Part shown: one piece after another, positions 1 through 62,697 of the stretch
How the letters are laid out: each line of letters opens with the position of its first letter
How positions within the stretch are numbered: the stretch's first letter is position 1
From: Methylobacter sp.
GTDB lineage: Bacteria; Pseudomonadota; Gammaproteobacteria; Methylococcales; Methylomonadaceae
Direction: 5' to 3'
DNA length: 62,697 bases
Assembly (NCBI GenBank): GCA_026399025.1
Contig: JAPLRU010000126.1
Location: 54,686-117,382 of the forward strand
Program-made: the position numbers and the translations under genes
Notes under the pieces: generated by a model
Seen by the model: only the letters and a program-made list of their open reading frames with translations
The model's database searches: none
Told to the model about the DNA's origin: nothing

Positions 1-3000
1 GAGAATTTTCAAGCCGGATGTCGTCTTCAAACAACCACCAGCCATCCAGCAAACCGTAAGTCATCGTCGCAAAAGCCTGGATGTCGGTGGTCTCGTTCAG
101 GAACAGGTAGCCGTTATCCTTCAACAGGGCTTTGACATGGGCCAGCGTTTTGCAAAGATCGCGCGTGGCGTGTATGACATTCGCCGCGACGATGATGTCG
201 AACGACTTGCCAAAAACGCAGTCGGGCGCAATCGTTTTTTCAATATCCAGCACTTCAAAGCTTGCAAACGGATAGTGGGGGCCGTAAGTCCGTCTGCCGT
301 ATTGAATAAAGCCCGCTGAAATATCGGTGTAAAGATAGCTGATGCGATCGCCGAAACGTTGCAGCGCATTCAGCAGCAAGGCCGAAGTGCCGCCCGTGCC
401 TGCGCCTATTTCCAGTATTTTCAATGGCCGGTCAGGAAAACGCGCTGTCTGTATGCTGACCTGCTCCAGCACATTGTTTACCAAAATCCTGTTATAAAAA
501 TCGGCGGTGGCGTTATCCTTGTAGATGCCCTTGACCAACTCGAACGAGGCGTCCGGGAACATCACTTCGGTCGCGTTGAGCTTGCCTTGCAGCACTTCCG
601 GGTAATGCCGGGCGCAAACCCAGATCAGATTCACGAATGCGCCAATCTGGCTAAACTCGCTTAGCAAGCGGTCTTTTGTTTGTTGCAGCTCGGTAAACGG
701 CAGCCGCCATTCCCGACCTGTACCAACAAAATAATCGCCTTGACGTTGCAAATAGCCCGCATCCAGCAGGATATTCAAGAACGCATCCAGCAAGCGGTGG
801 TACTTGGCGTCAATTTGCAATTGGTCGTGCAACTCCTCCCGCAAGTAGCGCTGTCCCGGTATTTTAAAAACACCCATGTTGTGCAGCGTGTCGGCTAACA
901 GCATCGCGCAGAAACCCGGAACTTGGGCGTAAGCGTGCTGGAACGCCTTCAGTTCCGGCGTTTCCGGGGGCAACGCTACCGGGATAAATGCAGTTGGCGC
1001 TATCGTCTTAACTTCGGGCTCGTCTTTAGGCGCAAGCCAATAACGTTCGCCGACGAACGGGTAAGTCGGCAGCGGCACTTTACGGAAAACGCCTTTCGCG
1101 GCGGCGGCATGCTGGTAAAGCAAGCGCCATTCCAGTTCATAGCCTTGCCGGTAAAGATCGGCCAGACTCAGCAAGCTCTCGTCGCGTTCGGTTTCCGTTA
1201 GCTCTAAATCCCGTATTTCGGTCAGCAATCTTGCGCCGAACTGCTTAAGCGCCGCGCCGCGTTGCTGTTCCGGCTCGATCTTTGTCCATTCACTGTCAGG
1301 CTGTGACAGCAAGCCCTTTAAGGCCGCCGCAAGCGCCTGTTTGTCATCTGCGACCAAAGCCACGCGGAAATCGAAATGGCTTCTGCCAAGCAGCAGCGTT
1401 ATTGCAATATCGCGCAATGCATAGGCATCGCCTTCGTTTTCAAGCCAGTCGGCCAGCGCTTCGATTTTTGCCGCAAGATCGATAGCGGTTTTTGCCGACA
1501 GCGGGATCAAATAGGCTTGTTTGTGCTCGGTAGACTCCGCCTGATACGGCGCTTGTTCAATCACGCAATGCGCATTGGTGCCGCTAAAACCGAAAGCACT
1601 GATTGCAGCCTGGAGCGGTTCTTTGTTTGCGTTGTCCCAGTCCTGCGCTTTGGTATTGACGTAGAAAGGCGTATTCGCCAATTGAAAATGCCGGTTTTCT
1701 TTTTGAAAATGCAGCACAGGCGGCAATTGTTTATGCTTTAAGGACAGCAGGACTTTGATCAGCCCCGCGATGCCCGCCGCCGCCAGACTGTGGCCGATTC
1801 CGGTTTTTGCCGAACCGATCGCACAAAACTGTTTGCGCCGGGTATAAGCCTGAAACGTATCGGTCAACGCATCGATCTCAATCGGGTCGCCGAGGCGGGT
1901 GCCGGTGCCGTGCGCTTCAACGTAGCCGATACGCTCCGGGTTAATCCGATAGCGCCGGTAAACCTCCTGCTGCAAAGCCGATTGGGAAGGCGAGCTGGAC
2001 GCGGTAATGCCGTTGGTTTTGCCGTCTTGATTAATGCCGTGCGCCTGAATCACGCCGAAGATATGATCGCCGTCGCGCAACGCATGGTGCAGCGGCTTTA
2101 ACAGCACCGCGCCGACCGCTTCGGCCGGCACAAAGCCGTCGGCGCTGTCGTCGAAGGTTTTACAGCGGCCGTCCGGCGACAACATGCCCGACTTGCCCAG
2201 GATAAGATGGCTTTGCTCGGTGCAAAACAGCGAAACGCCGCCCGCCAGCGCAAGGTCGCAAGTGCCGCTGTTGATGCTTTCGCAGGCCAGATGAATCGCA
2301 ACCAGCGACGACGAGCAAGCGGTATCTATCGACAGGCTGGGGCCTTTGAGGTCGAGAAAATAAGCGATACGAGCCGACAGCATCGCGGCGCTGTTGCCGG
2401 TGCCTTGATAGCTGCTGGTTCCCAACCGGGTAAAAGGCTTCAGGTAATCGCTTTCCCGGCAGCCGACATAAACGCCGCAACGGCTGCCTTTCAGGTTTTC
2501 AGCCGAATATCCGGCATGTTCGAAAGTTCTCCACGCTTCCTGGACAAAAAGGCGCTGTTGCGGGTCCATCCACTCCGCTTCTTTCGGCGAAATGTTAAAA
2601 AACAGCGGATCGAAACGGTCAATATCGTCAACAAAACCGCCCCAGAAGCCTGTACCCTGCCAGCGACCGGGCGGAACGTCATCGATGCAATCACGGCCTT
2701 CCACCAAGTTGCGCCAATATTCGTCGATATTTTTGGCATGAGGAAAGCGGCCCGACATGCCGATGATGGCTATGCCTGCCTGATTACCCACAGGCGAGTG
2801 GGGCGCGGCTGCGAATGCACGCTCTGCAAGCGGTTGAGGCTTTGCCACGGAATGGGATACCGGTTCCTGCGTTACATGTCGTATTTGTTGTTGGATATGC
2901 AGGCTGATTTCGTTAATGCTGGGGAAGTTGAACAATTCGGTGCTGCGCAACTGCACACCAAACGCGGCATTAATTTCCTTGACCACCCTCAGCGAGGTAA

Positions 3001-6000
3001 ACGAATCCACGCCGAAATTGACATAAGCGGCGTTCGGGTCGATTTGATCGGCATCGATCATCAGCACTTGCGCGAATATTTCCCGTACTTGCCGGGTAAG
3101 GCCGTGGTTCGGCATCGGCTTTAGCGCAACATCGGCTATGCTGACCGGCTTTGCCGCCACCGCCTGAGCTTTGTTCGAGGCCACGACAACGTTATAGCCG
3201 CTATCTTCTCCTTCCGGCCCCGACTGCCCGTAAATGTCGACCGAAGTAAAACCCTGCTGCTCAAGCAGCGCCGTCCACATCGCCGAATTCAGCAAAGGCC
3301 CGCCCGGCACTCGCCGGTCTTCGTCCGCAAACGCCCACCAACCGTGCAACAAACCGAAAGTCAGCGAAATAAAATCTTGCGCATGGGTGACTTCATTCAG
3401 GATGATGCTGCCGTCAGTCTTCAGCAGACGGCGTGTATTTTGCAGCGTCCGGTTCATGTCGGCCGTTGCATGCAAAACGTTACAGGCAATAATCAAGTCG
3501 AAACAATGCTCGGCAAAGCCTTGCTCGACGATGTCTTTTTCAATATTGAGCACCCGAAACTCAAGAAATCCGAATTCCGCGCCGAACCTGCTTTTTCCGA
3601 ACTGAGTAAAGCCTGAGGAAATATCGCTGTAAACATAGCTTAAGCGGTCGCCGAAATGGGCAATCGACTTCAACACGCCTTCGGTAGTTCCGCCGGTTCC
3701 GGCGCCGATCTCCAGAATGCGTATTTTTTCGCCGGGTTGGCGCTGACGGTCAAGTTCCGAAATAGCCGCAACCAGCTGCCAGTTCAGCAAGGTGTTGAAG
3801 TAATCGACTACCGGATTGCCCCGGTAAAATCCCTCTACACGCTCCATCGAGCCTCCGGGAAACAGGATGTCGGTCGCCGCGATTTTACCGGTCAGGATGT
3901 CATGCAAGTGGTCAAGGCAGTCCCAAGTCAACCGAATTTGCGCCTTGAGCTCGGGAAAGCGTCGAAGCAATTGGTCGCGCCTGCGCTGAAGATCGGCCCT
4001 ATTCACCGGCGCTAATTTGATTACGCGGTAGCGGCCTGCGCTTTGTTGCAATACGCCCGCTTTCGCCAACATATCCGGCAGCAGCGAAAACAGGCGGCGA
4101 TGTTGCGGCGCAATCCCCAATACGGCTTGCAGACGTTCGGGCTCCAGTTCTTCGCCCAGCGTCCGGCACACACCCCACCCCTGAAAACGGTCTAACAGCA
4201 ACTGGCGGGTAATATCTTCAAGTTCCTCGAATGCGCCGGAAAACCGCCGCCAAGCTACCGGGTTTAACTGTGGTTTAACGCTGTCGGCGGCAACTTCAAA
4301 ATCAGCTTCGAAAACAAAGCAAAAGCCGGGCAATGGAATTCGCTTTCCTTTGCCGGTAACGCGTGACCAAGCGCCGCCATTGACCCACTGTTCGGCGATT
4401 AAGTCCCATGCCTGATTTTGATATAGCGCTGCCGAAATTTTTTGTTGCGCTGTCCGCGCTGCCGCAGTGCCGATAAACAGCCGGGCTATTTGACGCTCAC
4501 CGTTCAGGTAACGCTGCAATTTGGCGACCAACTCCTGCACCGAAGAAGCAACCACGGCCAAGCGCTCTTCCATCTCCTGACGGCCTGTTTGCAAGGTATG
4601 CGCGACATCCGCCAAGTTCAGTTGTTGAATGCCGAAATAGCGGTAGTGCGAGCCTTGCACATAAGCCAAAAAACGCGCCAGATACTGATCCAACTGCGAC
4701 CGGGTTTTTGACGAAAACACCAGCAGGTGTTCCTGCGCAGCAGTATTGTCATCCGAGGCTTGCCGCTCACAGGCGTTATTGTATTGTTCAATGATGAAAT
4801 GAGCCGTCAAACCGCCGTAACCGAAGTTATGAACACCCGCCCGGCGCGGACTTTGATCGCTGCGCGGCTCCCATGCCTGCTTTTGGGCAACCACTGCAAA
4901 AGGCGGCTGATCCTCGCTTTGACTCCAGTTCAGTTCCTTGAAATTAAGCACCGGCGGAATCAGGCCGTTTTTCATTGCCAAGCACACTTTAATCAACGAA
5001 GTGATGCCGGCAGCCGATTCCACATGACCGATATTGCCCTTGGTGCTGCCTATGCCCAGCTTATGATTCTCGCTGTTGCGGAACACTTCCGCATAAGCTT
5101 TAAGTTCGGCTTTATCGGACAATTCCGTGCCTATGCCCTGGCCTTCGATATAGTCAATATCGTCCGGCTTGAGCCCCGCTTCCTGCAACGCCGCTCGAAT
5201 CACCTTGACATGGGCTTTGGGATCGGGCGCGGTCAAAAATACCGTTTTGCCGCTTTGGGTAACCGCGCAGCCTTTAATCACGCCATAAATATAATCGCCG
5301 TCTTTTTCGGCCTCCGCCAAGGGTTTCAGCAACGCTGTCGCCACACCCTCGCCGATCAGGTAACCGCCCGCGTTTGCATCGAAAGAACAAACCCGTTGTT
5401 CATTGGTTAACAAACCCATTTTGCGGTTGGCGATATGAGAAAAAGAGTCCTGTACCACGGTAACGCCGCCGACCAACGCAAGTTTGATTTCTCCGCGCAA
5501 TAAAGCGTGACAGGCCAGATGCAAGGCGCTGGAAGATGCCGCGCAAGCGGTATCGACGGTCAGACTGTTGCCTTTCCAGTCGAAAAAATAGGAAACCCGG
5601 TTAGCCAGCATCGAATGGGTATTGCCGATATTGCTGTAAGGGCCGAAATCCTTACCGGCTTTCATTAATTGCAGCAGGTTTTCATTGCGCTGCACGCCCA
5701 AATAAACGCCGACCTCTTCGCCCTTAAGTTGCTCCATCGAATAGCCCGCGTTTTCGAGAGTTTCCCAGGTGGATTGCAAGACCAATTTCTGTTGCGGGTC
5801 CATTTGCAGCGCTTCCAGCGGCGAAATGCCGAAAAATAACGGATCGAACTTATCCAACTTGTCGAGAAAGCCGCCGTAGCAACAGTCGGTCAGGTTGCCT
5901 TCGGCTTGCGGGTCGCCGAAAATGGCGCGCCAATCCCAGCGGTCTTCGGGTATTTCGGTCAGCGAATTTTTCTCATTGAACAGGTTTTCCCACAGTTCGA

Positions 6001-6586
6001 TGATGTTATCGGCTCCCGGAAATTGGCCCGCCGCACCGATGATAGCGATGTCCATAGCGCGGGCGGGTGCGGTTTGCGACCTGTCCGGCGGGGAGAGGGA
6101 AACAGGCGCAGCGGCGGCAAAAATATTAGGCATCGGCTGCGGCGGTTGATAGGGAGCGCTTTCTTGGTCAAGGTCGAAAGCATCCAGTAACAACGAACCT
6201 GAAATATCGGGAGTGGCAAACACCGCATCCACAGCAAGCGGTTGAACAAAATTTGCGGTTGTTTCCACACGGCTTGCAGACGGAGCTTGTGCTTCAACCT
6301 GGACAATGCCGAACAATGCTTCAAAATCCGCCCGATAACGGGCCTGAAAATGCGTTTGCAACGCCGCCACCGTGGTGTGCTCCAGGAAAGTCGAAGCATC
6401 CGGGCGTACAAAAGGGAACATTTGGCTTAAGCGGTTCGCCAACTGGGTTAAGGTGATCGAGTCGAAACCGTAAGCGCTCAGGTTTTCCTTGGGGTCCACC
6501 CGCTGCTGTTCCATGCCCAGAACAGCCGCGACCGCCTGTATCAAGGACGCTTCTATCTGTGACAACATGTTCTCTCCGCTGGTCAT
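1..6586 (-). CDS. Trans-AT type polyketide synthase, second protein of the operon (3' end outside window)
   Basis: Modular polyketide synthase reading leftward off the window edge; 2195 residues are visible. Domains in order: ACP5 (about 8-80, phosphopantetheine Ser43 in GFDS), KS5 (178-600), methyltransferase MT2 (780-1115, SAM motif LEIGAGTGG near 961), ACP6 (Ser1195 in GVDS), KS6 (1267-1680, Cys1424 in DTACSS, intact HGTGT), and MT3 (SAM motif near 2061), which is cut by the window edge. KS5 keeps Cys348 and His521 (NIGH), but the HGTGT histidine is Gln483 (QGIGT), so it should accept and pass on a chain without condensing. No AT, KR or DH is seen in this part. The start ATG overlaps the stop of the upstream gene (ATGA) and follows a strong AGGAGG site, implying translational coupling. 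Because the protein opens with an ACP, it completes the KS4-oxygenase module that ends the previous protein. Domain calls are firm; C- versus O-methylation by MT2 and MT3 cannot be decided here. Confidence 0.93.
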   Translation of the reverse strand, partial: MTSGENMLSQIEASLIQAVAAVLGMEQQRVDPKENLSAYGFDSITLTQLANRLSQMFPFVRPDASTFLEHTTVAALQTHFQARYRADFEALFGIVQVEAQAPSASRVETTANFVQPLAVDAVFATPDISGSLLLDAFDLDQESAPYQPPQPMPNIFAAAAPVSLSPPDRSQTAPARAMDIAIIGAAGQFPGADNIIELWENLFNEKNSLTEIPEDRWDWRAIFGDPQAEGNLTDCCYGGFLDKLDKFDPLFFGISPLEALQMDPQQKLVLQSTWETLENAGYSMEQLKGEEVGVYLGVQRNENLLQLMKAGKDFGPYSNIGNTHSMLANRVSYFFDWKGNSLTVDTACAASSSALHLACHALLRGEIKLALVGGVTVVQDSFSHIANRKMGLLTNEQRVCSFDANAGGYLIGEGVATALLKPLAEAEKDGDYIYGVIKGCAVTQSGKTVFLTAPDPKAHVKVIRAALQEAGLKPDDIDYIEGQGIGTELSDKAELKAYAEVFRNSENHKLGIGSTKGNIGHVESAAGITSLIKVCLAMKNGLIPPVLNFKELNWSQSEDQPPFAVVAQKQAWEPRSDQSPRRAGVHNFGYGGLTAHFIIEQYNNACERQASDDNTAAQEHLLVFSSKTRSQLDQYLARFLAYVQGSHYRYFGIQQLNLADVAHTLQTGRQEMEERLAVVASSVQELVAKLQRYLNGERQIARLFIGTAAARTAQQKISAALYQNQAWDLIAEQWVNGGAWSRVTGKGKRIPLPGFCFVFEADFEVAADSVKPQLNPVAWRRFSGAFEELEDITRQLLLDRFQGWGVCRTLGEELEPERLQAVLGIAPQHRRLFSLLPDMLAKAGVLQQSAGRYRVIKLAPVNRADLQRRRDQLLRRFPELKAQIRLTWDCLDHLHDILTGKIAATDILFPGGSMERVEGFYRGNPVVDYFNTLLNWQLVAAISELDRQRQPGEKIRILEIGAGTGGTTEGVLKSIAHFGDRLSYVYSDISSGFTQFGKSRFGAEFGFLEFRVLNIEKDIVEQGFAEHCFDLIIACNVLHATADMNRTLQNTRRLLKTDGSIILNEVTHAQDFISLTFGLLHGWWAFADEDRRVPGGPLLNSAMWTALLEQQGFTSVDIYGQSGPEGEDSGYNVVVASNKAQAVAAKPVSIADVALKPMPNHGLTRQVREIFAQVLMIDADQIDPNAAYVNFGVDSFTSLRVVKEINAAFGVQLRSTELFNFPSINEISLHIQQQIRHVTQEPVSHSVAKPQPLAERAFAAAPHSPVGNQAGIAIIGMSGRFPHAKNIDEYWRNLVEGRDCIDDVPPGRWQGTGFWGGFVDDIDRFDPLFFNISPKEAEWMDPQQRLFVQEAWRTFEHAGYSAENLKGSRCGVYVGCRESDYLKPFTRLGTSSYQGTGNSAAMLSARIAYFLDLKGPSLSIDTACSSSLVAIHLACESINSGTCDLALAGGVSLFCTEQSHLILGKSGMLSPDGRCKTFDDSADGFVPAEAVGAVLLKPLHHALRDGDHIFGVIQAHGINQDGKTNGITASSSPSQSALQQEVYRRYRINPERIGYVEAHGTGTRLGDPIEIDALTDTFQAYTRRKQFCAIGSAKTGIGHSLAAAGIAGLIKVLLSLKHKQLPPVLHFQKENRHFQLANTPFYVNTKAQDWDNANKEPLQAAISAFGFSGTNAHCVIEQAPYQAESTEHKQAYLIPLSAKTAIDLAAKIEALADWLENEGDAYALRDIAITLLLGRSHFDFRVALVADDKQALAAALKGLLSQPDSEWTKIEPEQQRGAALKQFGARLLTEIRDLELTETERDESLLSLADLYRQGYELEWRLLYQHAAAAKGVFRKVPLPTYPFVGERYWLAPKDEPEVKTIAPTAFIPVALPPETPELKAFQHAYAQVPGFCAMLLADTLHNMGVFKIPGQRYLREELHDQLQIDAKYHRLLDAFLNILLDAGYLQRQGDYFVGTGREWRLPFTELQQTKDRLLSEFSQIGAFVNLIWVCARHYPEVLQGKLNATEVMFPDASFELVKGIYKDNATADFYNRILVNNVLEQVSIQTARFPDRPLKILEIGAGTGGTSALLLNALQRFGDRISYLYTDISAGFIQYGRRTYGPHYPFASFEVLDIEKTIAPDCVFGKSFDIIVAANVIHATRDLCKTLAHVKALLKDNGYLFLNETTDIQAFATMTYGLLDGWWLFEDDIRLENS

Positions 6587-9500
6587 ACTATTTCCTCCTG
6601 AGTGGATGGGTGCGTCGGTTTAACGGCTTCCTTTCCTAGGGCTTTGTTCATATCGGCGGCTGAAATCTGGCCGAGCTTTACCATGGTTTCCAGGTTTTTC
6701 GCTCCCAGTTTCGCCAGCAACACGTATTTCATCGCCTCAAGCCGGGGATCGTTTTTGTTGATGTACAGTTTCTGCTGGATTATTTCCAAAAAGCGTTCCG
6801 CCTCCGCCCAGCGATTCGGCCCGACCAGCCGGTAAACCGCAGGAATCGCAGGCATATTGATCAACTTCCAATACAGCTTCCAATCGTTCACCGGGTTCGG
6901 AAACGCGCCGATCTGTTCGGCCAGCCACATGTTTTGCTGCGCCGAATCGATACTGGGAAACAGTTGCCCGCGTTTGCTTTCTTTATGCAGATCGCTGTGC
7001 ATGACCAGGCGCATGGTATCCGCATCGGGTAATGCGCATTCTTTAGATAACACTTTAGCGAACCAGCGCGCCTCCAGTTCCAAGGTCGGAACCACGCTCA
7101 GCGAGGCATGTTTGCGGCCGATAAAGCACAGGTTGCGATGCTCCGGCGGAAACTGATGCTTGTATAACTGATCGATCTTGACGGACTCGGGCAGGAACGG
7201 GAAAGCGGGCTGTTCATAGCCGGTGCAGTCGACAATAATGTCGATGTGCTCGAAGCTGCCGTCCTGAAACTCGCAGCCGTTTTCCGACAAAATCCGCAGT
7301 TCCGGCTTGAGCTGAATCTTGCCTTCGCTGACGGTGCGCGGAAAATCGCAGCTGACCAGCAGGATGCTGTCTTTGACCGGAAACTCGGGCATCAGGCCGC
7401 TGTTTTCCATCTCCGCCATATGTTGCGGAATCGACGCCCGCCATTCGTTCAAAACATCGGCTGGACGTTGCCGATTGATGATCAACCGTTTGACCGAAGA
7501 AATGGAACCGTCATTGGTGGTAAACCCGAACATGCGCGGAATAACCATTTTTTTCGAGCGCAGGCTCATGGTCACTTTTTTCGCGGTTTTGCTTGCATCG
7601 ACCGAAATATCCATGCCGCTGACGCCGTTACCGATAACCAACACGCGTTTGCCCCGGAAAATGTCCGGCGCATGGTAATTGGCCGCATGTAAATACTCGC
7701 CCTGGAAACGCTCCATGCCGGGATAGTTAACCGTCTTGGGTTGCCAGAAATTGCCTATGCAAATGCTGACCGCGTCAAAGCTTTGCGTATGTACGCCGCC
7801 ATCGGCCTTGCGTAGCGTCAAAGACCACTTGTCCCCGTCCTGAACCAGCTTTTCCAAGCCCGTATTTAACTGAATATGCGACCTGAATTGGAAGTGGTCG
7901 ACATAGTCGTTGAAATACCGGTTTAACTCCTCGACTCCCGGAAAAATCGACATCGATTCCGGCGGCGGGAAATCCGAATACAGCGAAGTGAACTTGGAGG
8001 TTTGCAAACGGGTAGCCTGATAAGGCCCGCCCCGATGATCGTCTCGGAAACACCATATTCCGCCGATGCGGTCGGTTTTTTCGAATACCGTGGGCGTATG
8101 CCCGGCTTCGAGCAAGCATTTGGCAGCCGTCAAACCCGCAGGCCCGGCGCCGATGACCGCAACCGACAGCGTAGCGGGGCTGCGCTTTTCAGCCGGGTAA
8201 GATTCAACCACAGCGGGTTTCGAAGCACCCATGTCTTCGGCAATAGGCGTTTGCTTAGCCGGAATCCAGTAACGTTCCTTTTGGAAAGGATAGGTCGGCA
8301 AAGACATGCGCTGCAAGGGCTGACTTGATCCGCGCCGGGCATATAAATCCTGCCAGTCTATTTTATGACCGGCTACCCAGGCTTGCGCCAGCTCCTGAAT
8401 AGCCCCATATCGGGCCTGCGTTTGCGTTTCGGCCTGCACCCGCCCTTGAAAGACGTCCGCAGCGCCGGTCTGTTCAAACATCCACCGGCTTAATTTGTCG
8501 ATCAGCTCTCGCTGCGTCGAGAACACGATTGCCAGCCGTTCCGTCATAGCCTCGCGCCCTTGCTGTAGGGTGTAGCTGAGGTTTTCCATATTGACCGGCT
8601 GCATCTCCAGAAAATGCACATAGCTGTTGGCGTAAGCCCGCAGGCTTTCAGCGTTCTTGGCCGACAGCGGAAATACCAGCGGTCCGTGTGCGGATGCCGA
8701 TTGCAGAGAGGCCTTGGGATATTCTTCGACAATCAAGTGATGATTGGTTCCTCCCGCGCCGAATGAACTGAGTCCGGCGCGTCTGGGATAGCGTTTTCCG
8801 TCGACGCTGACTTGCCGCCATTCGGCAAGTTCCTGCTGTACATAAAAAGGCGTATCGCCAAAAGCAATATAAGGATTCAGGGTGTTGGCATGTAATGAAG
8901 GCACCAACACGCCATGCTGCATTTGCAGCAGCACCTTGGTCAAGCCCGCCATACCCGCCGCCGATTCCAAATGGCCGACATTGGATTTGACCGAACCGAT
9001 CGCGCACTGTTGCCGCGTTTGCACCCCCAGCTCCCGATAGGCTTGGGTCAAGGCGGCAATTTCAATCGGATCGCCTATCGATGTCCCGGTTCCATGCGCT
9101 TCCACATAATTAATCGTGTTGGGGTCGATGTTCGCATTGCGCAATGCGCTGCCGATCACTTTGGCCTGGGCATTGGGATTGGGTACCGTGTAACCGCTGG
9201 TTTTGCCGCCCGAGTTCATCGCCGAAGCCTTGATTACGCCGTAAATATGATCGCCATCCATTTCAGCTTGCGCCAGCGGCTTTAACAACACCGCACCGAC
9301 GCCCTCACCGTCGACAAAACCGTCCGCATCGGCGCCGAAACTCTTGCACCGGCTGTCTTGGGTTAGCATGGTCGCCGCGCACAGGCGCAAATAATGCTTG
9401 GGATGCAGAATCAAATTGATGCCGCCTGCAATCGCCAGATCGCATTCGCCTCCGGTCAAGCTTTCGTAGGCGAGATGCACCGCAGTTAAGGAACTGGAAC

Positions 9501-12500
9501 AGGCGGTATCGACCGCCATGCTGGGGCCGTCGAAATCGCACAAATAAGAAATCCGGTTCGCCACCGACCAAAACGATGAATGAGCGGCCACCGGATCGTC
9601 GGACGACCAACGTTCGCCGGCCAGCGATTCGTAGTCGGCATGCATCAGGCCGACAAACACGCCGACTTTCTTGTTTTGCTTAGCAAGCGCCTTGCGGGTA
9701 TAGCCTGCATCTTCCAGAGCGGTCCAACTGCTCTCGATAAACAGCCGCTCTTGGGGGTCCATCAATCTCGCTTCGTTCGGAGGAATCGAGAAAAACAGCG
9801 GGTCGAATTTATCCACGTCATCGATAAAACCGCCCCACTTGCTGTAAATCGTACCGGGCTCGTGTTTGTTCTCGGAATAATAGGTTTTCCAGTCCCAACG
9901 CTCTTTCGGCACTTCGCGGATGCAGTTTTTGCCTTGTTTGAGGTTTTGCCAGAATTGGTCCAAGTCCTCGGCCATCGGATATTTACCGCTGAGACCGATA
10001 ATGGCTATATCGCCGATGGAGGTTGTCCGACTCAGAGAAGCTTGTACCGATTTAGCGGATTTTACTTCGGGTAAAGTCGCGGCCAGGTCGAGCGCATCGA
10101 CGCCGACAAGAGTCTCCAGCGTTTCCCGATGATGCTCGATGAAATATTGTTTTAGGCCTTCGGTGGTATTGTACTGGTACAGCGTCACCACCGGCAGTTT
10201 GCCCAGATGGCGTTCGAAAGCCTGGAGTATGCTGGTGATGTCCAGCGAATCCATGCCGTAAATTTCAAAGCTAGCTTGAGGGTCGATGCTGGTTTTCCTG
10301 ATTTTCAGGGCCTTGGCGAGTACCGTTTTAACGAAATCCTCCACTTTCTCGTCGAAACCGGAACCGCTAAGCGCTGCGGCTGTTTCCACCGCAATTTCGG
10401 AATGGTGCGCCGCCGAACGACCATACAGTTCGATGCCCAGCTCATCTAAATGCTCGCGGCTCACTTTCATCGGCACCACTTGTTCGAACGGACTCGCCAT
10501 GATCCGCTCTATGGCTTCCATGCCTTCTTCGGGCGCTATCGAATAGACGCCCCGTGCGGCCAGTTTTTGATTGTAAGCCTCGCTGGAAACCACGCCGACC
10601 GTACCCCAGTACCCCCAATTGAGGATTTTCACCGGGTACGGAGCGGTGTTTTGTAAATACCGGGCAAAGGCATCCTTGAACGTGCAGGCGGCGGCGTAAT
10701 TGCTCTGCCCCGGATAGCAGGTGAATGATTCGCCCGAAGAGAAAAACAGGAAAAAATCCAGCGCCTCGCCGTCCAACGCTTTATACAAATTGACGCTGCC
10801 TTGAACCTTGGGCGCCAAAGCCTCAAGGAAAGTGGCCTCATCCATATTGGGCAGGGATTTATCCTTTAATACCAAAGCCGAATGAATAACGCCGTGTATG
10901 TCTCCAAAACGTTCCCTGACCTGGGCAATCGCTGTTCTCAACGAGAATAAATCTCCGGCATCGGCCTGTATATACAGCGCCTTGCCGCCTTTGTCTGCGA
11001 TTACGCCGATTTTGTCCTGCACTTCGGAATTAGGCGCGCTGCGGCCGAGCCAGACAATCCGGGCTTTTACTTTTTCCGCGAGATAACAGCTAAACGCAAA
11101 GCCTATGCCGCCCGCACCGCCCAAGATCAGGTAGACGCCCTGATGACGGAACACGGTTTGCGGTGCCGGCGGAATCGCCAGCGCGTCCAACGTCAGTACA
11201 AAGCGTTGGCCTGAGCGCAACGCCACTTCCCGGCCTTTATCGGTAAAAGGTTCGGCCTGGATTTGCTTAGCCAGTTCAGCCATGTCATCGGTTTTGCAAA
11301 AATCCACGCAACTGACCTGCAATTGCGAGTATTCCTTAAGCGCCGTTTTGGCCACGCCGAAAATACTGCCGACCAAAGGATTCGTTCGCTGCCGAGGATC
11401 GACGGCATGGGCGCTTTCGGTCAACACGCACAGCTGAATCCGGTTATGCAGCCATTGCTGCTTGATCAGTGCCTGAATCAGTCTGAGCAGCGAAAGAACG
11501 CCCAGTTGCCGGCTGCGTTGCAATTGTCCGTCCGGCAGCGACGCATCGGGATCATCCTGAATCCCGCCCATAAAATAGACCAGCTCGGGACACGGAAACT
11601 CACCCGCCTCCAAGCATTGTAAAATCGATGGCGAGTTCGAGTAATCGGCTTGCCAACAACGCTCATCCAGCTTTCCCGTGCGCGTCGCTAACTTAATTTC
11701 CCAAACGCTATCGGCAGCGTGTAAACGCTTCAAGTTATCCTGCAAGCCGAGCGCAGTCTGTTGCTCGACAGAAACGAACAATACATTTCTACCGGCTTGA
11801 ACCGGCTTGCTTTCGGTCAACGCTTTAGCTTCCCATCGAGGTCTATAAAAGAAGTCGCCGAACGCATCTTTTTGCGCTTGGTAAAACACATCGCGCAAGC
11901 GCACACAAATCTGCCCCTGCTCGTTTAACAACGAAAGATGGAAACGCATCGGGCCGACGCTTTGCAGATGGACGTAGCCGGTCTCGGACAACGGCGCCAA
12001 AAACTCCGCTTTTTCTATCGAATGCGGAAGCAGGCCGCTGATCGTCTTGCCGTCGGCCCGATTCAATATGAAAGCCGCGCCCAGTTGCAAACAGCCGTCC
12101 AACAACGCAGGAGAAAAAGCGTAGGCCTGACATTGCCGGTGCTCGGGATTCAAGGCCAATTCCGCCAAGGCCTCGTTACCGCCGAGATAAATCCGCTGTA
12201 CGCACCGGAAGCCGCTGCCGTGATGAACGCCGATGTTTTGCAGTTGCGAGTAAAGCTTGTCGCCGGAAAGTTGAGACAAGCCCGCCAGCCGCAATGCCTC
12301 GATCCTGTCCATCATAGACGCAACAGCAGACGGATTTGCGAACGCTAACTCGCCGCTGCCGTGAACGTCGCCGTCGCTACTTTGCACGGTAAAAGAATAC
12401 CGGCCCTGGTCTTGGCGAAGTTCGATTTTGACCTGTGTTGGCCGTTCGACTATCAACGCTTTCGACCAAACGATACGGGACAGTTCGAACGGCCGATCTA

Positions 12501-15500
12501 CCGACAAAGCAAACGCGGCGCGCGCCATTTCCAAGTAAACAACGCCGGGCAGGACGCCTTTGCCGCCGACCTGATGGTGTTGCAACAACCAATCGGAGGC
12601 TGCGAAAGTTTTTTCATAAGTCAGCCCCTGTTTCAGGCTTAAGCCCGGATCGATCCTGTCCAGTAACGGATGAAGAACGGTGTTCACGACATCGCTATGA
12701 GCTTCGTCAATAGCCGTCTGCGGAATCCATAAACGCTCCCGCTCGAAAGGATAGGTCGGCATCGATAGACGCCGCCAACCTTCGCCCACCGGGTTTAACA
12801 CGCTCCAGTCGGGGGTGTAGCCCTGTTCGTACAGTTTCGCCAGTTGCTCCAGCTGTTCTTTGTACGCCTTGTCCGCAGCCTGCCCGCTGTTGGCGATTTG
12901 CCGCAACACCTGCTGCCCCTGTTTTTTCAGGTCCCGGCTTGCGCTGTTGCGTTCCGGCTCAAGCTGCGTCGAACTCAGGTAAGCGATCAATTCCTGTTTG
13001 TTTTGCACCGAAAAAGCCGCACGGTAGGCAAAATGACTGCGTCCGATTTGCAAGGTATAAGCGATGTCGCCGAGTTTGGCCTCATTGCCCTCTTGCGTTA
13101 ACCACTCGAGCAAATCCACGCATTTTTGGCCGAACGCAGTGGCCGTTTTCGCCGAAATCGGAATCAGGAAACAAGGCCGGGACGGCAACGGGCTAAGCAA
13201 AGAAAACACAGGCGCTTCGTCAATCACCAGATGGCAATTGGTGCCGCTGATGCCGAACGAGCTGACGGCCGCCCGGCGGACGCCGCCGTTGGCCACGGTC
13301 CAGTCTTGCAGCTCGCGGTTGACGTAGAACGGACTGTCCTGGAAATTGATATATTCATTCGTATGCTCGCAGTGCAGCGAAGGCGCGATTTTTCGATTCT
13401 TCATCGACAGCAGCACTTTGATTACGCTGGAAACACCGGCGGCATACGCGGTATGGCCGATATTGGTTTTTACCGAACCTATCGGGCAAAACTGTTTTTT
13501 ATCGGTAAATTTGCGAAAAGCATTGGTCAAGGCTTCGACTTCTATCGGATCGCCCAATTTGGTGCCGGTGCCGTGGGTTTCGATGTAGCCGATGCTATCT
13601 GCGGGAATGTCGTATTGTTGGTAAACCGAAACTTCCAAGTCGGCTTGAGAAACCGAGCTGGGCGCGGTCATGCCGTTGGTTTTGCCGTCCTGGTTAACGC
13701 CGATGCCGCGAATCACGCCGTAAATGTGATCGCCGTCGGCCAGCGCTTTAGCCAAAGGTTTCAGCAATATCGCCGCGGATGCTTCTCCGGGGACGAAACC
13801 GTTGGCGTCGTTATCGAAAGCCCGGCATTGCCCGGTAGCGGACAACATGCCCGACTTGCCGGTCAGCTTATAAAACAACGGCGTGGTGCAGATATGAATG
13901 CCGCCGGCCAGCGCCATGTCGCTTTCGCCCGCGTTAAGACTCTGGCAAGCGAGGTTAATGGCGACCAGCGAAGACGAACAGGCGGTGTTAATCGCAATGC
14001 TGGGGCCTTTCAGGTTCAAAAAATACGAAATTCGCGCCGCCATCACCGAAGGTTCGTTGCCTGCAAACGAAAAGCCTTCAATCGCCGCGCCTTGTTCATG
14101 ATGCATTTTGGTCTGATAGTCGCCTTTGGTCGCACCGGCAAAAACCCCCAGTTTGAGGCCTGACAGCGCTACGTCCGAATATCCGGCATCTTCCAAGGTA
14201 CGCCAACAATCTTCCAAAAAAATACGTTGCTGCGGGTCGCTAAGCTCGCCTTCCTTGCCTGAAATCTGGAAAAACAGCGAGTCGAAGCGGTCGATGTCTT
14301 TCAGGAAACCGCCCCATTTGGAATAGGTCTTGTCTCTTTTACCGGGATCGGGATCGTAATGCTCGTCAATGCTCCAGCGGTCCTGCGGGATTTCGGTCAC
14401 GCAGTTTTTTCCCTGTTCCAGGTTGCGCCAGTATTCATCAACGCCATCGGCCATCGGGAAGCGGCCCGCCATGCCGATGATGGCTATGTTCATGCCCTTG
14501 TCGCTCACTTCACCGACACTAGACGACGTGGACTCGTTAGCCGCTGCCGGTGTTTGCGCGTTCTTCTTCAAGTCTTCGGCGAGAATTTTTTGCAGATGAA
14601 AACCCTGGAACGATAAGGCCTCGTTGCCGTGCCGGTCGACCAGCATCAAATCCAGGGTGATATGGTCGGCTTTAACGGAAGCGGCTTTAACCACGCCGTA
14701 ATACAGGTCGTCATGCAATTCACGGAAGACTTTTATCTTGTCGAACAAGACCGGAATGAAAAAGTTTTTCCGGTCGCCGGACAGGAAGCTGGCGAAATAA
14801 AGCCCTGTGGCAAAGAGACCGTCGACAATAGAAGGCTCCAGCACAAAGCGGTTTTTCAATAACTCGCCTTCAGGGCTTCGCGTCAGTTGGCTTACTGCGG
14901 TTTGCCCTTGGATACGGATTTCTTGAATAGTTTGGTAGGAAGAGCCGACTTTTAAAATAGCGTCGGGCGTATAGATTTCAGCGGGATGAACTTTTATTTC
15001 AAAGTTGTCCCAAACCTGCCGGAAGTCCTGATTAACCGACGCCGCCTCGGTAATCCGCTTAAACCTGCCGTCGACGCTGACCTTATAAGCGCCCGGCTGA
15101 CCGGCTTTTTTGCTCTGAATCGCAAAGCGGTCGCCTTTGGCATTGGGCGTTAATTTCAACTGACAATCCAACTCGGTACCGGGGAAGGTAATCATCGGGA
15201 ATTGCAGATTGAAGTTTTCCACTTGCAATCCGGCGGTAAATCCCAGCAATTTTCGCGTTCCGATGTAGAGCATTTCCAGGTAGGCATCGGACGGCATGAT
15301 GTATTGGCCGTAAATCACATGATCGCGGATACAGTTGTTATCTTCGACGCTAATCCGGTAGTGCTGAACCACTTCTTCGCCCTGCAACCAGTCGCCTTGT
15401 TGTTGAAAACCGTAATGCAGGCAATGCGGGCCTATCGCGCTAGGCTCGGCAATAGGGTTTTGCGTTTGCATGACTGGCGTTTCGGTCGGCGTCTTTGCGG

Positions 15501-18500
15501 GCAAACCGATGTCGTCGCCGTAGGCCTCGGCTATATACGCAGCCAACGCGGCAACGGTGGTGTAATCGAACAACGCGGTTTTACTCAGGAACACGGACAG
15601 GGTTTGATTAAGCTCGTTAATCAATTCAATGCCGGTAATCGAGTCGATACCGTATTCGGAAAAAGGCCGGTCCTCGTCAATCTCCTGCGCCGAAATGCCC
15701 GAGGCGGTTTCCACGCTTTTTAAAACGATGTCCAGCAGTCGTTGTTCAAGGTCTTCATTATTAGGCGGCGCGGCAGTTATATCGTTCACTTCGAACTCTA
15801 TATTATTATGCGCCACGGCAGTTGCCTGACGGGTTGCCGCAGCTTTCTCCCCGACCGCTGCGATGTCGTCGCCGTATTGTTCGGCAATATACGCCGCCAG
15901 CGCGGCAACCGTGGTGTAATCGAACAGCGCCGTTTTACTCAGGAATACCGACAAGGTTTGATTAAGCTCGTTGATCAGCTCGATGCCGGTAATCGAATCG
16001 ATGCCGTATTCGGAGAAAGGCCGGTCCTCGTCAATTTCTTGAGCCGCAATGCCCGAGGCGCTTTCCACGCTTTTTAATACGATGTCCAGCAGTCGTTGTT
16101 CAAGGTCTTCGTCGTGCTTATACGCCATGTGCTTGGTCTCGTTTTGAAACGTGCAATTTGCCTCGTTGACCGGTTTCACGCCGGCATCGGGGACAGGTTC
16201 TATATTTTCGTCGGGAGCTTGATCGGTAGATTGGGCTACGACCGCCGATTTTTCGGCCACCAGCACATGCTGCGCCAAATCCAGGCCGACTGTCGCCGAC
16301 GGTCCCAGTATTTCGACCTGACGAAAGCCGACTTCCCGGAACAACCGGGTCCAGGTTTCCGGCGTCAGCAGCGGACTGTCCTGAATCCGGTAGTGCTCAT
16401 CCTCGTACAGCCACCAACCATCGAGCAAGCCGAAAGTCAGGGTTAACAAATCCTGGGCCTTGGTCATTTCGTTCAAAACCAGCCAGCCATGGGTTTTCAG
16501 CAGCAAGCGGACGTTGCTCAAGGTGGTTTTGATAGCAGGCGTCGCATGCAGCACGTTGGTGGCGACAATCAACTCGAAGCTGTCCGGCTGAAGCTTCTGG
16601 GCGGGCAGGTCTTTGGTTATATCCAGCAACTGGAAAGTCACGAACGGATAACGTTCGGCAAAGTGTTTTCTGCCGTGCATCAGGAAGAAGCTGGAAACAT
16701 CGCTATAAACATATTCCAGTTTATTGCCGTAAGCCGCAATCGCTTGCAAAACGCCGGCGGAAGTGCCGCCGGTGCCTGCGCCGATTTCCAGAATGCGTAT
16801 TTTTTCACCGTCCTTTAGGGTTTTGACGCGCTCTTCGATAAAAGCCAAGATGCTATGCGCCGCCAGCGCATTGAAGTAGTCGGCTACCGGATTGTTTTTA
16901 TAAATACCCTCCACTTTCGCCATTGAGGAATTCGGAAACATGACTTGCGTGGGCTGGATCTGTTCCCGGAATAATTGCGGGTAATGTTCGACGCAATGGG
17001 TCAATAGCACCAGATGCGCCCGAATTTCAGGATACTGTTCGGCAAGCAGCGTTTGCTGCCGGTTGGCATCGACCGGCGCGGTACCGGTCGGCTCGGAACC
17101 TGCCAACAGCCGCCGGGCCGCATCGTAAAACCGGGTAAAGCGCGGCGGTATGGTCGCGGACGGCTCGGCATTCAGAATGCCCATGTCCCGGAAAGCGGCA
17201 GCAAGCAATTGATGGGCGAAGCGTTGCAGCGCCAGATAGCCGTCCTGGAAGCGGAAAAGATCGGCCTGCACCAGCGTAGACGGATTCAACACGGCGCTCA
17301 GTTTTTCTAACGAGGCGGAAAGCGCCTGTGTTTGTTCTTCATGCTGTTTGGCCTGAGTCACAAACATTCTGTGTTGCAAGTGGAGAGTCGCTTTTACTGC
17401 CACGACTTGTTCCTTACGCTGGGTCAGTACGCGTTTGATGACTTCCATGCCTTCATCGGGCCGAATCGAGCTCATGCCCTGATTGCCCATGCGCCGCTGA
17501 TAATCCTCGGTCGCGACAATACCGACCGTACCCCAATAACCCCAGTTGATGACCTGCACCGGATAGGGCCGACGCTGATTCAGGTAACGGGCAAAAGCGT
17601 CCTGAAAAGTGCCTCCGGCGACGTAATTGCCTTGTCCGGGATTGCCGATGACCGACAGGATCGACGAGAAGAACAGGATGAAATCGAGGCTTTGCCCGTC
17701 GAGCGCATAGCAAAGGTTGACAGCGGCTTGCGCCTTGGTGTCGTACACGCTGCGGAAAGCGGCTTCGTCCATATTTTCCAACGCCTTATCCTGCAAAATA
17801 ACGGCAGAGTTAAACACGCCGTGAATCTCGCCGAAACGCGCTTTGCCCTGGGCAATGGCTGCTTGTGTTTGTACCAGGGAAGTCAGGTCGGTAGGCAAAT
17901 AAAGGACTTCGCCGCCCTTTTTTTCAATATCGGCAATTTGCGCCAAGCGCATTGCATCCAAGGCTTTCCTGCCCAGCAGGATTAGACGCGCTTGCACGTT
18001 TTCGGCAAGGTATTCGCTGAGCTGTTGACCGACGCCGCCAAGCCCCCCGGCAATCAGGTATACCCCATGTTGGCGCAAAGGCGTCTTTGCAACAGCGGCG
18101 AGCCGCGCGGGAATCATGTGCCGGATATAGCGCTGTCCTTGATGCAAAGCGACTTCCTCGGCCCCCGCATGGCGCGGTTCGGCAAGGATAGTGGTCAAGC
18201 TGACTTGGCCCCGTAGCAGTTCGGCCGGATTCAGCGACAAGCGGTTAATGTTCCAGTGCGGATATTCCCTGATCAAGGTTTTAGTCAAGCCCGCTAAACC
18301 CGCGACCCAAGGAAAAATCTCGACGCCGGCGTGAATATCGTGGATCTGGGAAGTCAGCACCGTAAGCCATAAATGTCTTTCGGCGTGAACACTGCGCGCC
18401 AAAGCTTTCACCAGCCGGTGCAAGGCATGAACGCCAAACGCTTGTATCGCTTCCAGCTGTTGCGGATGTTGCGGGTCTGGACTACGGCTGATCAAGCCTG

Positions 18501-21500
18501 CCAAAAAGTAAATCCGGTGTATGTCCGGGAAAGCGTTTACCGCGAAATCATCCTCGCGCACCGGGATGACTCGGTCTTGGGCATAGTGTTGCTGCAATGC
18601 TTCGACAAGTTGCATAGCCGCTTGCGCATCGTCCTGCGGCGGCAAAAAAACCAGTATGGTCTGCGAAGAAACACCGGCCTTTGCAGGCACCGGGCCGGGA
18701 GCATCAAGCAGCCATTGCGGTATGTAACAAAACTCGGCTAAAGGATCTTTGGCTTGTTGGAACACAGCATTTTTAAATTGCACATAAACCTTGCCGGTTT
18801 CATCCAGCAAGTAAACGTCCGCACGTTGCGCATCGATTTTCCGTGCATAAACAATCATGTTCGTTGTTAACGGATGATAGGCGGCAACCTCCTCAACCAT
18901 GAACGGAAGTTGCGGCGCCGCATCCTTATCCCCCAAGGCAAGCGCTGTTTGTAAGGCCGCATCCATCAGCGCCGGATGTTGCCGGTAACCGGAAAAATCC
19001 CGGCTTAAGCTGTCCGGCAAGGTTAAAAAAGCTACAGCTTCGCGCTCGTTTTTGTGCAACCGGGTAATGCACTGGAAAGCTTGGCCGTACTGTATGCCCG
19101 CTTCGCTAAAACCGGCGTACAGAATTTGCTTGTCCATCATTTCCGGGCAGCGCGCCTGAATGTCTTGCCATGAAAACGACTCCGGAGAAGTCGTTGCTAA
19201 CGGGCCGAATTTGCCGTAAGCATGTTTTTGGGGCGGCCTGCCGGGAACCACGCTTTGCACCTCGAAAGCCATGCTGTCGCCTTGCTTTGTTAACAGCACG
19301 CAAATTTCGGTCTGCGTCTGCGATGCAGGCAAGGCCAAGGCTTCCTGCCAAACCATGTCGACAATTTTGCGCGGAGCCTGATCGATTTGCGCGGCTGCGG
19401 CCCAAGCCAGTTCCAGATAAGCCACGCCCGGCAACACCGGCTGTGCATTGACCCGGTGATCTTTGAACAGCCAATGCGACCGGGACAGCGTCTTTTGAAA
19501 AGCCATGCCCGACTCCAGCGTAAAACTCCGCGCCGAATCCACCCGATCCAGTAAAGGATGCACAGCCGCAGTTGCCGACTGCTGTTCTGCTTCCGGCAAC
19601 CAGTAGCGTTGTTTCGCATAAGCATAACCCGGCAAGGAAATTCTTCGCGGTCCGGCGGAGGCATTACCCGATTCGGCATACAAGCCACGCCAATCGACAT
19701 CCGCGCCCTGCGCCCACAATTGGCCCAGTTGCGCTAACTGCTTTTGCTCAAGCAACACCTTAATATAAGCCGCGCCCGCCTCCCCTTCCGGCGGCAGTAA
19801 GCGGTTCTTTTTGTTGGTTTCGGTGTTGCCTTGAAAGCAGTCGACACCTTGAGTTTCATTGCCCGCCGAAAGCTGTTCCAGCGCTTGTACAAGCTCTCGC
19901 AAGTCGCTTACCACAAACGCCAGCCGTTGCTCCATCGCTTCCCGGCCGACTTGCAGGGTATAGGCGATATTATGAAGACTCAGTTGTTCCCGGCGCGGGC
20001 GCAAAAAATCAAGCAACTTGTGTACGGACTCAAGCAATCGGTCCTTGTTCTTGGCCGAAAGCACAATCAAACAAGCGCCTGATTCGGGCAAACCGGTTTC
20101 AACCGGAGCAAGGTATTCTTCCAAAATCACATGGGCATTGGAGCCGCCGACGCCGAATGAACTGACACCGGCCCGGCGCGGATATTCGGCGTTCCACTCG
20201 GCCAGTTGCTGTTGCACATAAAAAGGCGTTTTGGCAAACGAAATCCGGGGATTTAGCGGCGTCGAATGCAGCGACGGTACCAAAGTCCGGTATTTCATCT
20301 GCAACAGCACTTTAATCAAACCGGAAATACCGGCTGCGGCAATCAAATGGCCTATATTGGATTTTACCGAACCTATCGCGCAAAACCCGGTTGCGTCGGT
20401 GTAGTGTTGAAAAGCCTGAGTCAGTCCTTCGATTTCGATAGGGTCGCCCAGGGTAGTGCCGGTGCCGTGAGTTTCGACATAGCTGATCGTGCGCGGCGAA
20501 ACGCCCGCATTGTTAAGCGCTGTCAACACCAGTCGGGCTTGCGCACGGGGGCTCGGCACCGTGTAGCCGCCGGTTCTGCCGCCGCTGTTGATTGCGGTGC
20601 CGCGAATCACGCCGTAAATGCAATCGCGGTCTTTAATCGCCTGCGATAAAGGCTTCAATACAATGGCAGCGACGCCTTCCGCATCGACAAAGCCGCCCTT
20701 GCCTTCACCGAACGGGTGGCAATAATTTTCGCCGGACAGCATATTTTTCTGGCAGAACTGGACGATACGGCTGGGGTGCAAGGTAAGACTGACGCCCCCG
20801 GCAATAGCCATTTCGCATTCTTTTCGTTGCAGACTTTGCACGGCCAAATGAACAGAGCTCAGCGACGACGAACAAGCCGTATCGACGGTCATGCTCGGGC
20901 CCTGGAAATCGCAAAAATAGGAAACCCGGTTGGCGATGTCGTAACTGTCGGTATCCGGGCATTGACTGCTATTTTCGGCCCACAGCCCATAGGTGTTGGT
21001 AGTTGCGCCGACGAAAACGCCGGTATTTTTGGGCAGGCTGAGCCGGGTATAACCGGCATCTTCGATACTGCTCCAGGCGGCTTGCAGAAAAATCCGCTGT
21101 TGCGGGTCCATCAATTGCGCCTGTTTCGGCGTGATATTAAAAAACAGCGGGTCGAATTGGTCGAAGCCTTCCAAAAAACCGCCCCATTTAGTGTAGCTTT
21201 TGCCTTTTTGTTTTCCGGCGGCATCGTAGTAATCCCGATAATCCCATCGTTCTTCCGGCACTTGGCTAATGCAGTTGTTGCCTTGTTTTAAGTTTTCCCA
21301 TAGCGCTTCAAGGTCGGGGGATTGCGGGAAGCGGCCGCTACAGCCGATGATTGCAATAGGCTCCGGCGTTACTGCCGAAGAATCGCCGGCTTCGAATGCC
21401 GAAGCCGAGGTGGGCTGGGACATCGGGGACGGCTTAACTGCCGCTGCCGTGGTTTCGACAACTTCCAGCACCGGTAACGCTAAAATCTCGCACAATGTTG

Positions 21501-24500
21501 TTTCGTAAGATTTAATAAAATAAGCCGCCAGTTGCCTGATGGTGGTGTATTCGAACAGGATGGTGCTGGGCAGCTCGGGAAAAATACGCGCCAGTCTATC
21601 GACAATCTCCTGGTTGATCAGCGAATCAACCCCGATACCCTGAAATCTTGCGTCAGTATCGATGTCGCTGCCGGACTGCCCAAGCACGTCGGCAAAAGCT
21701 TGCTTTAAATACTGCGTGGTTTTGGCGGACAGCAGCGCCGTATCGTAGCGGGCCGGTTCCGGGACTTTTTGTAGCGAAGCAGACAGGAAATTGCGCTGAA
21801 CCCGGCGGAAATAAATGCTGTCGACAGTCAAAACAGCTTTTCCCTGAAGGTCGTAAGCGTTAAAGCTCAGGCGGATGTCGCCCTGTTCGGTGATATAAAA
21901 TCCCGCTTTTTCTATGACCGCATAGCAGTCCCGGTCCAGCCCGGCGAGCAGGGTTAGGTGTTTGATGCTGATCGGGACGTACAAAAAGCGGTTTTGCAAT
22001 AAATCGCCTAAGACATGGGCTATATAAAAAACGCCCTGAAACATGCAATCCAGCACAAAAGGATCCAAGCCCGTAGCCTCGGCTTCGTCCGTGGGCCGGG
22101 CCTGAATATGAATCAGGAAGGCGTTTCGGCTTTGGTCGATCTTTGTAATCAGCTTCATACCGGGGCCGTAGCGGTATCCCCATTGCTCAAAAAGCGCGTA
22201 AATTGCATCGTTGCCGATGCTATTTTCCAGCCTAAACGCAGCCGCTTCAAAACCGGAAAGCTCAATGTCGCCAACCTGTTCGACCCGCCCCTTTGCCAGT
22301 ATTTCGCCCGGCTCTTCGGTATCGATACAAGTATTCTTGATCAACTGAAAGTTGCCGCCGTCGTTAATATCGACAACCAAACTTACCTGTGTTTCGATAA
22401 TACCGGGGTTTGGGAAATAAACATCGCTCAAGCGGTTAATATCAGTAAAAAGCCTTTGTTTTCCGGCTTGCAGCGCCAATGCCAACCTCAACGGGCTGGG
22501 CGTAATACAGTATCCTTCGACAACAGTATCCCGAATCACGGCATCTTCCACCGGCGACAATCGGCGAGTAAATTTATTGGGGTTTTCAGGGTCCTGAATT
22601 AAGCGGCTGTTCATCTCTATAGTCTTTTTTGTACTCATACTGAGTTCATCACGATCAACATTCATCCGGTTTCCGGCCGGGTCATTTTGCTTGCTTATCC
22701 AATAGCTGTCGCCGCCGAATTCATAAACAGGCAAAGACGCTTTATAAAACGGCTTGTGCAGAAAATAATCTTCCCAGTTGATATTTACGCCTGCTTGCCA
22801 CAGCGCTAAGCAGGCATCAAGCAGCGGAGTAGGCTTGGACAGTTGTACGGCAGCAAAAGGCGCATCGACAGGCTTACTTGCACCAAACTGTACGCAAGCG
22901 AAGTTTTTCGAAGCAGGCAAAGAAAATGCCTTGTGCCAGACTTGGTTAAACCAGCCGGAAAAATCCGTCAACGGCGCAGCTAAGGTATTTTGCCGATATA
23001 AAATAGGAAAATCCTGCCGGGAAAAACCGGCTAAAGAGCCTTGGTTCAGAACTTCGATGACACCGTCTAGGCCTGACGCATCGCCAAAAACCAGATCGGC
23101 AATACACTTCTTATCCATATTTATGTTGACGATTAACCGGGTCAGTTCGCGCAGGTGAGCGTCGTTTATTTTGCCTTTCGGCGAGAGATTCCATTTGCGG
23201 TACAGTTTTAACAGAGATGTTTGAATGACGATGATGCTCAGTTTTTTTTCGGTATCGGAAAGCTCCTGATGGCAAAACAGCTTTTCAATCGTCAATCCTC
23301 CGGCTTCCAGATCGGAAGCCCATTCGTTCAAATAGCTTTTAAAAGTGTACTGGCTTTTTGCCAAAACGCGCGCATCTTCCAGATAATGGCTCCAATCCTG
23401 GGCGGCAATGTCCAGATTTTGCACCAACTCGATGAAATAAGCGGGCTGAAAACGAACCGGAGTAATGATTTGCTCGCTGAGTACATCATAAAAAGGCATG
23501 TTGGGCGGCGAAAGCCTGACCTCTTCCAGCGGCATTTTGCCCTGTAAAACAGCAAGCGCCTCAAGCGGGGCAATCATCCCGCTCAATGCGAGGCTTTGCC
23601 AGATGCCCGAGCCACTACCGGCTATCAAGGCAGGAGAAAAGCCCAGTTCCATCAGGCTGGAAAGATAAAGATAATCGACTAAAAACGTCTGTGCCGATTT
23701 CGTTGCTTCGCTCCAGCCCGCTTGCAGGTGTAAGCGCTCTTCCGGCTGGAACCAAGGCGAAAGCGCCATAGCCTGATTTAATTCATGCCATTTTTTCCGC
23801 ATTAAAGACGCTTGCCGGAACCAGGGTTTGACCTCGTTGAATCCGCTCCACAAAGACTCGCCTATACTCAGCAACCAAGCTGTATTTATATTCGGGGCGA
23901 CGGTGTTGTTGGGGTTCTGAAGCTGCGTCTTCAAGTCCTGATAGTTGTTGATCCGGCAGCTCCATCGGTAAGGATAATGCTCCCTGCCCGTCGCCAGAGT
24001 CCCGCCATAATCCGCTATGGAAATCTTGCGGAAATCTTCCTGGCGGCTAAGTGTCAGCCATTTGTCCCGAAGCTGTTGCAACGAATACGCTGTCTTTGCC
24101 GATAGTAAAAACGGATAAGCCCCGACTGAGTGACGCCGGGGTTCAGTAGCAGGTGGCGACTCAAGGATAAGATGGGCAATGGTTCCGCCAAAGCCGAAAG
24201 AACTGATGCCTGCCCGTAACCGTTCTTCGCCCGCTTCAGCTTGCCATTGCTCGACTTGCAACGGCAGCCTGAAAGCCGAATCGTCGAGAAAAAGCAGCGG
24301 GTTAGCCCGAATCACATTGAGCGTTGGCGGAATTTGCCGGTGCTGCATCATCAACAGTACCTTGATCAGACTGGCTACACCCGCTGCGGCTTCCAGATGT
24401 CCGATATTGGTTTTGACCGAGCCCAAACGGCAAAAATGCTTTTTAGCGGTGTACTGCTCAAATGCCCGAGACAATGCTGCCACTTCAATCGGATCGCCTA

Positions 24501-25569
24501 GCGAAGTTCCGGTTCCGTGAGCTTCAACGTAAGTAACGGTTTCCGGATTGACGCCGCTTTGTTGCAACACTTCTGCAATGAGGTCTTGCTGGGATTGAAC
24601 GCTGGGCGAGGTAATGGATGGGCTGTTGCCGCTATGATGAACCGCCGACCCTAGTATGACGCCGTAAATATGGTTTTTCTGTTGCAGGGCGTCTTCCAGT
24701 CTTTGCAGCAAAACCACGCCGACGCCTTCACCCGGCACATAACCGTTCGCATCCTGATCGAAAGTTTTGCATTGGCCGTCAGGACTCAGCATCCGGGATT
24801 TGGAAAAAGAGATATATTTCCAAGGATGCAGGTTCAGGCTCACCCCGCCTGCGATGGCGTAGTCGGTCTCGCCCGACAGCAACGAGAGCTTGGCTTGATG
24901 CATGGCAACCAAAGACGAAGCGCAGGCCGCATCGATAGCAAAGCTGGGGCCTTGAAGGCCGAAAAAATAAGACAAACGATTGGCAAGAATGCATTCATAG
25001 TTGCCCAGACAGGCGTAGCTGTCGGTGACTACAGTGTTGGCGGTAGATTCGATTAAATAGTCTAGCGCCATAACTCCCATATAAACGCCGGTTTTGTGTT
25101 GTTGCAACGTTGCCAACGAAATTGCGGAATCTTCAATGCAATGTAGCGTTTCCTGTAATAACAGCCGCTGTTGCGGATCCATGCTGTTGCTTTCACGGGC
25201 CGAAATCCCAAAAAACGCCGCATCGAAGCGATCGATATCGTCTAGCAGACCGCACCATTTACCGGTGCTTTTATTAGGGCTTTGCAACTCGGAAGAATAG
25301 ACATCCTGCGGCCACCGGGACGAGGGGATCTCGCGAATACTGTTTTTACCGTTTTTGAGGTTGTGCCAAAAATCCGCATAATGATTAGCTTCCGGAAACC
25401 GGCACGCCATACCGACTACGGCAATTGCATTATTCTTTACGCGGGCATTACTCATAAATTCAGGTATATCCAAAAATGTGTTGTATGTTGTTCCTGTGTA
25501 GCTACCTGAAGCATGGTCTTCAATAAACGGTTCAATTTTAGAGGCAATATGCACGTCGTAAACCGGCAT
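6583..25569 (-). CDS. Giant trans-AT type polyketide synthase (6328 aa) with C-terminal flavin monooxygenase domain
   Basis: First gene of the PKS operon. Domains by residue: KS1 46-470 (Cys216, HGTGT intact); AT-like 480-958 with GSGSG at 651-655, the nucleophile position being Gly653; DH1-like 985-1260 with Thr1015 where the catalytic His belongs; ACP1 (Ser1316); KS2 1400-1822 (Cys1566); DH2 2000-2275 (His2038, Asp2203); KR1 2290-2740 (GGLGGVG, Ser2636, Tyr2649); cMT1 2740-3105; tandem ACP2 (Ser3192) and ACP3 (Ser3310); DH3-like 3370-3657 (His3417, Asp3583); KS3 3692-4116 (Cys3864); DH4 4300-4540 (His4332, Asp4491); KR2 4570-5010 (Tyr4958); ACP4 (Ser5108); KS4 5187-5614 (Cys5357); FMO-like oxygenase 5800-6260 (FAD motif GAGPAG at 5807-5812, second Rossmann GNGVSG near 5980). 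Each KS is followed by the LPTYPF..RYW-type linker usual in these enzymes. No competent AT is present, so a separate AT is expected. KR1 and KR2 carry the Asp of the LxD motif, suggesting B-type D-hydroxyl products (inference). No clear ribosome site precedes this ATG; Met38 is an alternative start. Product unknown. Confidence 0.95.
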   Translation of the reverse strand: MPVYDVHIASKIEPFIEDHASGSYTGTTYNTFLDIPEFMSNARVKNNAIAVVGMACRFPEANHYADFWHNLKNGKNSIREIPSSRWPQDVYSSELQSPNKSTGKWCGLLDDIDRFDAAFFGISARESNSMDPQQRLLLQETLHCIEDSAISLATLQQHKTGVYMGVMALDYLIESTANTVVTDSYACLGNYECILANRLSYFFGLQGPSFAIDAACASSLVAMHQAKLSLLSGETDYAIAGGVSLNLHPWKYISFSKSRMLSPDGQCKTFDQDANGYVPGEGVGVVLLQRLEDALQQKNHIYGVILGSAVHHSGNSPSITSPSVQSQQDLIAEVLQQSGVNPETVTYVEAHGTGTSLGDPIEVAALSRAFEQYTAKKHFCRLGSVKTNIGHLEAAAGVASLIKVLLMMQHRQIPPTLNVIRANPLLFLDDSAFRLPLQVEQWQAEAGEERLRAGISSFGFGGTIAHLILESPPATEPRRHSVGAYPFLLSAKTAYSLQQLRDKWLTLSRQEDFRKISIADYGGTLATGREHYPYRWSCRINNYQDLKTQLQNPNNTVAPNINTAWLLSIGESLWSGFNEVKPWFRQASLMRKKWHELNQAMALSPWFQPEERLHLQAGWSEATKSAQTFLVDYLYLSSLMELGFSPALIAGSGSGIWQSLALSGMIAPLEALAVLQGKMPLEEVRLSPPNMPFYDVLSEQIITPVRFQPAYFIELVQNLDIAAQDWSHYLEDARVLAKSQYTFKSYLNEWASDLEAGGLTIEKLFCHQELSDTEKKLSIIVIQTSLLKLYRKWNLSPKGKINDAHLRELTRLIVNINMDKKCIADLVFGDASGLDGVIEVLNQGSLAGFSRQDFPILYRQNTLAAPLTDFSGWFNQVWHKAFSLPASKNFACVQFGASKPVDAPFAAVQLSKPTPLLDACLALWQAGVNINWEDYFLHKPFYKASLPVYEFGGDSYWISKQNDPAGNRMNVDRDELSMSTKKTIEMNSRLIQDPENPNKFTRRLSPVEDAVIRDTVVEGYCITPSPLRLALALQAGKQRLFTDINRLSDVYFPNPGIIETQVSLVVDINDGGNFQLIKNTCIDTEEPGEILAKGRVEQVGDIELSGFEAAAFRLENSIGNDAIYALFEQWGYRYGPGMKLITKIDQSRNAFLIHIQARPTDEAEATGLDPFVLDCMFQGVFYIAHVLGDLLQNRFLYVPISIKHLTLLAGLDRDCYAVIEKAGFYITEQGDIRLSFNAYDLQGKAVLTVDSIYFRRVQRNFLSASLQKVPEPARYDTALLSAKTTQYLKQAFADVLGQSGSDIDTDARFQGIGVDSLINQEIVDRLARIFPELPSTILFEYTTIRQLAAYFIKSYETTLCEILALPVLEVVETTAAAVKPSPMSQPTSASAFEAGDSSAVTPEPIAIIGCSGRFPQSPDLEALWENLKQGNNCISQVPEERWDYRDYYDAAGKQKGKSYTKWGGFLEGFDQFDPLFFNITPKQAQLMDPQQRIFLQAAWSSIEDAGYTRLSLPKNTGVFVGATTNTYGLWAENSSQCPDTDSYDIANRVSYFCDFQGPSMTVDTACSSSLSSVHLAVQSLQRKECEMAIAGGVSLTLHPSRIVQFCQKNMLSGENYCHPFGEGKGGFVDAEGVAAIVLKPLSQAIKDRDCIYGVIRGTAINSGGRTGGYTVPSPRAQARLVLTALNNAGVSPRTISYVETHGTGTTLGDPIEIEGLTQAFQHYTDATGFCAIGSVKSNIGHLIAAAGISGLIKVLLQMKYRTLVPSLHSTPLNPRISFAKTPFYVQQQLAEWNAEYPRRAGVSSFGVGGSNAHVILEEYLAPVETGLPESGACLIVLSAKNKDRLLESVHKLLDFLRPRREQLSLHNIAYTLQVGREAMEQRLAFVVSDLRELVQALEQLSAGNETQGVDCFQGNTETNKKNRLLPPEGEAGAAYIKVLLEQKQLAQLGQLWAQGADVDWRGLYAESGNASAGPRRISLPGYAYAKQRYWLPEAEQQSATAAVHPLLDRVDSARSFTLESGMAFQKTLSRSHWLFKDHRVNAQPVLPGVAYLELAWAAAAQIDQAPRKIVDMVWQEALALPASQTQTEICVLLTKQGDSMAFEVQSVVPGRPPQKHAYGKFGPLATTSPESFSWQDIQARCPEMMDKQILYAGFSEAGIQYGQAFQCITRLHKNEREAVAFLTLPDSLSRDFSGYRQHPALMDAALQTALALGDKDAAPQLPFMVEEVAAYHPLTTNMIVYARKIDAQRADVYLLDETGKVYVQFKNAVFQQAKDPLAEFCYIPQWLLDAPGPVPAKAGVSSQTILVFLPPQDDAQAAMQLVEALQQHYAQDRVIPVREDDFAVNAFPDIHRIYFLAGLISRSPDPQHPQQLEAIQAFGVHALHRLVKALARSVHAERHLWLTVLTSQIHDIHAGVEIFPWVAGLAGLTKTLIREYPHWNINRLSLNPAELLRGQVSLTTILAEPRHAGAEEVALHQGQRYIRHMIPARLAAVAKTPLRQHGVYLIAGGLGGVGQQLSEYLAENVQARLILLGRKALDAMRLAQIADIEKKGGEVLYLPTDLTSLVQTQAAIAQGKARFGEIHGVFNSAVILQDKALENMDEAAFRSVYDTKAQAAVNLCYALDGQSLDFILFFSSILSVIGNPGQGNYVAGGTFQDAFARYLNQRRPYPVQVINWGYWGTVGIVATEDYQRRMGNQGMSSIRPDEGMEVIKRVLTQRKEQVVAVKATLHLQHRMFVTQAKQHEEQTQALSASLEKLSAVLNPSTLVQADLFRFQDGYLALQRFAHQLLAAAFRDMGILNAEPSATIPPRFTRFYDAARRLLAGSEPTGTAPVDANRQQTLLAEQYPEIRAHLVLLTHCVEHYPQLFREQIQPTQVMFPNSSMAKVEGIYKNNPVADYFNALAAHSILAFIEERVKTLKDGEKIRILEIGAGTGGTSAGVLQAIAAYGNKLEYVYSDVSSFFLMHGRKHFAERYPFVTFQLLDITKDLPAQKLQPDSFELIVATNVLHATPAIKTTLSNVRLLLKTHGWLVLNEMTKAQDLLTLTFGLLDGWWLYEDEHYRIQDSPLLTPETWTRLFREVGFRQVEILGPSATVGLDLAQHVLVAEKSAVVAQSTDQAPDENIEPVPDAGVKPVNEANCTFQNETKHMAYKHDEDLEQRLLDIVLKSVESASGIAAQEIDEDRPFSEYGIDSITGIELINELNQTLSVFLSKTALFDYTTVAALAAYIAEQYGDDIAAVGEKAAATRQATAVAHNNIEFEVNDITAAPPNNEDLEQRLLDIVLKSVETASGISAQEIDEDRPFSEYGIDSITGIELINELNQTLSVFLSKTALFDYTTVAALAAYIAEAYGDDIGLPAKTPTETPVMQTQNPIAEPSAIGPHCLHYGFQQQGDWLQGEEVVQHYRISVEDNNCIRDHVIYGQYIMPSDAYLEMLYIGTRKLLGFTAGLQVENFNLQFPMITFPGTELDCQLKLTPNAKGDRFAIQSKKAGQPGAYKVSVDGRFKRITEAASVNQDFRQVWDNFEIKVHPAEIYTPDAILKVGSSYQTIQEIRIQGQTAVSQLTRSPEGELLKNRFVLEPSIVDGLFATGLYFASFLSGDRKNFFIPVLFDKIKVFRELHDDLYYGVVKAASVKADHITLDLMLVDRHGNEALSFQGFHLQKILAEDLKKNAQTPAAANESTSSSVGEVSDKGMNIAIIGMAGRFPMADGVDEYWRNLEQGKNCVTEIPQDRWSIDEHYDPDPGKRDKTYSKWGGFLKDIDRFDSLFFQISGKEGELSDPQQRIFLEDCWRTLEDAGYSDVALSGLKLGVFAGATKGDYQTKMHHEQGAAIEGFSFAGNEPSVMAARISYFLNLKGPSIAINTACSSSLVAINLACQSLNAGESDMALAGGIHICTTPLFYKLTGKSGMLSATGQCRAFDNDANGFVPGEASAAILLKPLAKALADGDHIYGVIRGIGVNQDGKTNGMTAPSSVSQADLEVSVYQQYDIPADSIGYIETHGTGTKLGDPIEVEALTNAFRKFTDKKQFCPIGSVKTNIGHTAYAAGVSSVIKVLLSMKNRKIAPSLHCEHTNEYINFQDSPFYVNRELQDWTVANGGVRRAAVSSFGISGTNCHLVIDEAPVFSLLSPLPSRPCFLIPISAKTATAFGQKCVDLLEWLTQEGNEAKLGDIAYTLQIGRSHFAYRAAFSVQNKQELIAYLSSTQLEPERNSASRDLKKQGQQVLRQIANSGQAADKAYKEQLEQLAKLYEQGYTPDWSVLNPVGEGWRRLSMPTYPFERERLWIPQTAIDEAHSDVVNTVLHPLLDRIDPGLSLKQGLTYEKTFAASDWLLQHHQVGGKGVLPGVVYLEMARAAFALSVDRPFELSRIVWSKALIVERPTQVKIELRQDQGRYSFTVQSSDGDVHGSGELAFANPSAVASMMDRIEALRLAGLSQLSGDKLYSQLQNIGVHHGSGFRCVQRIYLGGNEALAELALNPEHRQCQAYAFSPALLDGCLQLGAAFILNRADGKTISGLLPHSIEKAEFLAPLSETGYVHLQSVGPMRFHLSLLNEQGQICVRLRDVFYQAQKDAFGDFFYRPRWEAKALTESKPVQAGRNVLFVSVEQQTALGLQDNLKRLHAADSVWEIKLATRTGKLDERCWQADYSNSPSILQCLEAGEFPCPELVYFMGGIQDDPDASLPDGQLQRSRQLGVLSLLRLIQALIKQQWLHNRIQLCVLTESAHAVDPRQRTNPLVGSIFGVAKTALKEYSQLQVSCVDFCKTDDMAELAKQIQAEPFTDKGREVALRSGQRFVLTLDALAIPPAPQTVFRHQGVYLILGGAGGIGFAFSCYLAEKVKARIVWLGRSAPNSEVQDKIGVIADKGGKALYIQADAGDLFSLRTAIAQVRERFGDIHGVIHSALVLKDKSLPNMDEATFLEALAPKVQGSVNLYKALDGEALDFFLFFSSGESFTCYPGQSNYAAACTFKDAFARYLQNTAPYPVKILNWGYWGTVGVVSSEAYNQKLAARGVYSIAPEEGMEAIERIMASPFEQVVPMKVSREHLDELGIELYGRSAAHHSEIAVETAAALSGSGFDEKVEDFVKTVLAKALKIRKTSIDPQASFEIYGMDSLDITSILQAFERHLGKLPVVTLYQYNTTEGLKQYFIEHHRETLETLVGVDALDLAATLPEVKSAKSVQASLSRTTSIGDIAIIGLSGKYPMAEDLDQFWQNLKQGKNCIREVPKERWDWKTYYSENKHEPGTIYSKWGGFIDDVDKFDPLFFSIPPNEARLMDPQERLFIESSWTALEDAGYTRKALAKQNKKVGVFVGLMHADYESLAGERWSSDDPVAAHSSFWSVANRISYLCDFDGPSMAVDTACSSSLTAVHLAYESLTGGECDLAIAGGINLILHPKHYLRLCAATMLTQDSRCKSFGADADGFVDGEGVGAVLLKPLAQAEMDGDHIYGVIKASAMNSGGKTSGYTVPNPNAQAKVIGSALRNANIDPNTINYVEAHGTGTSIGDPIEIAALTQAYRELGVQTRQQCAIGSVKSNVGHLESAAGMAGLTKVLLQMQHGVLVPSLHANTLNPYIAFGDTPFYVQQELAEWRQVSVDGKRYPRRAGLSSFGAGGTNHHLIVEEYPKASLQSASAHGPLVFPLSAKNAESLRAYANSYVHFLEMQPVNMENLSYTLQQGREAMTERLAIVFSTQRELIDKLSRWMFEQTGAADVFQGRVQAETQTQARYGAIQELAQAWVAGHKIDWQDLYARRGSSQPLQRMSLPTYPFQKERYWIPAKQTPIAEDMGASKPAVVESYPAEKRSPATLSVAVIGAGPAGLTAAKCLLEAGHTPTVFEKTDRIGGIWCFRDDHRGGPYQATRLQTSKFTSLYSDFPPPESMSIFPGVEELNRYFNDYVDHFQFRSHIQLNTGLEKLVQDGDKWSLTLRKADGGVHTQSFDAVSICIGNFWQPKTVNYPGMERFQGEYLHAANYHAPDIFRGKRVLVIGNGVSGMDISVDASKTAKKVTMSLRSKKMVIPRMFGFTTNDGSISSVKRLIINRQRPADVLNEWRASIPQHMAEMENSGLMPEFPVKDSILLVSCDFPRTVSEGKIQLKPELRILSENGCEFQDGSFEHIDIIVDCTGYEQPAFPFLPESVKIDQLYKHQFPPEHRNLCFIGRKHASLSVVPTLELEARWFAKVLSKECALPDADTMRLVMHSDLHKESKRGQLFPSIDSAQQNMWLAEQIGAFPNPVNDWKLYWKLINMPAIPAVYRLVGPNRWAEAERFLEIIQQKLYINKNDPRLEAMKYVLLAKLGAKNLETMVKLGQISAADMNKALGKEAVKPTHPSTQEEIV
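15507..16110 (-). repeat. Tandem duplication encoding ACP2 and ACP3
   Basis: Two copies of about 250 bp (15507-15756 and 15861-16110) lie 354 bp apart in direct orientation inside the first PKS gene. They encode nearly identical carrier proteins, both with GIDSITGIE around the pantetheinylated serine. The few amino-acid changes (for example SVESASGIAA versus SVETASGISA) and many silent third-base differences point to a duplication kept under purifying selection. Twin ACPs are known to raise flux in PKS modules; that role here is inferred. Confidence 0.92.
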
Positions 25570-25639
25570 TGGCGCAGATTACCGCCCACCGAAATCGCTT
25601 AGGTCAAGCGTTACCGACGGCTAACGCTAATTATTGACT

Positions 25640-25670
25640 GATGTTCATAATCAGGCCAATGATGAACATC
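25640..25670. promoter_or_regulatory. Inverted repeat, candidate operator upstream of the PKS operon
   Basis: GATGTTCAT at 25640-25648 and its exact complement ATGAACATC at 25662-25670 are separated by 13 bases, giving a centre-to-centre distance of 22 bp, about two helical turns. The dyad lies 71-101 bp upstream of the PKS start codon in the 514-bp gap shared with the divergent ATPase gene, so it could bind a dimeric regulator of the PKS promoter. No regulator gene is in the window to pair with it. The remainder of the gap (25671-26000) is AT-rich without a recognisable gene. Confidence 0.4.
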
Positions 25671-26021
25671 GTCAAACGTATTCAAAAAGCCGACCGCTCA
25701 ATTTCAGGCTGATAAATCCACTTCATTTTTTGGAAGTATATACCGAAAAAACTTCGATACACGACAAAAAACCTTAAGATAATGGATTCATAAACCTTTT
25801 GAAATTGCGCAAAATGAAAAATAATTCAGCAGAATCAAATATTTATAAACTTTCTTAATTTTGTCATATATCGAGAGAAAAGAACACAAAAGTAGCGGCA
25901 TTAGCGCAAAAACAACTCAGTCCGGCGTTTAAGATGGAAGCCCTCAAAACCGGTTGCTAAAAAATTACACTATCTAAAAGCCGGTGCGCAATTATCACAG
26001 CTAAAGCGAGTCGGTTTTGCA

Positions 26022-26050
26022 TTGATGGACTCAAGCACAACGCGTAAAAT
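26022..26050 (+). promoter_or_regulatory. Putative sigma-70 promoter of the P-type ATPase gene
   Basis: TTGATG at 26022-26027 and TAAAAT at 26045-26050 are separated by 17 bp, the optimal spacing for a housekeeping promoter, and sit about 34 bp before the ATG at 26084. A GAAGGGA ribosome site follows at about 26068. The call is a pattern match only. Confidence 0.42.
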
Positions 26051-26083
26051 CAATCGTCTTATACACACCGGAAGGGATTTATT

Positions 26084-28183
26084 ATGTTGATTGAACTGGC
26101 GCTGTTCAGTGGAGTAGGCTATTTTTTCCGGAAACAGCAGCGTAAAGCCGAGCAAATACAATCGATAACAGATAAATCATCAACAACCGGCCAAGGCAAT
26201 CGAATACCTACGCGTCCTTTCAATACCGGTCAGTTTCTGCGGGACATTAACAAAGCCATGGCCGCCGATGGTCGTCAGCAACTGTTGGCGGACATCGACC
26301 CTAAAATTCTTGAAACTATCGAAAAAGAACGCCTAAGAGCCAACCAACGCATGAAGCTGGCGTTAAGCGCCACGGGTCTGGCCCTGTTAGGCAGTGTCTA
26401 CCCTATTTTTTCCGTGTTCGGGGCCATCGGCGTGCTTTATTTATCGCGCCGTATGTTTGTCCGGGTTTGGAAAGACTTTAAACTAAAACACTATATCAGC
26501 AGCAACCTGGTCGGCTTGATTATGACGATCGGCATGTTGGCGACAGGCCATTTGCTGCTGGCGGCCATTGCCGGGGTGATGGGCAGTTTTTTTGCAAAAA
26601 TTATCGACCGGGTGGAAGGCAGCACCCAGCAGCAATTAATTAATACCTTCACCCAGTACCCTGAAAAAGTCTGGGTGTTAAAAAGCAACATCGAAATCCA
26701 AACCGATTTTCAGAGTGTTCGAGTCAACGATATTGTCGTCGTCAATGCCGGAGAGATTATCCCGGTTGACGGCACCATTCAGTCCGGCGTAGCCAACATC
26801 GATCAGCATATATTAACCGGTGAAAGCCACCCGGCTGAAAAGTCCGTGGGCGATAAGGTCTTTGCCTCTACCTTGCTGCTGTCCGGACGTATTTATATTC
26901 GCGTCGAAACCTCCGGCGAAACCACGGCCGCAGCCCGGATCGGCAATGTACTGAACTACACGCAAAGTTATAAAGACACCTTGATCACGCGAGGGCGGCG
27001 CATATCGGATCGCTTCATACCGGTTACCCTGGGTATCAGTGCGGTAACCTTACCCTTGCTCGGCCTGAATTCGGCTACGGCGGTGCTCTGGTCGGGCCTG
27101 GGCTCAACCATGGGTATGCTGGGGCCGGTCAGCGTCTTGATTTATTCGCAAATTTTGGCGCGACAAGGCATTCTGATTAAAGACGGGCGGGTACTGGAGT
27201 CGCTGAAACAGGTCGATACCATTGTTTTCGATAAAACCGGCACGCTGACCCTGGAACAGCCCACAGTGGCGACCATCTATAACATGAGCGGTTTCTCTGC
27301 CGACACCGTCTTAAGCTATGCCGCGGCGGCGGAATACCGACAGCCGCATCCTATTGCCAAAGCCATATTAGCCAAGGCCGCTGAGCTGCAACTGGAATTG
27401 CCCGAGCTGGATGAAGCCAGCTATCAAGTCGGTTACGGCATCAAGGTGATCATTGAAGGAAAGGTAGTACGCGTGGGCAGCGCCCGATTTCTGCAACGCG
27501 AAGGTGTCGAATGGACTGCCGGCATACGGCCTATCCAACAGCTGGCCGAAGCAAACAGTCACTCGCTGATTTATGTCGGCATCAACCGGCAACTCGCCGG
27601 CATTCTGGAAATGCAGCCGTCTATTCGTCCGGAAGCCAAAGGTATTATCCGTTATTTGAAACAACGTGGTTTTAAACTGGTCATCATCTCCGGAGACCAT
27701 AAAGAACCCACGCGGCAGATGGCCCAAACCCTGGGCATCGAGCATTATTTCGCCGAAACCCTGCCCGAAAACAAAGCCGCACTGGTCCGGCAACTGCGCG
27801 ACGACGGCGATTTCGTCTGCTTTATCGGAGACGGCATCAATGACGCCATCGCGCTGAAATCGGCGCAAACGTCCATTTCACTCAAAGGCGCTTCCACCGC
27901 GGCGACAGATACCGCCCAGATTATTTTTATGGACGGCACCTTAAACCACCTGGAGCAGCTCTTCCGGTTTATGGATGAATTTGAAGAGACCATGAGCAAA
28001 AACCTGGCCACCAGCCTTGTGCCGGGTATTATCAGTATCGGCGGTATTTATTTCCTGCATTTTGGCATCGCCGCGGCAATGGGGCTTTCGTATCTGGGCT
28101 GTTTTGCCGGCTTGGGAAATTCGTTATTGCCCTTGGTCAAGTATCAGGAAGAAGAACCTGCAGCGGAAGAATGCCGACCCTAG
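26084..28183 (+). CDS. P1B-like P-type ATPase lacking the CPC transport motif
   Basis: A 699-aa cation-transporting ATPase of the inner membrane. Core motifs are intact: LTGES in the actuator domain, phosphorylated Asp383 in DKTGT, PHP in the nucleotide domain as in P1B heavy-metal pumps, and GDGINDA in the hinge. Hydrophobic stretches suggest about eight membrane segments, two of them after the catalytic domains. What is missing is the Cys-Pro-Cys (or SPC, TPC, CPH) ligand motif normally about 43 residues before the Asp: the aligned residues are Leu-Gly-Ser (339-341), followed by a GPVSV helix. There is no N-terminal HMA domain; instead there is a roughly 90-residue charged leader. The substrate therefore cannot be inferred from the usual rules. 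A clean ribosome site (AAGGGA) supports the start. The gene stands alone, divergent from the PKS operon. Confidence 0.9.
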   Translation: MLIELALFSGVGYFFRKQQRKAEQIQSITDKSSTTGQGNRIPTRPFNTGQFLRDINKAMAADGRQQLLADIDPKILETIEKERLRANQRMKLALSATGLALLGSVYPIFSVFGAIGVLYLSRRMFVRVWKDFKLKHYISSNLVGLIMTIGMLATGHLLLAAIAGVMGSFFAKIIDRVEGSTQQQLINTFTQYPEKVWVLKSNIEIQTDFQSVRVNDIVVVNAGEIIPVDGTIQSGVANIDQHILTGESHPAEKSVGDKVFASTLLLSGRIYIRVETSGETTAAARIGNVLNYTQSYKDTLITRGRRISDRFIPVTLGISAVTLPLLGLNSATAVLWSGLGSTMGMLGPVSVLIYSQILARQGILIKDGRVLESLKQVDTIVFDKTGTLTLEQPTVATIYNMSGFSADTVLSYAAAAEYRQPHPIAKAILAKAAELQLELPELDEASYQVGYGIKVIIEGKVVRVGSARFLQREGVEWTAGIRPIQQLAEANSHSLIYVGINRQLAGILEMQPSIRPEAKGIIRYLKQRGFKLVIISGDHKEPTRQMAQTLGIEHYFAETLPENKAALVRQLRDDGDFVCFIGDGINDAIALKSAQTSISLKGASTAATDTAQIIFMDGTLNHLEQLFRFMDEFEETMSKNLATSLVPGIISIGGIYFLHFGIAAAMGLSYLGCFAGLGNSLLPLVKYQEEEPAAEECRP

Positions 28184-28324
28184 CAACCGGGCGATGGGCG
28201 TGGCTAATGTCGTCATAGTTTTTAAACAATGCGATTGTCATAGCTGCCGCCGGATTTGTTCGACAGGGGCGAGTAAGGCGGCAAAGGTAAAATTGACAGA
28301 TTACCCGGAATCAGCAATTTTACC

Positions 28325-28483
28325 GTGACATGCCAAGCGGCCCGATCCACAGCCAACACCGCATGTCTACCTGATGCGCCGGCCGCAGCAATCAAAACCA
28401 CGGTTTACCGGATAATCGGTATTATCGGCGCGATAACAGCGGTGCTTTGCGGGTTTCTGCTGTATCAAAAGCCGAAAACGTAG
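28325..28483 (+). CDS. Possible small single-pass membrane protein, or gene remnant
   Basis: A 52-codon reading frame with only a GTG start available. Its C-terminal half is a convincing hydrophobic helix (VYRIIGIIGAITAVLCGFLL) followed by a basic tail, but the N-terminal half is unremarkable and no ribosome site is obvious. The in-frame region extends upstream to 28277 without a start codon, so this may be the end of a decayed gene. I do not recognise a family. Confidence 0.22.
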   Translation: MTCQAARSTANTACLPDAPAAAIKTTVYRIIGIIGAITAVLCGFLLYQKPKT

Positions 28484-28979
28484 ACACAGTAAGGGGCGCA
28501 TCGCTCCCCATTTACAAATGTATAAATGGTTTGGTTATTTTAAACATTGCAATGGACAATCTATTTTCGTTATTAAAATCCCAGTACGATTGAGTTTTCC
28601 GAAATGGGGCGCGATGCGCGCGCCTACACGGCTCATGAATAGCGGGATATAAATGAAAACAAGGGTGCGGTGAGGCACGAACCGCACCGGGGGTATTCCT
28701 AAATATAGGAGGCGCTCTGTCGTGCGGTTCGTACCTCACCACACGCTACGTCGGAGCGCACGGTACTCGGTTTTTTGTCGGCAAGACGGTATCTACCCGC
28801 TACTCCGCCGACAGAGCGGCTTTTCCGCTCCGGTATACGCCGTGACCGGCTATCAGGCGGCAAGCCGAACAAAATCGGCAATTTTTATCTCGTCCCAGTC
28901 AGAATGTGGAATAATTGAAATAGGCTATTAACGTGGCTAAACAGCGGGTAATAGATTATATCGAGCGATAATCGGGAGA
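28484..28979. repeat. Repeat-rich gap with palindromic and dispersed repeats
   Basis: No credible gene. The gap holds GC-rich palindromic pieces (GGGGCGCATCGCTCCCC near 28494 and a related GGGGCGCGATGCG stretch near 28606) and, at 28690-28767, a segment of about 77 bp that recurs in inverted orientation at 49792-49869 with only a few mismatches. An adjoining segment (28668-28694, GGTGCGGTGAGGCACGAACC and following bases) also recurs inverted at 49741-49767. These look like non-coding interspersed repeats rather than an insertion sequence, since no transposase remnant is seen. Confidence 0.75.
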
Positions 28980-28985
28980 ATGCTA

Positions 28986-29192
28986 ATGCACAATCAAGAA
29001 CTTTTACAGGAAATTGAAATCTTACCGCCGGAATTGCAAAAGCAAGTATCCGACTTTGTTATTTTCTTGCGTAAACAGCAACAAAAACAGTCTATTAAAA
29101 AAAGAACCGTAGGCGAATATAAAGATAAAATTGTGCTTCATGATGATTTTGACGAACCGTTAGCCGATGATTTTTGGTTAGGTGAAAAATGA
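28986..29192 (+). CDS. DUF2281/VapB-like antitoxin
   Basis: A 68-aa acidic protein opening with the LPPELQKQVSDFVIFLRK helix typical of DUF2281 antitoxins and ending in an acidic tail (DDFDEPLADDFWLGE) that would cover the toxin active site. An ATG six bases upstream is possible, but the GGGAGA ribosome site is spaced properly only for the ATG at 28986. It overlaps the following toxin frame by 4 bp (ATGA), the standard arrangement of a toxin-antitoxin operon. The antitoxin is intact although its partner is frameshifted. Confidence 0.8.
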   Translation: MHNQELLQEIEILPPELQKQVSDFVIFLRKQQQKQSIKKRTVGEYKDKIVLHDDFDEPLADDFWLGEK

Positions 29193-29571
29193 ACATCTTG
29201 CTGGATACTCATGCTTTTTTATGGCTTAGAAACGCGCCCGAAAAAATCCCTGAACAAGTATTAGCGGCGTATTACGACATAAATAACGGCATATTTTTAA
29301 GCGTTGTCAGCATTTGGGAAATGCAAATCAAGCATCAAGAAAGCTCGACCTTGCATTACCGCTTAGTACATTGATTGAAGAGCAACGCATAAATAATGGC
29401 TTACAGATATTAGCCATTGAAACGCATCATATTTTTGCATTAGCTGATTTGCCTTCGCACCACAAAGACCCTTTCGACAGGCTGCTGTTAATTCAGTCTA
29501 AATTAGAAAATCTACATCTAGCCAGTGCCGATACCGTCTTTTGTCATTACGCTATAAATTTGTTTTGGTAA
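29189..29571 (+). pseudogene. VapC-like PIN-domain toxin, broken by a frameshift
   Basis: The first frame reads LLDTHAFLWL (first PIN aspartate) through SVVSIWEMQIK (conserved glutamate), then ends early at 29374. The remainder of the PIN domain (KLDLALPLSTLIEEQRIN, then HHKDPFDRLLL with the late aspartates) continues in the minus-one frame from about 29335. One missing base around 29335-29350 would restore a protein of about 127 aa, normal for a VapC ribonuclease. No slippery heptamer is seen there, so programmed frameshifting is unlikely; decay or a sequencing error is more probable. VapC toxins cleave RNA, often initiator tRNA, in the cytoplasm. Confidence 0.82.
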
Positions 29572-29799
29572 ACCGGACAGTCTTGTCAGAGGAGTTGCAC
29601 AAATACAAGTAGCTGAAATGAAAAGACGCCGCAATATAAAACCAACCCGTCCATCCAACTTTTTACTTGGCTCATCGATAAGCACTGTAACGGCTTATTT
29701 TCGGTGTGATAAAATCCGTTCAGTAGACGTTAAAGCTATCGTAAGGATGGTTGATCGTCTCCACCACAAACAAAAACATAAACGCTTAAAGGAAATACT

Positions 29800-30015
29800 A
29801 TGAAATTCAGTCCCTGCATCGATCAATGCACTTATGACGGCACTCACTGCGAAGGTTGCGGTCGAAGCCATCAAGAAATAGCCGAAACGAAAAAGATGGT
29901 GATGGCCTTAGTGAATTTTGTGCAAACGCAAGAGTATGAAAACCCGGATGATTTTGTCAACGCGGTCGGTCAAAGCGTGCTGAAAAAATTAAAAAAAGCC
30001 GCTGCGGGAAAATAA
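29800..30015 (+). CDS. DUF1289 family protein
   Basis: A 71-aa protein with the DUF1289 signature: four cysteines in the first 20 residues (Cys6, Cys10, Cys17, Cys20) ending in CEGCGRSHQEI, which suggests a small metal-binding knuckle. The C-terminal half is a charged helix. The function of the family is not established. The ribosome site AAGGAA lies eight bases before the ATG. The SemiSWEET gene follows 22 bp downstream on the same strand, so the two may be co-transcribed. No membrane segment or signal peptide is present. Confidence 0.85.
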   Translation: MKFSPCIDQCTYDGTHCEGCGRSHQEIAETKKMVMALVNFVQTQEYENPDDFVNAVGQSVLKKLKKAAAGK

Positions 30016-30037
30016 CGGCGTCCCGCTGAAAATCCCT

Positions 30038-30313
30038 ATGACAGACCTCCCTGAAATGATCGGCTATCTGGCCGCAACGCTGACCACCGCTTCGTTTGTG
30101 CCTCAAGCGATTTTGACGATAAGAACCAAGGATACCGAATCCCTGTCTTTGGGCATGTACAGCACCTTTACTTTGGGCGTGTTATGTTGGCTTATTTACG
30201 GTATTTATTTGGGCGACAAGGCCATTATAGTGGCTAACGCAATAACACTGCTGCTGGCCGCGTCGATACTTTTTTTTAAAATTTACAATTCAATCCGCAA
30301 GAAAAAAACCTAA
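30038..30313 (+). CDS. SemiSWEET family PQ-loop sugar transporter
   Basis: A 91-aa protein with three hydrophobic helices and the PQ motif (Pro22-Gln23 in FVPQAILTIRTKDTESLSL) that defines bacterial SemiSWEETs. Members of the family form homodimers in the inner membrane and carry sugars or related solutes by facilitated diffusion. The conserved Asn of the third helix (VANAITLLLA) is present. It follows the DUF1289 gene closely and converges on the VOC-protein gene, leaving only six bases between stops. The substrate cannot be told from sequence. Confidence 0.85.
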   Translation: MTDLPEMIGYLAATLTTASFVPQAILTIRTKDTESLSLGMYSTFTLGVLCWLIYGIYLGDKAIIVANAITLLLAASILFFKIYNSIRKKKT

Positions 30314-30319
30314 TCGGCT

Positions 30320-30694
30320 TTATGCCTGTTGCAGAATCTCCAGCGCATTGCCGTCGGGATCGCGGCAAAACAAGGCCTGCCTTCCGGATTTGCTCAAGGT
30401 GTAGCGAATCCCGTTTTTATCCAACACCTCCCGAACCGGCGCCAGTTCCGGCACGCTTAAGGCGATATGCCGGTCTCGCCCGCCATGCTCGGGACGGCCG
30501 GTCACCGGGTCGGGATTGTTCAGTTCCAGTAAATGAATCTGCTGAGCGCCCAACTGCAACCAAGCCCCCGGAAAACCCAGATCGGGCCTGTCGGTCTGCC
30601 TCATGCCCAGCACGTCGCAGTAAAATGTCAGCGCTTTTGCGGTATCGGAAACAACCAGACTGGCGTGATGCAAAGTGAAATTAAAATTCGGCAT
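30320..30694 (-). CDS. VOC (glyoxalase/bleomycin-resistance fold) family protein
   Basis: A 124-aa protein with the paired beta-alpha-beta-beta-beta units of the vicinal oxygen chelate fold: an N-terminal LHHASLVVSD strand with the first metal His, a central RDRHIALSV His, and a C-terminal DPDGNALEIL with the metal-binding Glu. This His-His-Glu set indicates a divalent-metal enzyme such as a glyoxalase-like lyase or dioxygenase; the substrate is not predictable. An in-frame TTG 12 bases upstream could add four residues, but the ATG was preferred. It is transcribed toward the SemiSWEET gene and away from bcp. Confidence 0.82.
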   Translation of the reverse strand: MPNFNFTLHHASLVVSDTAKALTFYCDVLGMRQTDRPDLGFPGAWLQLGAQQIHLLELNNPDPVTGRPEHGGRDRHIALSVPELAPVREVLDKNGIRYTLSKSGRQALFCRDPDGNALEILQQA

Positions 30695-30747
30695 GAGGCT
30701 ATCCAATGCAGTGGAAATCTATTTAGGGCTTAGCGGATCGCAACGGA

Positions 30748-31212
30748 TCACGCGTTTTTTACTTTTTCTAAAACTTCTTGGGCGTGGCCTTCGGGCGTAA
30801 CGCCATAAGCGGCATCAAGCAATAGACCTTGTTTATCGATAATGAAGGTGGAGCGAAGAATGGCCATGCTTTTGACGCCGTTCTTTTCCCGTTCCTGCCA
30901 GACGCCATAGCTCTCGCAGAGTTCGCCGTTAACGTCGGCCAATAAATCCAATTTCAGGTCGAATTTTTTAATGAAATCCGCATGACTCGCGCAGGAATCC
31001 TTGCTTACGCCGATAACCACGGTGTCGGCTTGGGCGAAGTCATCGGCAAGCTGGGTAAACTGGTTGGCTTCTATGGTGCAGCCCGGCGTGTCGTCTTTAG
31101 GATAAAAATACAAAACCACGTTTTTTTTGCCGAGGTAATCGGACAAACTCACCGGTTCATCGTATTGATTTTTTGAGCTGAATAAGGGGGCGGGTTGGTG
31201 TTTTTCTAACAT
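30748..31212 (-). CDS. bcp: Thiol peroxidase, Bcp/PrxQ type
   Basis: A 154-aa cytoplasmic peroxiredoxin that reduces hydrogen peroxide and organic peroxides with electrons from thioredoxin. The peroxidatic cysteine is Cys45 in DDTPGCT. The resolving cysteine found five residues later in E. coli Bcp is replaced by Asn50; Cys74 in SKDSCASH occupies the alternative position used by other PrxQ enzymes, so an atypical two-cysteine mechanism through Cys45-Cys74 is likely (inference). The length is normal for the family. An AAGGAG site stands seven bases before the ATG. A palindromic CACGAAG repeat lies about 100 bp upstream, between this gene and rdgC. Confidence 0.95.
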   Translation of the reverse strand: MLEKHQPAPLFSSKNQYDEPVSLSDYLGKKNVVLYFYPKDDTPGCTIEANQFTQLADDFAQADTVVIGVSKDSCASHADFIKKFDLKLDLLADVNGELCESYGVWQEREKNGVKSMAILRSTFIIDKQGLLLDAAYGVTPEGHAQEVLEKVKNA

Positions 31213-31311
31213 GGCAATCTCCTTGAGCGTTCACGGACAGTTAAAACATGAAGCCGCAGTGTAAGCGTATCAAGGTTTCCTCGCAAGCCACTAAAGCTTT
31301 GGATCTGTTTT

Positions 31312-31384
31312 ATTCACCACGAAGGCACGAAGGACACGAAGAATATAAAAAATACTTCGTGCTCTTCGTGCCTTCGTGGTGAAT
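31312..31384. repeat. CACGAAG palindromic repeat, copy 1
   Basis: A near-perfect inverted repeat: the arm opening ATTCACCACGAAGGCACGAA reads inward from the left and its complement ends in TTCGTGGTGAAT, around an AT-rich loop. It lies between rdgC and bcp, just downstream of rdgC, and could fold as a strong hairpin and act as a terminator. Related copies are at 32461-32520 and 55581-55674. Confidence 0.9.
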
Positions 31385-31415
31385 TTTTTAAGCTTTTATA
31401 TAACTTAGCAAAAAC

Positions 31416-32324
31416 TTACGCTCTATTTTCACCGCCGAATAACTCCAGCAAGCGCGGCAGGAAATTAGCCAGTTCCAATGACATAATCGAAAAATCCACA
31501 TCGAACTGTTCCGCTTCGGAGTCGGTATCGATATCGGATACCTGGTCCTGAATCAAATCAAGAAACTTCAAGCGCTTAACGGCCAGATTTTCATCGATAA
31601 TGAAAGCCAGACGGTCTGCCCAGTTGACCGCCAGTTTGATAACTTCCTTGCCGGTATCCAGATGGTTTTTAATTTCGGGCAAACTTAAATCATGACGCTT
31701 GCAGCGAACAATGCCACCTTCTTCTTCCGGGGCGCGCAATTCGCACTCGTCTTCGATAGTAATGTCGTCCGGCGCTTGGTTGTTGATCAGCCATTGGGTC
31801 ATGACTTTGACCGGCTTTTCGATAGTATTGACCGGAACAGCCGGTAGCGAACCCAAGGTCTGACGCAAACTGCTCAGTAAATCTTCGGCTTTTTTGGCGG
31901 AAGCGGCGTCAACTATCAACCAACCGCCTTTAGGATCGATGTAGGCGTAAATCTTGTTTGAGAAGGTGAACGCTCTGGGCAATAGCTCAAAGATAAGCTC
32001 GTCTTTAATAGCGGTGCGCTCTTTTTTGGAGAGTTTGCGGCCTTGTTGCTCTTCGGTTTCCAGAATCTTTTCCTGCATCATTTCATTGACGACGGATGAA
32101 GGCAGGACTCTTTCTTCTTTTTTTCCGCACAGCATCAAAAAGCCGTTTGAGCTGTGCACCAGTTGTTGCGACGACTTACCGATAGGCGAGGTCCAGCCAA
32201 AGGTAAATTCTTCATGACTGCCGCAAGGACGAAAAGCCATTTGTTCAAGCTTTAGCTCCAGATCTTCCGGAGTCAAAGCGAAATCTTCAGTAAGACGAAA
32301 AATGCTCAGATTTTTAAACCACAT
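31416..32324 (-). CDS. rdgC: Recombination-associated protein RdgC
   Basis: A 302-aa protein matching RdgC over its full length (E. coli about 303 aa). It starts MWFKNLSIFRL, the usual opening, which is why the ATG at 32324 is preferred to the TTG six bases upstream. Diagnostic stretches include FTFGWTSPIG, LCGKKEERVLP and ELRAPEEEGGIVRCKRHDL. RdgC forms a ring-shaped dimer on double-stranded DNA and restrains RecA loading, and it is needed when replication restart is impaired. The gene is flanked on both sides by CACGAAG palindromes and appears monocistronic. Confidence 0.95.
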   Translation of the reverse strand: MWFKNLSIFRLTEDFALTPEDLELKLEQMAFRPCGSHEEFTFGWTSPIGKSSQQLVHSSNGFLMLCGKKEERVLPSSVVNEMMQEKILETEEQQGRKLSKKERTAIKDELIFELLPRAFTFSNKIYAYIDPKGGWLIVDAASAKKAEDLLSSLRQTLGSLPAVPVNTIEKPVKVMTQWLINNQAPDDITIEDECELRAPEEEGGIVRCKRHDLSLPEIKNHLDTGKEVIKLAVNWADRLAFIIDENLAVKRLKFLDLIQDQVSDIDTDSEAEQFDVDFSIMSLELANFLPRLLELFGGENRA

Positions 32325-32460
32325 GTGCAACGGATACCTTGTAAATGAAATGACTGCGCATTATCGCAAATTTAGAGATATAAAAAGAAAGTAAATTTGG
32401 GCCGTCCGCTTAAGGCGGGACAAGCGCTTGTTTCCAAACGTCCGGCAGGAGTTTTTAAAG

Positions 32461-32520
32461 AATTCACCACGAAGACACGAAGGACACGAAGTTTTTATTT
32501 CTTCGTGTCTTCGTGGCGAT
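32461..32520. repeat. CACGAAG palindromic repeat, copy 2
   Basis: AATTCACCACGAAGACACGA at the left pairs with CTTCGTGTCTTCGTGG at the right around a short T-rich loop. It sits immediately downstream of tatC and may terminate the his-tat operon. It is shorter than the other two copies but has the same arms. Confidence 0.88.
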
Positions 32521-32540
32521 AGCGCTTTTAGAGATGGAAA

Positions 32541-33332
32541 CTACTGATCTTCTTGCCGTTCGATCTTACCCAAGCTGAGTTCCATTTCGGCATCATCCGA
32601 TTTTGGCGCAAACAGCCGGGAACATAACAAACCCAGCTCGAACAGCATCCACATCGGCACCGCCAATAATGTTTGCGAGATGGCGTCCGGCGGCGTTAAA
32701 ACAGCTCCGACGATAAACGCGCCGACGATTACATAAGGGCGTTTATCGGCAAGACCGGCAGGCGTCACCACTCCGGTCCAGACCAGCAAAATGGTGAATA
32801 TCGGCACTTCGAAACAAACGCCGAACGCAAAAAACAAGGCTAAGACAAAATCCAGATACTTGGCAATATCGGTCATTACCGCGACGCCTTCGGGTGCGGC
32901 GGTGGTCAAAAAACCGAAAACCAGCGGAAAAACCACGAAATAGGCGAAGGCTACGCCCAGATAAAACAGTAAGGTGCTCGCAACCAGTAACGGCAAAATC
33001 ATGCGCCGCTCCCGTTTATATAAACCTGGAGCCACAAACGCCCAGAACTGATAAAGAATAAACGGAACGGAAATAAAAACGGCCAGGACCAGCGCCAACT
33101 TAAACGGCGTGAAAAAGGGAGAAGCCACGTCGATAGCGATCATCGTGCTGTTTTTCGGCATATGCTGTAGCAGCGGGCCTGCCAACAGGCTGTAGACTTC
33201 ATTGGCGAATGGAGCCAGCCCCAAAAATACGATCAATACGCATAACACTGAGCGCAGTATGCGGTTGCGCAACTCAATCAGGTGACTGATAAAGGGCTGC
33301 GCGCCGCTGTCGTCAAAATTATTTTGGCTCAT
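32541..33332 (-). CDS. tatC: Sec-independent protein translocase TatC
   Basis: A 263-aa polytopic membrane protein with the six helices of TatC. The conserved N-terminal [15 protein letters not shown] region, part of the twin-arginine signal binding site, and the family stretch [19 protein letters not shown] are both present. With TatB it forms the receptor that recognises folded precursors carrying twin-arginine signals. It overlaps tatB by 14 bp and is the last gene of the his-tat run. A likely client is encoded in the same window, the multicopper oxidase at 48141-49664. Confidence 0.97.
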
Positions 33333-33681
33333 GGGGGTCGATAGTATCCGGAGGTAACGGCTCTATTTCGGCAACTTTTGTTGCATCCGAGGCGTCCATC
33401 TTTACCGTTGGCGGCTGTTCAAGCGTGGATTTTAGCGTGTTGGAGGTTTCATCCAGCATTTGCCGGACTTCTTGCAGGCCGGACTGCTCTTTAAATATCT
33501 GGCGCATTTCTTCGGCTTGCAGCTCCAGTTTGATTTCTTCTTTGACCGACGCCACCATAGTGCGCGTTTTTCCCAACCAAAACCCGACCACTCTGGCCAC
33601 TTGAGGCAACTTTTCAGGACCGATCACCAATAAACTGACCAGACCGATCAAGCAAAGTTCCGAAAAACCGACATCAAACAT
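33319..33681 (-). CDS. tatB: Twin-arginine translocase subunit TatB
   Basis: A 120-aa protein with one N-terminal membrane helix ([20 protein letters not shown]) ending in [10 protein letters not shown], then an amphipathic helix and a long charged cytoplasmic tail with Pro- and Glu-rich segments. This is the TatB pattern; the glutamate at the membrane entry and the GPEKLP motif distinguish it from TatA. It joins TatC in the substrate receptor. It starts five bases after tatA and overlaps tatC, consistent with stoichiometric co-translation. Confidence 0.95.
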
Positions 33682-33686
33682 CGATA

Positions 33687-33896
33687 TTAGTCTTTATCGG
33701 TTTTGGCGGTGACTTCGCCGTCAATCGCGTCGCTTTTGGCTTCGGCCGGTTTGCTTTCTTCGCCTTCTTTAATGGCGGAACGAAAGCCTTTGATGGCTCC
33801 GCCCAGATCGGTACCGATATTGCGCAGACGTTTGGTGCCGAACACGACAATGACAATGGCTAATACAACTAATAAGTGAGTAACGCTAAGACCCAT
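33687..33896 (-). CDS. tatA: Twin-arginine translocase pore subunit TatA
   Basis: A 69-aa protein with one N-terminal helix ([20 protein letters not shown]) followed by the [20 protein letters not shown] amphipathic helix that marks TatA, and a Lys/Glu-rich tail. The start chosen is the ATG at 33896 because GGAG lies seven bases upstream; a longer frame upstream would put charged residues before the helix, which is atypical. TatA oligomerises to form the transport path for folded proteins. It follows hisE by 67 bp. Confidence 0.94.
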
Positions 33897-33963
33897 TTCT
33901 AACTCCAATGGAGACGTTGCCAAGCAACGTCTTGTTTACTGAAGACCTTGCAGGACAAGATCT

Positions 33964-34281
33964 TTATTTGCTACGTTGCGCCTTTTCTTCCAGACCGGAC
34001 AAACCGAAACGACGTTGCAATTCCTGCAATACATCATCCGGCCCCAGGCCTTGATCGGCCAGCAACACCATACAATGAAACCACAAATCGGCGGTTTCAT
34101 AAATAATCTGTTTTTTATCGCCGCCTTTAGCCGCGATAACGGTTTCGGTCGCTTCTTCGCCGATTTTTTTCAGTATGCTGTCCAGTCCTTTGGCATACAG
34201 ACTGGCGACATAGGATTTATCGGCGGATTCCAGTTTGCGCTGTTCGAGGATTTGCGCCAGTTGTTGCAATACGTCGCTCAT
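33964..34281 (-). CDS. hisE: Phosphoribosyl-ATP pyrophosphatase HisE
   Basis: A 105-aa enzyme for the second step of histidine synthesis, hydrolysing phosphoribosyl-ATP to phosphoribosyl-AMP. The MazG-like metal-binding helices are visible: [20 protein letters not shown] and [13 protein letters not shown]. It is a stand-alone protein rather than a HisIE fusion, as in many non-enteric gammaproteobacteria. Its start overlaps the hisI stop by 4 bp, so the two successive enzymes are translationally coupled. Confidence 0.96.
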
Positions 34282-34673
34282 GATTTTCTATAAATAGCTG
34301 CGGGATCTTTTAAAACCGGCTCAACGGCTTGCCATTGACCGTCAATCAAGCTGCGGTAAAAACAGCTTTCCCGGCCGGTATGACAAGCAATGCCGCCTTC
34401 TTGTTCGATTTTTAACAGAATAACGTCTTCATCGCAATCCAGAAATAGACCTATCACTTTCTGCCGGTGCCCGGATTCTTCGCCTTTGCGCCATAATCTT
34501 GAGCGCGACCTCGACCAATAAACGGCATAGCCTTCGGCGACCGTTAAAGCTAAAGATTCAGGATTCATCCAGGCGAACATCAATATTTTCCCGGTTTCCG
34601 CCTGTTGTGCAATCACCGGCACCAAGCCGTCATCGGTCCAGCGGATTTCGTCCAGCCATGATGCATCGCTCAT
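34278..34673 (-). CDS. hisI: Phosphoribosyl-AMP cyclohydrolase HisI
   Basis: A 131-aa zinc enzyme that opens the adenine ring of phosphoribosyl-AMP, the third step of histidine synthesis. Signature parts are [20 protein letters not shown] at the N-terminus, [20 protein letters not shown] in the middle, and the metal-binding cysteines in DCDED and [15 protein letters not shown]. The length is right for the single-function protein. It overlaps hisF and hisE by 4 bp each, forming a tight hisF-hisI-hisE block. Confidence 0.97.
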
Positions 34674-35443
34674 AAACGCACCTCTATGCCGCGCGCGGCC
34701 ATGCGTTGTTTAGCTTGCTCAATCGTGTATTCGGCAAAATGAAAAATGCTGGCGGCCAACACCGCATCGGCCTTGCCTTCAAGAACGCCGTCAGCCAGAT
34801 GATCAAGATTGCCGACACCGCCGGACGCAATCACCGGCACCGTTACCGCTTCGCTGATCGCGCGGGTTAACGGCAAGTCGAAACCTTCGCGGGTGCCGTC
34901 CCTGTCCATACTGGTTAATAAAATTTCCCCGGCGCCGTAATCGACCATTTTTTTGGCCCATTCAATCGCATCGATACCTGTCGGCTTGCGGCCGCCATGA
35001 GTAAATATTTCCCAGCGGCCGGGCTCATCAGCCGAGCTGACTTTTTTGGCGTCGATAGCCACCACAATACATTGCGAACCGAAACGCTCCGCCGCTTCAC
35101 GAACAAAATCCGGGTTAAACACCGCGGCGCTGTTAATGCCGACTTTATCGGCACCCGCATTCAGCATTCGGCGAATATCGTCCAAGGTTCTGATGCCGCC
35201 GCCGACCGTCAACGGAATGAAAACCTCACTGGCGACCTGCTCGACGACATGAACGATGGTGTCCCGATTATCATGAGTGGCGGTAATATCCAGAAAAGTG
35301 ATTTCATCGGCGCCTTCGCGGTCATACCGTCTGGCGATTTCCACAGGATCGCCGGCATCGCGAATATCGACAAATTTCACGCCTTTAACGACGCGGCCGT
35401 TATCGACGTCCAAACAGGGGATAATGCGTTTGGCTAAGCTCAT
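34670..35443 (-). CDS. hisF: Imidazole glycerol phosphate synthase cyclase subunit HisF
   Basis: A 257-aa TIM-barrel enzyme. With ammonia supplied by HisH it converts PRFAR to imidazole glycerol phosphate and AICAR. The N-terminal [17 protein letters not shown] carries the first catalytic Asp, and the second-half Asp is in [28 protein letters not shown]-type and [10 protein letters not shown] phosphate-binding loops are both present. It lies two bases after hisA and overlaps hisI, so it sits in the middle of the operon. Confidence 0.98.
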
Positions 35444-35445
35444 GG

Positions 35446-36180
35446 TTATTGAAATGATTCCGCTAGTTTTTCGGCCGCTGCAAAATCCAGCGTACCTTCG
35501 TAAATCGCCCGGCCGGTGATCGCGCCCATAATACCGTCGGCGGCAACCGCACCCAAGGCGGTAATATCGCCCATATTAGTAATACCGCCGGACGCAATCA
35601 CCGGAATCCGAATCGCGCGCGCCAATTTCGCGGTCGCTTCGATATTGACGCCGGACATCATGCCGTCTCTGGAAATGTCGGTGTAGATAATAGCCTCGAC
35701 GCCGTATTCCTCGAAATGTTGGGCCATATCGATCACGTCATGTTTGGACAGCTTGGACCAGCCGTCGATAGCCACTCTGCCGTCTTTTGCATCCAGCCCG
35801 ACGATGATATGACGCGGATATTCCAATGCCATATCCCTGACAAAATGCGGCTCGTTAACCGCTTTGGTGCCGATAATAACGTACTCCACACCGGCATTCA
35901 GATAAGCCTGGATAGTGTCTTCATCGCGAATGCCGCCGCCTATTTGTATCGGCACATCGGGATACGCTTCGACGATGGCATGAATCACGTCGGCGTTTCT
36001 TGGCTTTCCGGCAAACGCTCCGTCCAGATCGACCAAATGGATTCTTTTCGCACCTGCCGCAACCCATTTGCCTGCGACGGCAACAGGGTCATCGGAAAAA
36101 ACCGTATTATCATCCATTCGTCCCTGACGCAAACGAACACATTTTCCTTCTTTTAAATCGATTGCAGGTATTAATAACAT
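35446..36180 (-). CDS. hisA: ProFAR isomerase HisA
   Basis: A 244-aa TIM-barrel isomerase acting on ProFAR in the fourth step of histidine synthesis. It shows [17 protein letters not shown] with the first catalytic Asp, [12 protein letters not shown]-type phosphate loops, [12 protein letters not shown] with the second Asp, and [14 protein letters not shown] three codons upstream is an alternative start, but the ATG places MLLIPAIDL at the N-terminus as in the family. It follows hisH by 41 bp and precedes hisF by two. Confidence 0.97.
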
Positions 36181-36221
36181 AACACTCAAATCCTCAGCGG
36201 CTTGTAATCAGTCAATAGAAA

Positions 36222-36866
36222 CTAAACTTGTCCATCCCAATGCAAAAAGTTCTTCAGCAACTGTAAACCGACTGCCTGGCTTTTTTCAGGGTGAAATTGT
36301 ACGGCAAAAATATTATCTTGAGCCAATGCACAGCTAAATGCATCCGGGTATTGCGCAGTCGCCGCCGTGACCGCGGCATCATCAGGCCGCGCATAATAGC
36401 TGTGCACGAAATAAAAACGGCTGTCTTGGGGAATATTTTCCCATAACGGATGCGTTTGGCGTTGATGGACCTGATTCCAGCCCATATGCGGAATTTTGAG
36501 TGAGTTCCCGTCGCTGTCTGTTAACGACTCGGGAAAGCGCAGGACATGCCCGGCAACAACATCCAGACACTCGGTGCCGTTGTTTTCTTCGCTGTCGGTT
36601 AATAACGCTTGCATACCTAAGCAAATACCCAACAACGGCTTGCTTTGGGCAACTTGTTGAATAACGGCGGCCAAGCCCGATTGGTTCAGCGCCTGCATGC
36701 AATCCCGTATCGCACCGACGCCGGGAAAAACCACCCGGTCGGCACGGAGGATCGTCTCCGCATCGGACACACAAACAACCTCCGCTTCAGGCGCGGCATG
36801 TTGCAGCGCCTTTACGATGGAATGCAGATTACCCATTCCGTAATCAATAACAGCGACAGAAGACAT
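36222..36866 (-). CDS. hisH: Imidazole glycerol phosphate synthase glutaminase subunit HisH
   Basis: A 214-aa class I glutamine amidotransferase that feeds ammonia to HisF. The nucleophile lies in LLGICLGMQAL, and the His-Glu pair in VQFHPEKSQ; the opening VAVIDYGMGNLHSIVKAL is typical. It forms a heterodimer with HisF, encoded two genes downstream. The gene is 33 bp downstream of hisB on the same strand. No unusual substitution is visible at the active site. Confidence 0.98.
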   Translation of the reverse strand: MSSVAVIDYGMGNLHSIVKALQHAAPEAEVVCVSDAETILRADRVVFPGVGAIRDCMQALNQSGLAAVIQQVAQSKPLLGICLGMQALLTDSEENNGTECLDVVAGHVLRFPESLTDSDGNSLKIPHMGWNQVHQRQTHPLWENIPQDSRFYFVHSYYARPDDAAVTAATAQYPDAFSCALAQDNIFAVQFHPEKSQAVGLQLLKNFLHWDGQV

Positions 36867-36899
36867 AAGAAATTTAGGTTAAAGGTGCAGGGTAAAAGG

Positions 36900-37493
36900 T
36901 TAAAGGCTGCCTTTGGTTGACGGCATGATGCCCGCCATACGCGGGTCAGAAGTAATCGCCATACGAATGGCGCGACCCATGGCTTTAAAAATGGTTTCGG
37001 CGACGTGATGAGCGTTTGCGCCTTTTAAATTGTCGATATGTAAAGTGACCCCGGCATGATTGACAAAGCCCTGAAAAAACTCGCGGAATAAGTCGACGTC
37101 AAAACTTCCGATCATCGCTTTGGGGTAGTTGACTTCATAAAACAAGCCGGGACGTCCGGAAAAATCAATCACGACTCGGGATAAGGCTTCGTCCAAAGGC
37201 ACGTAGGCATGTCCGTAACGGTAAATGCCTTTTTTATCGGCCATCGCTTTAGCAAACGCCTGACCTAAGGTAATACCGATGTCTTCGACAGTATGATGGT
37301 CGTCAATCGCCAAATCGCCTTTGGCTACGATGTCCATGTCGATCAAGCCGTGCCGGGCAATTTGATCAAGCATGTGTTCAAGAAAAGGTACGCCGGTTGA
37401 AAACGAGGATTGACCCGAACCATCCAGGTTAATGTTGATTTTGATTTGGGTTTCAAGCGTATTTCGCTCTACTTCCGCAGTACGTTGGTCCAT
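36900..37493 (-). CDS. hisB: Imidazoleglycerol-phosphate dehydratase HisB
   Basis: A 197-aa monofunctional dehydratase for the sixth step of histidine synthesis. Manganese-binding repeats are visible as HHTVEDIGI and [11 protein letters not shown], with [14 protein letters not shown] near the N-terminus and the [14 protein letters not shown] ending. Eleven codons upstream another ATG exists, but the shorter start matches the usual length and the [15 protein letters not shown] opening. It lacks the phosphatase domain of the enteric bifunctional enzyme. It appears to be the first gene of the his-tat run. Confidence 0.96.
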
Positions 37494-37610
37494 GTTTGCA
37501 TTATCTGTATTGGAGACTGGCGGCATTCTACTATGACAAGCAAGATTTTGCAGTGTTTGTTATTCATCGCCGAATGATGGAAAGAAGGCCGCTATTGATA
37601 ACCCCGGATT

Positions 37611-37781
37611 TTACTCTTCAGGCTGAGTGGGAAAATAAGGATCGGCAATCAAGATCGGAATAAACAGTGCGATCATCACCGCAATCGCAACAAAGGCCGG
37701 ATGAACGATACCTGACAGCCAGTAAGCCATTAAACTTCCCCATACCATACGCATAGGACCGGGCACTTTAACAGTTTTCAC
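37611..37781 (-). CDS. Small membrane protein of unknown function
   Basis: A 56-aa protein starting at a GTG, chosen because AAGGAG sits six bases before it; the ATG 30 bases upstream lacks such a site. The protein opens with a basic KTVKVPGPMRMVWGS segment, then two hydrophobic stretches (LMAYWLSGIVHPAFVAIAV and MIALFIPILIA) and an acidic, proline-rich tail. I do not recognise a named family. It lies divergent from lnt and 117 bp upstream of hisB, so it has its own transcript or leads the his operon. The strong ribosome site makes it likely to be real. Confidence 0.7.
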   Translation of the reverse strand: MKTVKVPGPMRMVWGSLMAYWLSGIVHPAFVAIAVMIALFIPILIADPYFPTQPEE

Positions 37782-37946
37782 AATAAACTCCTTATAATAA
37801 ATAAGCCCCAACCGATACGCTGCATTGTCGATACACCCGGCGCACTTGGCAATGGGCTAAGCTTGGGTTTTTGGTATTATGACAGTTAATTTCGATCAGT
37901 GTCTATTGCCGACAAACACTCATCATTCGCCGATCTAAAACAAAAC

Positions 37947-39494
37947 ATGCGTTATTCAAACACTCTCTATTGGGACTTTTGCGCGCCCATTTCCGGAATT
38001 TTATTCACCTTAGCCTTTGCTCCGTTTAATTATTCCTGCTTGGCGCTGCCGGCGCTGGCGTTTTTGTTTGCCGCTTGGCGCAACATATCGGCTAAACGCG
38101 CGGCTTTGCGCGGCTATTTATTCGGCTTGGGCGCATTCGCTTCGGGCGTGTCCTGGGTTTACATCAGTATGCACGATTTTGGCGGAGTGGCTGTGTTGAC
38201 TGCGGGCTTGATGAGCGCTTTGTTCGCGGCTTTTTGGGCGCTGTTTCCCGCGCTGGCCGGGTATCTTTCGGTAAAAATGAAGGGACCGGGGTGGGTTTTG
38301 TCGACGCCGATTGCTTGGATGCTGGTTGAATATTTCCGAGGCTATTGGGTGCTGAACGGTTTTCCCTGGTTGCAGATTGCTTATTCTCAAATGGAGACGC
38401 CGCTGGCCGGATACATTGCACTGTTGGGCGTTTACGGCACCGGCTTTATCGTTGCATTAAGCGCCTCAATGGCTGTAGCGGTTTTTACCGGCTCCAAAAA
38501 AGTGTGGCCGATCGCGCTGCTTATCGTGTTATGGGGCGCGGGCGGCTGGCTGAAACATCAAACCTGGACGCATCAGATAGGGCCGCCGATTCAGGTTTCG
38601 ATGATTCAAGGCAATATCGCGCAGGATCAGAAATGGCGGCCGGAAAATAAAGTCGCCACGCTGTTAAAATATAAAAAAATGACCGAAGAACACTGGGATT
38701 CCGCTATCGTTATCTGGCCGGAAACTGCAATTCCCGTTTATCTGGATCAAGTTAAGGAGGTCTTTTTAGCGCCTTTGGCTAACGACGCCAAATTGCACAA
38801 TACCGATTTAATCGTCAGTGTTCCGGTACAGCAGCAGGCCCCGGTCAAAAACTTCAATGCGGCCATAACGCTGGGCAAGGAAGCGGGTATGTATCGTAAA
38901 ATTCATTTACTGCCTTTTGGCGAATACTTGCCGCTGCAACCCTTATCGGGTTTTGTGCTCGACATGATCAATATAAAGTTAGGCAATTTCTCGCCGGGGG
39001 CGGTCAACCAACCTTTGATGACAGCGGGCGGCTATCGGTTTATTACGTTGATTTGTTATGAAGACGCTTTCGGCGATTTGAGCATTCACGGTTTGGCCGA
39101 CGCCGCTTTTTTGGTTAATCTGACCAATGACGGTTGGTTCGGCGACTCAATAGAACCGCATCAGCATTTGCAAATGGCCAGAATGCGGGCGATTGAAACC
39201 GGGCGCTTTTTGTTGCGCTCGACCAATACAGGCGCGACGGCGATTGTTTCGCCAACAGGGCAAATCGTTAAGCAAGCCCCTTTGTTTCAGGAAACCGCGC
39301 TGACCGGAACGATTACGCCGATGGGCGGCATAACGCCTTATGCCGAATGGGGCGACCAACCGGTTATTGCAGTCATGCTTGTCGTGTTGCTGGCTTTGAT
39401 CGGCTATCGGAGGTTTGCGTACTCATTGAGCAACGCTCAAGCCATAAAATACGCGATGAAGCCGACGAAAATAGAACGCAGATGGCGCGGATAG
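37947..39494 (+). CDS. lnt: Apolipoprotein N-acyltransferase Lnt
   Basis: A 515-aa inner-membrane enzyme that adds the third acyl chain to lipoproteins. The N-terminal third contains several membrane helices including the typical TLAFAPFNYSCLALPALAF; the periplasmic nitrilase-like domain carries the catalytic set Glu259 (WPETAIP), Lys318 (YRKIHLLPFGEYLPL) and Cys370 (LICYEDAFGD), and the family segment NLTNDGWFGDS. A GTG at 37899 would add 16 residues; neither start has a clear ribosome site and the ATG puts the first helix where it is expected. The gene is convergent with the DUF3570 gene. Confidence 0.95.
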   Translation: MRYSNTLYWDFCAPISGILFTLAFAPFNYSCLALPALAFLFAAWRNISAKRAALRGYLFGLGAFASGVSWVYISMHDFGGVAVLTAGLMSALFAAFWALFPALAGYLSVKMKGPGWVLSTPIAWMLVEYFRGYWVLNGFPWLQIAYSQMETPLAGYIALLGVYGTGFIVALSASMAVAVFTGSKKVWPIALLIVLWGAGGWLKHQTWTHQIGPPIQVSMIQGNIAQDQKWRPENKVATLLKYKKMTEEHWDSAIVIWPETAIPVYLDQVKEVFLAPLANDAKLHNTDLIVSVPVQQQAPVKNFNAAITLGKEAGMYRKIHLLPFGEYLPLQPLSGFVLDMINIKLGNFSPGAVNQPLMTAGGYRFITLICYEDAFGDLSIHGLADAAFLVNLTNDGWFGDSIEPHQHLQMARMRAIETGRFLLRSTNTGATAIVSPTGQIVKQAPLFQETALTGTITPMGGITPYAEWGDQPVIAVMLVVLLALIGYRRFAYSLSNAQAIKYAMKPTKIERRWRG

Positions 39495-39651
39495 TTAGGA
39501 TTAACGCGGATTTTTGTGTTTATCGGCGTCATCACGCGCCACGGTTTTTGATAACCGAGTAGCGGCTGGGTTTGTAGAGCGCAAATTAGCTAACTCGGAA
39601 AAAATAAACCACAAACCCTCGGTTCAAAAAGATACACAGCCTTGCCTATTA

Positions 39652-42297
39652 TTAAAACATGATGCTCCAAGTCGCCGACAACCCGCCCTCGCGATCCAGC
39701 TGATAACCGTTAACATCGGTACCTACCGGTTGCAACCATTCGAAGCCGAAACTGTTACCGGCCAGCGCTCCGCCGGTTACTGTTGCATTCAGGCCGAAAC
39801 CGACATCCCAGTAACGCCCGCCATAACTGCTCGGCAAGTCCATCGGCCCGGCTTTCGGATTGACATTGTTGACTAACTTGCCGTTGACCACCCCTTGAGT
39901 GGGATTGAATTGGCCGCTAACGGCGCCCTGCACCGTATAAACGCCGCGTATCGATGCCGAAAGCCAGCGCGTCAGACTGTAACCGCCCCAAGCCGTGGAT
40001 TGAAACATATCGCCCAAGGCGTAACCGGATGCGTTCTTGTCTTCAAGGCGCTTGGTACCGCTGATTTGAGCGCCCCACGACCAATCGTCAAGCTTACCGG
40101 TATACGTCAAGCTGGGTTTAAAATCCCAAGTGCCGCTGCCCAATTGCATACCGTAATGGATCAAACCTTCGTCTTGCTGGTGATTGCGTCTGAGCTTAAT
40201 GTCGACGTCTCCGGTCGGCGCGCTGAAACCCAAAGCCAGATGAACATGATGCACAGGTATATCCAGCACTTTGATCAAGGCATAGATGCCGGTATCGCCG
40301 ACCCCGCCGGTCGCATGGCCGGTGCCGGTATGGACATGGCCGCCGACCGGAACCGGCGGCGCATTGTTCAGTGTCCTCAGGTTCATATCCATATCCATGA
40401 ATTGCGGCATCAGCATCAGGTTTAACCAATCCGTAGGCGCGTACATAATATCGAGCATGTGCATATTCATGTTCATATACGTCGGCGTCAACCGGCAACG
40501 ATTACGGCCTGTGCCGCAACCGCCGTTGTTAACAATATCCAAATCGGAAACCGGATTCGAACCGTGCAGCGTGTCGCCGGATTGACGGCTATACATGAAA
40601 CGGTAACCGACCATTACCTCATCGGTCTTACTCAGCATATGGTCGAACATTACGCCCGCAGGGCCATGACCTCCGTGATGATGATGGTGGGCGGCATAAC
40701 CGGCATGGTCTTCATGACCGCCACGATCCAGCGCCGACAGATTCACTTTCAAGGCCGCGTTGGCGACATAATAATTAAAATCGGCATAACTGCCTTCTCC
40801 GCCGCCGCCCAGTTTTAACGAACCCGCATGGGTGTAATACTCAAAACCGGCTTCAAGACTGACCGCTTTGGAAAACTGTTTATTGACCGTTATGCCGCCG
40901 CTTAAAGCGCCGAAACCCGACAAACGCTGGTCGCTGGAAAAGTTGGCGGGCAGTTGTTGCGGATCGTAAGGAACGATGGATACAGCGCCCGTCTTATTGT
41001 CAAATACGGCTTTGGAATAGGCCTGTTTGGACAACAGATAAGGCGCATAAAAGTCGGCGGCGTCTTGCGAGTAATAGCGGACTCTGGGCGTGACGGTCCA
41101 GGTATTGCCGATAGGCTGTACCCAATCCGCCTCAAAGGTATGGGCGTTAATGCCCCAGTCGTCATGAAAAAAATGGTAATCCAGATGCAGGGCCGCATCC
41201 ACTAGGTCGACATGCTGAATATAGCGACTGCCTAAAGTCAGCTGGTTGCGTTGGTCGGGGCGCTGTTCAAGAAACGCCTTTACAGTGCCTGTCAGGTTTT
41301 TGCCGCGTTGATCGGGATCGACAAATATGACCGTCATCGCTTTGTAAGGATTTTCCATATAGCCGGTACTGCGGGTGTAACCGACATTGGTTTGGATCAA
41401 CGCGTCCTTATTCAACACTTGAGTCAAACCCAATGTGGTCGCCCAATCTTGGCGATTGCCGTGGATGACTGTTAAAGCCCCGACCTGATCGATCTGGTCG
41501 GCAAAAGCCGTTTTGGTGATGTAGGGCGAGGCGTCATGGTCGAATATCGCCGAGGTGTCGCTGTTGGTGTAGCTTAAGCCCAGATTCAGGCTGGTCAGTT
41601 TTTGGTTGAAATCCCAACGCCCGTTGATATTACCGAAGCGGGATTCATAGTCGTTTTCAACTGAAATGCCGCCGCCTATGTCCAGCGCCGCCTCATCCCA
41701 CTCGTGGCCCACTTTGAAATCGCCTTGCTTGCGGGTTTCCGGCGATGCGGTAGAAAGTGTGTGTACTAGTTGCGGATTTTCCCCCGTTACTTTGCCTTTT
41801 GCATTTTTACCAAGGGGGACAAAATTTTTATTTAACAGTATTTCGCCGTTCAGATAAGGCGAAGCGCCGGTGATAATCGTGCTCCGGGGACGGGTAGAGG
41901 TGTCGGCCTGAATCGCGCGATTGCCGCTAAAAGCCAGCGGCGCCGTGGTAATCGGCGTGGCGCCCGACCAGGTATCCTGGGTGTAATTAAAAGCGAATTT
42001 GATTCGGTCCGACAGGCTGATCTTGGCTCTGCCGAGCAGGCTATCGACCTCAATAGGATTTCTGTTGTTTTGGACATTGTAAAGAGTGCGCTTACCTTCC
42101 TGGTAATGGCCGTACTGAAAGTTGACTTCATCGTCTTCCGCAGCGTAAGCGGCCGGCATGATTAAGCCGGGTAGAGCCATCGCGGCGACGGTCAGCGCTT
42201 GTAACGACGCGCTGGACGATGCCGTCGAGGTTTTAGGCTTGGGCTTGAAAGCCCGCGTTAACAGATGCCTTGCAAAATATCGACAAGCCGAGTCCAT
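39652..42297 (-). CDS. DUF3570 outer-membrane beta-barrel protein with His/Met-rich segments
   Basis: An 881-aa protein with an N-terminal signal region (ALTVAAMALPGLIMPAAYAA) followed by the DUF3570 pattern (FQYGHYQEGKRTLYNVQN, then many alternating beta strands), and a terminal aromatic Phe typical of outer-membrane barrels. Around residue 530 there is a His-rich linker (HEDHAGYAAHHHHHGGHGP), and near 605-640 Met-rich strands (YMNMNMHMLDIM, LMPQFMDMDM). After the linker the protein resembles a second barrel unit, so it may be a fusion. The His and Met clusters suggest copper or other soft-metal contact (inference). The ATG at 42297 follows an AAAGG site and comes 13 bases after the DUF4266 stop. 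Confidence 0.85.
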   Translation of the reverse strand: MDSACRYFARHLLTRAFKPKPKTSTASSSASLQALTVAAMALPGLIMPAAYAAEDDEVNFQYGHYQEGKRTLYNVQNNRNPIEVDSLLGRAKISLSDRIKFAFNYTQDTWSGATPITTAPLAFSGNRAIQADTSTRPRSTIITGASPYLNGEILLNKNFVPLGKNAKGKVTGENPQLVHTLSTASPETRKQGDFKVGHEWDEAALDIGGGISVENDYESRFGNINGRWDFNQKLTSLNLGLSYTNSDTSAIFDHDASPYITKTAFADQIDQVGALTVIHGNRQDWATTLGLTQVLNKDALIQTNVGYTRSTGYMENPYKAMTVIFVDPDQRGKNLTGTVKAFLEQRPDQRNQLTLGSRYIQHVDLVDAALHLDYHFFHDDWGINAHTFEADWVQPIGNTWTVTPRVRYYSQDAADFYAPYLLSKQAYSKAVFDNKTGAVSIVPYDPQQLPANFSSDQRLSGFGALSGGITVNKQFSKAVSLEAGFEYYTHAGSLKLGGGGEGSYADFNYYVANAALKVNLSALDRGGHEDHAGYAAHHHHHGGHGPAGVMFDHMLSKTDEVMVGYRFMYSRQSGDTLHGSNPVSDLDIVNNGGCGTGRNRCRLTPTYMNMNMHMLDIMYAPTDWLNLMLMPQFMDMDMNLRTLNNAPPVPVGGHVHTGTGHATGGVGDTGIYALIKVLDIPVHHVHLALGFSAPTGDVDIKLRRNHQQDEGLIHYGMQLGSGTWDFKPSLTYTGKLDDWSWGAQISGTKRLEDKNASGYALGDMFQSTAWGGYSLTRWLSASIRGVYTVQGAVSGQFNPTQGVVNGKLVNNVNPKAGPMDLPSSYGGRYWDVGFGLNATVTGGALAGNSFGFEWLQPVGTDVNGYQLDREGGLSATWSIMF

Positions 42298-42310
42298 GAC
42301 CGAAGGACCT

Positions 42311-42532
42311 TTAGTAACAGCCACACCCGCCCCCGCCGGCCGAACTGCTGCCCGAGGCCGCTTCCCGGCTGCCATGGGTGTGTTCCTTCAATGAGCTTTG
42401 CATCGGATTCGGCTCCAAAGCCATCGACGGTTTGGCCAAGGTACCGCGTTGCCAGGGGGTGACCGGTGAACAGGCCGACACACAAGCGCTCAATACCAGC
42501 AACGCAACAGAGCTACGCTCGGTTTTTTTCAT
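42311..42532 (-). CDS. DUF4266 small lipoprotein
   Basis: A 73-aa exported lipoprotein. A basic N-terminus and hydrophobic stretch lead to a lipobox-like LSAC and, a few residues later, VSAC. The body has the DUF4266 hallmarks PWQRGTLAKPSMAL, EHTHGSREAASG and a glycine-rich GGGGCGCY C-terminus. DUF4266, DUF3570 and a TlpA-like thioredoxin commonly occur as one gene block; the biochemical role is not known. It begins 17 bases after the thioredoxin gene. An in-frame GTG 12 bases upstream is an alternative start. Confidence 0.85.
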   Translation of the reverse strand: MKKTERSSVALLVLSACVSACSPVTPWQRGTLAKPSMALEPNPMQSSLKEHTHGSREAASGSSSAGGGGCGCY

Positions 42533-42549
42533 ATAAGATTTCACTACGG

Positions 42550-43047
42550 CTAATGCTCGGCGATCAATTGCTCAACCAATGCTGTCAGGTCTTCGGCTTC
42601 GTCTGACTTAAAGCCGAGGTGGATATGACGAATCCGGCCTTTGCGGTCGACCAAATAAGAGGACGGCATCGCTTTTACACCGAAGTCCAGCGCACATTGT
42701 TGATTAGCGCCTGACGCGACCGTAAATTCGGCCGGATATTGGGCAAGAAAATCCTGGGCGTCCTCCGGTTTTTCATCCAAATTAATACCGATAACCTGTA
42801 GCCCGCGGTCTTTGAACTGATGATTAAGATGATTCAAAAAAGGAAACGATTTGGCGCAAGGACCGCACCAGGACGCCCAAAAGTCGACATAAAGCACTTT
42901 GCCTTGCAATGATTTCAGCTTATAGCCGGTCGCGCCATCGGCTAAAGTGCAGTCGGGCATTGCGTCGCCCTGTTCCGCTGCGGTTAATGTTTGCACAAAG
43001 CCCAGCGCCAGTATTGAGCACAGCAAAATTATTATGCGTTGATTCAT
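42550..43047 (-). CDS. TlpA-like periplasmic thioredoxin-fold protein
   Basis: A 165-aa protein with a signal sequence (IIILLCSILALGFVQTLTAA), then a thioredoxin fold carrying the redox motif WCGPC (FWASWCGPCAKSFPFL) and the cis-proline loop AMPSSYLVDRKG. It should reduce or oxidise thiols in the periplasm, probably for a client encoded nearby; the cysteines of the DUF4266 lipoprotein tail are candidates (inference). The ATG at 43047 is preferred to one 45 bases upstream because it places the basic residues and hydrophobic core correctly for export. It heads the tight thioredoxin-DUF4266-DUF3570 block. Confidence 0.9.
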   Translation of the reverse strand: MNQRIIILLCSILALGFVQTLTAAEQGDAMPDCTLADGATGYKLKSLQGKVLYVDFWASWCGPCAKSFPFLNHLNHQFKDRGLQVIGINLDEKPEDAQDFLAQYPAEFTVASGANQQCALDFGVKAMPSSYLVDRKGRIRHIHLGFKSDEAEDLTALVEQLIAEH

Positions 43048-43136
43048 TCTTTTTATTATTACAAGCCGTTGAAAATAAACTCTGTTTATCAAATATCCAA
43101 GCGTTTCGGCAGAGTGCGGTTGATGCTGCGGAGCTA

Positions 43137-43583
43137 TTATTGGTTTTGGAATGGATAAATATCCGTACCGGTATGGGAACCGTTAGCCGTCAAGCAATGA
43201 TAGTCAAAAAAGTAATTTTCCGCGCCTGCGGCTGTTTTACTGACGAGTACAGCATAAGTTTGCGTCGTTCCTTTGATATTGAGTCCCGGACTACCCGTTG
43301 CATTGCCGTCAACCGCATCGGTAGCATTTTTCGCCTGTAAACCATTCACCACTAAAATGCTGACCATCGGCTTTGCCACCGGCGCCAAATCCTTGATTTG
43401 CACAAAAAGATGATCGCCAGGTCCATTGCCATCATCGGAACAAGTTACCTGATAATAATCGGTGGCTGACGCCGCTTTGCCCAGTGCTCCGTATTGCTCG
43501 TGAGCCGATGCGCCGCCCGCATAGCCCAATACACCGAACACTGTTACTGTCGCCAAGACGTTTTTAAAGATGATATGTGTCAT
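43137..43583 (-). CDS. Secreted protein with predicted N-terminal histidine, unknown function
   Basis: A 148-aa protein with a clear signal peptide (residues 1-27, ending GGASA). Cleavage after Ala27 would leave His28 as the first residue of the mature chain (HEQYGALGK). Two cysteines, in QVTCSDDG and DYHCLTANG, could form one disulfide. Aromatic and beta-prone segments (HLFVQIKDL, PMVSILVVNG, TYAVLVSK) suggest a small beta-sandwich. I do not recognise the family. The start is supported by GGGAA upstream. It lies 89 bp upstream of the thioredoxin gene and may belong to that operon. A free N-terminal histidine is a known copper ligand, but a copper role here is inferred only. Confidence 0.75.
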   Translation of the reverse strand: MTHIIFKNVLATVTVFGVLGYAGGASAHEQYGALGKAASATDYYQVTCSDDGNGPGDHLFVQIKDLAPVAKPMVSILVVNGLQAKNATDAVDGNATGSPGLNIKGTTQTYAVLVSKTAAGAENYFFDYHCLTANGSHTGTDIYPFQNQ

Positions 43584-43653
43584 GTAATTCCCGTATACCG
43601 GCAAACCGGCGCTAAATAATGTTAAATAAGCTGATAAAGATGTAGCTATTCAG

Positions 43654-43732
43654 TCCCCCTCTTTTAAAAAGAGGGGTTAGGGGAGATTTTTTAAATAAAT
43701 CCCCCTCAATCCCCCTTTTTCAAAGGGGGAGG
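43654..43732. repeat. CCCCCTTTTT-type palindromic repeat
   Basis: Two hairpins in succession: CCCCTCTTTTAAAAAGAGGGG at 43656-43676 region and CCCCCTTTTTCAAAGGGGG at 43711-43729, linked by an AT-rich stretch. It lies between the stop of the STN-HEAT gene and the start of the secreted-protein gene, so it could end one transcript. Similar C-rich/G-rich palindromes are frequent intergenic repeats in bacteria. Confidence 0.8.
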
Positions 43733-43818
43733 TGAATAATTACATAAAGATGAGTAGCGATTATCAGCGCGAACCCACAAAAACTAACTTAATCGTATCG
43801 TTATCAATATCTTCCAAC

Positions 43819-44631
43819 TCACTGCACGTTAGCGCCATTGGAAAATTTTTCCAGCTTTGTCGCGGCATAAGCACGCACCGTTTCATCGCTATCGTTTAAT
43901 GCCTGTTGCAATAGCGCGACATTATCACCGGCATTGTCTACCGCCATCAAGCGAACCGATGCATCGCTGTCTTGTAGTGCATGTTGTAATGCGGCCGGTG
44001 CGCCGCCGCTTTCTCGTTTCGCCAAAGCGAAAACCGCCTGTGCCCGCACTTCTGCGTTTTTATCCGACAATGCCGAAACCAATACACTGTCAATAGTGCC
44101 GTCATGGCTTTGCTTTTCTGCCGACAGGCGGGCAACGGCATCGGCGCGTTGCACAGGATCGTCGGCTTTTACCTGCTCCAGCAAGTTATCCATTGGCTCC
44201 GTGCCGTCGGCTCCTGCCGACATATCCGGGATCGGATGTTGCGTTTCCGCTCCGGACAATATTGACGCCTGTTCAACGTCAACATTTGTGCCCAACACCC
44301 AGACTTCTTCGGGGCGGTTTTGAGCTGCATTGTTTTTGTAGCGGAAAACCAAATCCGCTTTCTTATTAAACAGGCATTCCAGCACCTGTTTTACCGTTGC
44401 CCCGACACAGGTCGCGGTAATCAAGGCCTGGGGTAATACCGAATAATGAATCGGCACGCCTGTTTTTTCGGTAATGGTTTTGAGTACGCCCGGCAAAGGC
44501 TGTTGCCGAACCTCCAGTCGCCAGCTTGTTGCGGCATCGCGGCTTAGCATAACCCGAGCCGCCTGTTCGTCTGCCCCCGCCCCTATCGGCAGCAACAGCA
44601 AACAGATTAACCGGACTTTGTATCCGCTCAT
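43819..44631 (-). CDS. Exported protein with STN-like and HEAT-repeat domains
   Basis: A 270-aa protein with a short signal sequence (LICLLLLPIGAGA). Residues about 35-120 resemble the secretin/TonB short N-terminal domain (RLEVRQQPLPGVLKTITEKT, HYSVLPQALITATCVGATV, then VFRYKNN), which normally binds partners in the periplasm. From about 155 to the end are HEAT-like helical pairs (VQRADAVARLSAEK, NAEVRAQAVFALAKRE, DASVRLMAVDNAGD, DETVRAYAATKLEKF). The combination suggests a periplasmic scaffold or adaptor rather than an enzyme. Its neighbours are secreted and redox proteins on the same strand with gaps over 200 bp on both sides. Function unknown. Confidence 0.75.
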   Translation of the reverse strand: MSGYKVRLICLLLLPIGAGADEQAARVMLSRDAATSWRLEVRQQPLPGVLKTITEKTGVPIHYSVLPQALITATCVGATVKQVLECLFNKKADLVFRYKNNAAQNRPEEVWVLGTNVDVEQASILSGAETQHPIPDMSAGADGTEPMDNLLEQVKADDPVQRADAVARLSAEKQSHDGTIDSVLVSALSDKNAEVRAQAVFALAKRESGGAPAALQHALQDSDASVRLMAVDNAGDNVALLQQALNDSDETVRAYAATKLEKFSNGANVQ

Positions 44632-44786
44632 ATAGGCATAGCTACGAATCGCTTCCGATAAGATGATAAAAAGTCAGATTCATTGTTCACATTTTTTCCT
44701 TATCAGCTAAATGAGAAAATGCCGGAACCCGCTATTGCAAGTTCCAGCACTTAAACAAAAACCCGAAAGTATAAACAACCCGCCAT

Positions 44787-44863
44787 CAACCGACAATACT
44801 ACCCAGTATAAGTCCGGCGTGCATCAACCCCCGCTCAATGGAGAGGGTTGATAGTGTCGGTTG
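44787..44863 (-). terminator. Nested inverted repeats after the secreted-protein gene
   Basis: An outer stem CAACCGACA (44787-44795) pairs with TGTCGGTTG (44855-44863), and an inner stem ATCAACCC (44823-44830) pairs with GGGTTGAT (44845-44852). The structure lies just after the stop of the gene that ends at 44876 on the minus strand, so it probably terminates that transcript. There is no long U tract, so the role is tentative. Confidence 0.5.
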
Positions 44864-44875
44864 TAAACGGACGGC

Positions 44876-45853
44876 CTAAGGAAAATACTTTGCACCCGGC
44901 GCGCCCATTGGATAAGGAGCGTTAGGAATAGGCAGATTGGCATCGATATCGGCATCGGCCGGTTCGATGGCTAGGTCGAAACCTTTAACGCCGGTAACGG
45001 CATCGACAGGACAAGCTACACCATTAGCATCGGTATCAGGAACCGGATTAGCCGCAACAGCCGCCGCAGTAGCGGTAGCAGGGGTGCCGGTAGTGTTACG
45101 GTAGATAGTCATCGTAGGCCAGAAAGGTGCTTCAGTCGCTGCGTTATAAGGGATATCTCTAGGCATGGTCGCTTGATCCTTAAATACCGCTGTTGTATGC
45201 CCCATCCAGACATCCAGCCTGTCAGCCAACTTTTTAGAAGCCGGACCTTGTCTGCACCAGTTAGCGACTGCAACGCGGACTTTCAGGCTTTTGGCGCATG
45301 ATTTCGGGTTAAACTGCACCGAGCCATATTTAAAAGGCGAAAGGCCTGTCGTGCTTACTATAGACTCTTCTAACGGCGCGCTAACGAAAGGCTTAGGGCC
45401 GGCCCAAGTATGGTAGCCGCGGATAGCGCCGGTGGCATCGATCGTCGGGATGATATTGGCAAATAAAGTACCGCCGCCGGTAACAAGACCCACGCCCAAC
45501 TTGGTGAAACCTACGCCTGGCGTTACGCCTACGATATGATCGGATAAATCAGCCAGCGCGGGTTCGATTTGTATGCCTTTGGCATCCAGCTGATAGACTT
45601 TAGCCAAGCTCGGATCGGCCGCATTGGGGAACACCGCGCTCATCGCGATAACATTTTCATGAGCGGTCGGAGTGCCTTCGGCAACAGCATTAGTGGAGCA
45701 ACCGTGGCCTATGGTAAAAGCATTGTAACCGGATACGCCTTCAGTCACTTTGTCCCTGATGCCGGTATGCGCAAACGCGCTCTGACCGGCAACGCAAAGC
45801 ACCGTTGCGACTGAATACAGCGCTAATTTTTTTACTGATTTAAACTCTTTCAT
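44876..45853 (-). CDS. Abundant-type secreted protein with predicted N-terminal histidine, unknown family
   Basis: A 325-aa exported protein. The ATG at 45853 is chosen because AAGGAG stands upstream and a good signal peptide follows (residues 1-28, ending QSAFA); an upstream frame would add 42 residues before it. Cleavage after Ala28 exposes His29 (HTGIRDK). The segment GYNAFTIGHGCSTN recalls the copper-binding YcnI/DUF1775 opening, but the remainder does not clearly match, so this is only a lead. Four or more cysteines (GHGCS, PKSCAK, ANWCRQG, VACPVD) could form disulfides. The C-terminal third is rich in Ala, Pro and Asp. The gene has a long 5' region with repeats and is divergent from an outer-membrane protein gene. 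Confidence 0.78.
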   Translation of the reverse strand: MKEFKSVKKLALYSVATVLCVAGQSAFAHTGIRDKVTEGVSGYNAFTIGHGCSTNAVAEGTPTAHENVIAMSAVFPNAADPSLAKVYQLDAKGIQIEPALADLSDHIVGVTPGVGFTKLGVGLVTGGGTLFANIIPTIDATGAIRGYHTWAGPKPFVSAPLEESIVSTTGLSPFKYGSVQFNPKSCAKSLKVRVAVANWCRQGPASKKLADRLDVWMGHTTAVFKDQATMPRDIPYNAATEAPFWPTMTIYRNTTGTPATATAAAVAANPVPDTDANGVACPVDAVTGVKGFDLAIEPADADIDANLPIPNAPYPMGAPGAKYFP

Positions 45854-46154
45854 CAAATTCTCCTTGATAGGTTTTTTTATTGATCTTGTCATTATTTTTC
45901 CTGCTTTATGAGTTACCGAAGCATGAATGCCCATGAATCTTTTCCACCGATCGCTAACTGACCAAGACTTAAGCACCATTCATGCCAACTTATTATCAGT
46001 CGCTGGATTATATTAATGACAGTTTGAAATTCATAACACACTGATTTTCCTTATCTCTATAAGCTTAAAAATGACTTTATACCCGAGTATTTCATTTGGT
46101 CGGGGGATAAACCCGCTTGAATCGGCCGTGTTTCGGTAATCCATATCCGGTCAA

Positions 46155-46229
46155 TAGGTGATATGACTCACTTTCCGTTCATCTTATCGAGCTATTTACG
46201 GGGTTTTGAATAAAACTAGGTGATATGAC
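46155..46229. promoter_or_regulatory. Paired direct repeat in a divergent promoter region
   Basis: The 13-mer TAGGTGATATGAC occurs at 46155-46167 and again at 46217-46229, exactly 62 bp apart, in the roughly 520-bp gap between the divergent genes starting at 45853 and 46372. Two identical sites at this spacing, near six helical turns, could be regulator boxes. The rest of the gap is AT-rich with no recognisable gene. Confidence 0.4.
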
Positions 46230-46371
46230 ATGGTTTAATGTGTTAAATAACATAGTTTAATTATTTTCGTCAGCCTGTCGCCTTAATCTTGCCTCGTTTT
46301 AAGCTACAAACCCCTTATCCGCTTAGTCGTGTAAAATTGACGCACATCATTTATTCCTAATTATTATCCTT

Positions 46372-47118
46372 ATGCGCTTACATTTGCTCTTACCCGCGTT
46401 TCTTATCCCTTGGGTGGTCCACGCCGAACAACTTAGCGTTACGCCCTATCGCCCCACCGTCTCCAATCCGGCGGAACTGTCCGCATTACGGCATTTAGAG
46501 GTCGAATTTGGTCTCCAGTCGAATCAACCCGGCCAGGAAACACAACGCGGCAGCCTGCCTTTTTTATTGAAATACCCGTTCGCGGAGCAATGGGGGCTTA
46601 TGGTGGGCGGCGAGGCTTGGATTAAATCGCGCGATCAAGACGGGACCGTTTCCGGTTTCGGCAACACCTCCGTGCAACTTAAACATTATTATCCGATTAG
46701 CCCGACCTTGGCCGTCGGTTTCGAAGCGGGCGCGCTCTTGCCGTCGGCGCGTTCGCCATTAGGACAAGGGCGCACCGATTATTTGGCTAACTTGATTGTC
46801 AGCCAGGATATTTCCGAGTTACGGATCGATGTCAACGCGGGCGTGACCCGGCGGGGATTTAAAGAACAGGATTCGGATCGATTCAGCTACAACTGGGCGA
46901 TAGCCACATCGCAGATGATTAGCGAACGCTGGGGCGTTGCCGGGGAGTTTTCCGGGACTTTAGCCAACCGGCAAAAACCCGGCAGCCAATTTTTAGCCTC
47001 ATTCAATTACTTGGCGACCCCCCGGCTGATGCTGGATTTCGGCGGCATCGTAGGCATCGCGGCGGTCACCGATGATTACACCGCTTTTGCAGGATTTAGT
47101 TGGCTGATTGCACCTTAA
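46372..47118 (+). CDS. Outer-membrane beta-barrel protein, transporter-like
   Basis: A 248-aa exported protein: signal sequence of about 18 residues ending VVHA, then alternating amphipathic beta strands (LEVEFGLQSN, WGLMVGGEAWIKS, LAVGFEAGALLPSA, LRIDVNAGVTRRGF, FAGFSWLIAP). The pattern matches small outer-membrane channel proteins of the MetA/phenol-degradation-like group, whose substrates are mostly unknown. It is divergent from the secreted His-terminal protein gene and separated from the convergent PilZ gene by only three bases. The shared promoter region contains a paired 13-bp repeat. Confidence 0.72.
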   Translation: MRLHLLLPAFLIPWVVHAEQLSVTPYRPTVSNPAELSALRHLEVEFGLQSNQPGQETQRGSLPFLLKYPFAEQWGLMVGGEAWIKSRDQDGTVSGFGNTSVQLKHYYPISPTLAVGFEAGALLPSARSPLGQGRTDYLANLIVSQDISELRIDVNAGVTRRGFKEQDSDRFSYNWAIATSQMISERWGVAGEFSGTLANRQKPGSQFLASFNYLATPRLMLDFGGIVGIAAVTDDYTAFAGFSWLIAP

Positions 47119-47121
47119 AAA

Positions 47122-47769
47122 TTACGCTCTGTTCATCGATTCATAGACAAGATTTAACAGCATCACTTGACTGGTCAAATCAAGCTCATGGAACGAAACC
47201 CCATGCGAAAACCGGGGCGGCTCGTCTTTAACCTTGCCGGGCAATTGCTGAACGCTGCGAATGGTTACCGTTGAACTGATATGCGCCGCCTGCTTGCTGG
47301 GTTTAATCGGAAAATCGAAAGCAATCAAAGCGTCTTCATTAAGCTGAGCCAAGATGCTACCGGCAATGATGCAAGCGCCTGTCGCACTAATATCGATAAT
47401 AACACCCGCTCCGGCTCCGGCTTTGCTTTTAACATGCACCGGCAACTTCACCTTGGCCCTGACCGCTCCGCGTAAGGCCACCGACTTGATATCGGTGGGA
47501 AAACTTAAGTGCATATAATAATGCGGCGCTTTAAACACGGTTTTTATCCTGCACATCAAGGTAAAAACATCCACTCCCGCTAATATCCGCAGAGTCACCG
47601 GCTCCTCAAGCTGAGTTTGAATGGAAAGCCCATTCTCAAAAGGGATCTTTACGATCAAATACTCGCCGTCTACGTAACCGATAAGCTCCGTATAATAAAT
47701 AGGGCCGTGTTGCAACGCCATCTGCAAGCGCGCTCCGACTTGCAAATTAATATCCTTAAAAATAGTCAT
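47122..47769 (-). CDS. PilZ-domain protein, YcgR-like (cyclic di-GMP binding)
   Basis: A 215-aa protein with an N-terminal YcgR-like beta domain (residues about 10-105) and a C-terminal PilZ domain. The c-di-GMP motifs are visible: an RxxxR in LRGAVRAKVKLPV and DISATGACI corresponding to the D/NxSxxG motif. Such proteins relay c-di-GMP levels to motility or exopolysaccharide output in the cytoplasm. The start at 47769 follows a GGAAAT site; an upstream in-frame extension of 35 residues looks non-coding. No flagellar gene is in the window to suggest the target. Confidence 0.85.
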   Translation of the reverse strand: MTIFKDINLQVGARLQMALQHGPIYYTELIGYVDGEYLIVKIPFENGLSIQTQLEEPVTLRILAGVDVFTLMCRIKTVFKAPHYYMHLSFPTDIKSVALRGAVRAKVKLPVHVKSKAGAGAGVIIDISATGACIIAGSILAQLNEDALIAFDFPIKPSKQAAHISSTVTIRSVQQLPGKVKDEPPRFSHGVSFHELDLTSQVMLLNLVYESMNRA

Positions 47770-48140
47770 ATCATTTCCATCCACATTTAATATAGCCAAC
47801 CGGAAAAGCGTTGATCGTGCGCCACAACTCAGTCCGTAGCAGCCGGAAATAGTGCAAATTCTATTATTATGCAAACAGACCTAGCCTGTAAATCCCCACT
47901 TTTACAGCGCGAAATTATGCGCATCCGATAGATAGCTAGAGCCTTACAGCTGATTTTTGTCGCACTGCAAGATAGTCTTCAAAGCGTTCCGCCTATGTTT
48001 ATTAATCACCTTATATTAGCTATCGTAGCGTTCTGGTGCTGTCGCGCTTGTTGCTGGTAAACTGACTTCCAAGAGCTTGAGCCGCTCGAAAACAGGGTCC
48101 TTAGAGACCGATACTTATAACCATAGAGAGGGATAAAACG

Positions 48141-49664
48141 ATGAAAAACCAATACGAAATTCAAGAAGACGCTGACACCGATTTGAGCCGTCGCCGGACG
48201 CTCTTTTTAGGGGCGGCGGGGATTATCGGCAGAATTGCACTGGGCTGGGGGCTGTTGCCGCAAAATTTGCCGGCGGCAACCTTAGCCGCATCCGAAATAG
48301 CCCTAAAGGAACCGCCGCTGGTAAAAAGCGCCGGCGGTGTATTGAAAGCGGCATTGCAAGCAACCACCAAGCCGGTCAAAGTCATCGGCCAACTCATTAC
48401 CGGCGCGATGACTTACAACGGTCATTACCCCGGACCTACGCTACGGGTTAAGCCCGGCGACCGTATTCGCCTGAAGGTGCGCAACGATTTGGACTTGCCG
48501 AACATGACCCCACCTGCCGGCATGAACATGGCGCCCAATATGCTGAATACCCATTTCCACGGCATGCACGTATCGCCGTTACCCAAAGCGGACAACATTT
48601 ATTTGGATATACCTTTCGGCAAATCTTATGACTATGATTTCCAGGTTCCGTCGAATCATCCCGGAGGGCTGTATTGGTACCATCCGCATGTACATGGCGT
48701 CGTTGATACGCAAATTTATTCCGGTTTGTCCGGTATGCTGCTGGTCGAAGGCGGGGCCGAGCACATCCCCGCCTTACAAGGCGTGCGGCAGCGATTGCTG
48801 GCGTTAAAAAATATCGCTGTTAAAGACGGCGCGCTGGCCACCGGGGTCGCACCGCCCGCGCAACAACATACCACCAATGGCCAGTTGGCGCCGAGCATCG
48901 CTATCCGTCCCGGCGAAACCCAGCTTTGGCGGGTGGTCAACATGGGCAACGAACCGTATTACCAGCTTAGCCTGGAAGGCCATAGCTTTACCGTAGTCGC
49001 CGAAGACGGCGCCATGCTGTGGGAAAGTTATACCACCGAGACTTTACTGCTGCCGCCGGGCAAGCGTTTCGAATTTACCGTCACCGGGGGCAAGGCAGGC
49101 CGCTATGCCTTTAAAACCTTGGGCTATAACTCCGGTCCTTTCGGCGATTGGAGGGCAGCGGAGCTAGGCGTGCTGGTGGTCGGCGGCAATAAAGATACCC
49201 CGCGGCAGGTACCGACCTTGTTAGGCGAAGCTCCGGCTTACCTGACCGGCCCGATCGCCAAGCGCCGCTTTATCCGGTTCAGCGAAGGCTTTGACGCCAG
49301 CGCCAACATGCCTTATTTCGAGATTAACGGAAAAACCTTCGAACCCCTGACCAACGGCGCTCAAATTAAGCTGGGTACAACCGAGGAATGGCTGATTTAC
49401 AACGACATCAAGCAGACCGAAGCGAAAGGCGGCGCGGTTGAAGATCATCCTTTCCACATCCACGTCAACAATTTCATCGTTACCGAAATCGACGGCAAAC
49501 CGGTTAAGGCTTATGGCGCTCAAGATATCGTTAACGTGCGGCCCGGAGAGAAAATACTGATTCGCATGGCGTTTGCCGATTTCGTCGGCAAGTCGGTATT
49601 CCATTGCCACATCCTGTTCCATGAGGACAACGGCATGATGGCTAATTTCGAGATTGTGCCTTGA
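48141..49664 (+). CDS. Tat-exported multicopper oxidase
   Basis: A 507-aa multicopper oxidase with a twin-arginine signal (LSRRRTLFLGAAG) and all four copper-binding motifs: HFHGMHVS, WYHPHVHG, HPFHIHVN and the C-terminal HCHILFHEDNGMM holding the type 1 and trinuclear ligands; the axial type 1 ligand appears to be Met (NGMM). It oxidises a small substrate or metal ion while reducing oxygen to water in the periplasm. The length and order fit the CueO/bilirubin-oxidase-like laccases, but the Met-rich insert of CueO is absent. A ribosome site (AGAGGG) supports the start. The next stretch is repeat-rich. TatABC encoded upstream would export it folded with copper. Confidence 0.93.
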   Translation: MKNQYEIQEDADTDLSRRRTLFLGAAGIIGRIALGWGLLPQNLPAATLAASEIALKEPPLVKSAGGVLKAALQATTKPVKVIGQLITGAMTYNGHYPGPTLRVKPGDRIRLKVRNDLDLPNMTPPAGMNMAPNMLNTHFHGMHVSPLPKADNIYLDIPFGKSYDYDFQVPSNHPGGLYWYHPHVHGVVDTQIYSGLSGMLLVEGGAEHIPALQGVRQRLLALKNIAVKDGALATGVAPPAQQHTTNGQLAPSIAIRPGETQLWRVVNMGNEPYYQLSLEGHSFTVVAEDGAMLWESYTTETLLLPPGKRFEFTVTGGKAGRYAFKTLGYNSGPFGDWRAAELGVLVVGGNKDTPRQVPTLLGEAPAYLTGPIAKRRFIRFSEGFDASANMPYFEINGKTFEPLTNGAQIKLGTTEEWLIYNDIKQTEAKGGAVEDHPFHIHVNNFIVTEIDGKPVKAYGAQDIVNVRPGEKILIRMAFADFVGKSVFHCHILFHEDNGMMANFEIVP

Positions 49665-49679
49665 ATATAGCCGGGTAGC

Positions 49680-49869
49680 GACGCACAGTATGTAGGATGA
49701 GATGAACGCAGTGAACCGCATCAGTCGAAGACGACGCGAACGGTGCGGTTCGTTCCTCACCGCACCCTACGGCCCTGGCTAATTCCCCCGCGTACCGTGC
49801 GCTCTGACGTAGCGTGTGGTGAGGTACGAACCGCACGACAGAGCGCCTCCTATGTGTAGGAATACCTCC
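49680..49869. repeat. Mosaic of dispersed palindromic repeats
   Basis: Includes a segment with TGAACGCAGTGAACCGCATCA (49697-49717), whose core recurs with one change inside the helicase gene at 50824-50844, and blocks at 49741-49767 and 49792-49869 that match 28668-28694 and 28690-28767 in inverted orientation but in a different order. This is a shuffled mosaic of non-coding repeats following the oxidase gene. The rest of 49959-50235 shows no gene I can support. Confidence 0.8.
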
Positions 49870-49958
49870 AAATTCGCCGGAAACGCCACCTCGCGCCACG
49901 CGCTAAAAGTTCCGGAAAAGCTTTTTACATCTTGATAAACTTTTTCTGCCGTGTTCAT
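49779..49958 (-). pseudogene. Antitoxin-like gene remnant running into a repeat
   Basis: A start codon with an excellent GGAGG site opens a frame beginning MNTAEKVYQDVKSFSG. After about 30 codons the frame enters the dispersed repeat at 49869 and ends at 49779. If one T is removed near residue 14 the frame becomes KSFPELLAR, which recalls the LPPELQKQV opening of the DUF2281 antitoxin at 28986. This suggests the 5' end of a second antitoxin gene damaged by a frameshift and by repeat insertion. The remainder of the locus, including any toxin, is gone. Confidence 0.45.
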
Positions 49959-50235
49959 TTCGTGTCCTCCGGGTAATTCCTGCTCACTGAGTTAGGCTAG
50001 CTTATGGCTGGATTATAATACACAATGAACTTAAGGACGGAGTGCGGGCTTTGCCTGCAAGTTATACGATACAATGCGAAGGAGCAAGCACCAAAAGTAG
50101 GCGCTTTAGGCGAAGCTTGCATTCCAGGATGACATGTATACACCTTGTCCGGAAATATCAACAAATAGCAGACTCTCTCCAAGCCTGATACGATAATATC
50201 CGCATTCAACAACCCACCGGCAATAGAGTCACTCC

Positions 50236-53200
50236 ATGGACTGGCAAACCTTTCAAACCCGCTGCTGTAGCCTGGATTTAGAAACCAACGAAAACGGCGA
50301 GATCTTTGCGATAGGCGCGGTTTTTAACGACTTTACCTTTCAACGTAAAGCGCCGTTTAATATCCAAACAACACTGGCCGAGTTTGATGACTTTGCCGCT
50401 AATGCAACTTATCTGTTAGGCCATAATATCCTTGAACATGACCTACCGGTATGCCGCGCTATTTCCCCGCAACTTAAATGCCTGAGCAAGCCGGTCGTCG
50501 ATACTTTATTGCTGTCGCCGTTGGCCTTTCCTGAAAATCCTTATCATCGTTTGGTTAAAGATTACAAGCTGGTACGCGACAGTTTGAACGATCCGTTGGC
50601 GGATGCGCGTTTGGCTATGTCGCTGTTCCGGGATCAATGGGAAGCGTTGCAGCAGCAGGCTGAGGACCGGTTACTGGATTTTTATCATTATGCGTTTTCA
50701 GGCGATCCGCAGTTTGCCGGACTGCAAGCGGCGTTGTCGGCGATGGGCGCGAAAGCTATCGATGCGTCCGGGGCATTTGAGTTATTCGAACGTTTGACCC
50801 GGATTAATGCCGTAGGCTGTGCTGAACGCAGTGAAGCGCATCAATACGCGAATGATGTCCTTCCTTCGTCGGCACAGCCTACGGCCTGTCGTGCCGTTAT
50901 TCGTCAAATGGCGCATCAATTCGTTGCCGCAACCGCTTTAGCCTATTGCTTGGCATGGCTGCGAGTGGCGGGCGGCAATTCGGTGTTGCCGCCGTGGGTG
51001 CGCTTGCGTTTCGATGAGGTCGCGCCGATGCTGAACCGGCTAAGAGACGTTCCCTGCCATGATCCGGATTGCTTATATTGCGCGCAAATGCACGACCCGG
51101 TTATCTGGCTGCAACGCTATTTCGGTTTCGCCGGATTCAGGCCGGAACCGGCTGCGGCTGATGGCGGCAGCTTGCAGCAACATATCGTTACCGCCGCAAT
51201 GAGCGGCAAACCGTTGTTTGCGATATTGCCGACCGGCGGCGGCAAGTCGCTGTGCTTTCAATTACCGGCTTTGGTGCGTTATCAGCGGCGCGGCGTGTTA
51301 ACGCTGGTGGTGTCGCCGTTACAGGCGCTGATGAAAGACCAAGTAGACAATCTGCGCAACAAAACCGGCGCGCCGAATGCCGCCGCGTTAAACGGCCTGC
51401 TGACTGCGCCGGAACGCGGCGAGGTGTTGCAGGGCATACAAAACGGCGATATTGCGCTGCTGTATGTATCGCCGGAACAGTTGCGCAACCTGAGCTTCCA
51501 AAAAGCCATCGAATTCCGCGAGATCGGTTGCTGGGTATTCGACGAGGCGCATTGTTTATCCAAATGGGGCCATGACTTTAGGCCGGATTACTTGTATGCG
51601 GCGCGTTTTATTAAGGAGTTTGCGTTACGGCAAAAAGCGGTGTTGCCGCCGGTTCAGTGTTTTACCGCCACCGCAAAGCAGGATGTGAAAGATGAAATCA
51701 TCGATTATTTCAAAGCCGAATTGGCGCAGGATTTGGTCGTATTCGAAGGCGGCGTGGAACGGAATAATTTGAGTTTTGAAGTGCAGACGGTCACGGCCGC
51801 TGACAAATATCCGCGTATCCACGCGTTGTTAAAAGAGCGCTTGGCCCCGGAGGCGGACGGTGGCAGCGCGATCGTTTATTGCTCGACGCGCAAGCACACC
51901 GAAGAAGTCGCAGAATATTTGCAGCAACAAGACTGGCAGGTAGAAGCCTTCCATGCAGGCAAGGATACCGCCGAGAAAAAGCACATCCAGGAAAATTTTA
52001 TTAACGGCGCCACGCGCATCATTACCGCGACTAACGCATTCGGCATGGGCATCGACAAGGAAGATGTGCGGCTGGTGATACATGCGGACATTCCCGGCTC
52101 CATCGAAAACTATCTGCAAGAAGCCGGGCGCGCCGGGCGGGATCAAAAAGATGCGGAATGCGTGTTGTTATTCGATGAAAACGACATCGAGACCCAGTTT
52201 AAATTGTCGGCCTCTTCGCAAATCAACCAGCGCGATATTCAACAAATTTTAAGAGGCTTACGCAAAAGCAAAAAAGATAAATCCGGCAATGTGGTCGTTA
52301 CCACCGGCGAGTTGCTGATGAATGACGACGTGCAAACTTCGTTCGGCAATGAAGACTGCGCTGCCGACACCAAGGTCAAAATGGCGGTGTCGTGGCTGGA
52401 ACGTAGCGGCTTCATCCAGCGTAACGAAAACCTTACCCAGGTATTTCAAGGCCGCCCTCTGGTCAAGAATATGGACGAGGCCAAAACCAAAGTCGAACAG
52501 CTGGGCTTGTCGCAACGCCGGCAACAGCGCTGGCTGGCGATATTGGAAACGCTGTTTAACGCAGAAAGCGACGAGGGTTTTAGCGCGGACGAACTGGCGT
52601 TACTGGGCGCTTTTAGCGCTAACGAAGACGACCGAAAACCCGGAAAAATCCATGAAACCGCCAGCCAGCGGGTGATCAGGACCTTGTACGATATGTCCAA
52701 AGCGGGCTTAATCAAAAAGAGCCTGTTGCTGACCGCATTCGTTCGTTACAAGGTCGGCGACTCTTCCAATGCCAGACTGGAAAAAATCTGCCTATTGGAA
52801 CGGGTCATGCTTAAAGCGTTACAAGAGCAAGCGCCCGACGCCGACGACGGACACTGGCAAACCTTGTCGTTGCGCCATTTAAACCAAAGCCTGTTGGATA
52901 ACGGACACGGCGACAGCAATCCGGAAATCCTGCGCCTGCTGCTAACCAGTTTGGCTAAAGACGGCAAGGGACTGGCCGGAAAAAAAGGCAGTCTGACGCT
53001 TAAATACAAAGGTCTGGATCAGTATACGGTCAAGCTTAACCGGGACTGGGCAGCGCTGACCGCCACCGCAGAAATAAGGCTGGCGGTCGCCAAGGTGATC
53101 ATGGACGGCATTATTCAGCGCATACCGGATAACACCAAGGCGTCCGCCGATGTACTGGTCGAGTTTTCCGCCGAGGATTTGCTGGCCGCGTTAAAGCAGG

Positions 53201-55467
53201 ATCTAGTCGCCTCGTCGGAAGTTAAAGACCCGCTGGCCGCCGTCGAACGCGCGTTGAATTTTCTGCACGAACAAAAAATCATCACTCTGCAAAACGGTCT
53301 CGCGGTGTTCCGTTCGGCAATGACGATTGAAGTACTGCCCGAAGCCAAAGGCCGCCAATACAACAAAGGCGATTTCGAACCCTTGTCCCAGCATTACAGC
53401 GAACGTATTTTCCAGGTGCATGTGATCAACGAATACGCCAAATACGGGCTGGAAAAAATCAGCCGCGCGTTAACGTTCGTGCTCGCTTATTTTTCGAACG
53501 ATAAAACCGAGTTTGTAAAACGCTATTTTGCCGACCGTAAGGACATTTTCGAACACGCCACCAGTCAGCAATCGTTTCAACGCATTGTCGGCGACTTGAA
53601 AAATCCCGAGCAAATGGCGCTGGTGGCCGGTAGCGAATACGACAATGTGTTGATTCTGGCCGGACCGGGTTCCGGCAAAACCCGCGTGGTGGTGCATCGT
53701 TGCGCTTATTTATTGCGGGTCAAGCGGGTTCCGGCCCGGGGGATTTTAGTGCTGTGTTTTAACCGCAATGCGGTGACGCAACTGCGGCGACGCTTGCTGG
53801 ACTTGGTCGGCGACGATGCCAAAGGCGTGACGGTGCAGACTTATCACGGCTTGAGCTTGCGTTTGACCGGTCACGCGATCTCCGCGCAAAGCGACGACGA
53901 CCGGCAATTTGCCGACATTATCAACGACGCGACCGCATTGCTGCGCGGCGATAAACCCTTGTTAGGCATTGACGCGGACGAAACGCGGGAACGCTTATTG
54001 GCCGGTTACCGCTATATTCTGGTCGATGAATACCAGGACATCGATGCCGAGCAATACCGCTTGATTTCCGCTATCGCCGGGCGCACTCAAGATGACGAAC
54101 ATAAACTGAGCATTCTGGCGGTCGGCGACGACGACCAGAATATCTATCAATTTCGCGGCGCCAATATCGGCTTTATCCGCCAATTCAAGGACGACTATCA
54201 AGCCAAAGTGCATTACCTGGTGGAAAATTACCGCTCCAGCGCCCACATCATCGCCGTATCCAATCAATTAATCCAACATAACCGGGACCGGATGAAACAG
54301 CAGCAACCGATCCGCATCAATCAAGGCAGAAAGACGCTGGATGCCGGAGGCCGCTGGCAAAAACTCGACCCCATTGCGAAAGGCCGGGTGCAGCAACTTA
54401 GTTGCGTCGATGAATACAGCCAAGCGGCGGCGGTGGTTGACGAATTATTGCGCTTACGCCAACTCGACAGTCGTCTGGATTGGTCGCAATGCGCAGTGCT
54501 GGCAACCGCATGGCGTTTGCTCGATCCGGTCAGGACATTGCTGGAGCTGCACAAAATTCCGGTCAAGATTATTCTGCCCGATGACCTGAAGCTGCCGATG
54601 TCTCGCATCAGGGAGTATGCCGATTTGCTGGATGCGATCAAGCAGTCGCCGGAACCGTTAAGCAAGGCCAGCGATTGGCTACGTTACTTGGACGACAGCT
54701 ACGGCAGCGAGCCGGGCACTATCTGGCTGAACCGACTCAAAGCCATGGTGCAGGATTGGCAGGCCGAAACCGATAACGGCGAGGTGCCTAAACTGCAAAC
54801 GCTGGAATATCTTTATGAAGTCTTGGCCGAGCAACGTCGCGAACGTTGTTTGGGGCAAGGCGTTTTTTTAAGCACCGTACATTCGGTCAAAGGCCTGGAG
54901 TTTGCGCATTTGACGATACTGGACGGCGGCTGGGCAACGCCTGCCAGCGAAGAGCAGCGGCGCTTGTATTATGTCGCGATGACCCGCGCCAAGGAAACCT
55001 TGTGTTTAATGCAACGACAAGACCTGCGCAATCCTTTTTTGGCTGAAATCGGCGGCGACTTTGTTTTAGCAAAAACCGTTCATCCGCCGGTGCAACATCA
55101 AACGCTCGGTAAGCAATACGCGATATTGAGCTTGAAAGATCTTGATTTGAGTTATGCCGGGGGATTTAACGCTTTTGATCCGATTCATCAGCGTTTGGCC
55201 CGGTTAAATAGCGGTTCCCGGCTTCGCATCGAATCCGGCAACGGCAAGGTGGCGTTAAAAGACAAGGACGGGATAGTCGCGGTGTTATCGAAACAGGCCG
55301 CTTGGCTGTGGTCGGCTAAACTCAACGCCATTGAATCGGTGACGGTTTTGGCGATGATCAGGCGTTATCGGGATGACAATGAAGAGGGCTATCAGTCCCG
55401 CTGCAAAACGGAGCAATGGGAGTTGCCGCTGGTTGAGATTGTGTTTGACGATAATGTGATGCGTTGA
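50236..55467 (+). CDS. Exonuclease-RecQ-UvrD fusion helicase (1743 aa)
   Basis: A cytoplasmic DNA repair-type enzyme with three modules. Residues 1-140 are a DEDDh 3'-5' exonuclease (LDLETNENGEIFAIG, GHNILEHD, DPLADARLA). Residues about 310-665 are a RecQ superfamily 2 helicase (Walker A LPTGGGKS near 332, DEAH at about 434, and GMGIDKEDVR plus QEAGRAGRDQ). A helical and winged-helix-like region follows. Residues 1130-1700 are a UvrD/PcrA superfamily 1 helicase (Walker A AGPGSGKT near 1142, VDEYQDIDAEQ near 1263, GDDDQNIYQFRG, TVHSVKGLEF, YVAMTRAKE). Both motor sites look intact. The Met1 start is inferred; only a weak GAG precedes it. The reading frame includes an in-frame palindromic repeat at residues 192-217. 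Roles could include fork repair or defence against mobile DNA (inference). Confidence 0.93.
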   Translation: MDWQTFQTRCCSLDLETNENGEIFAIGAVFNDFTFQRKAPFNIQTTLAEFDDFAANATYLLGHNILEHDLPVCRAISPQLKCLSKPVVDTLLLSPLAFPENPYHRLVKDYKLVRDSLNDPLADARLAMSLFRDQWEALQQQAEDRLLDFYHYAFSGDPQFAGLQAALSAMGAKAIDASGAFELFERLTRINAVGCAERSEAHQYANDVLPSSAQPTACRAVIRQMAHQFVAATALAYCLAWLRVAGGNSVLPPWVRLRFDEVAPMLNRLRDVPCHDPDCLYCAQMHDPVIWLQRYFGFAGFRPEPAAADGGSLQQHIVTAAMSGKPLFAILPTGGGKSLCFQLPALVRYQRRGVLTLVVSPLQALMKDQVDNLRNKTGAPNAAALNGLLTAPERGEVLQGIQNGDIALLYVSPEQLRNLSFQKAIEFREIGCWVFDEAHCLSKWGHDFRPDYLYAARFIKEFALRQKAVLPPVQCFTATAKQDVKDEIIDYFKAELAQDLVVFEGGVERNNLSFEVQTVTAADKYPRIHALLKERLAPEADGGSAIVYCSTRKHTEEVAEYLQQQDWQVEAFHAGKDTAEKKHIQENFINGATRIITATNAFGMGIDKEDVRLVIHADIPGSIENYLQEAGRAGRDQKDAECVLLFDENDIETQFKLSASSQINQRDIQQILRGLRKSKKDKSGNVVVTTGELLMNDDVQTSFGNEDCAADTKVKMAVSWLERSGFIQRNENLTQVFQGRPLVKNMDEAKTKVEQLGLSQRRQQRWLAILETLFNAESDEGFSADELALLGAFSANEDDRKPGKIHETASQRVIRTLYDMSKAGLIKKSLLLTAFVRYKVGDSSNARLEKICLLERVMLKALQEQAPDADDGHWQTLSLRHLNQSLLDNGHGDSNPEILRLLLTSLAKDGKGLAGKKGSLTLKYKGLDQYTVKLNRDWAALTATAEIRLAVAKVIMDGIIQRIPDNTKASADVLVEFSAEDLLAALKQDLVASSEVKDPLAAVERALNFLHEQKIITLQNGLAVFRSAMTIEVLPEAKGRQYNKGDFEPLSQHYSERIFQVHVINEYAKYGLEKISRALTFVLAYFSNDKTEFVKRYFADRKDIFEHATSQQSFQRIVGDLKNPEQMALVAGSEYDNVLILAGPGSGKTRVVVHRCAYLLRVKRVPARGILVLCFNRNAVTQLRRRLLDLVGDDAKGVTVQTYHGLSLRLTGHAISAQSDDDRQFADIINDATALLRGDKPLLGIDADETRERLLAGYRYILVDEYQDIDAEQYRLISAIAGRTQDDEHKLSILAVGDDDQNIYQFRGANIGFIRQFKDDYQAKVHYLVENYRSSAHIIAVSNQLIQHNRDRMKQQQPIRINQGRKTLDAGGRWQKLDPIAKGRVQQLSCVDEYSQAAAVVDELLRLRQLDSRLDWSQCAVLATAWRLLDPVRTLLELHKIPVKIILPDDLKLPMSRIREYADLLDAIKQSPEPLSKASDWLRYLDDSYGSEPGTIWLNRLKAMVQDWQAETDNGEVPKLQTLEYLYEVLAEQRRERCLGQGVFLSTVHSVKGLEFAHLTILDGGWATPASEEQRRLYYVAMTRAKETLCLMQRQDLRNPFLAEIGGDFVLAKTVHPPVQHQTLGKQYAILSLKDLDLSYAGGFNAFDPIHQRLARLNSGSRLRIESGNGKVALKDKDGIVAVLSKQAAWLWSAKLNAIESVTVLAMIRRYRDDNEEGYQSRCKTEQWELPLVEIVFDDNVMR
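50809..50885. repeat. Palindromic repeat inserted in frame in the helicase gene
   Basis: Perfect 14-bp arms GCCGTAGGCTGTGC (50809-50822) and GCACAGCCTACGGC (50872-50885) enclose a core containing TGAACGCAGTGAAGCGCATC. The core resembles the intergenic repeat at 49697-49717. The insert encodes AVGCAERSEAHQYANDV and following residues without a stop, between the exonuclease and RecQ modules. Confidence 0.85.
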
Positions 55468-55488
55468 GTTATCCGTCATCGAATGCTT

Positions 55489-55540
55489 TCAATCTGTCCT
55501 TAGGCTTAGCCGATGCGACCAAATATAATCCGCTGATTTT
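55489..55540 (-). pseudogene. Duplicated 3' end of the sulfatase gene
   Basis: On the minus strand this stretch reads SADYIWSHRLSLRTD then a stop. The live gene 250 bp away ends QSADYIWSHRLSRYQ. The nucleotides at 55508-55537 match 55763-55792 with three differences. It is the leftover of the gene end, separated from the gene by the repeat element at 55545-55732. Confidence 0.75.
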
Positions 55541-55544
55541 ATTT

Positions 55545-55732
55545 ATCGTTCCCACGCTCCGGCGTGGGAACGATGCAAGCATTCACCACGAAGACACGAA
55601 GAGCACGAAGGAAAAATAATTATTTAAAGTCAATGCATTGAAAACTTCGTGTCCTTCGTGTCTTCGTGGTGAATAGGCTTTTAAATTGATGTGGATAATA
55701 CTTTCACAGTCTCTCCGGAGCGTGGGAACGAT
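55545..55732. repeat. MITE-like element with 18-bp terminal inverted repeats
   Basis: ATCGTTCCCACGCTCCGG (55545-55562) and its exact complement at 55715-55732 bound a 188-bp stretch. The left end also forms its own short hairpin (55547-55572), and the interior holds the third CACGAAG palindrome (55581-55674). No coding capacity. A duplicate of about 30 bp of neighbouring sequence lies outside both ends. Confidence 0.7.
55581..55674. repeat. CACGAAG palindromic repeat, copy 3
   Basis: ATTCACCACGAAGACACGAA pairs with TTCGTGTCTTCGTGGTGAAT across about 50 bp. It is the longest of three related copies in the window and lies inside a larger element with terminal inverted repeats, downstream of both converging genes. 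Confidence 0.88.
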
Positions 55733-55747
55733 AGCTTGGGGGATTTA

Positions 55748-57655
55748 TTACTGATACCGGCTCAGCCGATGCGACCAAATATAATCCGCCGACTGGTAAT
55801 AAGCCATATTTTCCGTGACCAATGAAAGCGCCGCATTCATATCCAGCGGCGTGTGTGCGCCTAAAGGATCGTCAACCACATCGACTTTTTGTTGGGGCGA
55901 TAAATACACCAGTTTGTTGTCTTTAAACAAGCCCAACTTCTGGTAATTACTGATCAGCGCCCTGCCCTCGTCTTTACGCATTTGCATAATATCCTGACCG
56001 TAAAACTGGCTTTCGTAGCTGAGGTTTAAAAAACCCAGCACGGTCGGAGCGACGTCAATCTGGCTGGACACAATGTCGTTTTTAAGCGCCGGCACATGTT
56101 TGGGCGAATAGATAAACAGGGGGATATGGTATTTATCCACCGGCAACTCGGTTTTGCGCGCACTACCGGCGCAATGATCGGCCACCATCACGAATACGGT
56201 GTTATCGAACCAGGGCTTGGTTTTGGCTTGCTCGATAAATTGATGAATCGCAAAATCGGTATACTTAACCGCGCCTTCCCGACTGCCCGACGGCAGATCG
56301 ATTTTTCCTTCAGGGTAACTGAAAGGACGATGATTGCTGGTGGTCATAATCTGGAAGAAGAACGGTTTATGGTCCTGATAATCCCGGTCGGCTTCTTTTA
56401 AAGTGCGGTTAAAAATAATGTCATCGGAAACGCCCCAGGCGTTGGTAAAGGTTATTTCTTCCGGAGTGAAATCGGTTTGATCGACAATGCGGTAACCGTT
56501 GCCGGAATAGAATGCGTTCATATTGTCGAAATAGCCCCGGCCGCCGTATAAAAATGCGGTGTCGTAGCCTTTTTGCTGCAATACCCGGCCGAAACTGAAT
56601 AAGTTGCCGTTGTCGGGACGTTTGACGATGGCTTGGCCGGGCGTCGGCGGTATCGATAAGGTGAGCGATTCCAGACCGCGGATAGTGCGGGTGCCAGTCG
56701 CATAAAAGTTGGTAAACAAGACGCCTTGTTTAAACCATTCGTCCATATACGGGGTGATGTTTTGTTGATTGCCGAAGCCGGCTAAATACTCGGCGCTTAA
56801 GCTTTCGACGGTGATTAACACAACATTCAGATGCTTTTCTTCACCTGCCGCTTTAATCGTGCGTTTGATGTTGTATAAATCGCCGCTGTCTTTAGCATTG
56901 AGTTGCTTTTTAATGGCTGCGGATAACTGCTGATCATCGCCCACCTTGTAAAAATGCCGGTAATCCAGTTCATTATTTCTAAACGCCGAAAAGAACTGGT
57001 AAGGGCCGTTGGCGGCCAACTCATTCAAATAAGTATTGGTGGAAAACTGATACCAGGTTGCTCCGACCACGGCATAACTGATGACCGGCAACAGCAGTAA
57101 AACGCCGGCAATTTTCAATCGCGATAAAAAGGTTTCATCGGCCTGAAAGGTATCCGCCAAGGTTTTTCTCAGCCACAAAAAGCACAGCGCGGTCAGCGCT
57201 AAAATGCCCGACAGTAGCCAACCCAACGGGTAGGATTCAATGATATTGCTGACCACTTCATGGGTATAAATCAGGTAATCGACCGCAATAAAATTAAACC
57301 GAACCCCGAATTCATCCCAGAAGGTCCATTCCGATAACTCGATAAAAAACAGAAGATAAATACACGTAAAAAAAACGCCGAAGCTAATTATTCTATGCGG
57401 CTTGCTTTGATAAATACGGTTGGGTAATACCAATAAATACAGAACGAAAGGAATTAATAAGTAACTGAAAAAAGCCAAGTCATGAACCATTCCGATCAAA
57501 AAAGCCAAGGCGATTTGGTAAAACGGCGAGTCGATGTCGGCCAGTTGCTTGATCAGCAAAGCCACTCTGAGTAAGGCGAAAGTGCCTAAATTAATCAATA
57601 AAAACAGCAACACGATAGTGAATCGTGATTTTGAAAACAATGCGGTTACGCCCAT
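55748..57655 (-). CDS. LTA-synthase-family membrane sulfatase/phosphotransferase
   Basis: A 635-aa inner-membrane protein with five N-terminal helices (first 200 residues, beginning FTIVLLFLLINLGTF) and a periplasmic sulfatase-fold domain. The metal and nucleophile motifs are present: ITVESLSAEY, the Thr-centred FYATGTRTIRGLES, DDIIFN, and VADHCAGSA. Members of this family transfer phosphoglycerol or phosphoethanolamine groups to glycans, lipids or lipopolysaccharide; which one applies is unknown. The gene is single, with AGGAAG upstream of the ATG. Its 3' end has been altered by a repeat element, leaving the duplicated fragment described separately. Confidence 0.9.
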   Translation of the reverse strand: MGVTALFSKSRFTIVLLFLLINLGTFALLRVALLIKQLADIDSPFYQIALAFLIGMVHDLAFFSYLLIPFVLYLLVLPNRIYQSKPHRIISFGVFFTCIYLLFFIELSEWTFWDEFGVRFNFIAVDYLIYTHEVVSNIIESYPLGWLLSGILALTALCFLWLRKTLADTFQADETFLSRLKIAGVLLLLPVISYAVVGATWYQFSTNTYLNELAANGPYQFFSAFRNNELDYRHFYKVGDDQQLSAAIKKQLNAKDSGDLYNIKRTIKAAGEEKHLNVVLITVESLSAEYLAGFGNQQNITPYMDEWFKQGVLFTNFYATGTRTIRGLESLTLSIPPTPGQAIVKRPDNGNLFSFGRVLQQKGYDTAFLYGGRGYFDNMNAFYSGNGYRIVDQTDFTPEEITFTNAWGVSDDIIFNRTLKEADRDYQDHKPFFFQIMTTSNHRPFSYPEGKIDLPSGSREGAVKYTDFAIHQFIEQAKTKPWFDNTVFVMVADHCAGSARKTELPVDKYHIPLFIYSPKHVPALKNDIVSSQIDVAPTVLGFLNLSYESQFYGQDIMQMRKDEGRALISNYQKLGLFKDNKLVYLSPQQKVDVVDDPLGAHTPLDMNAALSLVTENMAYYQSADYIWSHRLSRYQ

Positions 57656-57988
57656 TTAAATGGCTTCCTGAAAGATGAAATAAGATTCGAAGTGCAAAAT
57701 GACGTTATAGTTGCCCGGTTTGCCCTGAGCATGTCGAAAAATGAGTCCAGCTAGTCGTTAAACTCTTCACCTTGCATCCGTTTTATATTTTATCATCAGC
57801 GCCGCTTAATTGTTCAGGGCTAACGCTATCTCAACGAATAGCCCGGTAAGAGGCGCATCGCGCGCCATTTACGAATACCGGAAGACGGGGCAATTCCAAA
57901 CCCTCTCGGCACACAAGCCATTTCGAGCATCAAGATTTGCAGCACGGTTAGATATCGAAAAGGGGCGCTATGCGCCCCCTTTACCCGG
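57656..57988. repeat. Gap with palindromic GCGCATCGC-type repeats
   Basis: No gene is supported. The pieces AGGCGCATCGCGCGCCATTTACG (starting about 57851) and GGGGCGCTATGCGCCCCC (57961-57978) resemble the GGGGCGCATCGCTCCCCATT stretch near 28494, so this is another member of the same intergenic palindrome family. The second piece lies right at the 3' end of the CARDB gene and could serve as its terminator. Confidence 0.6.
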
Positions 57989-58978
57989 CTAATATTCCCG
58001 CAAGAGCGTTACCTGCCCAGTCGAGGAAACAGTGAAATCCCAATATTGGAGATAGACACAACAACCTTTCGGTTGGGAAAATGTGTAAATACGGCTGGAT
58101 GGATCGAACCCAATGCTACCTGCGGCTCCACCACTAACAATGCCACTGACTTCGATATTAACCAGGCCAAAGCGGGACCGCAATAAGGTGATTAACGGTA
58201 TTGGATTGTACCGTAGAGCGAACCGGACAACATACAATTCATCAGTCAAAGGCGCGGCAGTAACCGGACCCAGTTCGCTGGCATTAATCTGTGCGAACTG
58301 CTTGGCTGTAATCTTTGCCACTACCTCACCCGGCCGCCAAGAAGGAAAATGATGAATATCTTTCACTACGGGATAGGCTTGGCGAATAGCTGTCAAATCA
58401 TTGCGCAATTGAAGGTAAAGCGCGCGAGGCGGCAACAGCGCGCCCGACAATTCCAGGGCCAGCAATTCGGCGTCACTGTCTTCGCTACGTCCGTAAGCCT
58501 TGAGACTCTGGTTGTTGTTATCATCGGCTTCAGGGCTCGCACAGTCGCTGTCCACGAAGGCGCGTAATGTCTTTTGACCGCCGTCAGCGCCGGCGAAAAG
58601 CCCAGTCACCGTCAGCGTTTTACGTGCTCCGGGATTAAGCATACCCACTGACGCTGATTTGCCGCCATCAGCCTGGCAGTTCCGGGAAGTAGGCTTATCG
58701 GCCCACACCTTCAGTAGACCGGCGTCTCCGCTGGTCATGCCTTTGTTCTTGACCGTTACCTTGGCCTTGAACGTGGCGCCGTTCTTAGGTGACGCAGGGA
58801 TCAAGGTAATGCCGGTTACGACAAAGTCAGGGCCGCTATCTTCTGCTATTTCAGGCAAAATAGTTGCAGCAGCCTTAGGATTTCCTTGTTGATCATCGTA
58901 AAAATCTAATCCATTTTGCTCGGCTAAGACAGACGACGATAGTAAAAATAATAGGAGTAGAATCAATTTTTTCATCAT
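57989..58978 (-). CDS. Secreted CARDB-domain protein
   Basis: A 329-aa exported protein with an 18-residue signal (LILLLLFLLSSSVLA). Residues about 50-160 form a CARDB-type beta-sandwich (PDFVVTGITLIPASPKNG, FKAKVTVKNKG, KTLTVTGLFAGADGGQKT, DSDCASPEADDNNNQ) with the Asp/Asn-rich loop usual for these adhesion-like modules. The C-terminal part (about 180-329) is not recognised and ends with a Cys-Cys pair in PKGCCVYLQY. The start at 58978 follows an AGGAAACC site. It is divergent from the hydrogenase operon and has no evident functional link to it. Confidence 0.8.
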   Translation of the reverse strand: MMKKLILLLLFLLSSSVLAEQNGLDFYDDQQGNPKAAATILPEIAEDSGPDFVVTGITLIPASPKNGATFKAKVTVKNKGMTSGDAGLLKVWADKPTSRNCQADGGKSASVGMLNPGARKTLTVTGLFAGADGGQKTLRAFVDSDCASPEADDNNNQSLKAYGRSEDSDAELLALELSGALLPPRALYLQLRNDLTAIRQAYPVVKDIHHFPSWRPGEVVAKITAKQFAQINASELGPVTAAPLTDELYVVRFALRYNPIPLITLLRSRFGLVNIEVSGIVSGGAAGSIGFDPSSRIYTFSQPKGCCVYLQYWDFTVSSTGQVTLLREY

Positions 58979-59346
58979 GGTTTCCTGAGTTGTAATTGAA
59001 AACATATTGCCGCTATAGATCCCCGAGCAGATGCTTTGTTGCCCGGCATTATCATACCTCGAATGTCTGGCAACAAAAACCCATGATCTCGGAACTAGGC
59101 AGTCGGATTGAGCTTGTTACCTTTCCCATACCACCGATAACGTGGTTTTCCGCGATAGTCGTTCTTTGCAGGCAATGCGACAAAATCGCATAAATTAGGT
59201 GAACGAAGCCCAACAAGCCAATTGACGGCAATTCAACAAATGGAGTAAAACATACGACCCGCATCGCCCTGTTCCGATGAGGATACATTTCATTGATTTA
59301 CGTAAGGTTTTCAGTGGAATACGCATTGACTTATCGTGAAGATTTT
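58979..59346. other. Intergenic region upstream of the hydrogenase operon
   Basis: No supported gene. A 78-codon antisense frame exists but has no ribosome site or recognisable domain. The region must hold the promoters for both the CARDB gene and the hydrogenase operon; I cannot point to convincing boxes. Confidence 0.5.
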
Positions 59347-60288
59347 ATGACCACATTACTTTGGCTACAAACCGGCTCTTGCGGTGGCGACACCCTATCG
59401 ATCCTGTGCGCGGACAGCCCGTCTCTGGAAGAACTGGTCGATGAATACCGCATCGAGATACTCTGGCAACCTTCCCTATCGATAGAACCGACCCGCCGCT
59501 TGGACGCTTTAATCGAGGCTATCCTCGCAGACCAACAAGCTCTCGACATTTTATGCATTGAAGGCAGCATCATCACCGGGCCCAACGGTTCCGGCATGTA
59601 CGCCCCGTATCGGGGACGTTCCAAAATGAGCTTGATAAGTCAACTGGCCGAAACAGCCGAATACCTTGTCGCTCTGGGTACTTGCGCAGCTTACGGCGGC
59701 GTCCATGCCGCGCCGCCTAATCCGACCGACTGCCTGGGCTTGCAGTTCGATAAACAAGCTCCCGGCGGTTTATTGCCGATTGAATGGCGCTCGCGCAAAG
59801 GCTTGCCGGTCATCAATATTGCAGGCTGCCCGGCTCATCCGAATACCATGACGAAAACATTAGCCATGCTCGCGGCCGGTCTTCCGATAGAGCTCGATCA
59901 TCTTAACCGGCCCAAGGCTTTTTTTAATACTACCGTGCATCAGGGCTGTACCCGCAATGAATATCATGAGTATGATGTCGAAGACACCGTATTCGGCGAT
60001 AAGGCTTGCATGTTTTTTAACCTGGGCTGCCAAGGCCCGGTGACAATGGCGATTTGCAATACCGAACTTTGGAACAATCGCAGCAGCAAAACGCGCGCAG
60101 GCGTACCCTGTTTCGGCTGCACCTCCCCCGAATTCCCGCTGACTCAGGATCTATTCCGTACCGAAAAAATCGGCACCATTCCGGTCCATTTGCCGCTAGG
60201 CGTAGAGCGGGCCAATTACATGGCTTATAAAAGTCTGGCCCACGAAGCGGCGCCCGAACGGGTGCTGAATAAAACGATGGATCCTTAA
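59347..60288 (+). CDS. hupS: NiFe hydrogenase small subunit, group 2-like
   Basis: A 313-aa iron-sulfur subunit that passes electrons from the NiFe site. It has no twin-arginine leader or C-terminal anchor, so it is soluble or peripherally bound on the cytoplasmic side. The start MTTLLWLQTGSCGGDTLS matches the usual opening of group 2 small subunits; an ATG 54 bases upstream is less likely. Later cluster ligands are visible in LGTCAAYGG, IAGCPAHP, VHQGCTRNEY, CMFFNLGCQGP and VPCFGCTSPEF. In the proximal-cluster motif the second Cys is replaced by Asp15 (Cys12-Gly-Gly-Asp15), a change in line with cyanobacterial-type group 2a enzymes. It is three bases ahead of hupL. Confidence 0.9.
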   Translation: MTTLLWLQTGSCGGDTLSILCADSPSLEELVDEYRIEILWQPSLSIEPTRRLDALIEAILADQQALDILCIEGSIITGPNGSGMYAPYRGRSKMSLISQLAETAEYLVALGTCAAYGGVHAAPPNPTDCLGLQFDKQAPGGLLPIEWRSRKGLPVINIAGCPAHPNTMTKTLAMLAAGLPIELDHLNRPKAFFNTTVHQGCTRNEYHEYDVEDTVFGDKACMFFNLGCQGPVTMAICNTELWNNRSSKTRAGVPCFGCTSPEFPLTQDLFRTEKIGTIPVHLPLGVERANYMAYKSLAHEAAPERVLNKTMDP

Positions 60289-60291
60289 ATC

Positions 60292-61830
60292 ATGACCAAA
60301 AGAATCATCCAAATCGATCTTAACCGGGTCGAAGGCGATCTCGATTTCCAGTTGGAACTGGACGGCAACAAAGTCGTCGATGCCCGCTGTATCGGCTCGA
60401 TGTACAGAGGCTTCGAACAAATCATGATCGGCCGCAAGCCCAAAGATTCGTTGGTGATTACGCCGCGCATCTGCGGTATTTGCGGCACCGCGCAATTAAA
60501 CGCGGCGGTGCTGGCGCTGGAACAGGTCGGCGGCATTCCGGTACCGCCCGCGGCTATCCGCATCCGCAATCTGTGTTTGATGGCCGAAACGGTGCAAAGC
60601 GATTTACGCCAATCCTTTCTGTTTTTTACCCCCGATTTTTGCCATCCCAAATACGCCGCTAGGTCGTTTTATCAACAAGCGCGCGCGGCATTCCAGCCGT
60701 TCCAGGGCTGGGTTTATCGCGACGCGCTTGAGCATTCGCGCCATACCGTCGAAATTATCGCGCTGTTTGGCGGCCAATGGCCGCACTCGTCTTATATGTT
60801 ACCGGGCGGCGTCACTTCGCCTGCCGATAGCCGTCATATTATCGATAGCCTGTCTATCCTCAACAAACTGACGCGCTGGTTCGAAAAAAGCGTTATCGGC
60901 GCCGATCTGGATACCTGGCTGGCCTTGGCATCCGCCGATGAGTTTTTCAGTTGGCTGGAATCAAAGGAAACTCACGCCAACAGCGCCATCGGCCTGCTGA
61001 CACTGATGAGCCGCAGCGTCGGCCTGCATCATGTCGGCTTTGGCACGCCCCACATGCTCAGTTACGGCGCTTATGACGATCCGGACGATGCGGAAGCTTG
61101 TTCCGCGCAACCTAAGCGCTTGTTCAAGGCCGGTTTCCTGAACGGCGATACCGGCACCATCGAGCCTTTCGAGCAAGCCGAAATCACCGAGCATGTGCGT
61201 TATTCCTGGTTTCAGCCCTATCCGGGCGGCCGTCATCCGTTTCAGGGTCAAACCATTCCGAATTATCAACCCTATTCCGACCGCTATACCTGGTGCAAAG
61301 CGCCGCGCTATCAAGACAAAGTCGTGCAAACCGGCCCGCTGGCCGATGCGTTGATCGACGGCGAACCGCTGATCCGCTCGTTGTATCAAACCGAAGGCGG
61401 CAATGCCTGGCTGCGCCAATTCGCCCGCTTGCGCCGTACCGCCCGACTGTTGCAGACCATGCGCGAAACCCTGCATCAGCTGGCCGCGCATCCTAACGAG
61501 CCGCATATGATTGCTCCGGCCACACAGGACATCCCCGATGGCGAAGGCTTTGGCTTGGTAACGGCGGCGCGCGGTGCGCTGGGGCATTGGCTGCAAGTCA
61601 CCGACGGCGCGGTTAGCCGCTACCAAGTGGTGACACCCACCGCCTGGAACGCTTCGCCCAAAGACAGCGAAGGCCGTCATGGGCATTGGGAAAGCAGTTT
61701 GCTTGGCTTGACTGTCGACGATCCCGACGACCCGGTCGAAATCGGTCATATTATCCGCTCCCATGATCCCTGTTTGGTCTGCACCGTGCATGTGCTCGAC
61801 AGCGGCAAGCGCACCACCTTGTGGCCTTAA
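60292..61830 (+). CDS. hupL: NiFe hydrogenase large subunit, group 2-like
   Basis: A 512-aa subunit carrying the NiFe centre. The N-terminal ligand motif is Arg59-Ile-Cys61-Gly-Ile-Cys64 and the C-terminal one is DPCLVCTVH (Cys494, Cys497, His500). After His500 a 12-residue tail (VLDSGKRTTLWP) remains, which must be cut off by a maturation protease; regulatory H2-sensing hydrogenases (HupV/HoxC) lack such a tail, so this is probably a catalytic uptake enzyme. The residue at the end of the first motif, often His, is Gln68 here. The gene lies three bases after hupS and three before the protease. Confidence 0.93.
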   Translation: MTKRIIQIDLNRVEGDLDFQLELDGNKVVDARCIGSMYRGFEQIMIGRKPKDSLVITPRICGICGTAQLNAAVLALEQVGGIPVPPAAIRIRNLCLMAETVQSDLRQSFLFFTPDFCHPKYAARSFYQQARAAFQPFQGWVYRDALEHSRHTVEIIALFGGQWPHSSYMLPGGVTSPADSRHIIDSLSILNKLTRWFEKSVIGADLDTWLALASADEFFSWLESKETHANSAIGLLTLMSRSVGLHHVGFGTPHMLSYGAYDDPDDAEACSAQPKRLFKAGFLNGDTGTIEPFEQAEITEHVRYSWFQPYPGGRHPFQGQTIPNYQPYSDRYTWCKAPRYQDKVVQTGPLADALIDGEPLIRSLYQTEGGNAWLRQFARLRRTARLLQTMRETLHQLAAHPNEPHMIAPATQDIPDGEGFGLVTAARGALGHWLQVTDGAVSRYQVVTPTAWNASPKDSEGRHGHWESSLLGLTVDDPDDPVEIGHIIRSHDPCLVCTVHVLDSGKRTTLWP

Positions 61831-61833
61831 CCG

Positions 61834-62286
61834 ATGGCCGCCCGCCATATCGTTTGCTTCGGTAACGAACTGCACGGGGACGACGGCTTCGGCAGCCGCG
61901 TTTACGCCGAGCTTTGCCGGTTGACTTGGCCGAAGGATGTCGAAGTGTTCAATGCCGGTATCGCCGGACTCAATGCACTCCGCTTGCTTGAGCAGTGCCG
62001 TCAGGCGATCCTGGTCGATGCGCTGGCCAACTTCGGCCATGTCGGCGAGGTGTGCGTATTAAAACCGGAAGAGTTGGCCGACCGGCCCCAGCCGCTCACC
62101 GGCCATGGCTTGGGTATTGCGTATGTGCTGGAGGCGCTTAAAGTCATCAGCAATCCCTTGCCGGATATTCTGATCGTGGGCGTCGAAATCGCCGCGATCA
62201 CGCCGTTTTGTTTCGGCCTCTCCGCCGAAACCGAGCAAGCTATCGCCCAAACCGTTCAATTAATACAAGGTCTTTTGCCGGAATGA
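61834..62286 (+). CDS. Hydrogenase maturation protease
   Basis: A 150-aa endopeptidase of the HybD/HupD family that trims the C-terminal tail of the NiFe large subunit after nickel insertion. Visible parts are IVCFGNELHGDDGFG (the GNxLxxDDGxG motif with a nickel-binding residue), VEVFNAGIAG, ILVDAL with the second conserved Asp, and LTGHGLGIAYVLEAL with the His. It follows hupL by three bases and overlaps the next gene by 4 bp (ATGA). Its presence, with the cleavable tail on HupL, argues for an active hydrogenase. Confidence 0.93.
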   Translation: MAARHIVCFGNELHGDDGFGSRVYAELCRLTWPKDVEVFNAGIAGLNALRLLEQCRQAILVDALANFGHVGEVCVLKPEELADRPQPLTGHGLGIAYVLEALKVISNPLPDILIVGVEIAAITPFCFGLSAETEQAIAQTVQLIQGLLPE

Positions 62287-62697
62287 GCCGTCAAAACGCG
62301 CATCTTCGCACTATCGTCGTCGAATCGGTGGTTTTCCTCGACTCGGTTGAGCCGCCGCGCTGGAAAGGCCGTGTGCAATTATCGGCCGGACAGCAGCCTG
62401 TCGATATTCTGATTTTTAATATTCAGGGTCAATTTCGGGCCGTCCCCGCGCTATGTTCTCATGAAGGGCACGATCTGACGCATTGCCGCTTAAATAATGA
62501 AAATATTCTTATTTGTCCGGCGCACCGCCAACATACCGAGTTGAAAGCTTCAAAATTTCAGGTCCAAGAACATAACGGTCAATTTCGAGTGTCCTTGAAT
62601 GAAAATACCTCCGGCAGCGAATATCCCGAAACCGTGCTTCAACTGCGGGAAGAAATCGATAAACTCCGCTTAGCTAACCTGAAACAGCAAAGGCAAA
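62283..62697 (+). CDS. Rieske-type iron-sulfur protein of the hydrogenase operon (3' end outside window)
   Basis: The first 138 residues are visible. A Rieske [2Fe-2S] site is clear: Cys58-Ser-His60 and Cys78-Pro-Ala-His81 (CSHEGHD and ICPAHRQ). Near the window edge the chain becomes a charged heptad-like helix (ETVLQLREEIDKLRLANLK), possibly a coiled coil or dimerisation arm. It overlaps the protease gene by 4 bp. Rieske proteins are encoded with some group 2a hydrogenases and are thought to carry electrons from the small subunit to the respiratory chain; that role is inferred here. Confidence 0.85.
   Translation, partial: MSRQNAHLRTIVVESVVFLDSVEPPRWKGRVQLSAGQQPVDILIFNIQGQFRAVPALCSHEGHDLTHCRLNNENILICPAHRQHTELKASKFQVQEHNGQFRVSLNENTSGSEYPETVLQLREEIDKLRLANLKQQRQ

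Follow-up and report, generated by a model that had tools for sequence, protein, structure and literature searches.

The C-terminal end of the polyketide synthase PKS_A, KS4-FMO, and the start of the following protein PKS_B together form, judging by their sequence, an FMO-type oxidation bimodule, KS4-Ox and ACP4-KS0-CMT-ACP5, spread over two proteins. This bimodule may well oxygenate a beta-keto chain carried on the ACP, with alpha-hydroxylation as the likeliest reaction, and this reading is put forward tentatively. Domain content and order, the exchange that marks the KS0, the likeness to FMO-type over Baeyer-Villiger monooxygenase (BVMO)-type enzymes and the conservation were read from the sequence; from there we infer the substrate, reaction and product of the bimodule. 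Oxidation modules that are built into the line and have their ACP on the following protein are ordinary and already known. New is a polyketide-fed, probably C-methylating variant of the FMO-type, KS0-linked kind. The following features were located in the window, which is the whole stretch of 62,697 nucleotides analysed:

25569..6583, minus strand, PKS_A, 6328 aa
10138..14478, minus strand, upstream module 3, KS3-DH-KR-ACP, the chain donor, with HxxxGxxxxP of the DH and Ser/Tyr of the KR intact
8719..9999, minus strand, KS4, ketosynthase of the oxidation module, residues 5191-5617, from the pooled-HMM domain call and active-site alignment
8266..8301, minus strand, LPTYPFQKERYW, end of the KS flanking region, in the KS4-FMO linker
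6640..8163, minus strand, FMO-type flavin monooxygenase (Ox) domain, PKS_A residues 5803-6310
8134..8151, minus strand, GAGPAG, first nucleotide-binding motif (FAD), residue 5807
7675..7707, minus strand, FQGEYLHAANY, fingerprint FxGxxxHxxxY, residue 5955
7615..7632, minus strand, GNGVSG, second nucleotide-binding motif (NADPH), residue 5980
6583..6586, minus strand, stop of PKS_A and start of PKS_B overlapping as ATGA, with AGGAGG just upstream
6344..6523, minus strand, ACP4, carrier protein of the oxidation module, PKS_B residues 22-81, first PKS_B domain
4781..6040, minus strand, KS5 (KS0), Gln instead of the His of HGTG (YIEGQGIGT), active-site Cys retained
5138..5140, minus strand, KS5 Gln codon in place of the HGTG His, coordinates computed
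3224..3982, minus strand, methyltransferase (MT) domain in the half-module with the KS0, classed as C-type from its likeness and the motifs GAGTGG, NVLHAT and LNEV
2888..3067, minus strand, ACP5, closing the bimodule, from the domain call

The window corresponds to positions 54686-117382 of contig C79 in a genome of 5.2 Mb. The PKS cluster was located on the minus strand and comprised about 60 kb (contig C79 20301-80254), with the gene order PKS_A, PKS_B, PKS_C, a PhyH protein, PKS_D, a MupA-family monooxygenase, a KS0-MT-ACP-ACP protein and a KS-ACP-TE protein. Housekeeping genes were found further left and a P-type ATPase at the right. The Pfam hits of the PKS proteins in the cluster included no acyltransferase domain (AT, PF00698), and the four PF00698 matches of the genome were all on other contigs. 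With its AT-less modules, the cluster is classified as a trans-AT PKS. Adenylation (A, AMP-binding) domains were absent from the Pfam hits of PKS_A, PKS_B (window part), PKS_C, PKS_D, x1199 and x1004. From the ATGA overlap on, the window part of PKS_B had the order ACP-KS-CMT-ACP-KS-CMT. Runs of N border the window on both sides, with 5 N at contig C79 54681-54685 and 14 N at 117383-117396. Treating PKS_B and PKS_C as two genes was rejected: the break inside a C-methyltransferase (C-MT) coincides with the 5-N scaffold gap just outside the window, and the ortholog of Candidatus Methylobacter oryzae (M. oryzae) was a single open frame across both stretches examined. The split was taken for an artefact. 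The cluster is also present in the cultivable M. oryzae strain KRF1, from the same genus as the window. Two extra DH-like domains were present in PKS_A at unusual places, window 21805-22548 and 14593-15384; the first-module one lacked HxxxGxxxxP and the other, after a tandem ACP, carried HVIYGQYIMP. A gene for a PhyH-type 2-oxoglutarate oxygenase (PF05721, E=1.8e-29; NCBIfam matches under cut-off) was located between PKS_C and PKS_D at L008 8253-9059, equal to contig C79 45253-46059.

An FMO-like domain with the motifs GAGPAG, FQGEYLHAANY and GNGVSG had been proposed for residues 5800-6260 of PKS_A in a preliminary description. All three motifs were found in the positions given there, and the domain matched Pfam PF00743 (FMO-like) with E=1.3e-73 and 248.7 bits against a cut-off of 22. 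Its place was correct, its extent somewhat longer. Class B FMOs have two GxGxxG motifs with FxGxxxH between them. The pattern FxGxxxHxxxY, here FQGEYLHAANY, we take to be the fingerprint of the FMO type. With the Pfam cut-off passed and the three motifs present, the domain is assigned to the class B FMOs. The best match among solved structures was 8odw (E=2e-82), with 9e-66 for the ancestral FMO2 and 6e-16 for PAMO. The entry 8odw is LbmA Ox-ACP of the lobatamide PKS from Gynuella sunshinyii, crystallised with ethyl glycinate, an amine, and shares 31% identity with the window domain. An AF2 model of the domain (pLDDT 82.4, pTM 0.83) had 8odw in first rank among the 50 matches listed in a structure comparison. 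BVMO structures did not occur in this list, an absence that carries no weight. The window domain is accordingly classed by likeness as FMO type (LbmA-Ox like) and not as type I Baeyer-Villiger type. The earlier suggestion of an integrated PKS oxidation module was borne out by a trans-AT PKS module whose closest solved relative sits in the lobatamide PKS. A grouping with amine N-oxygenases unrelated to PKS was not observed, the nearest solved relative being a PKS domain, though crystallised with an amine.

The connection to both neighbours was also as proposed. The FMO followed KS4 after a linker of about 185 aa, in which no DH was found by Pfam and pooled-HMM domain calls. In this linker, LPTYPFQKERYW matches LPTYPFx5W, which is described as a named fusion site (PMC11260071). 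PKS_A ended 18 residues after the FMO with no ACP behind it, and the N-terminal domain of PKS_B was an ACP, the genes overlapping by the TGA of PKS_A and the ATG of PKS_B. With Cys, HGTG His and NVGH His intact, KS4 is elongating by sequence. KS5 is probably non-elongating (KS0), because the His of its HGTG motif is replaced by Gln. The motifs GAGTGG, NVLHAT and LNEV of the bimodule MT are presumably those of C-type enzymes. In a quick tree, whose very long branches allow only a separation of the C-type group from oxime MTs, this MT grouped with C-type MTs and four oxime-locus MTs stood apart with a support of 97. The methyltransferase after KS5 therefore looks C-type.

The FMO would, in the proposed mechanism, act on a chain that KS4 has extended by a C2 unit and left as a beta-keto chain on ACP4. 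Using FAD, NADPH and O2, it would oxygenate the ACP4-bound chain with the backbone neither cut nor inserted into; its most likely target would be the alpha carbon, which would be hydroxylated. KS5, being non-elongating, would then transfer the oxidised chain onto ACP5. There the same alpha carbon would be open to the C-methyltransferase, and an alpha-hydroxy-alpha-methyl unit would result. It is very unlikely that the FMO is catalytically idle and that the bimodule does no more than hand on the chain and C-methylate it, since the FAD, NADPH and FMO motifs were intact and the domain was kept in three other genomes, at the loci L019, L020 and L024, with 72-90% identity. Between the window and the M. 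oryzae ortholog, the FMO had a dN/dS of 0.10, KS5 one of 0.098 and the CMT one of 0.16; the value of 0.10 also speaks against an idle domain and places the FMO under purifying selection.

Relatives of the FMO were collected by a profile scan of genome contigs with the FMO alignment, which gave 562 stretches; the best 80 of 106 relatives were kept. At E<=1e-40, the FMO was present in 2/23 genomes of the genus scan and 5/61 of the whole scan, the own genome included in both. The class scan gave 3/369, own genome counted, and the phylum scan 1/398, which was the own genome. The scan of the family Enterobacteriaceae gave 2/392, both free-standing FMOs; the stretches examined contained neither a KS nor an ACP nor any further PKS domain. 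OocK was looked for by the class, phylum, Enterobacteriaceae-family and contig scans and was not found. L019, L020 and L024 showed KS-FMO and then ACP-KS0-CMT, the order of the window. In the FMO tree of 33 rows, of which 32 were different and which holds neither OocK nor SbnP, the window FMO, L019, L020 and M. oryzae (L015, L024) formed a group of their own (100/100). The M. oryzae FMO rows were identical (genome G010, record NZ_RYFG02000120). The tree did not settle where this group branches with respect to L021/L022, L010/L023 and several of the free-standing FMOs.

The closest FMOs outside this group, with 41-43% identity, came from L010 (Photobacterium sp. GJ3), L023 (Hahella sp. CCB-MM4) and L021 (a betaproteobacterial MAG). 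Like the window, these loci are polyketide-fed and hold KS-FMO-ACP-KS0; unlike it, they carry a KR in place of the C-MT, L023 has an additional alpha/beta hydrolase domain, and in L010/L023 the FMO stands at the start of the second protein. The domain order was FMO-ACP-ACP-KS0-DH-KR-ACP in L010/L023; the FMO was followed by KR-ACP-ACP-KS0-DH in L011 and by KR-ACP-KS0 in L021. Because a KR with intact Ser and Tyr shares the bimodule in L010/L023, L011 and L021, the sequences suggest that the ketone survives the FMO step. Frame changes of the PKS genes inside a KS next to the FMO were seen in the Photobacterium and Ensifer plasmid records, at L010 17409-17484 and L011 10798-11128. One protein of L109 (6224-11716; genome G133, a small genome of 1.7 Mb) combined a luciferase-like monooxygenase, KS0, FMO, ACP and thioesterase, a fusion of two oxygenases at an assembly line's end. 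Among the plasmid records matched by the L010 FMO at E<=1e-60, 45/58 were from Escherichia; in the matches listed, the FMO was about 31% identical and mostly annotated beside a SemiSWEET transporter.

Seven aminoacyl-type FMO rows formed one group without the window FMO (97/97), to which they showed 32-35% identity, and together with L011, L029 and L100 a group of ten rows (100/100). An A domain was found in five of the seven loci (L013, L025, L026, L028 and L031), L012 and L027 being counted as aminoacyl-type by likeness to L013. This grouping bears on amine oxidation, that is N-hydroxylation or oxime formation in the style of lobatamide and necroxime. The LbmA study reportedly dealt with the oxime-type oxidation bimodule of the lobatamide PKS. 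The amine in the crystals of the closest solved relative points in this direction. The order of the LbmA-type bimodule, a KS followed directly by Ox, ACP and KS0, was found in the window. An FMO-type domain behind a KS, followed by ACP, KS0 and MT, also occurs in L013 and L028; in L028, the necroxime locus, KS-Ox precedes ACP-KS0-MT and a DH-like stretch intervenes. In both loci an amino acid is loaded through A-PCP and the MT belongs to a different group, whereas the window FMO follows KS-DH-KR-ACP, with A domains absent from the Pfam hits of the cluster PKS proteins, and the window MT stands apart from the oxime MTs in the quick, long-branched tree. Neither A-PCP amino-acid loading nor an MT of the oxime-locus group was found in the window, and amine oxidation appears highly improbable.

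The KS downstream of the FMO was compared among 93 aligned KS domains, some of them near copies and a few taken twice from loci that overlap, and His to Gln in HGTG was found in 17 of them. All 15 readable KSs directly downstream of an FMO-type domain had the exchange, versus 2/78 other KSs, namely the x1199 KS and the L100 KS, itself fused to an FMO. The tally (Fisher 1.7e-15) is inflated by related rows, which stand for about eight cluster types, L015 and L024 being one genome, and it draws on loci gathered with patterns from FMO-type rows; the FMO-type loci L022, L029 and L100, with no readable downstream KS, were left uncounted. In a careful tree of 52 rows, from which L027 as a near copy of L013 was left out, 14/15 of these KS0s, KS5 included, formed one clade (100/97). 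The twelve KSs that carried the label of an Ox fusion were scattered in the same tree with five changes; the label is rough, as it includes the BVMO-type L112 and omits L021, and the L023 KS, which is on the protein before its FMO, was labelled 'other'. Because the KS0s form one clade while the Ox-fused KSs scatter, FMO-ACP-KS0 seems to have been inherited as a unit, with an exchangeable KS in front of it.

The preliminary description had also suggested, from known modules that put oxygen into polyketide chains, that this line may make an ester, carbonate or otherwise oxidised backbone. The integrated oxidation stands, but an ester or carbonate is not favoured, given the FMO type and the lack of both an inactive DH (DH*) and a normal downstream KS. 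A Baeyer-Villiger module would turn the ACP4-bound beta-keto chain into a malonyl ester, to be kept in the backbone or cleaved. This was the first hypothesis and lost ground once the second Ox of lobatamide-like clusters proved to be BVMO-type with a normal KS next. Such clusters of Rhizobium lusitanum (L012/L111) and Agrobacterium vitis (L013/L112) each had two differing oxidation domains. The first was FMO-type in a module KS-FMO-ACP-KS0, in L013 with an A domain before it, and the second lay further on (L111 15208-20865, L112 20252-35146). In L111, the second domain matched PAMO with 4e-52 and 8odw only with 2.7e-15, and it was 23% identical to the window FMO over a 357-column alignment. 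It is assigned to the type I BVMO-like domains and, by position only, was taken for the LbmC-Ox counterpart. The KS after the BVMO-type domain kept the HGTG His in 2/2 clusters; as the loci were gathered with two peptide patterns drawn from FMO-type rows, other kinds of oxidation domain are under-sampled and BVMO-type ones would be missed.

Oocydin OocK, sesbanimide SbnP and lobatamide LbmC-Ox share with the window a flavin oxygenase that is part of a trans-AT module divided between proteins. For oocydin and sesbanimide, the oxygen-insertion modules are described as KS-DH*, MOX and ACP-KS on separate proteins (PMC9600693), and the split of the window module resembles them (PMC8262917, PMC9600693). 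The acidic alpha carbon of a malonyl ester would also suit the following C-MT, and OocK and SbnP, both outside the comparison, may be relatives. By description, however, the OocK and SbnP modules hold DH* and a normal KS, whereas in the window Pfam and domain calls of the linker found no DH* after KS4 and the next KS is the KS0 with Gln. The window sequence is FMO-type and not BVMO-type as the second Ox of L111, and the relatives with an intact KR in the bimodule likewise disagree with insertion, so that oxygen insertion is considered unlikely. If the distinction holds, an FMO-type domain with a KS0 next would signify oxygenation with the backbone kept, and a BVMO-type domain with a normal KS next oxygen insertion. 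Such a sequence rule would correct structure predictions for orphan clusters, the Ox-ACP-KS0 block would be on offer for PKS engineering, and the cluster would point to a candidate oxidised metabolite from methanotrophs.

Alpha-hydroxylation followed by C-methylation is favoured because the bimodule has no DH*, a KS0 comes next, the ketone is seemingly retained, no amine is expected and the MT looks C-type. An amine is not expected because the FMO is fed by KS3-DH-KR-ACP and the Pfam analysis of the cluster PKS proteins gave no A domain. Several points weigh against alpha-hydroxylation. The characterised alpha-hydroxylases MupA (mupirocin) and OocM (oocydin) are described as luciferase-like enzymes acting in trans (PMC10953402); they belong to another family, and the comparison offers no alpha-hydroxylating class B FMO as a precedent. 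In addition, an amine was present in the crystals of the closest solved relative, a later C-methylation would give a less usual quaternary centre, and the in-cis FMOs of spliceostatin and of SdlR, the latter with a class B FMO domain, are reported as epoxidases (PMC7619045).

An on-line epoxidase would act on a chain alkene, which module 3 with its intact DH and KR motifs can leave. Besides those reports, L029 comes from Xanthomonas cannabis, reported as a spliceostatin-producing species (PMC7930024), and its KS-FMO stands just after an ECH/tandem-ACP branch. The spliceostatin FMO is called class A (PMC7619045), however, so that L029 may not be this domain; the window domain is class B. The module 2 DH lacks HxxxGxxxxP by pattern, so a diene is not assured, and epoxidation leaves the C-MT without explanation. 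Epoxidation is regarded as quite unlikely.

The alpha-hydroxylation proposed for the FMO has a counterpart in the MupA/OocM bimodule. Both link a monooxygenase to a following KS0 and act on an ACP-bound beta-keto substrate, which for the window is presumed; they differ in the oxygenase, luciferase-like in trans versus an in-cis PF00743 FMO. The order of monooxygenase and then KS0 was found in the window, and a MupA/OocM-like oxygenase was not found at the FMO site. A wider version is rather doubtful: in-cis FMO alpha-hydroxylation and C-methylation on one carbon would give a tertiary alcohol, FMO-ACP-KS0 would be an exchangeable block that evolved between amine and carbon oxidation as the front KS was swapped, and a second, MupA-type alpha-hydroxylation and methylation step would follow near the end of the line. 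At the other end of the cluster from the FMO, the MupA-family protein x368, a luciferase-like monooxygenase (TIGR04020, 404.7 bits, cut-off 244.45), was followed by the KS0-MT-ACP-ACP protein, whose MT may be of the O- or the C-type. The two genes were located outside the window at L007 3360-8073, equal to contig C79 23360-28073, and look like a separate alpha-hydroxylation bimodule near the line's end. Several methyltransferase families matched the MT of x1199, including an O-methyltransferase one.
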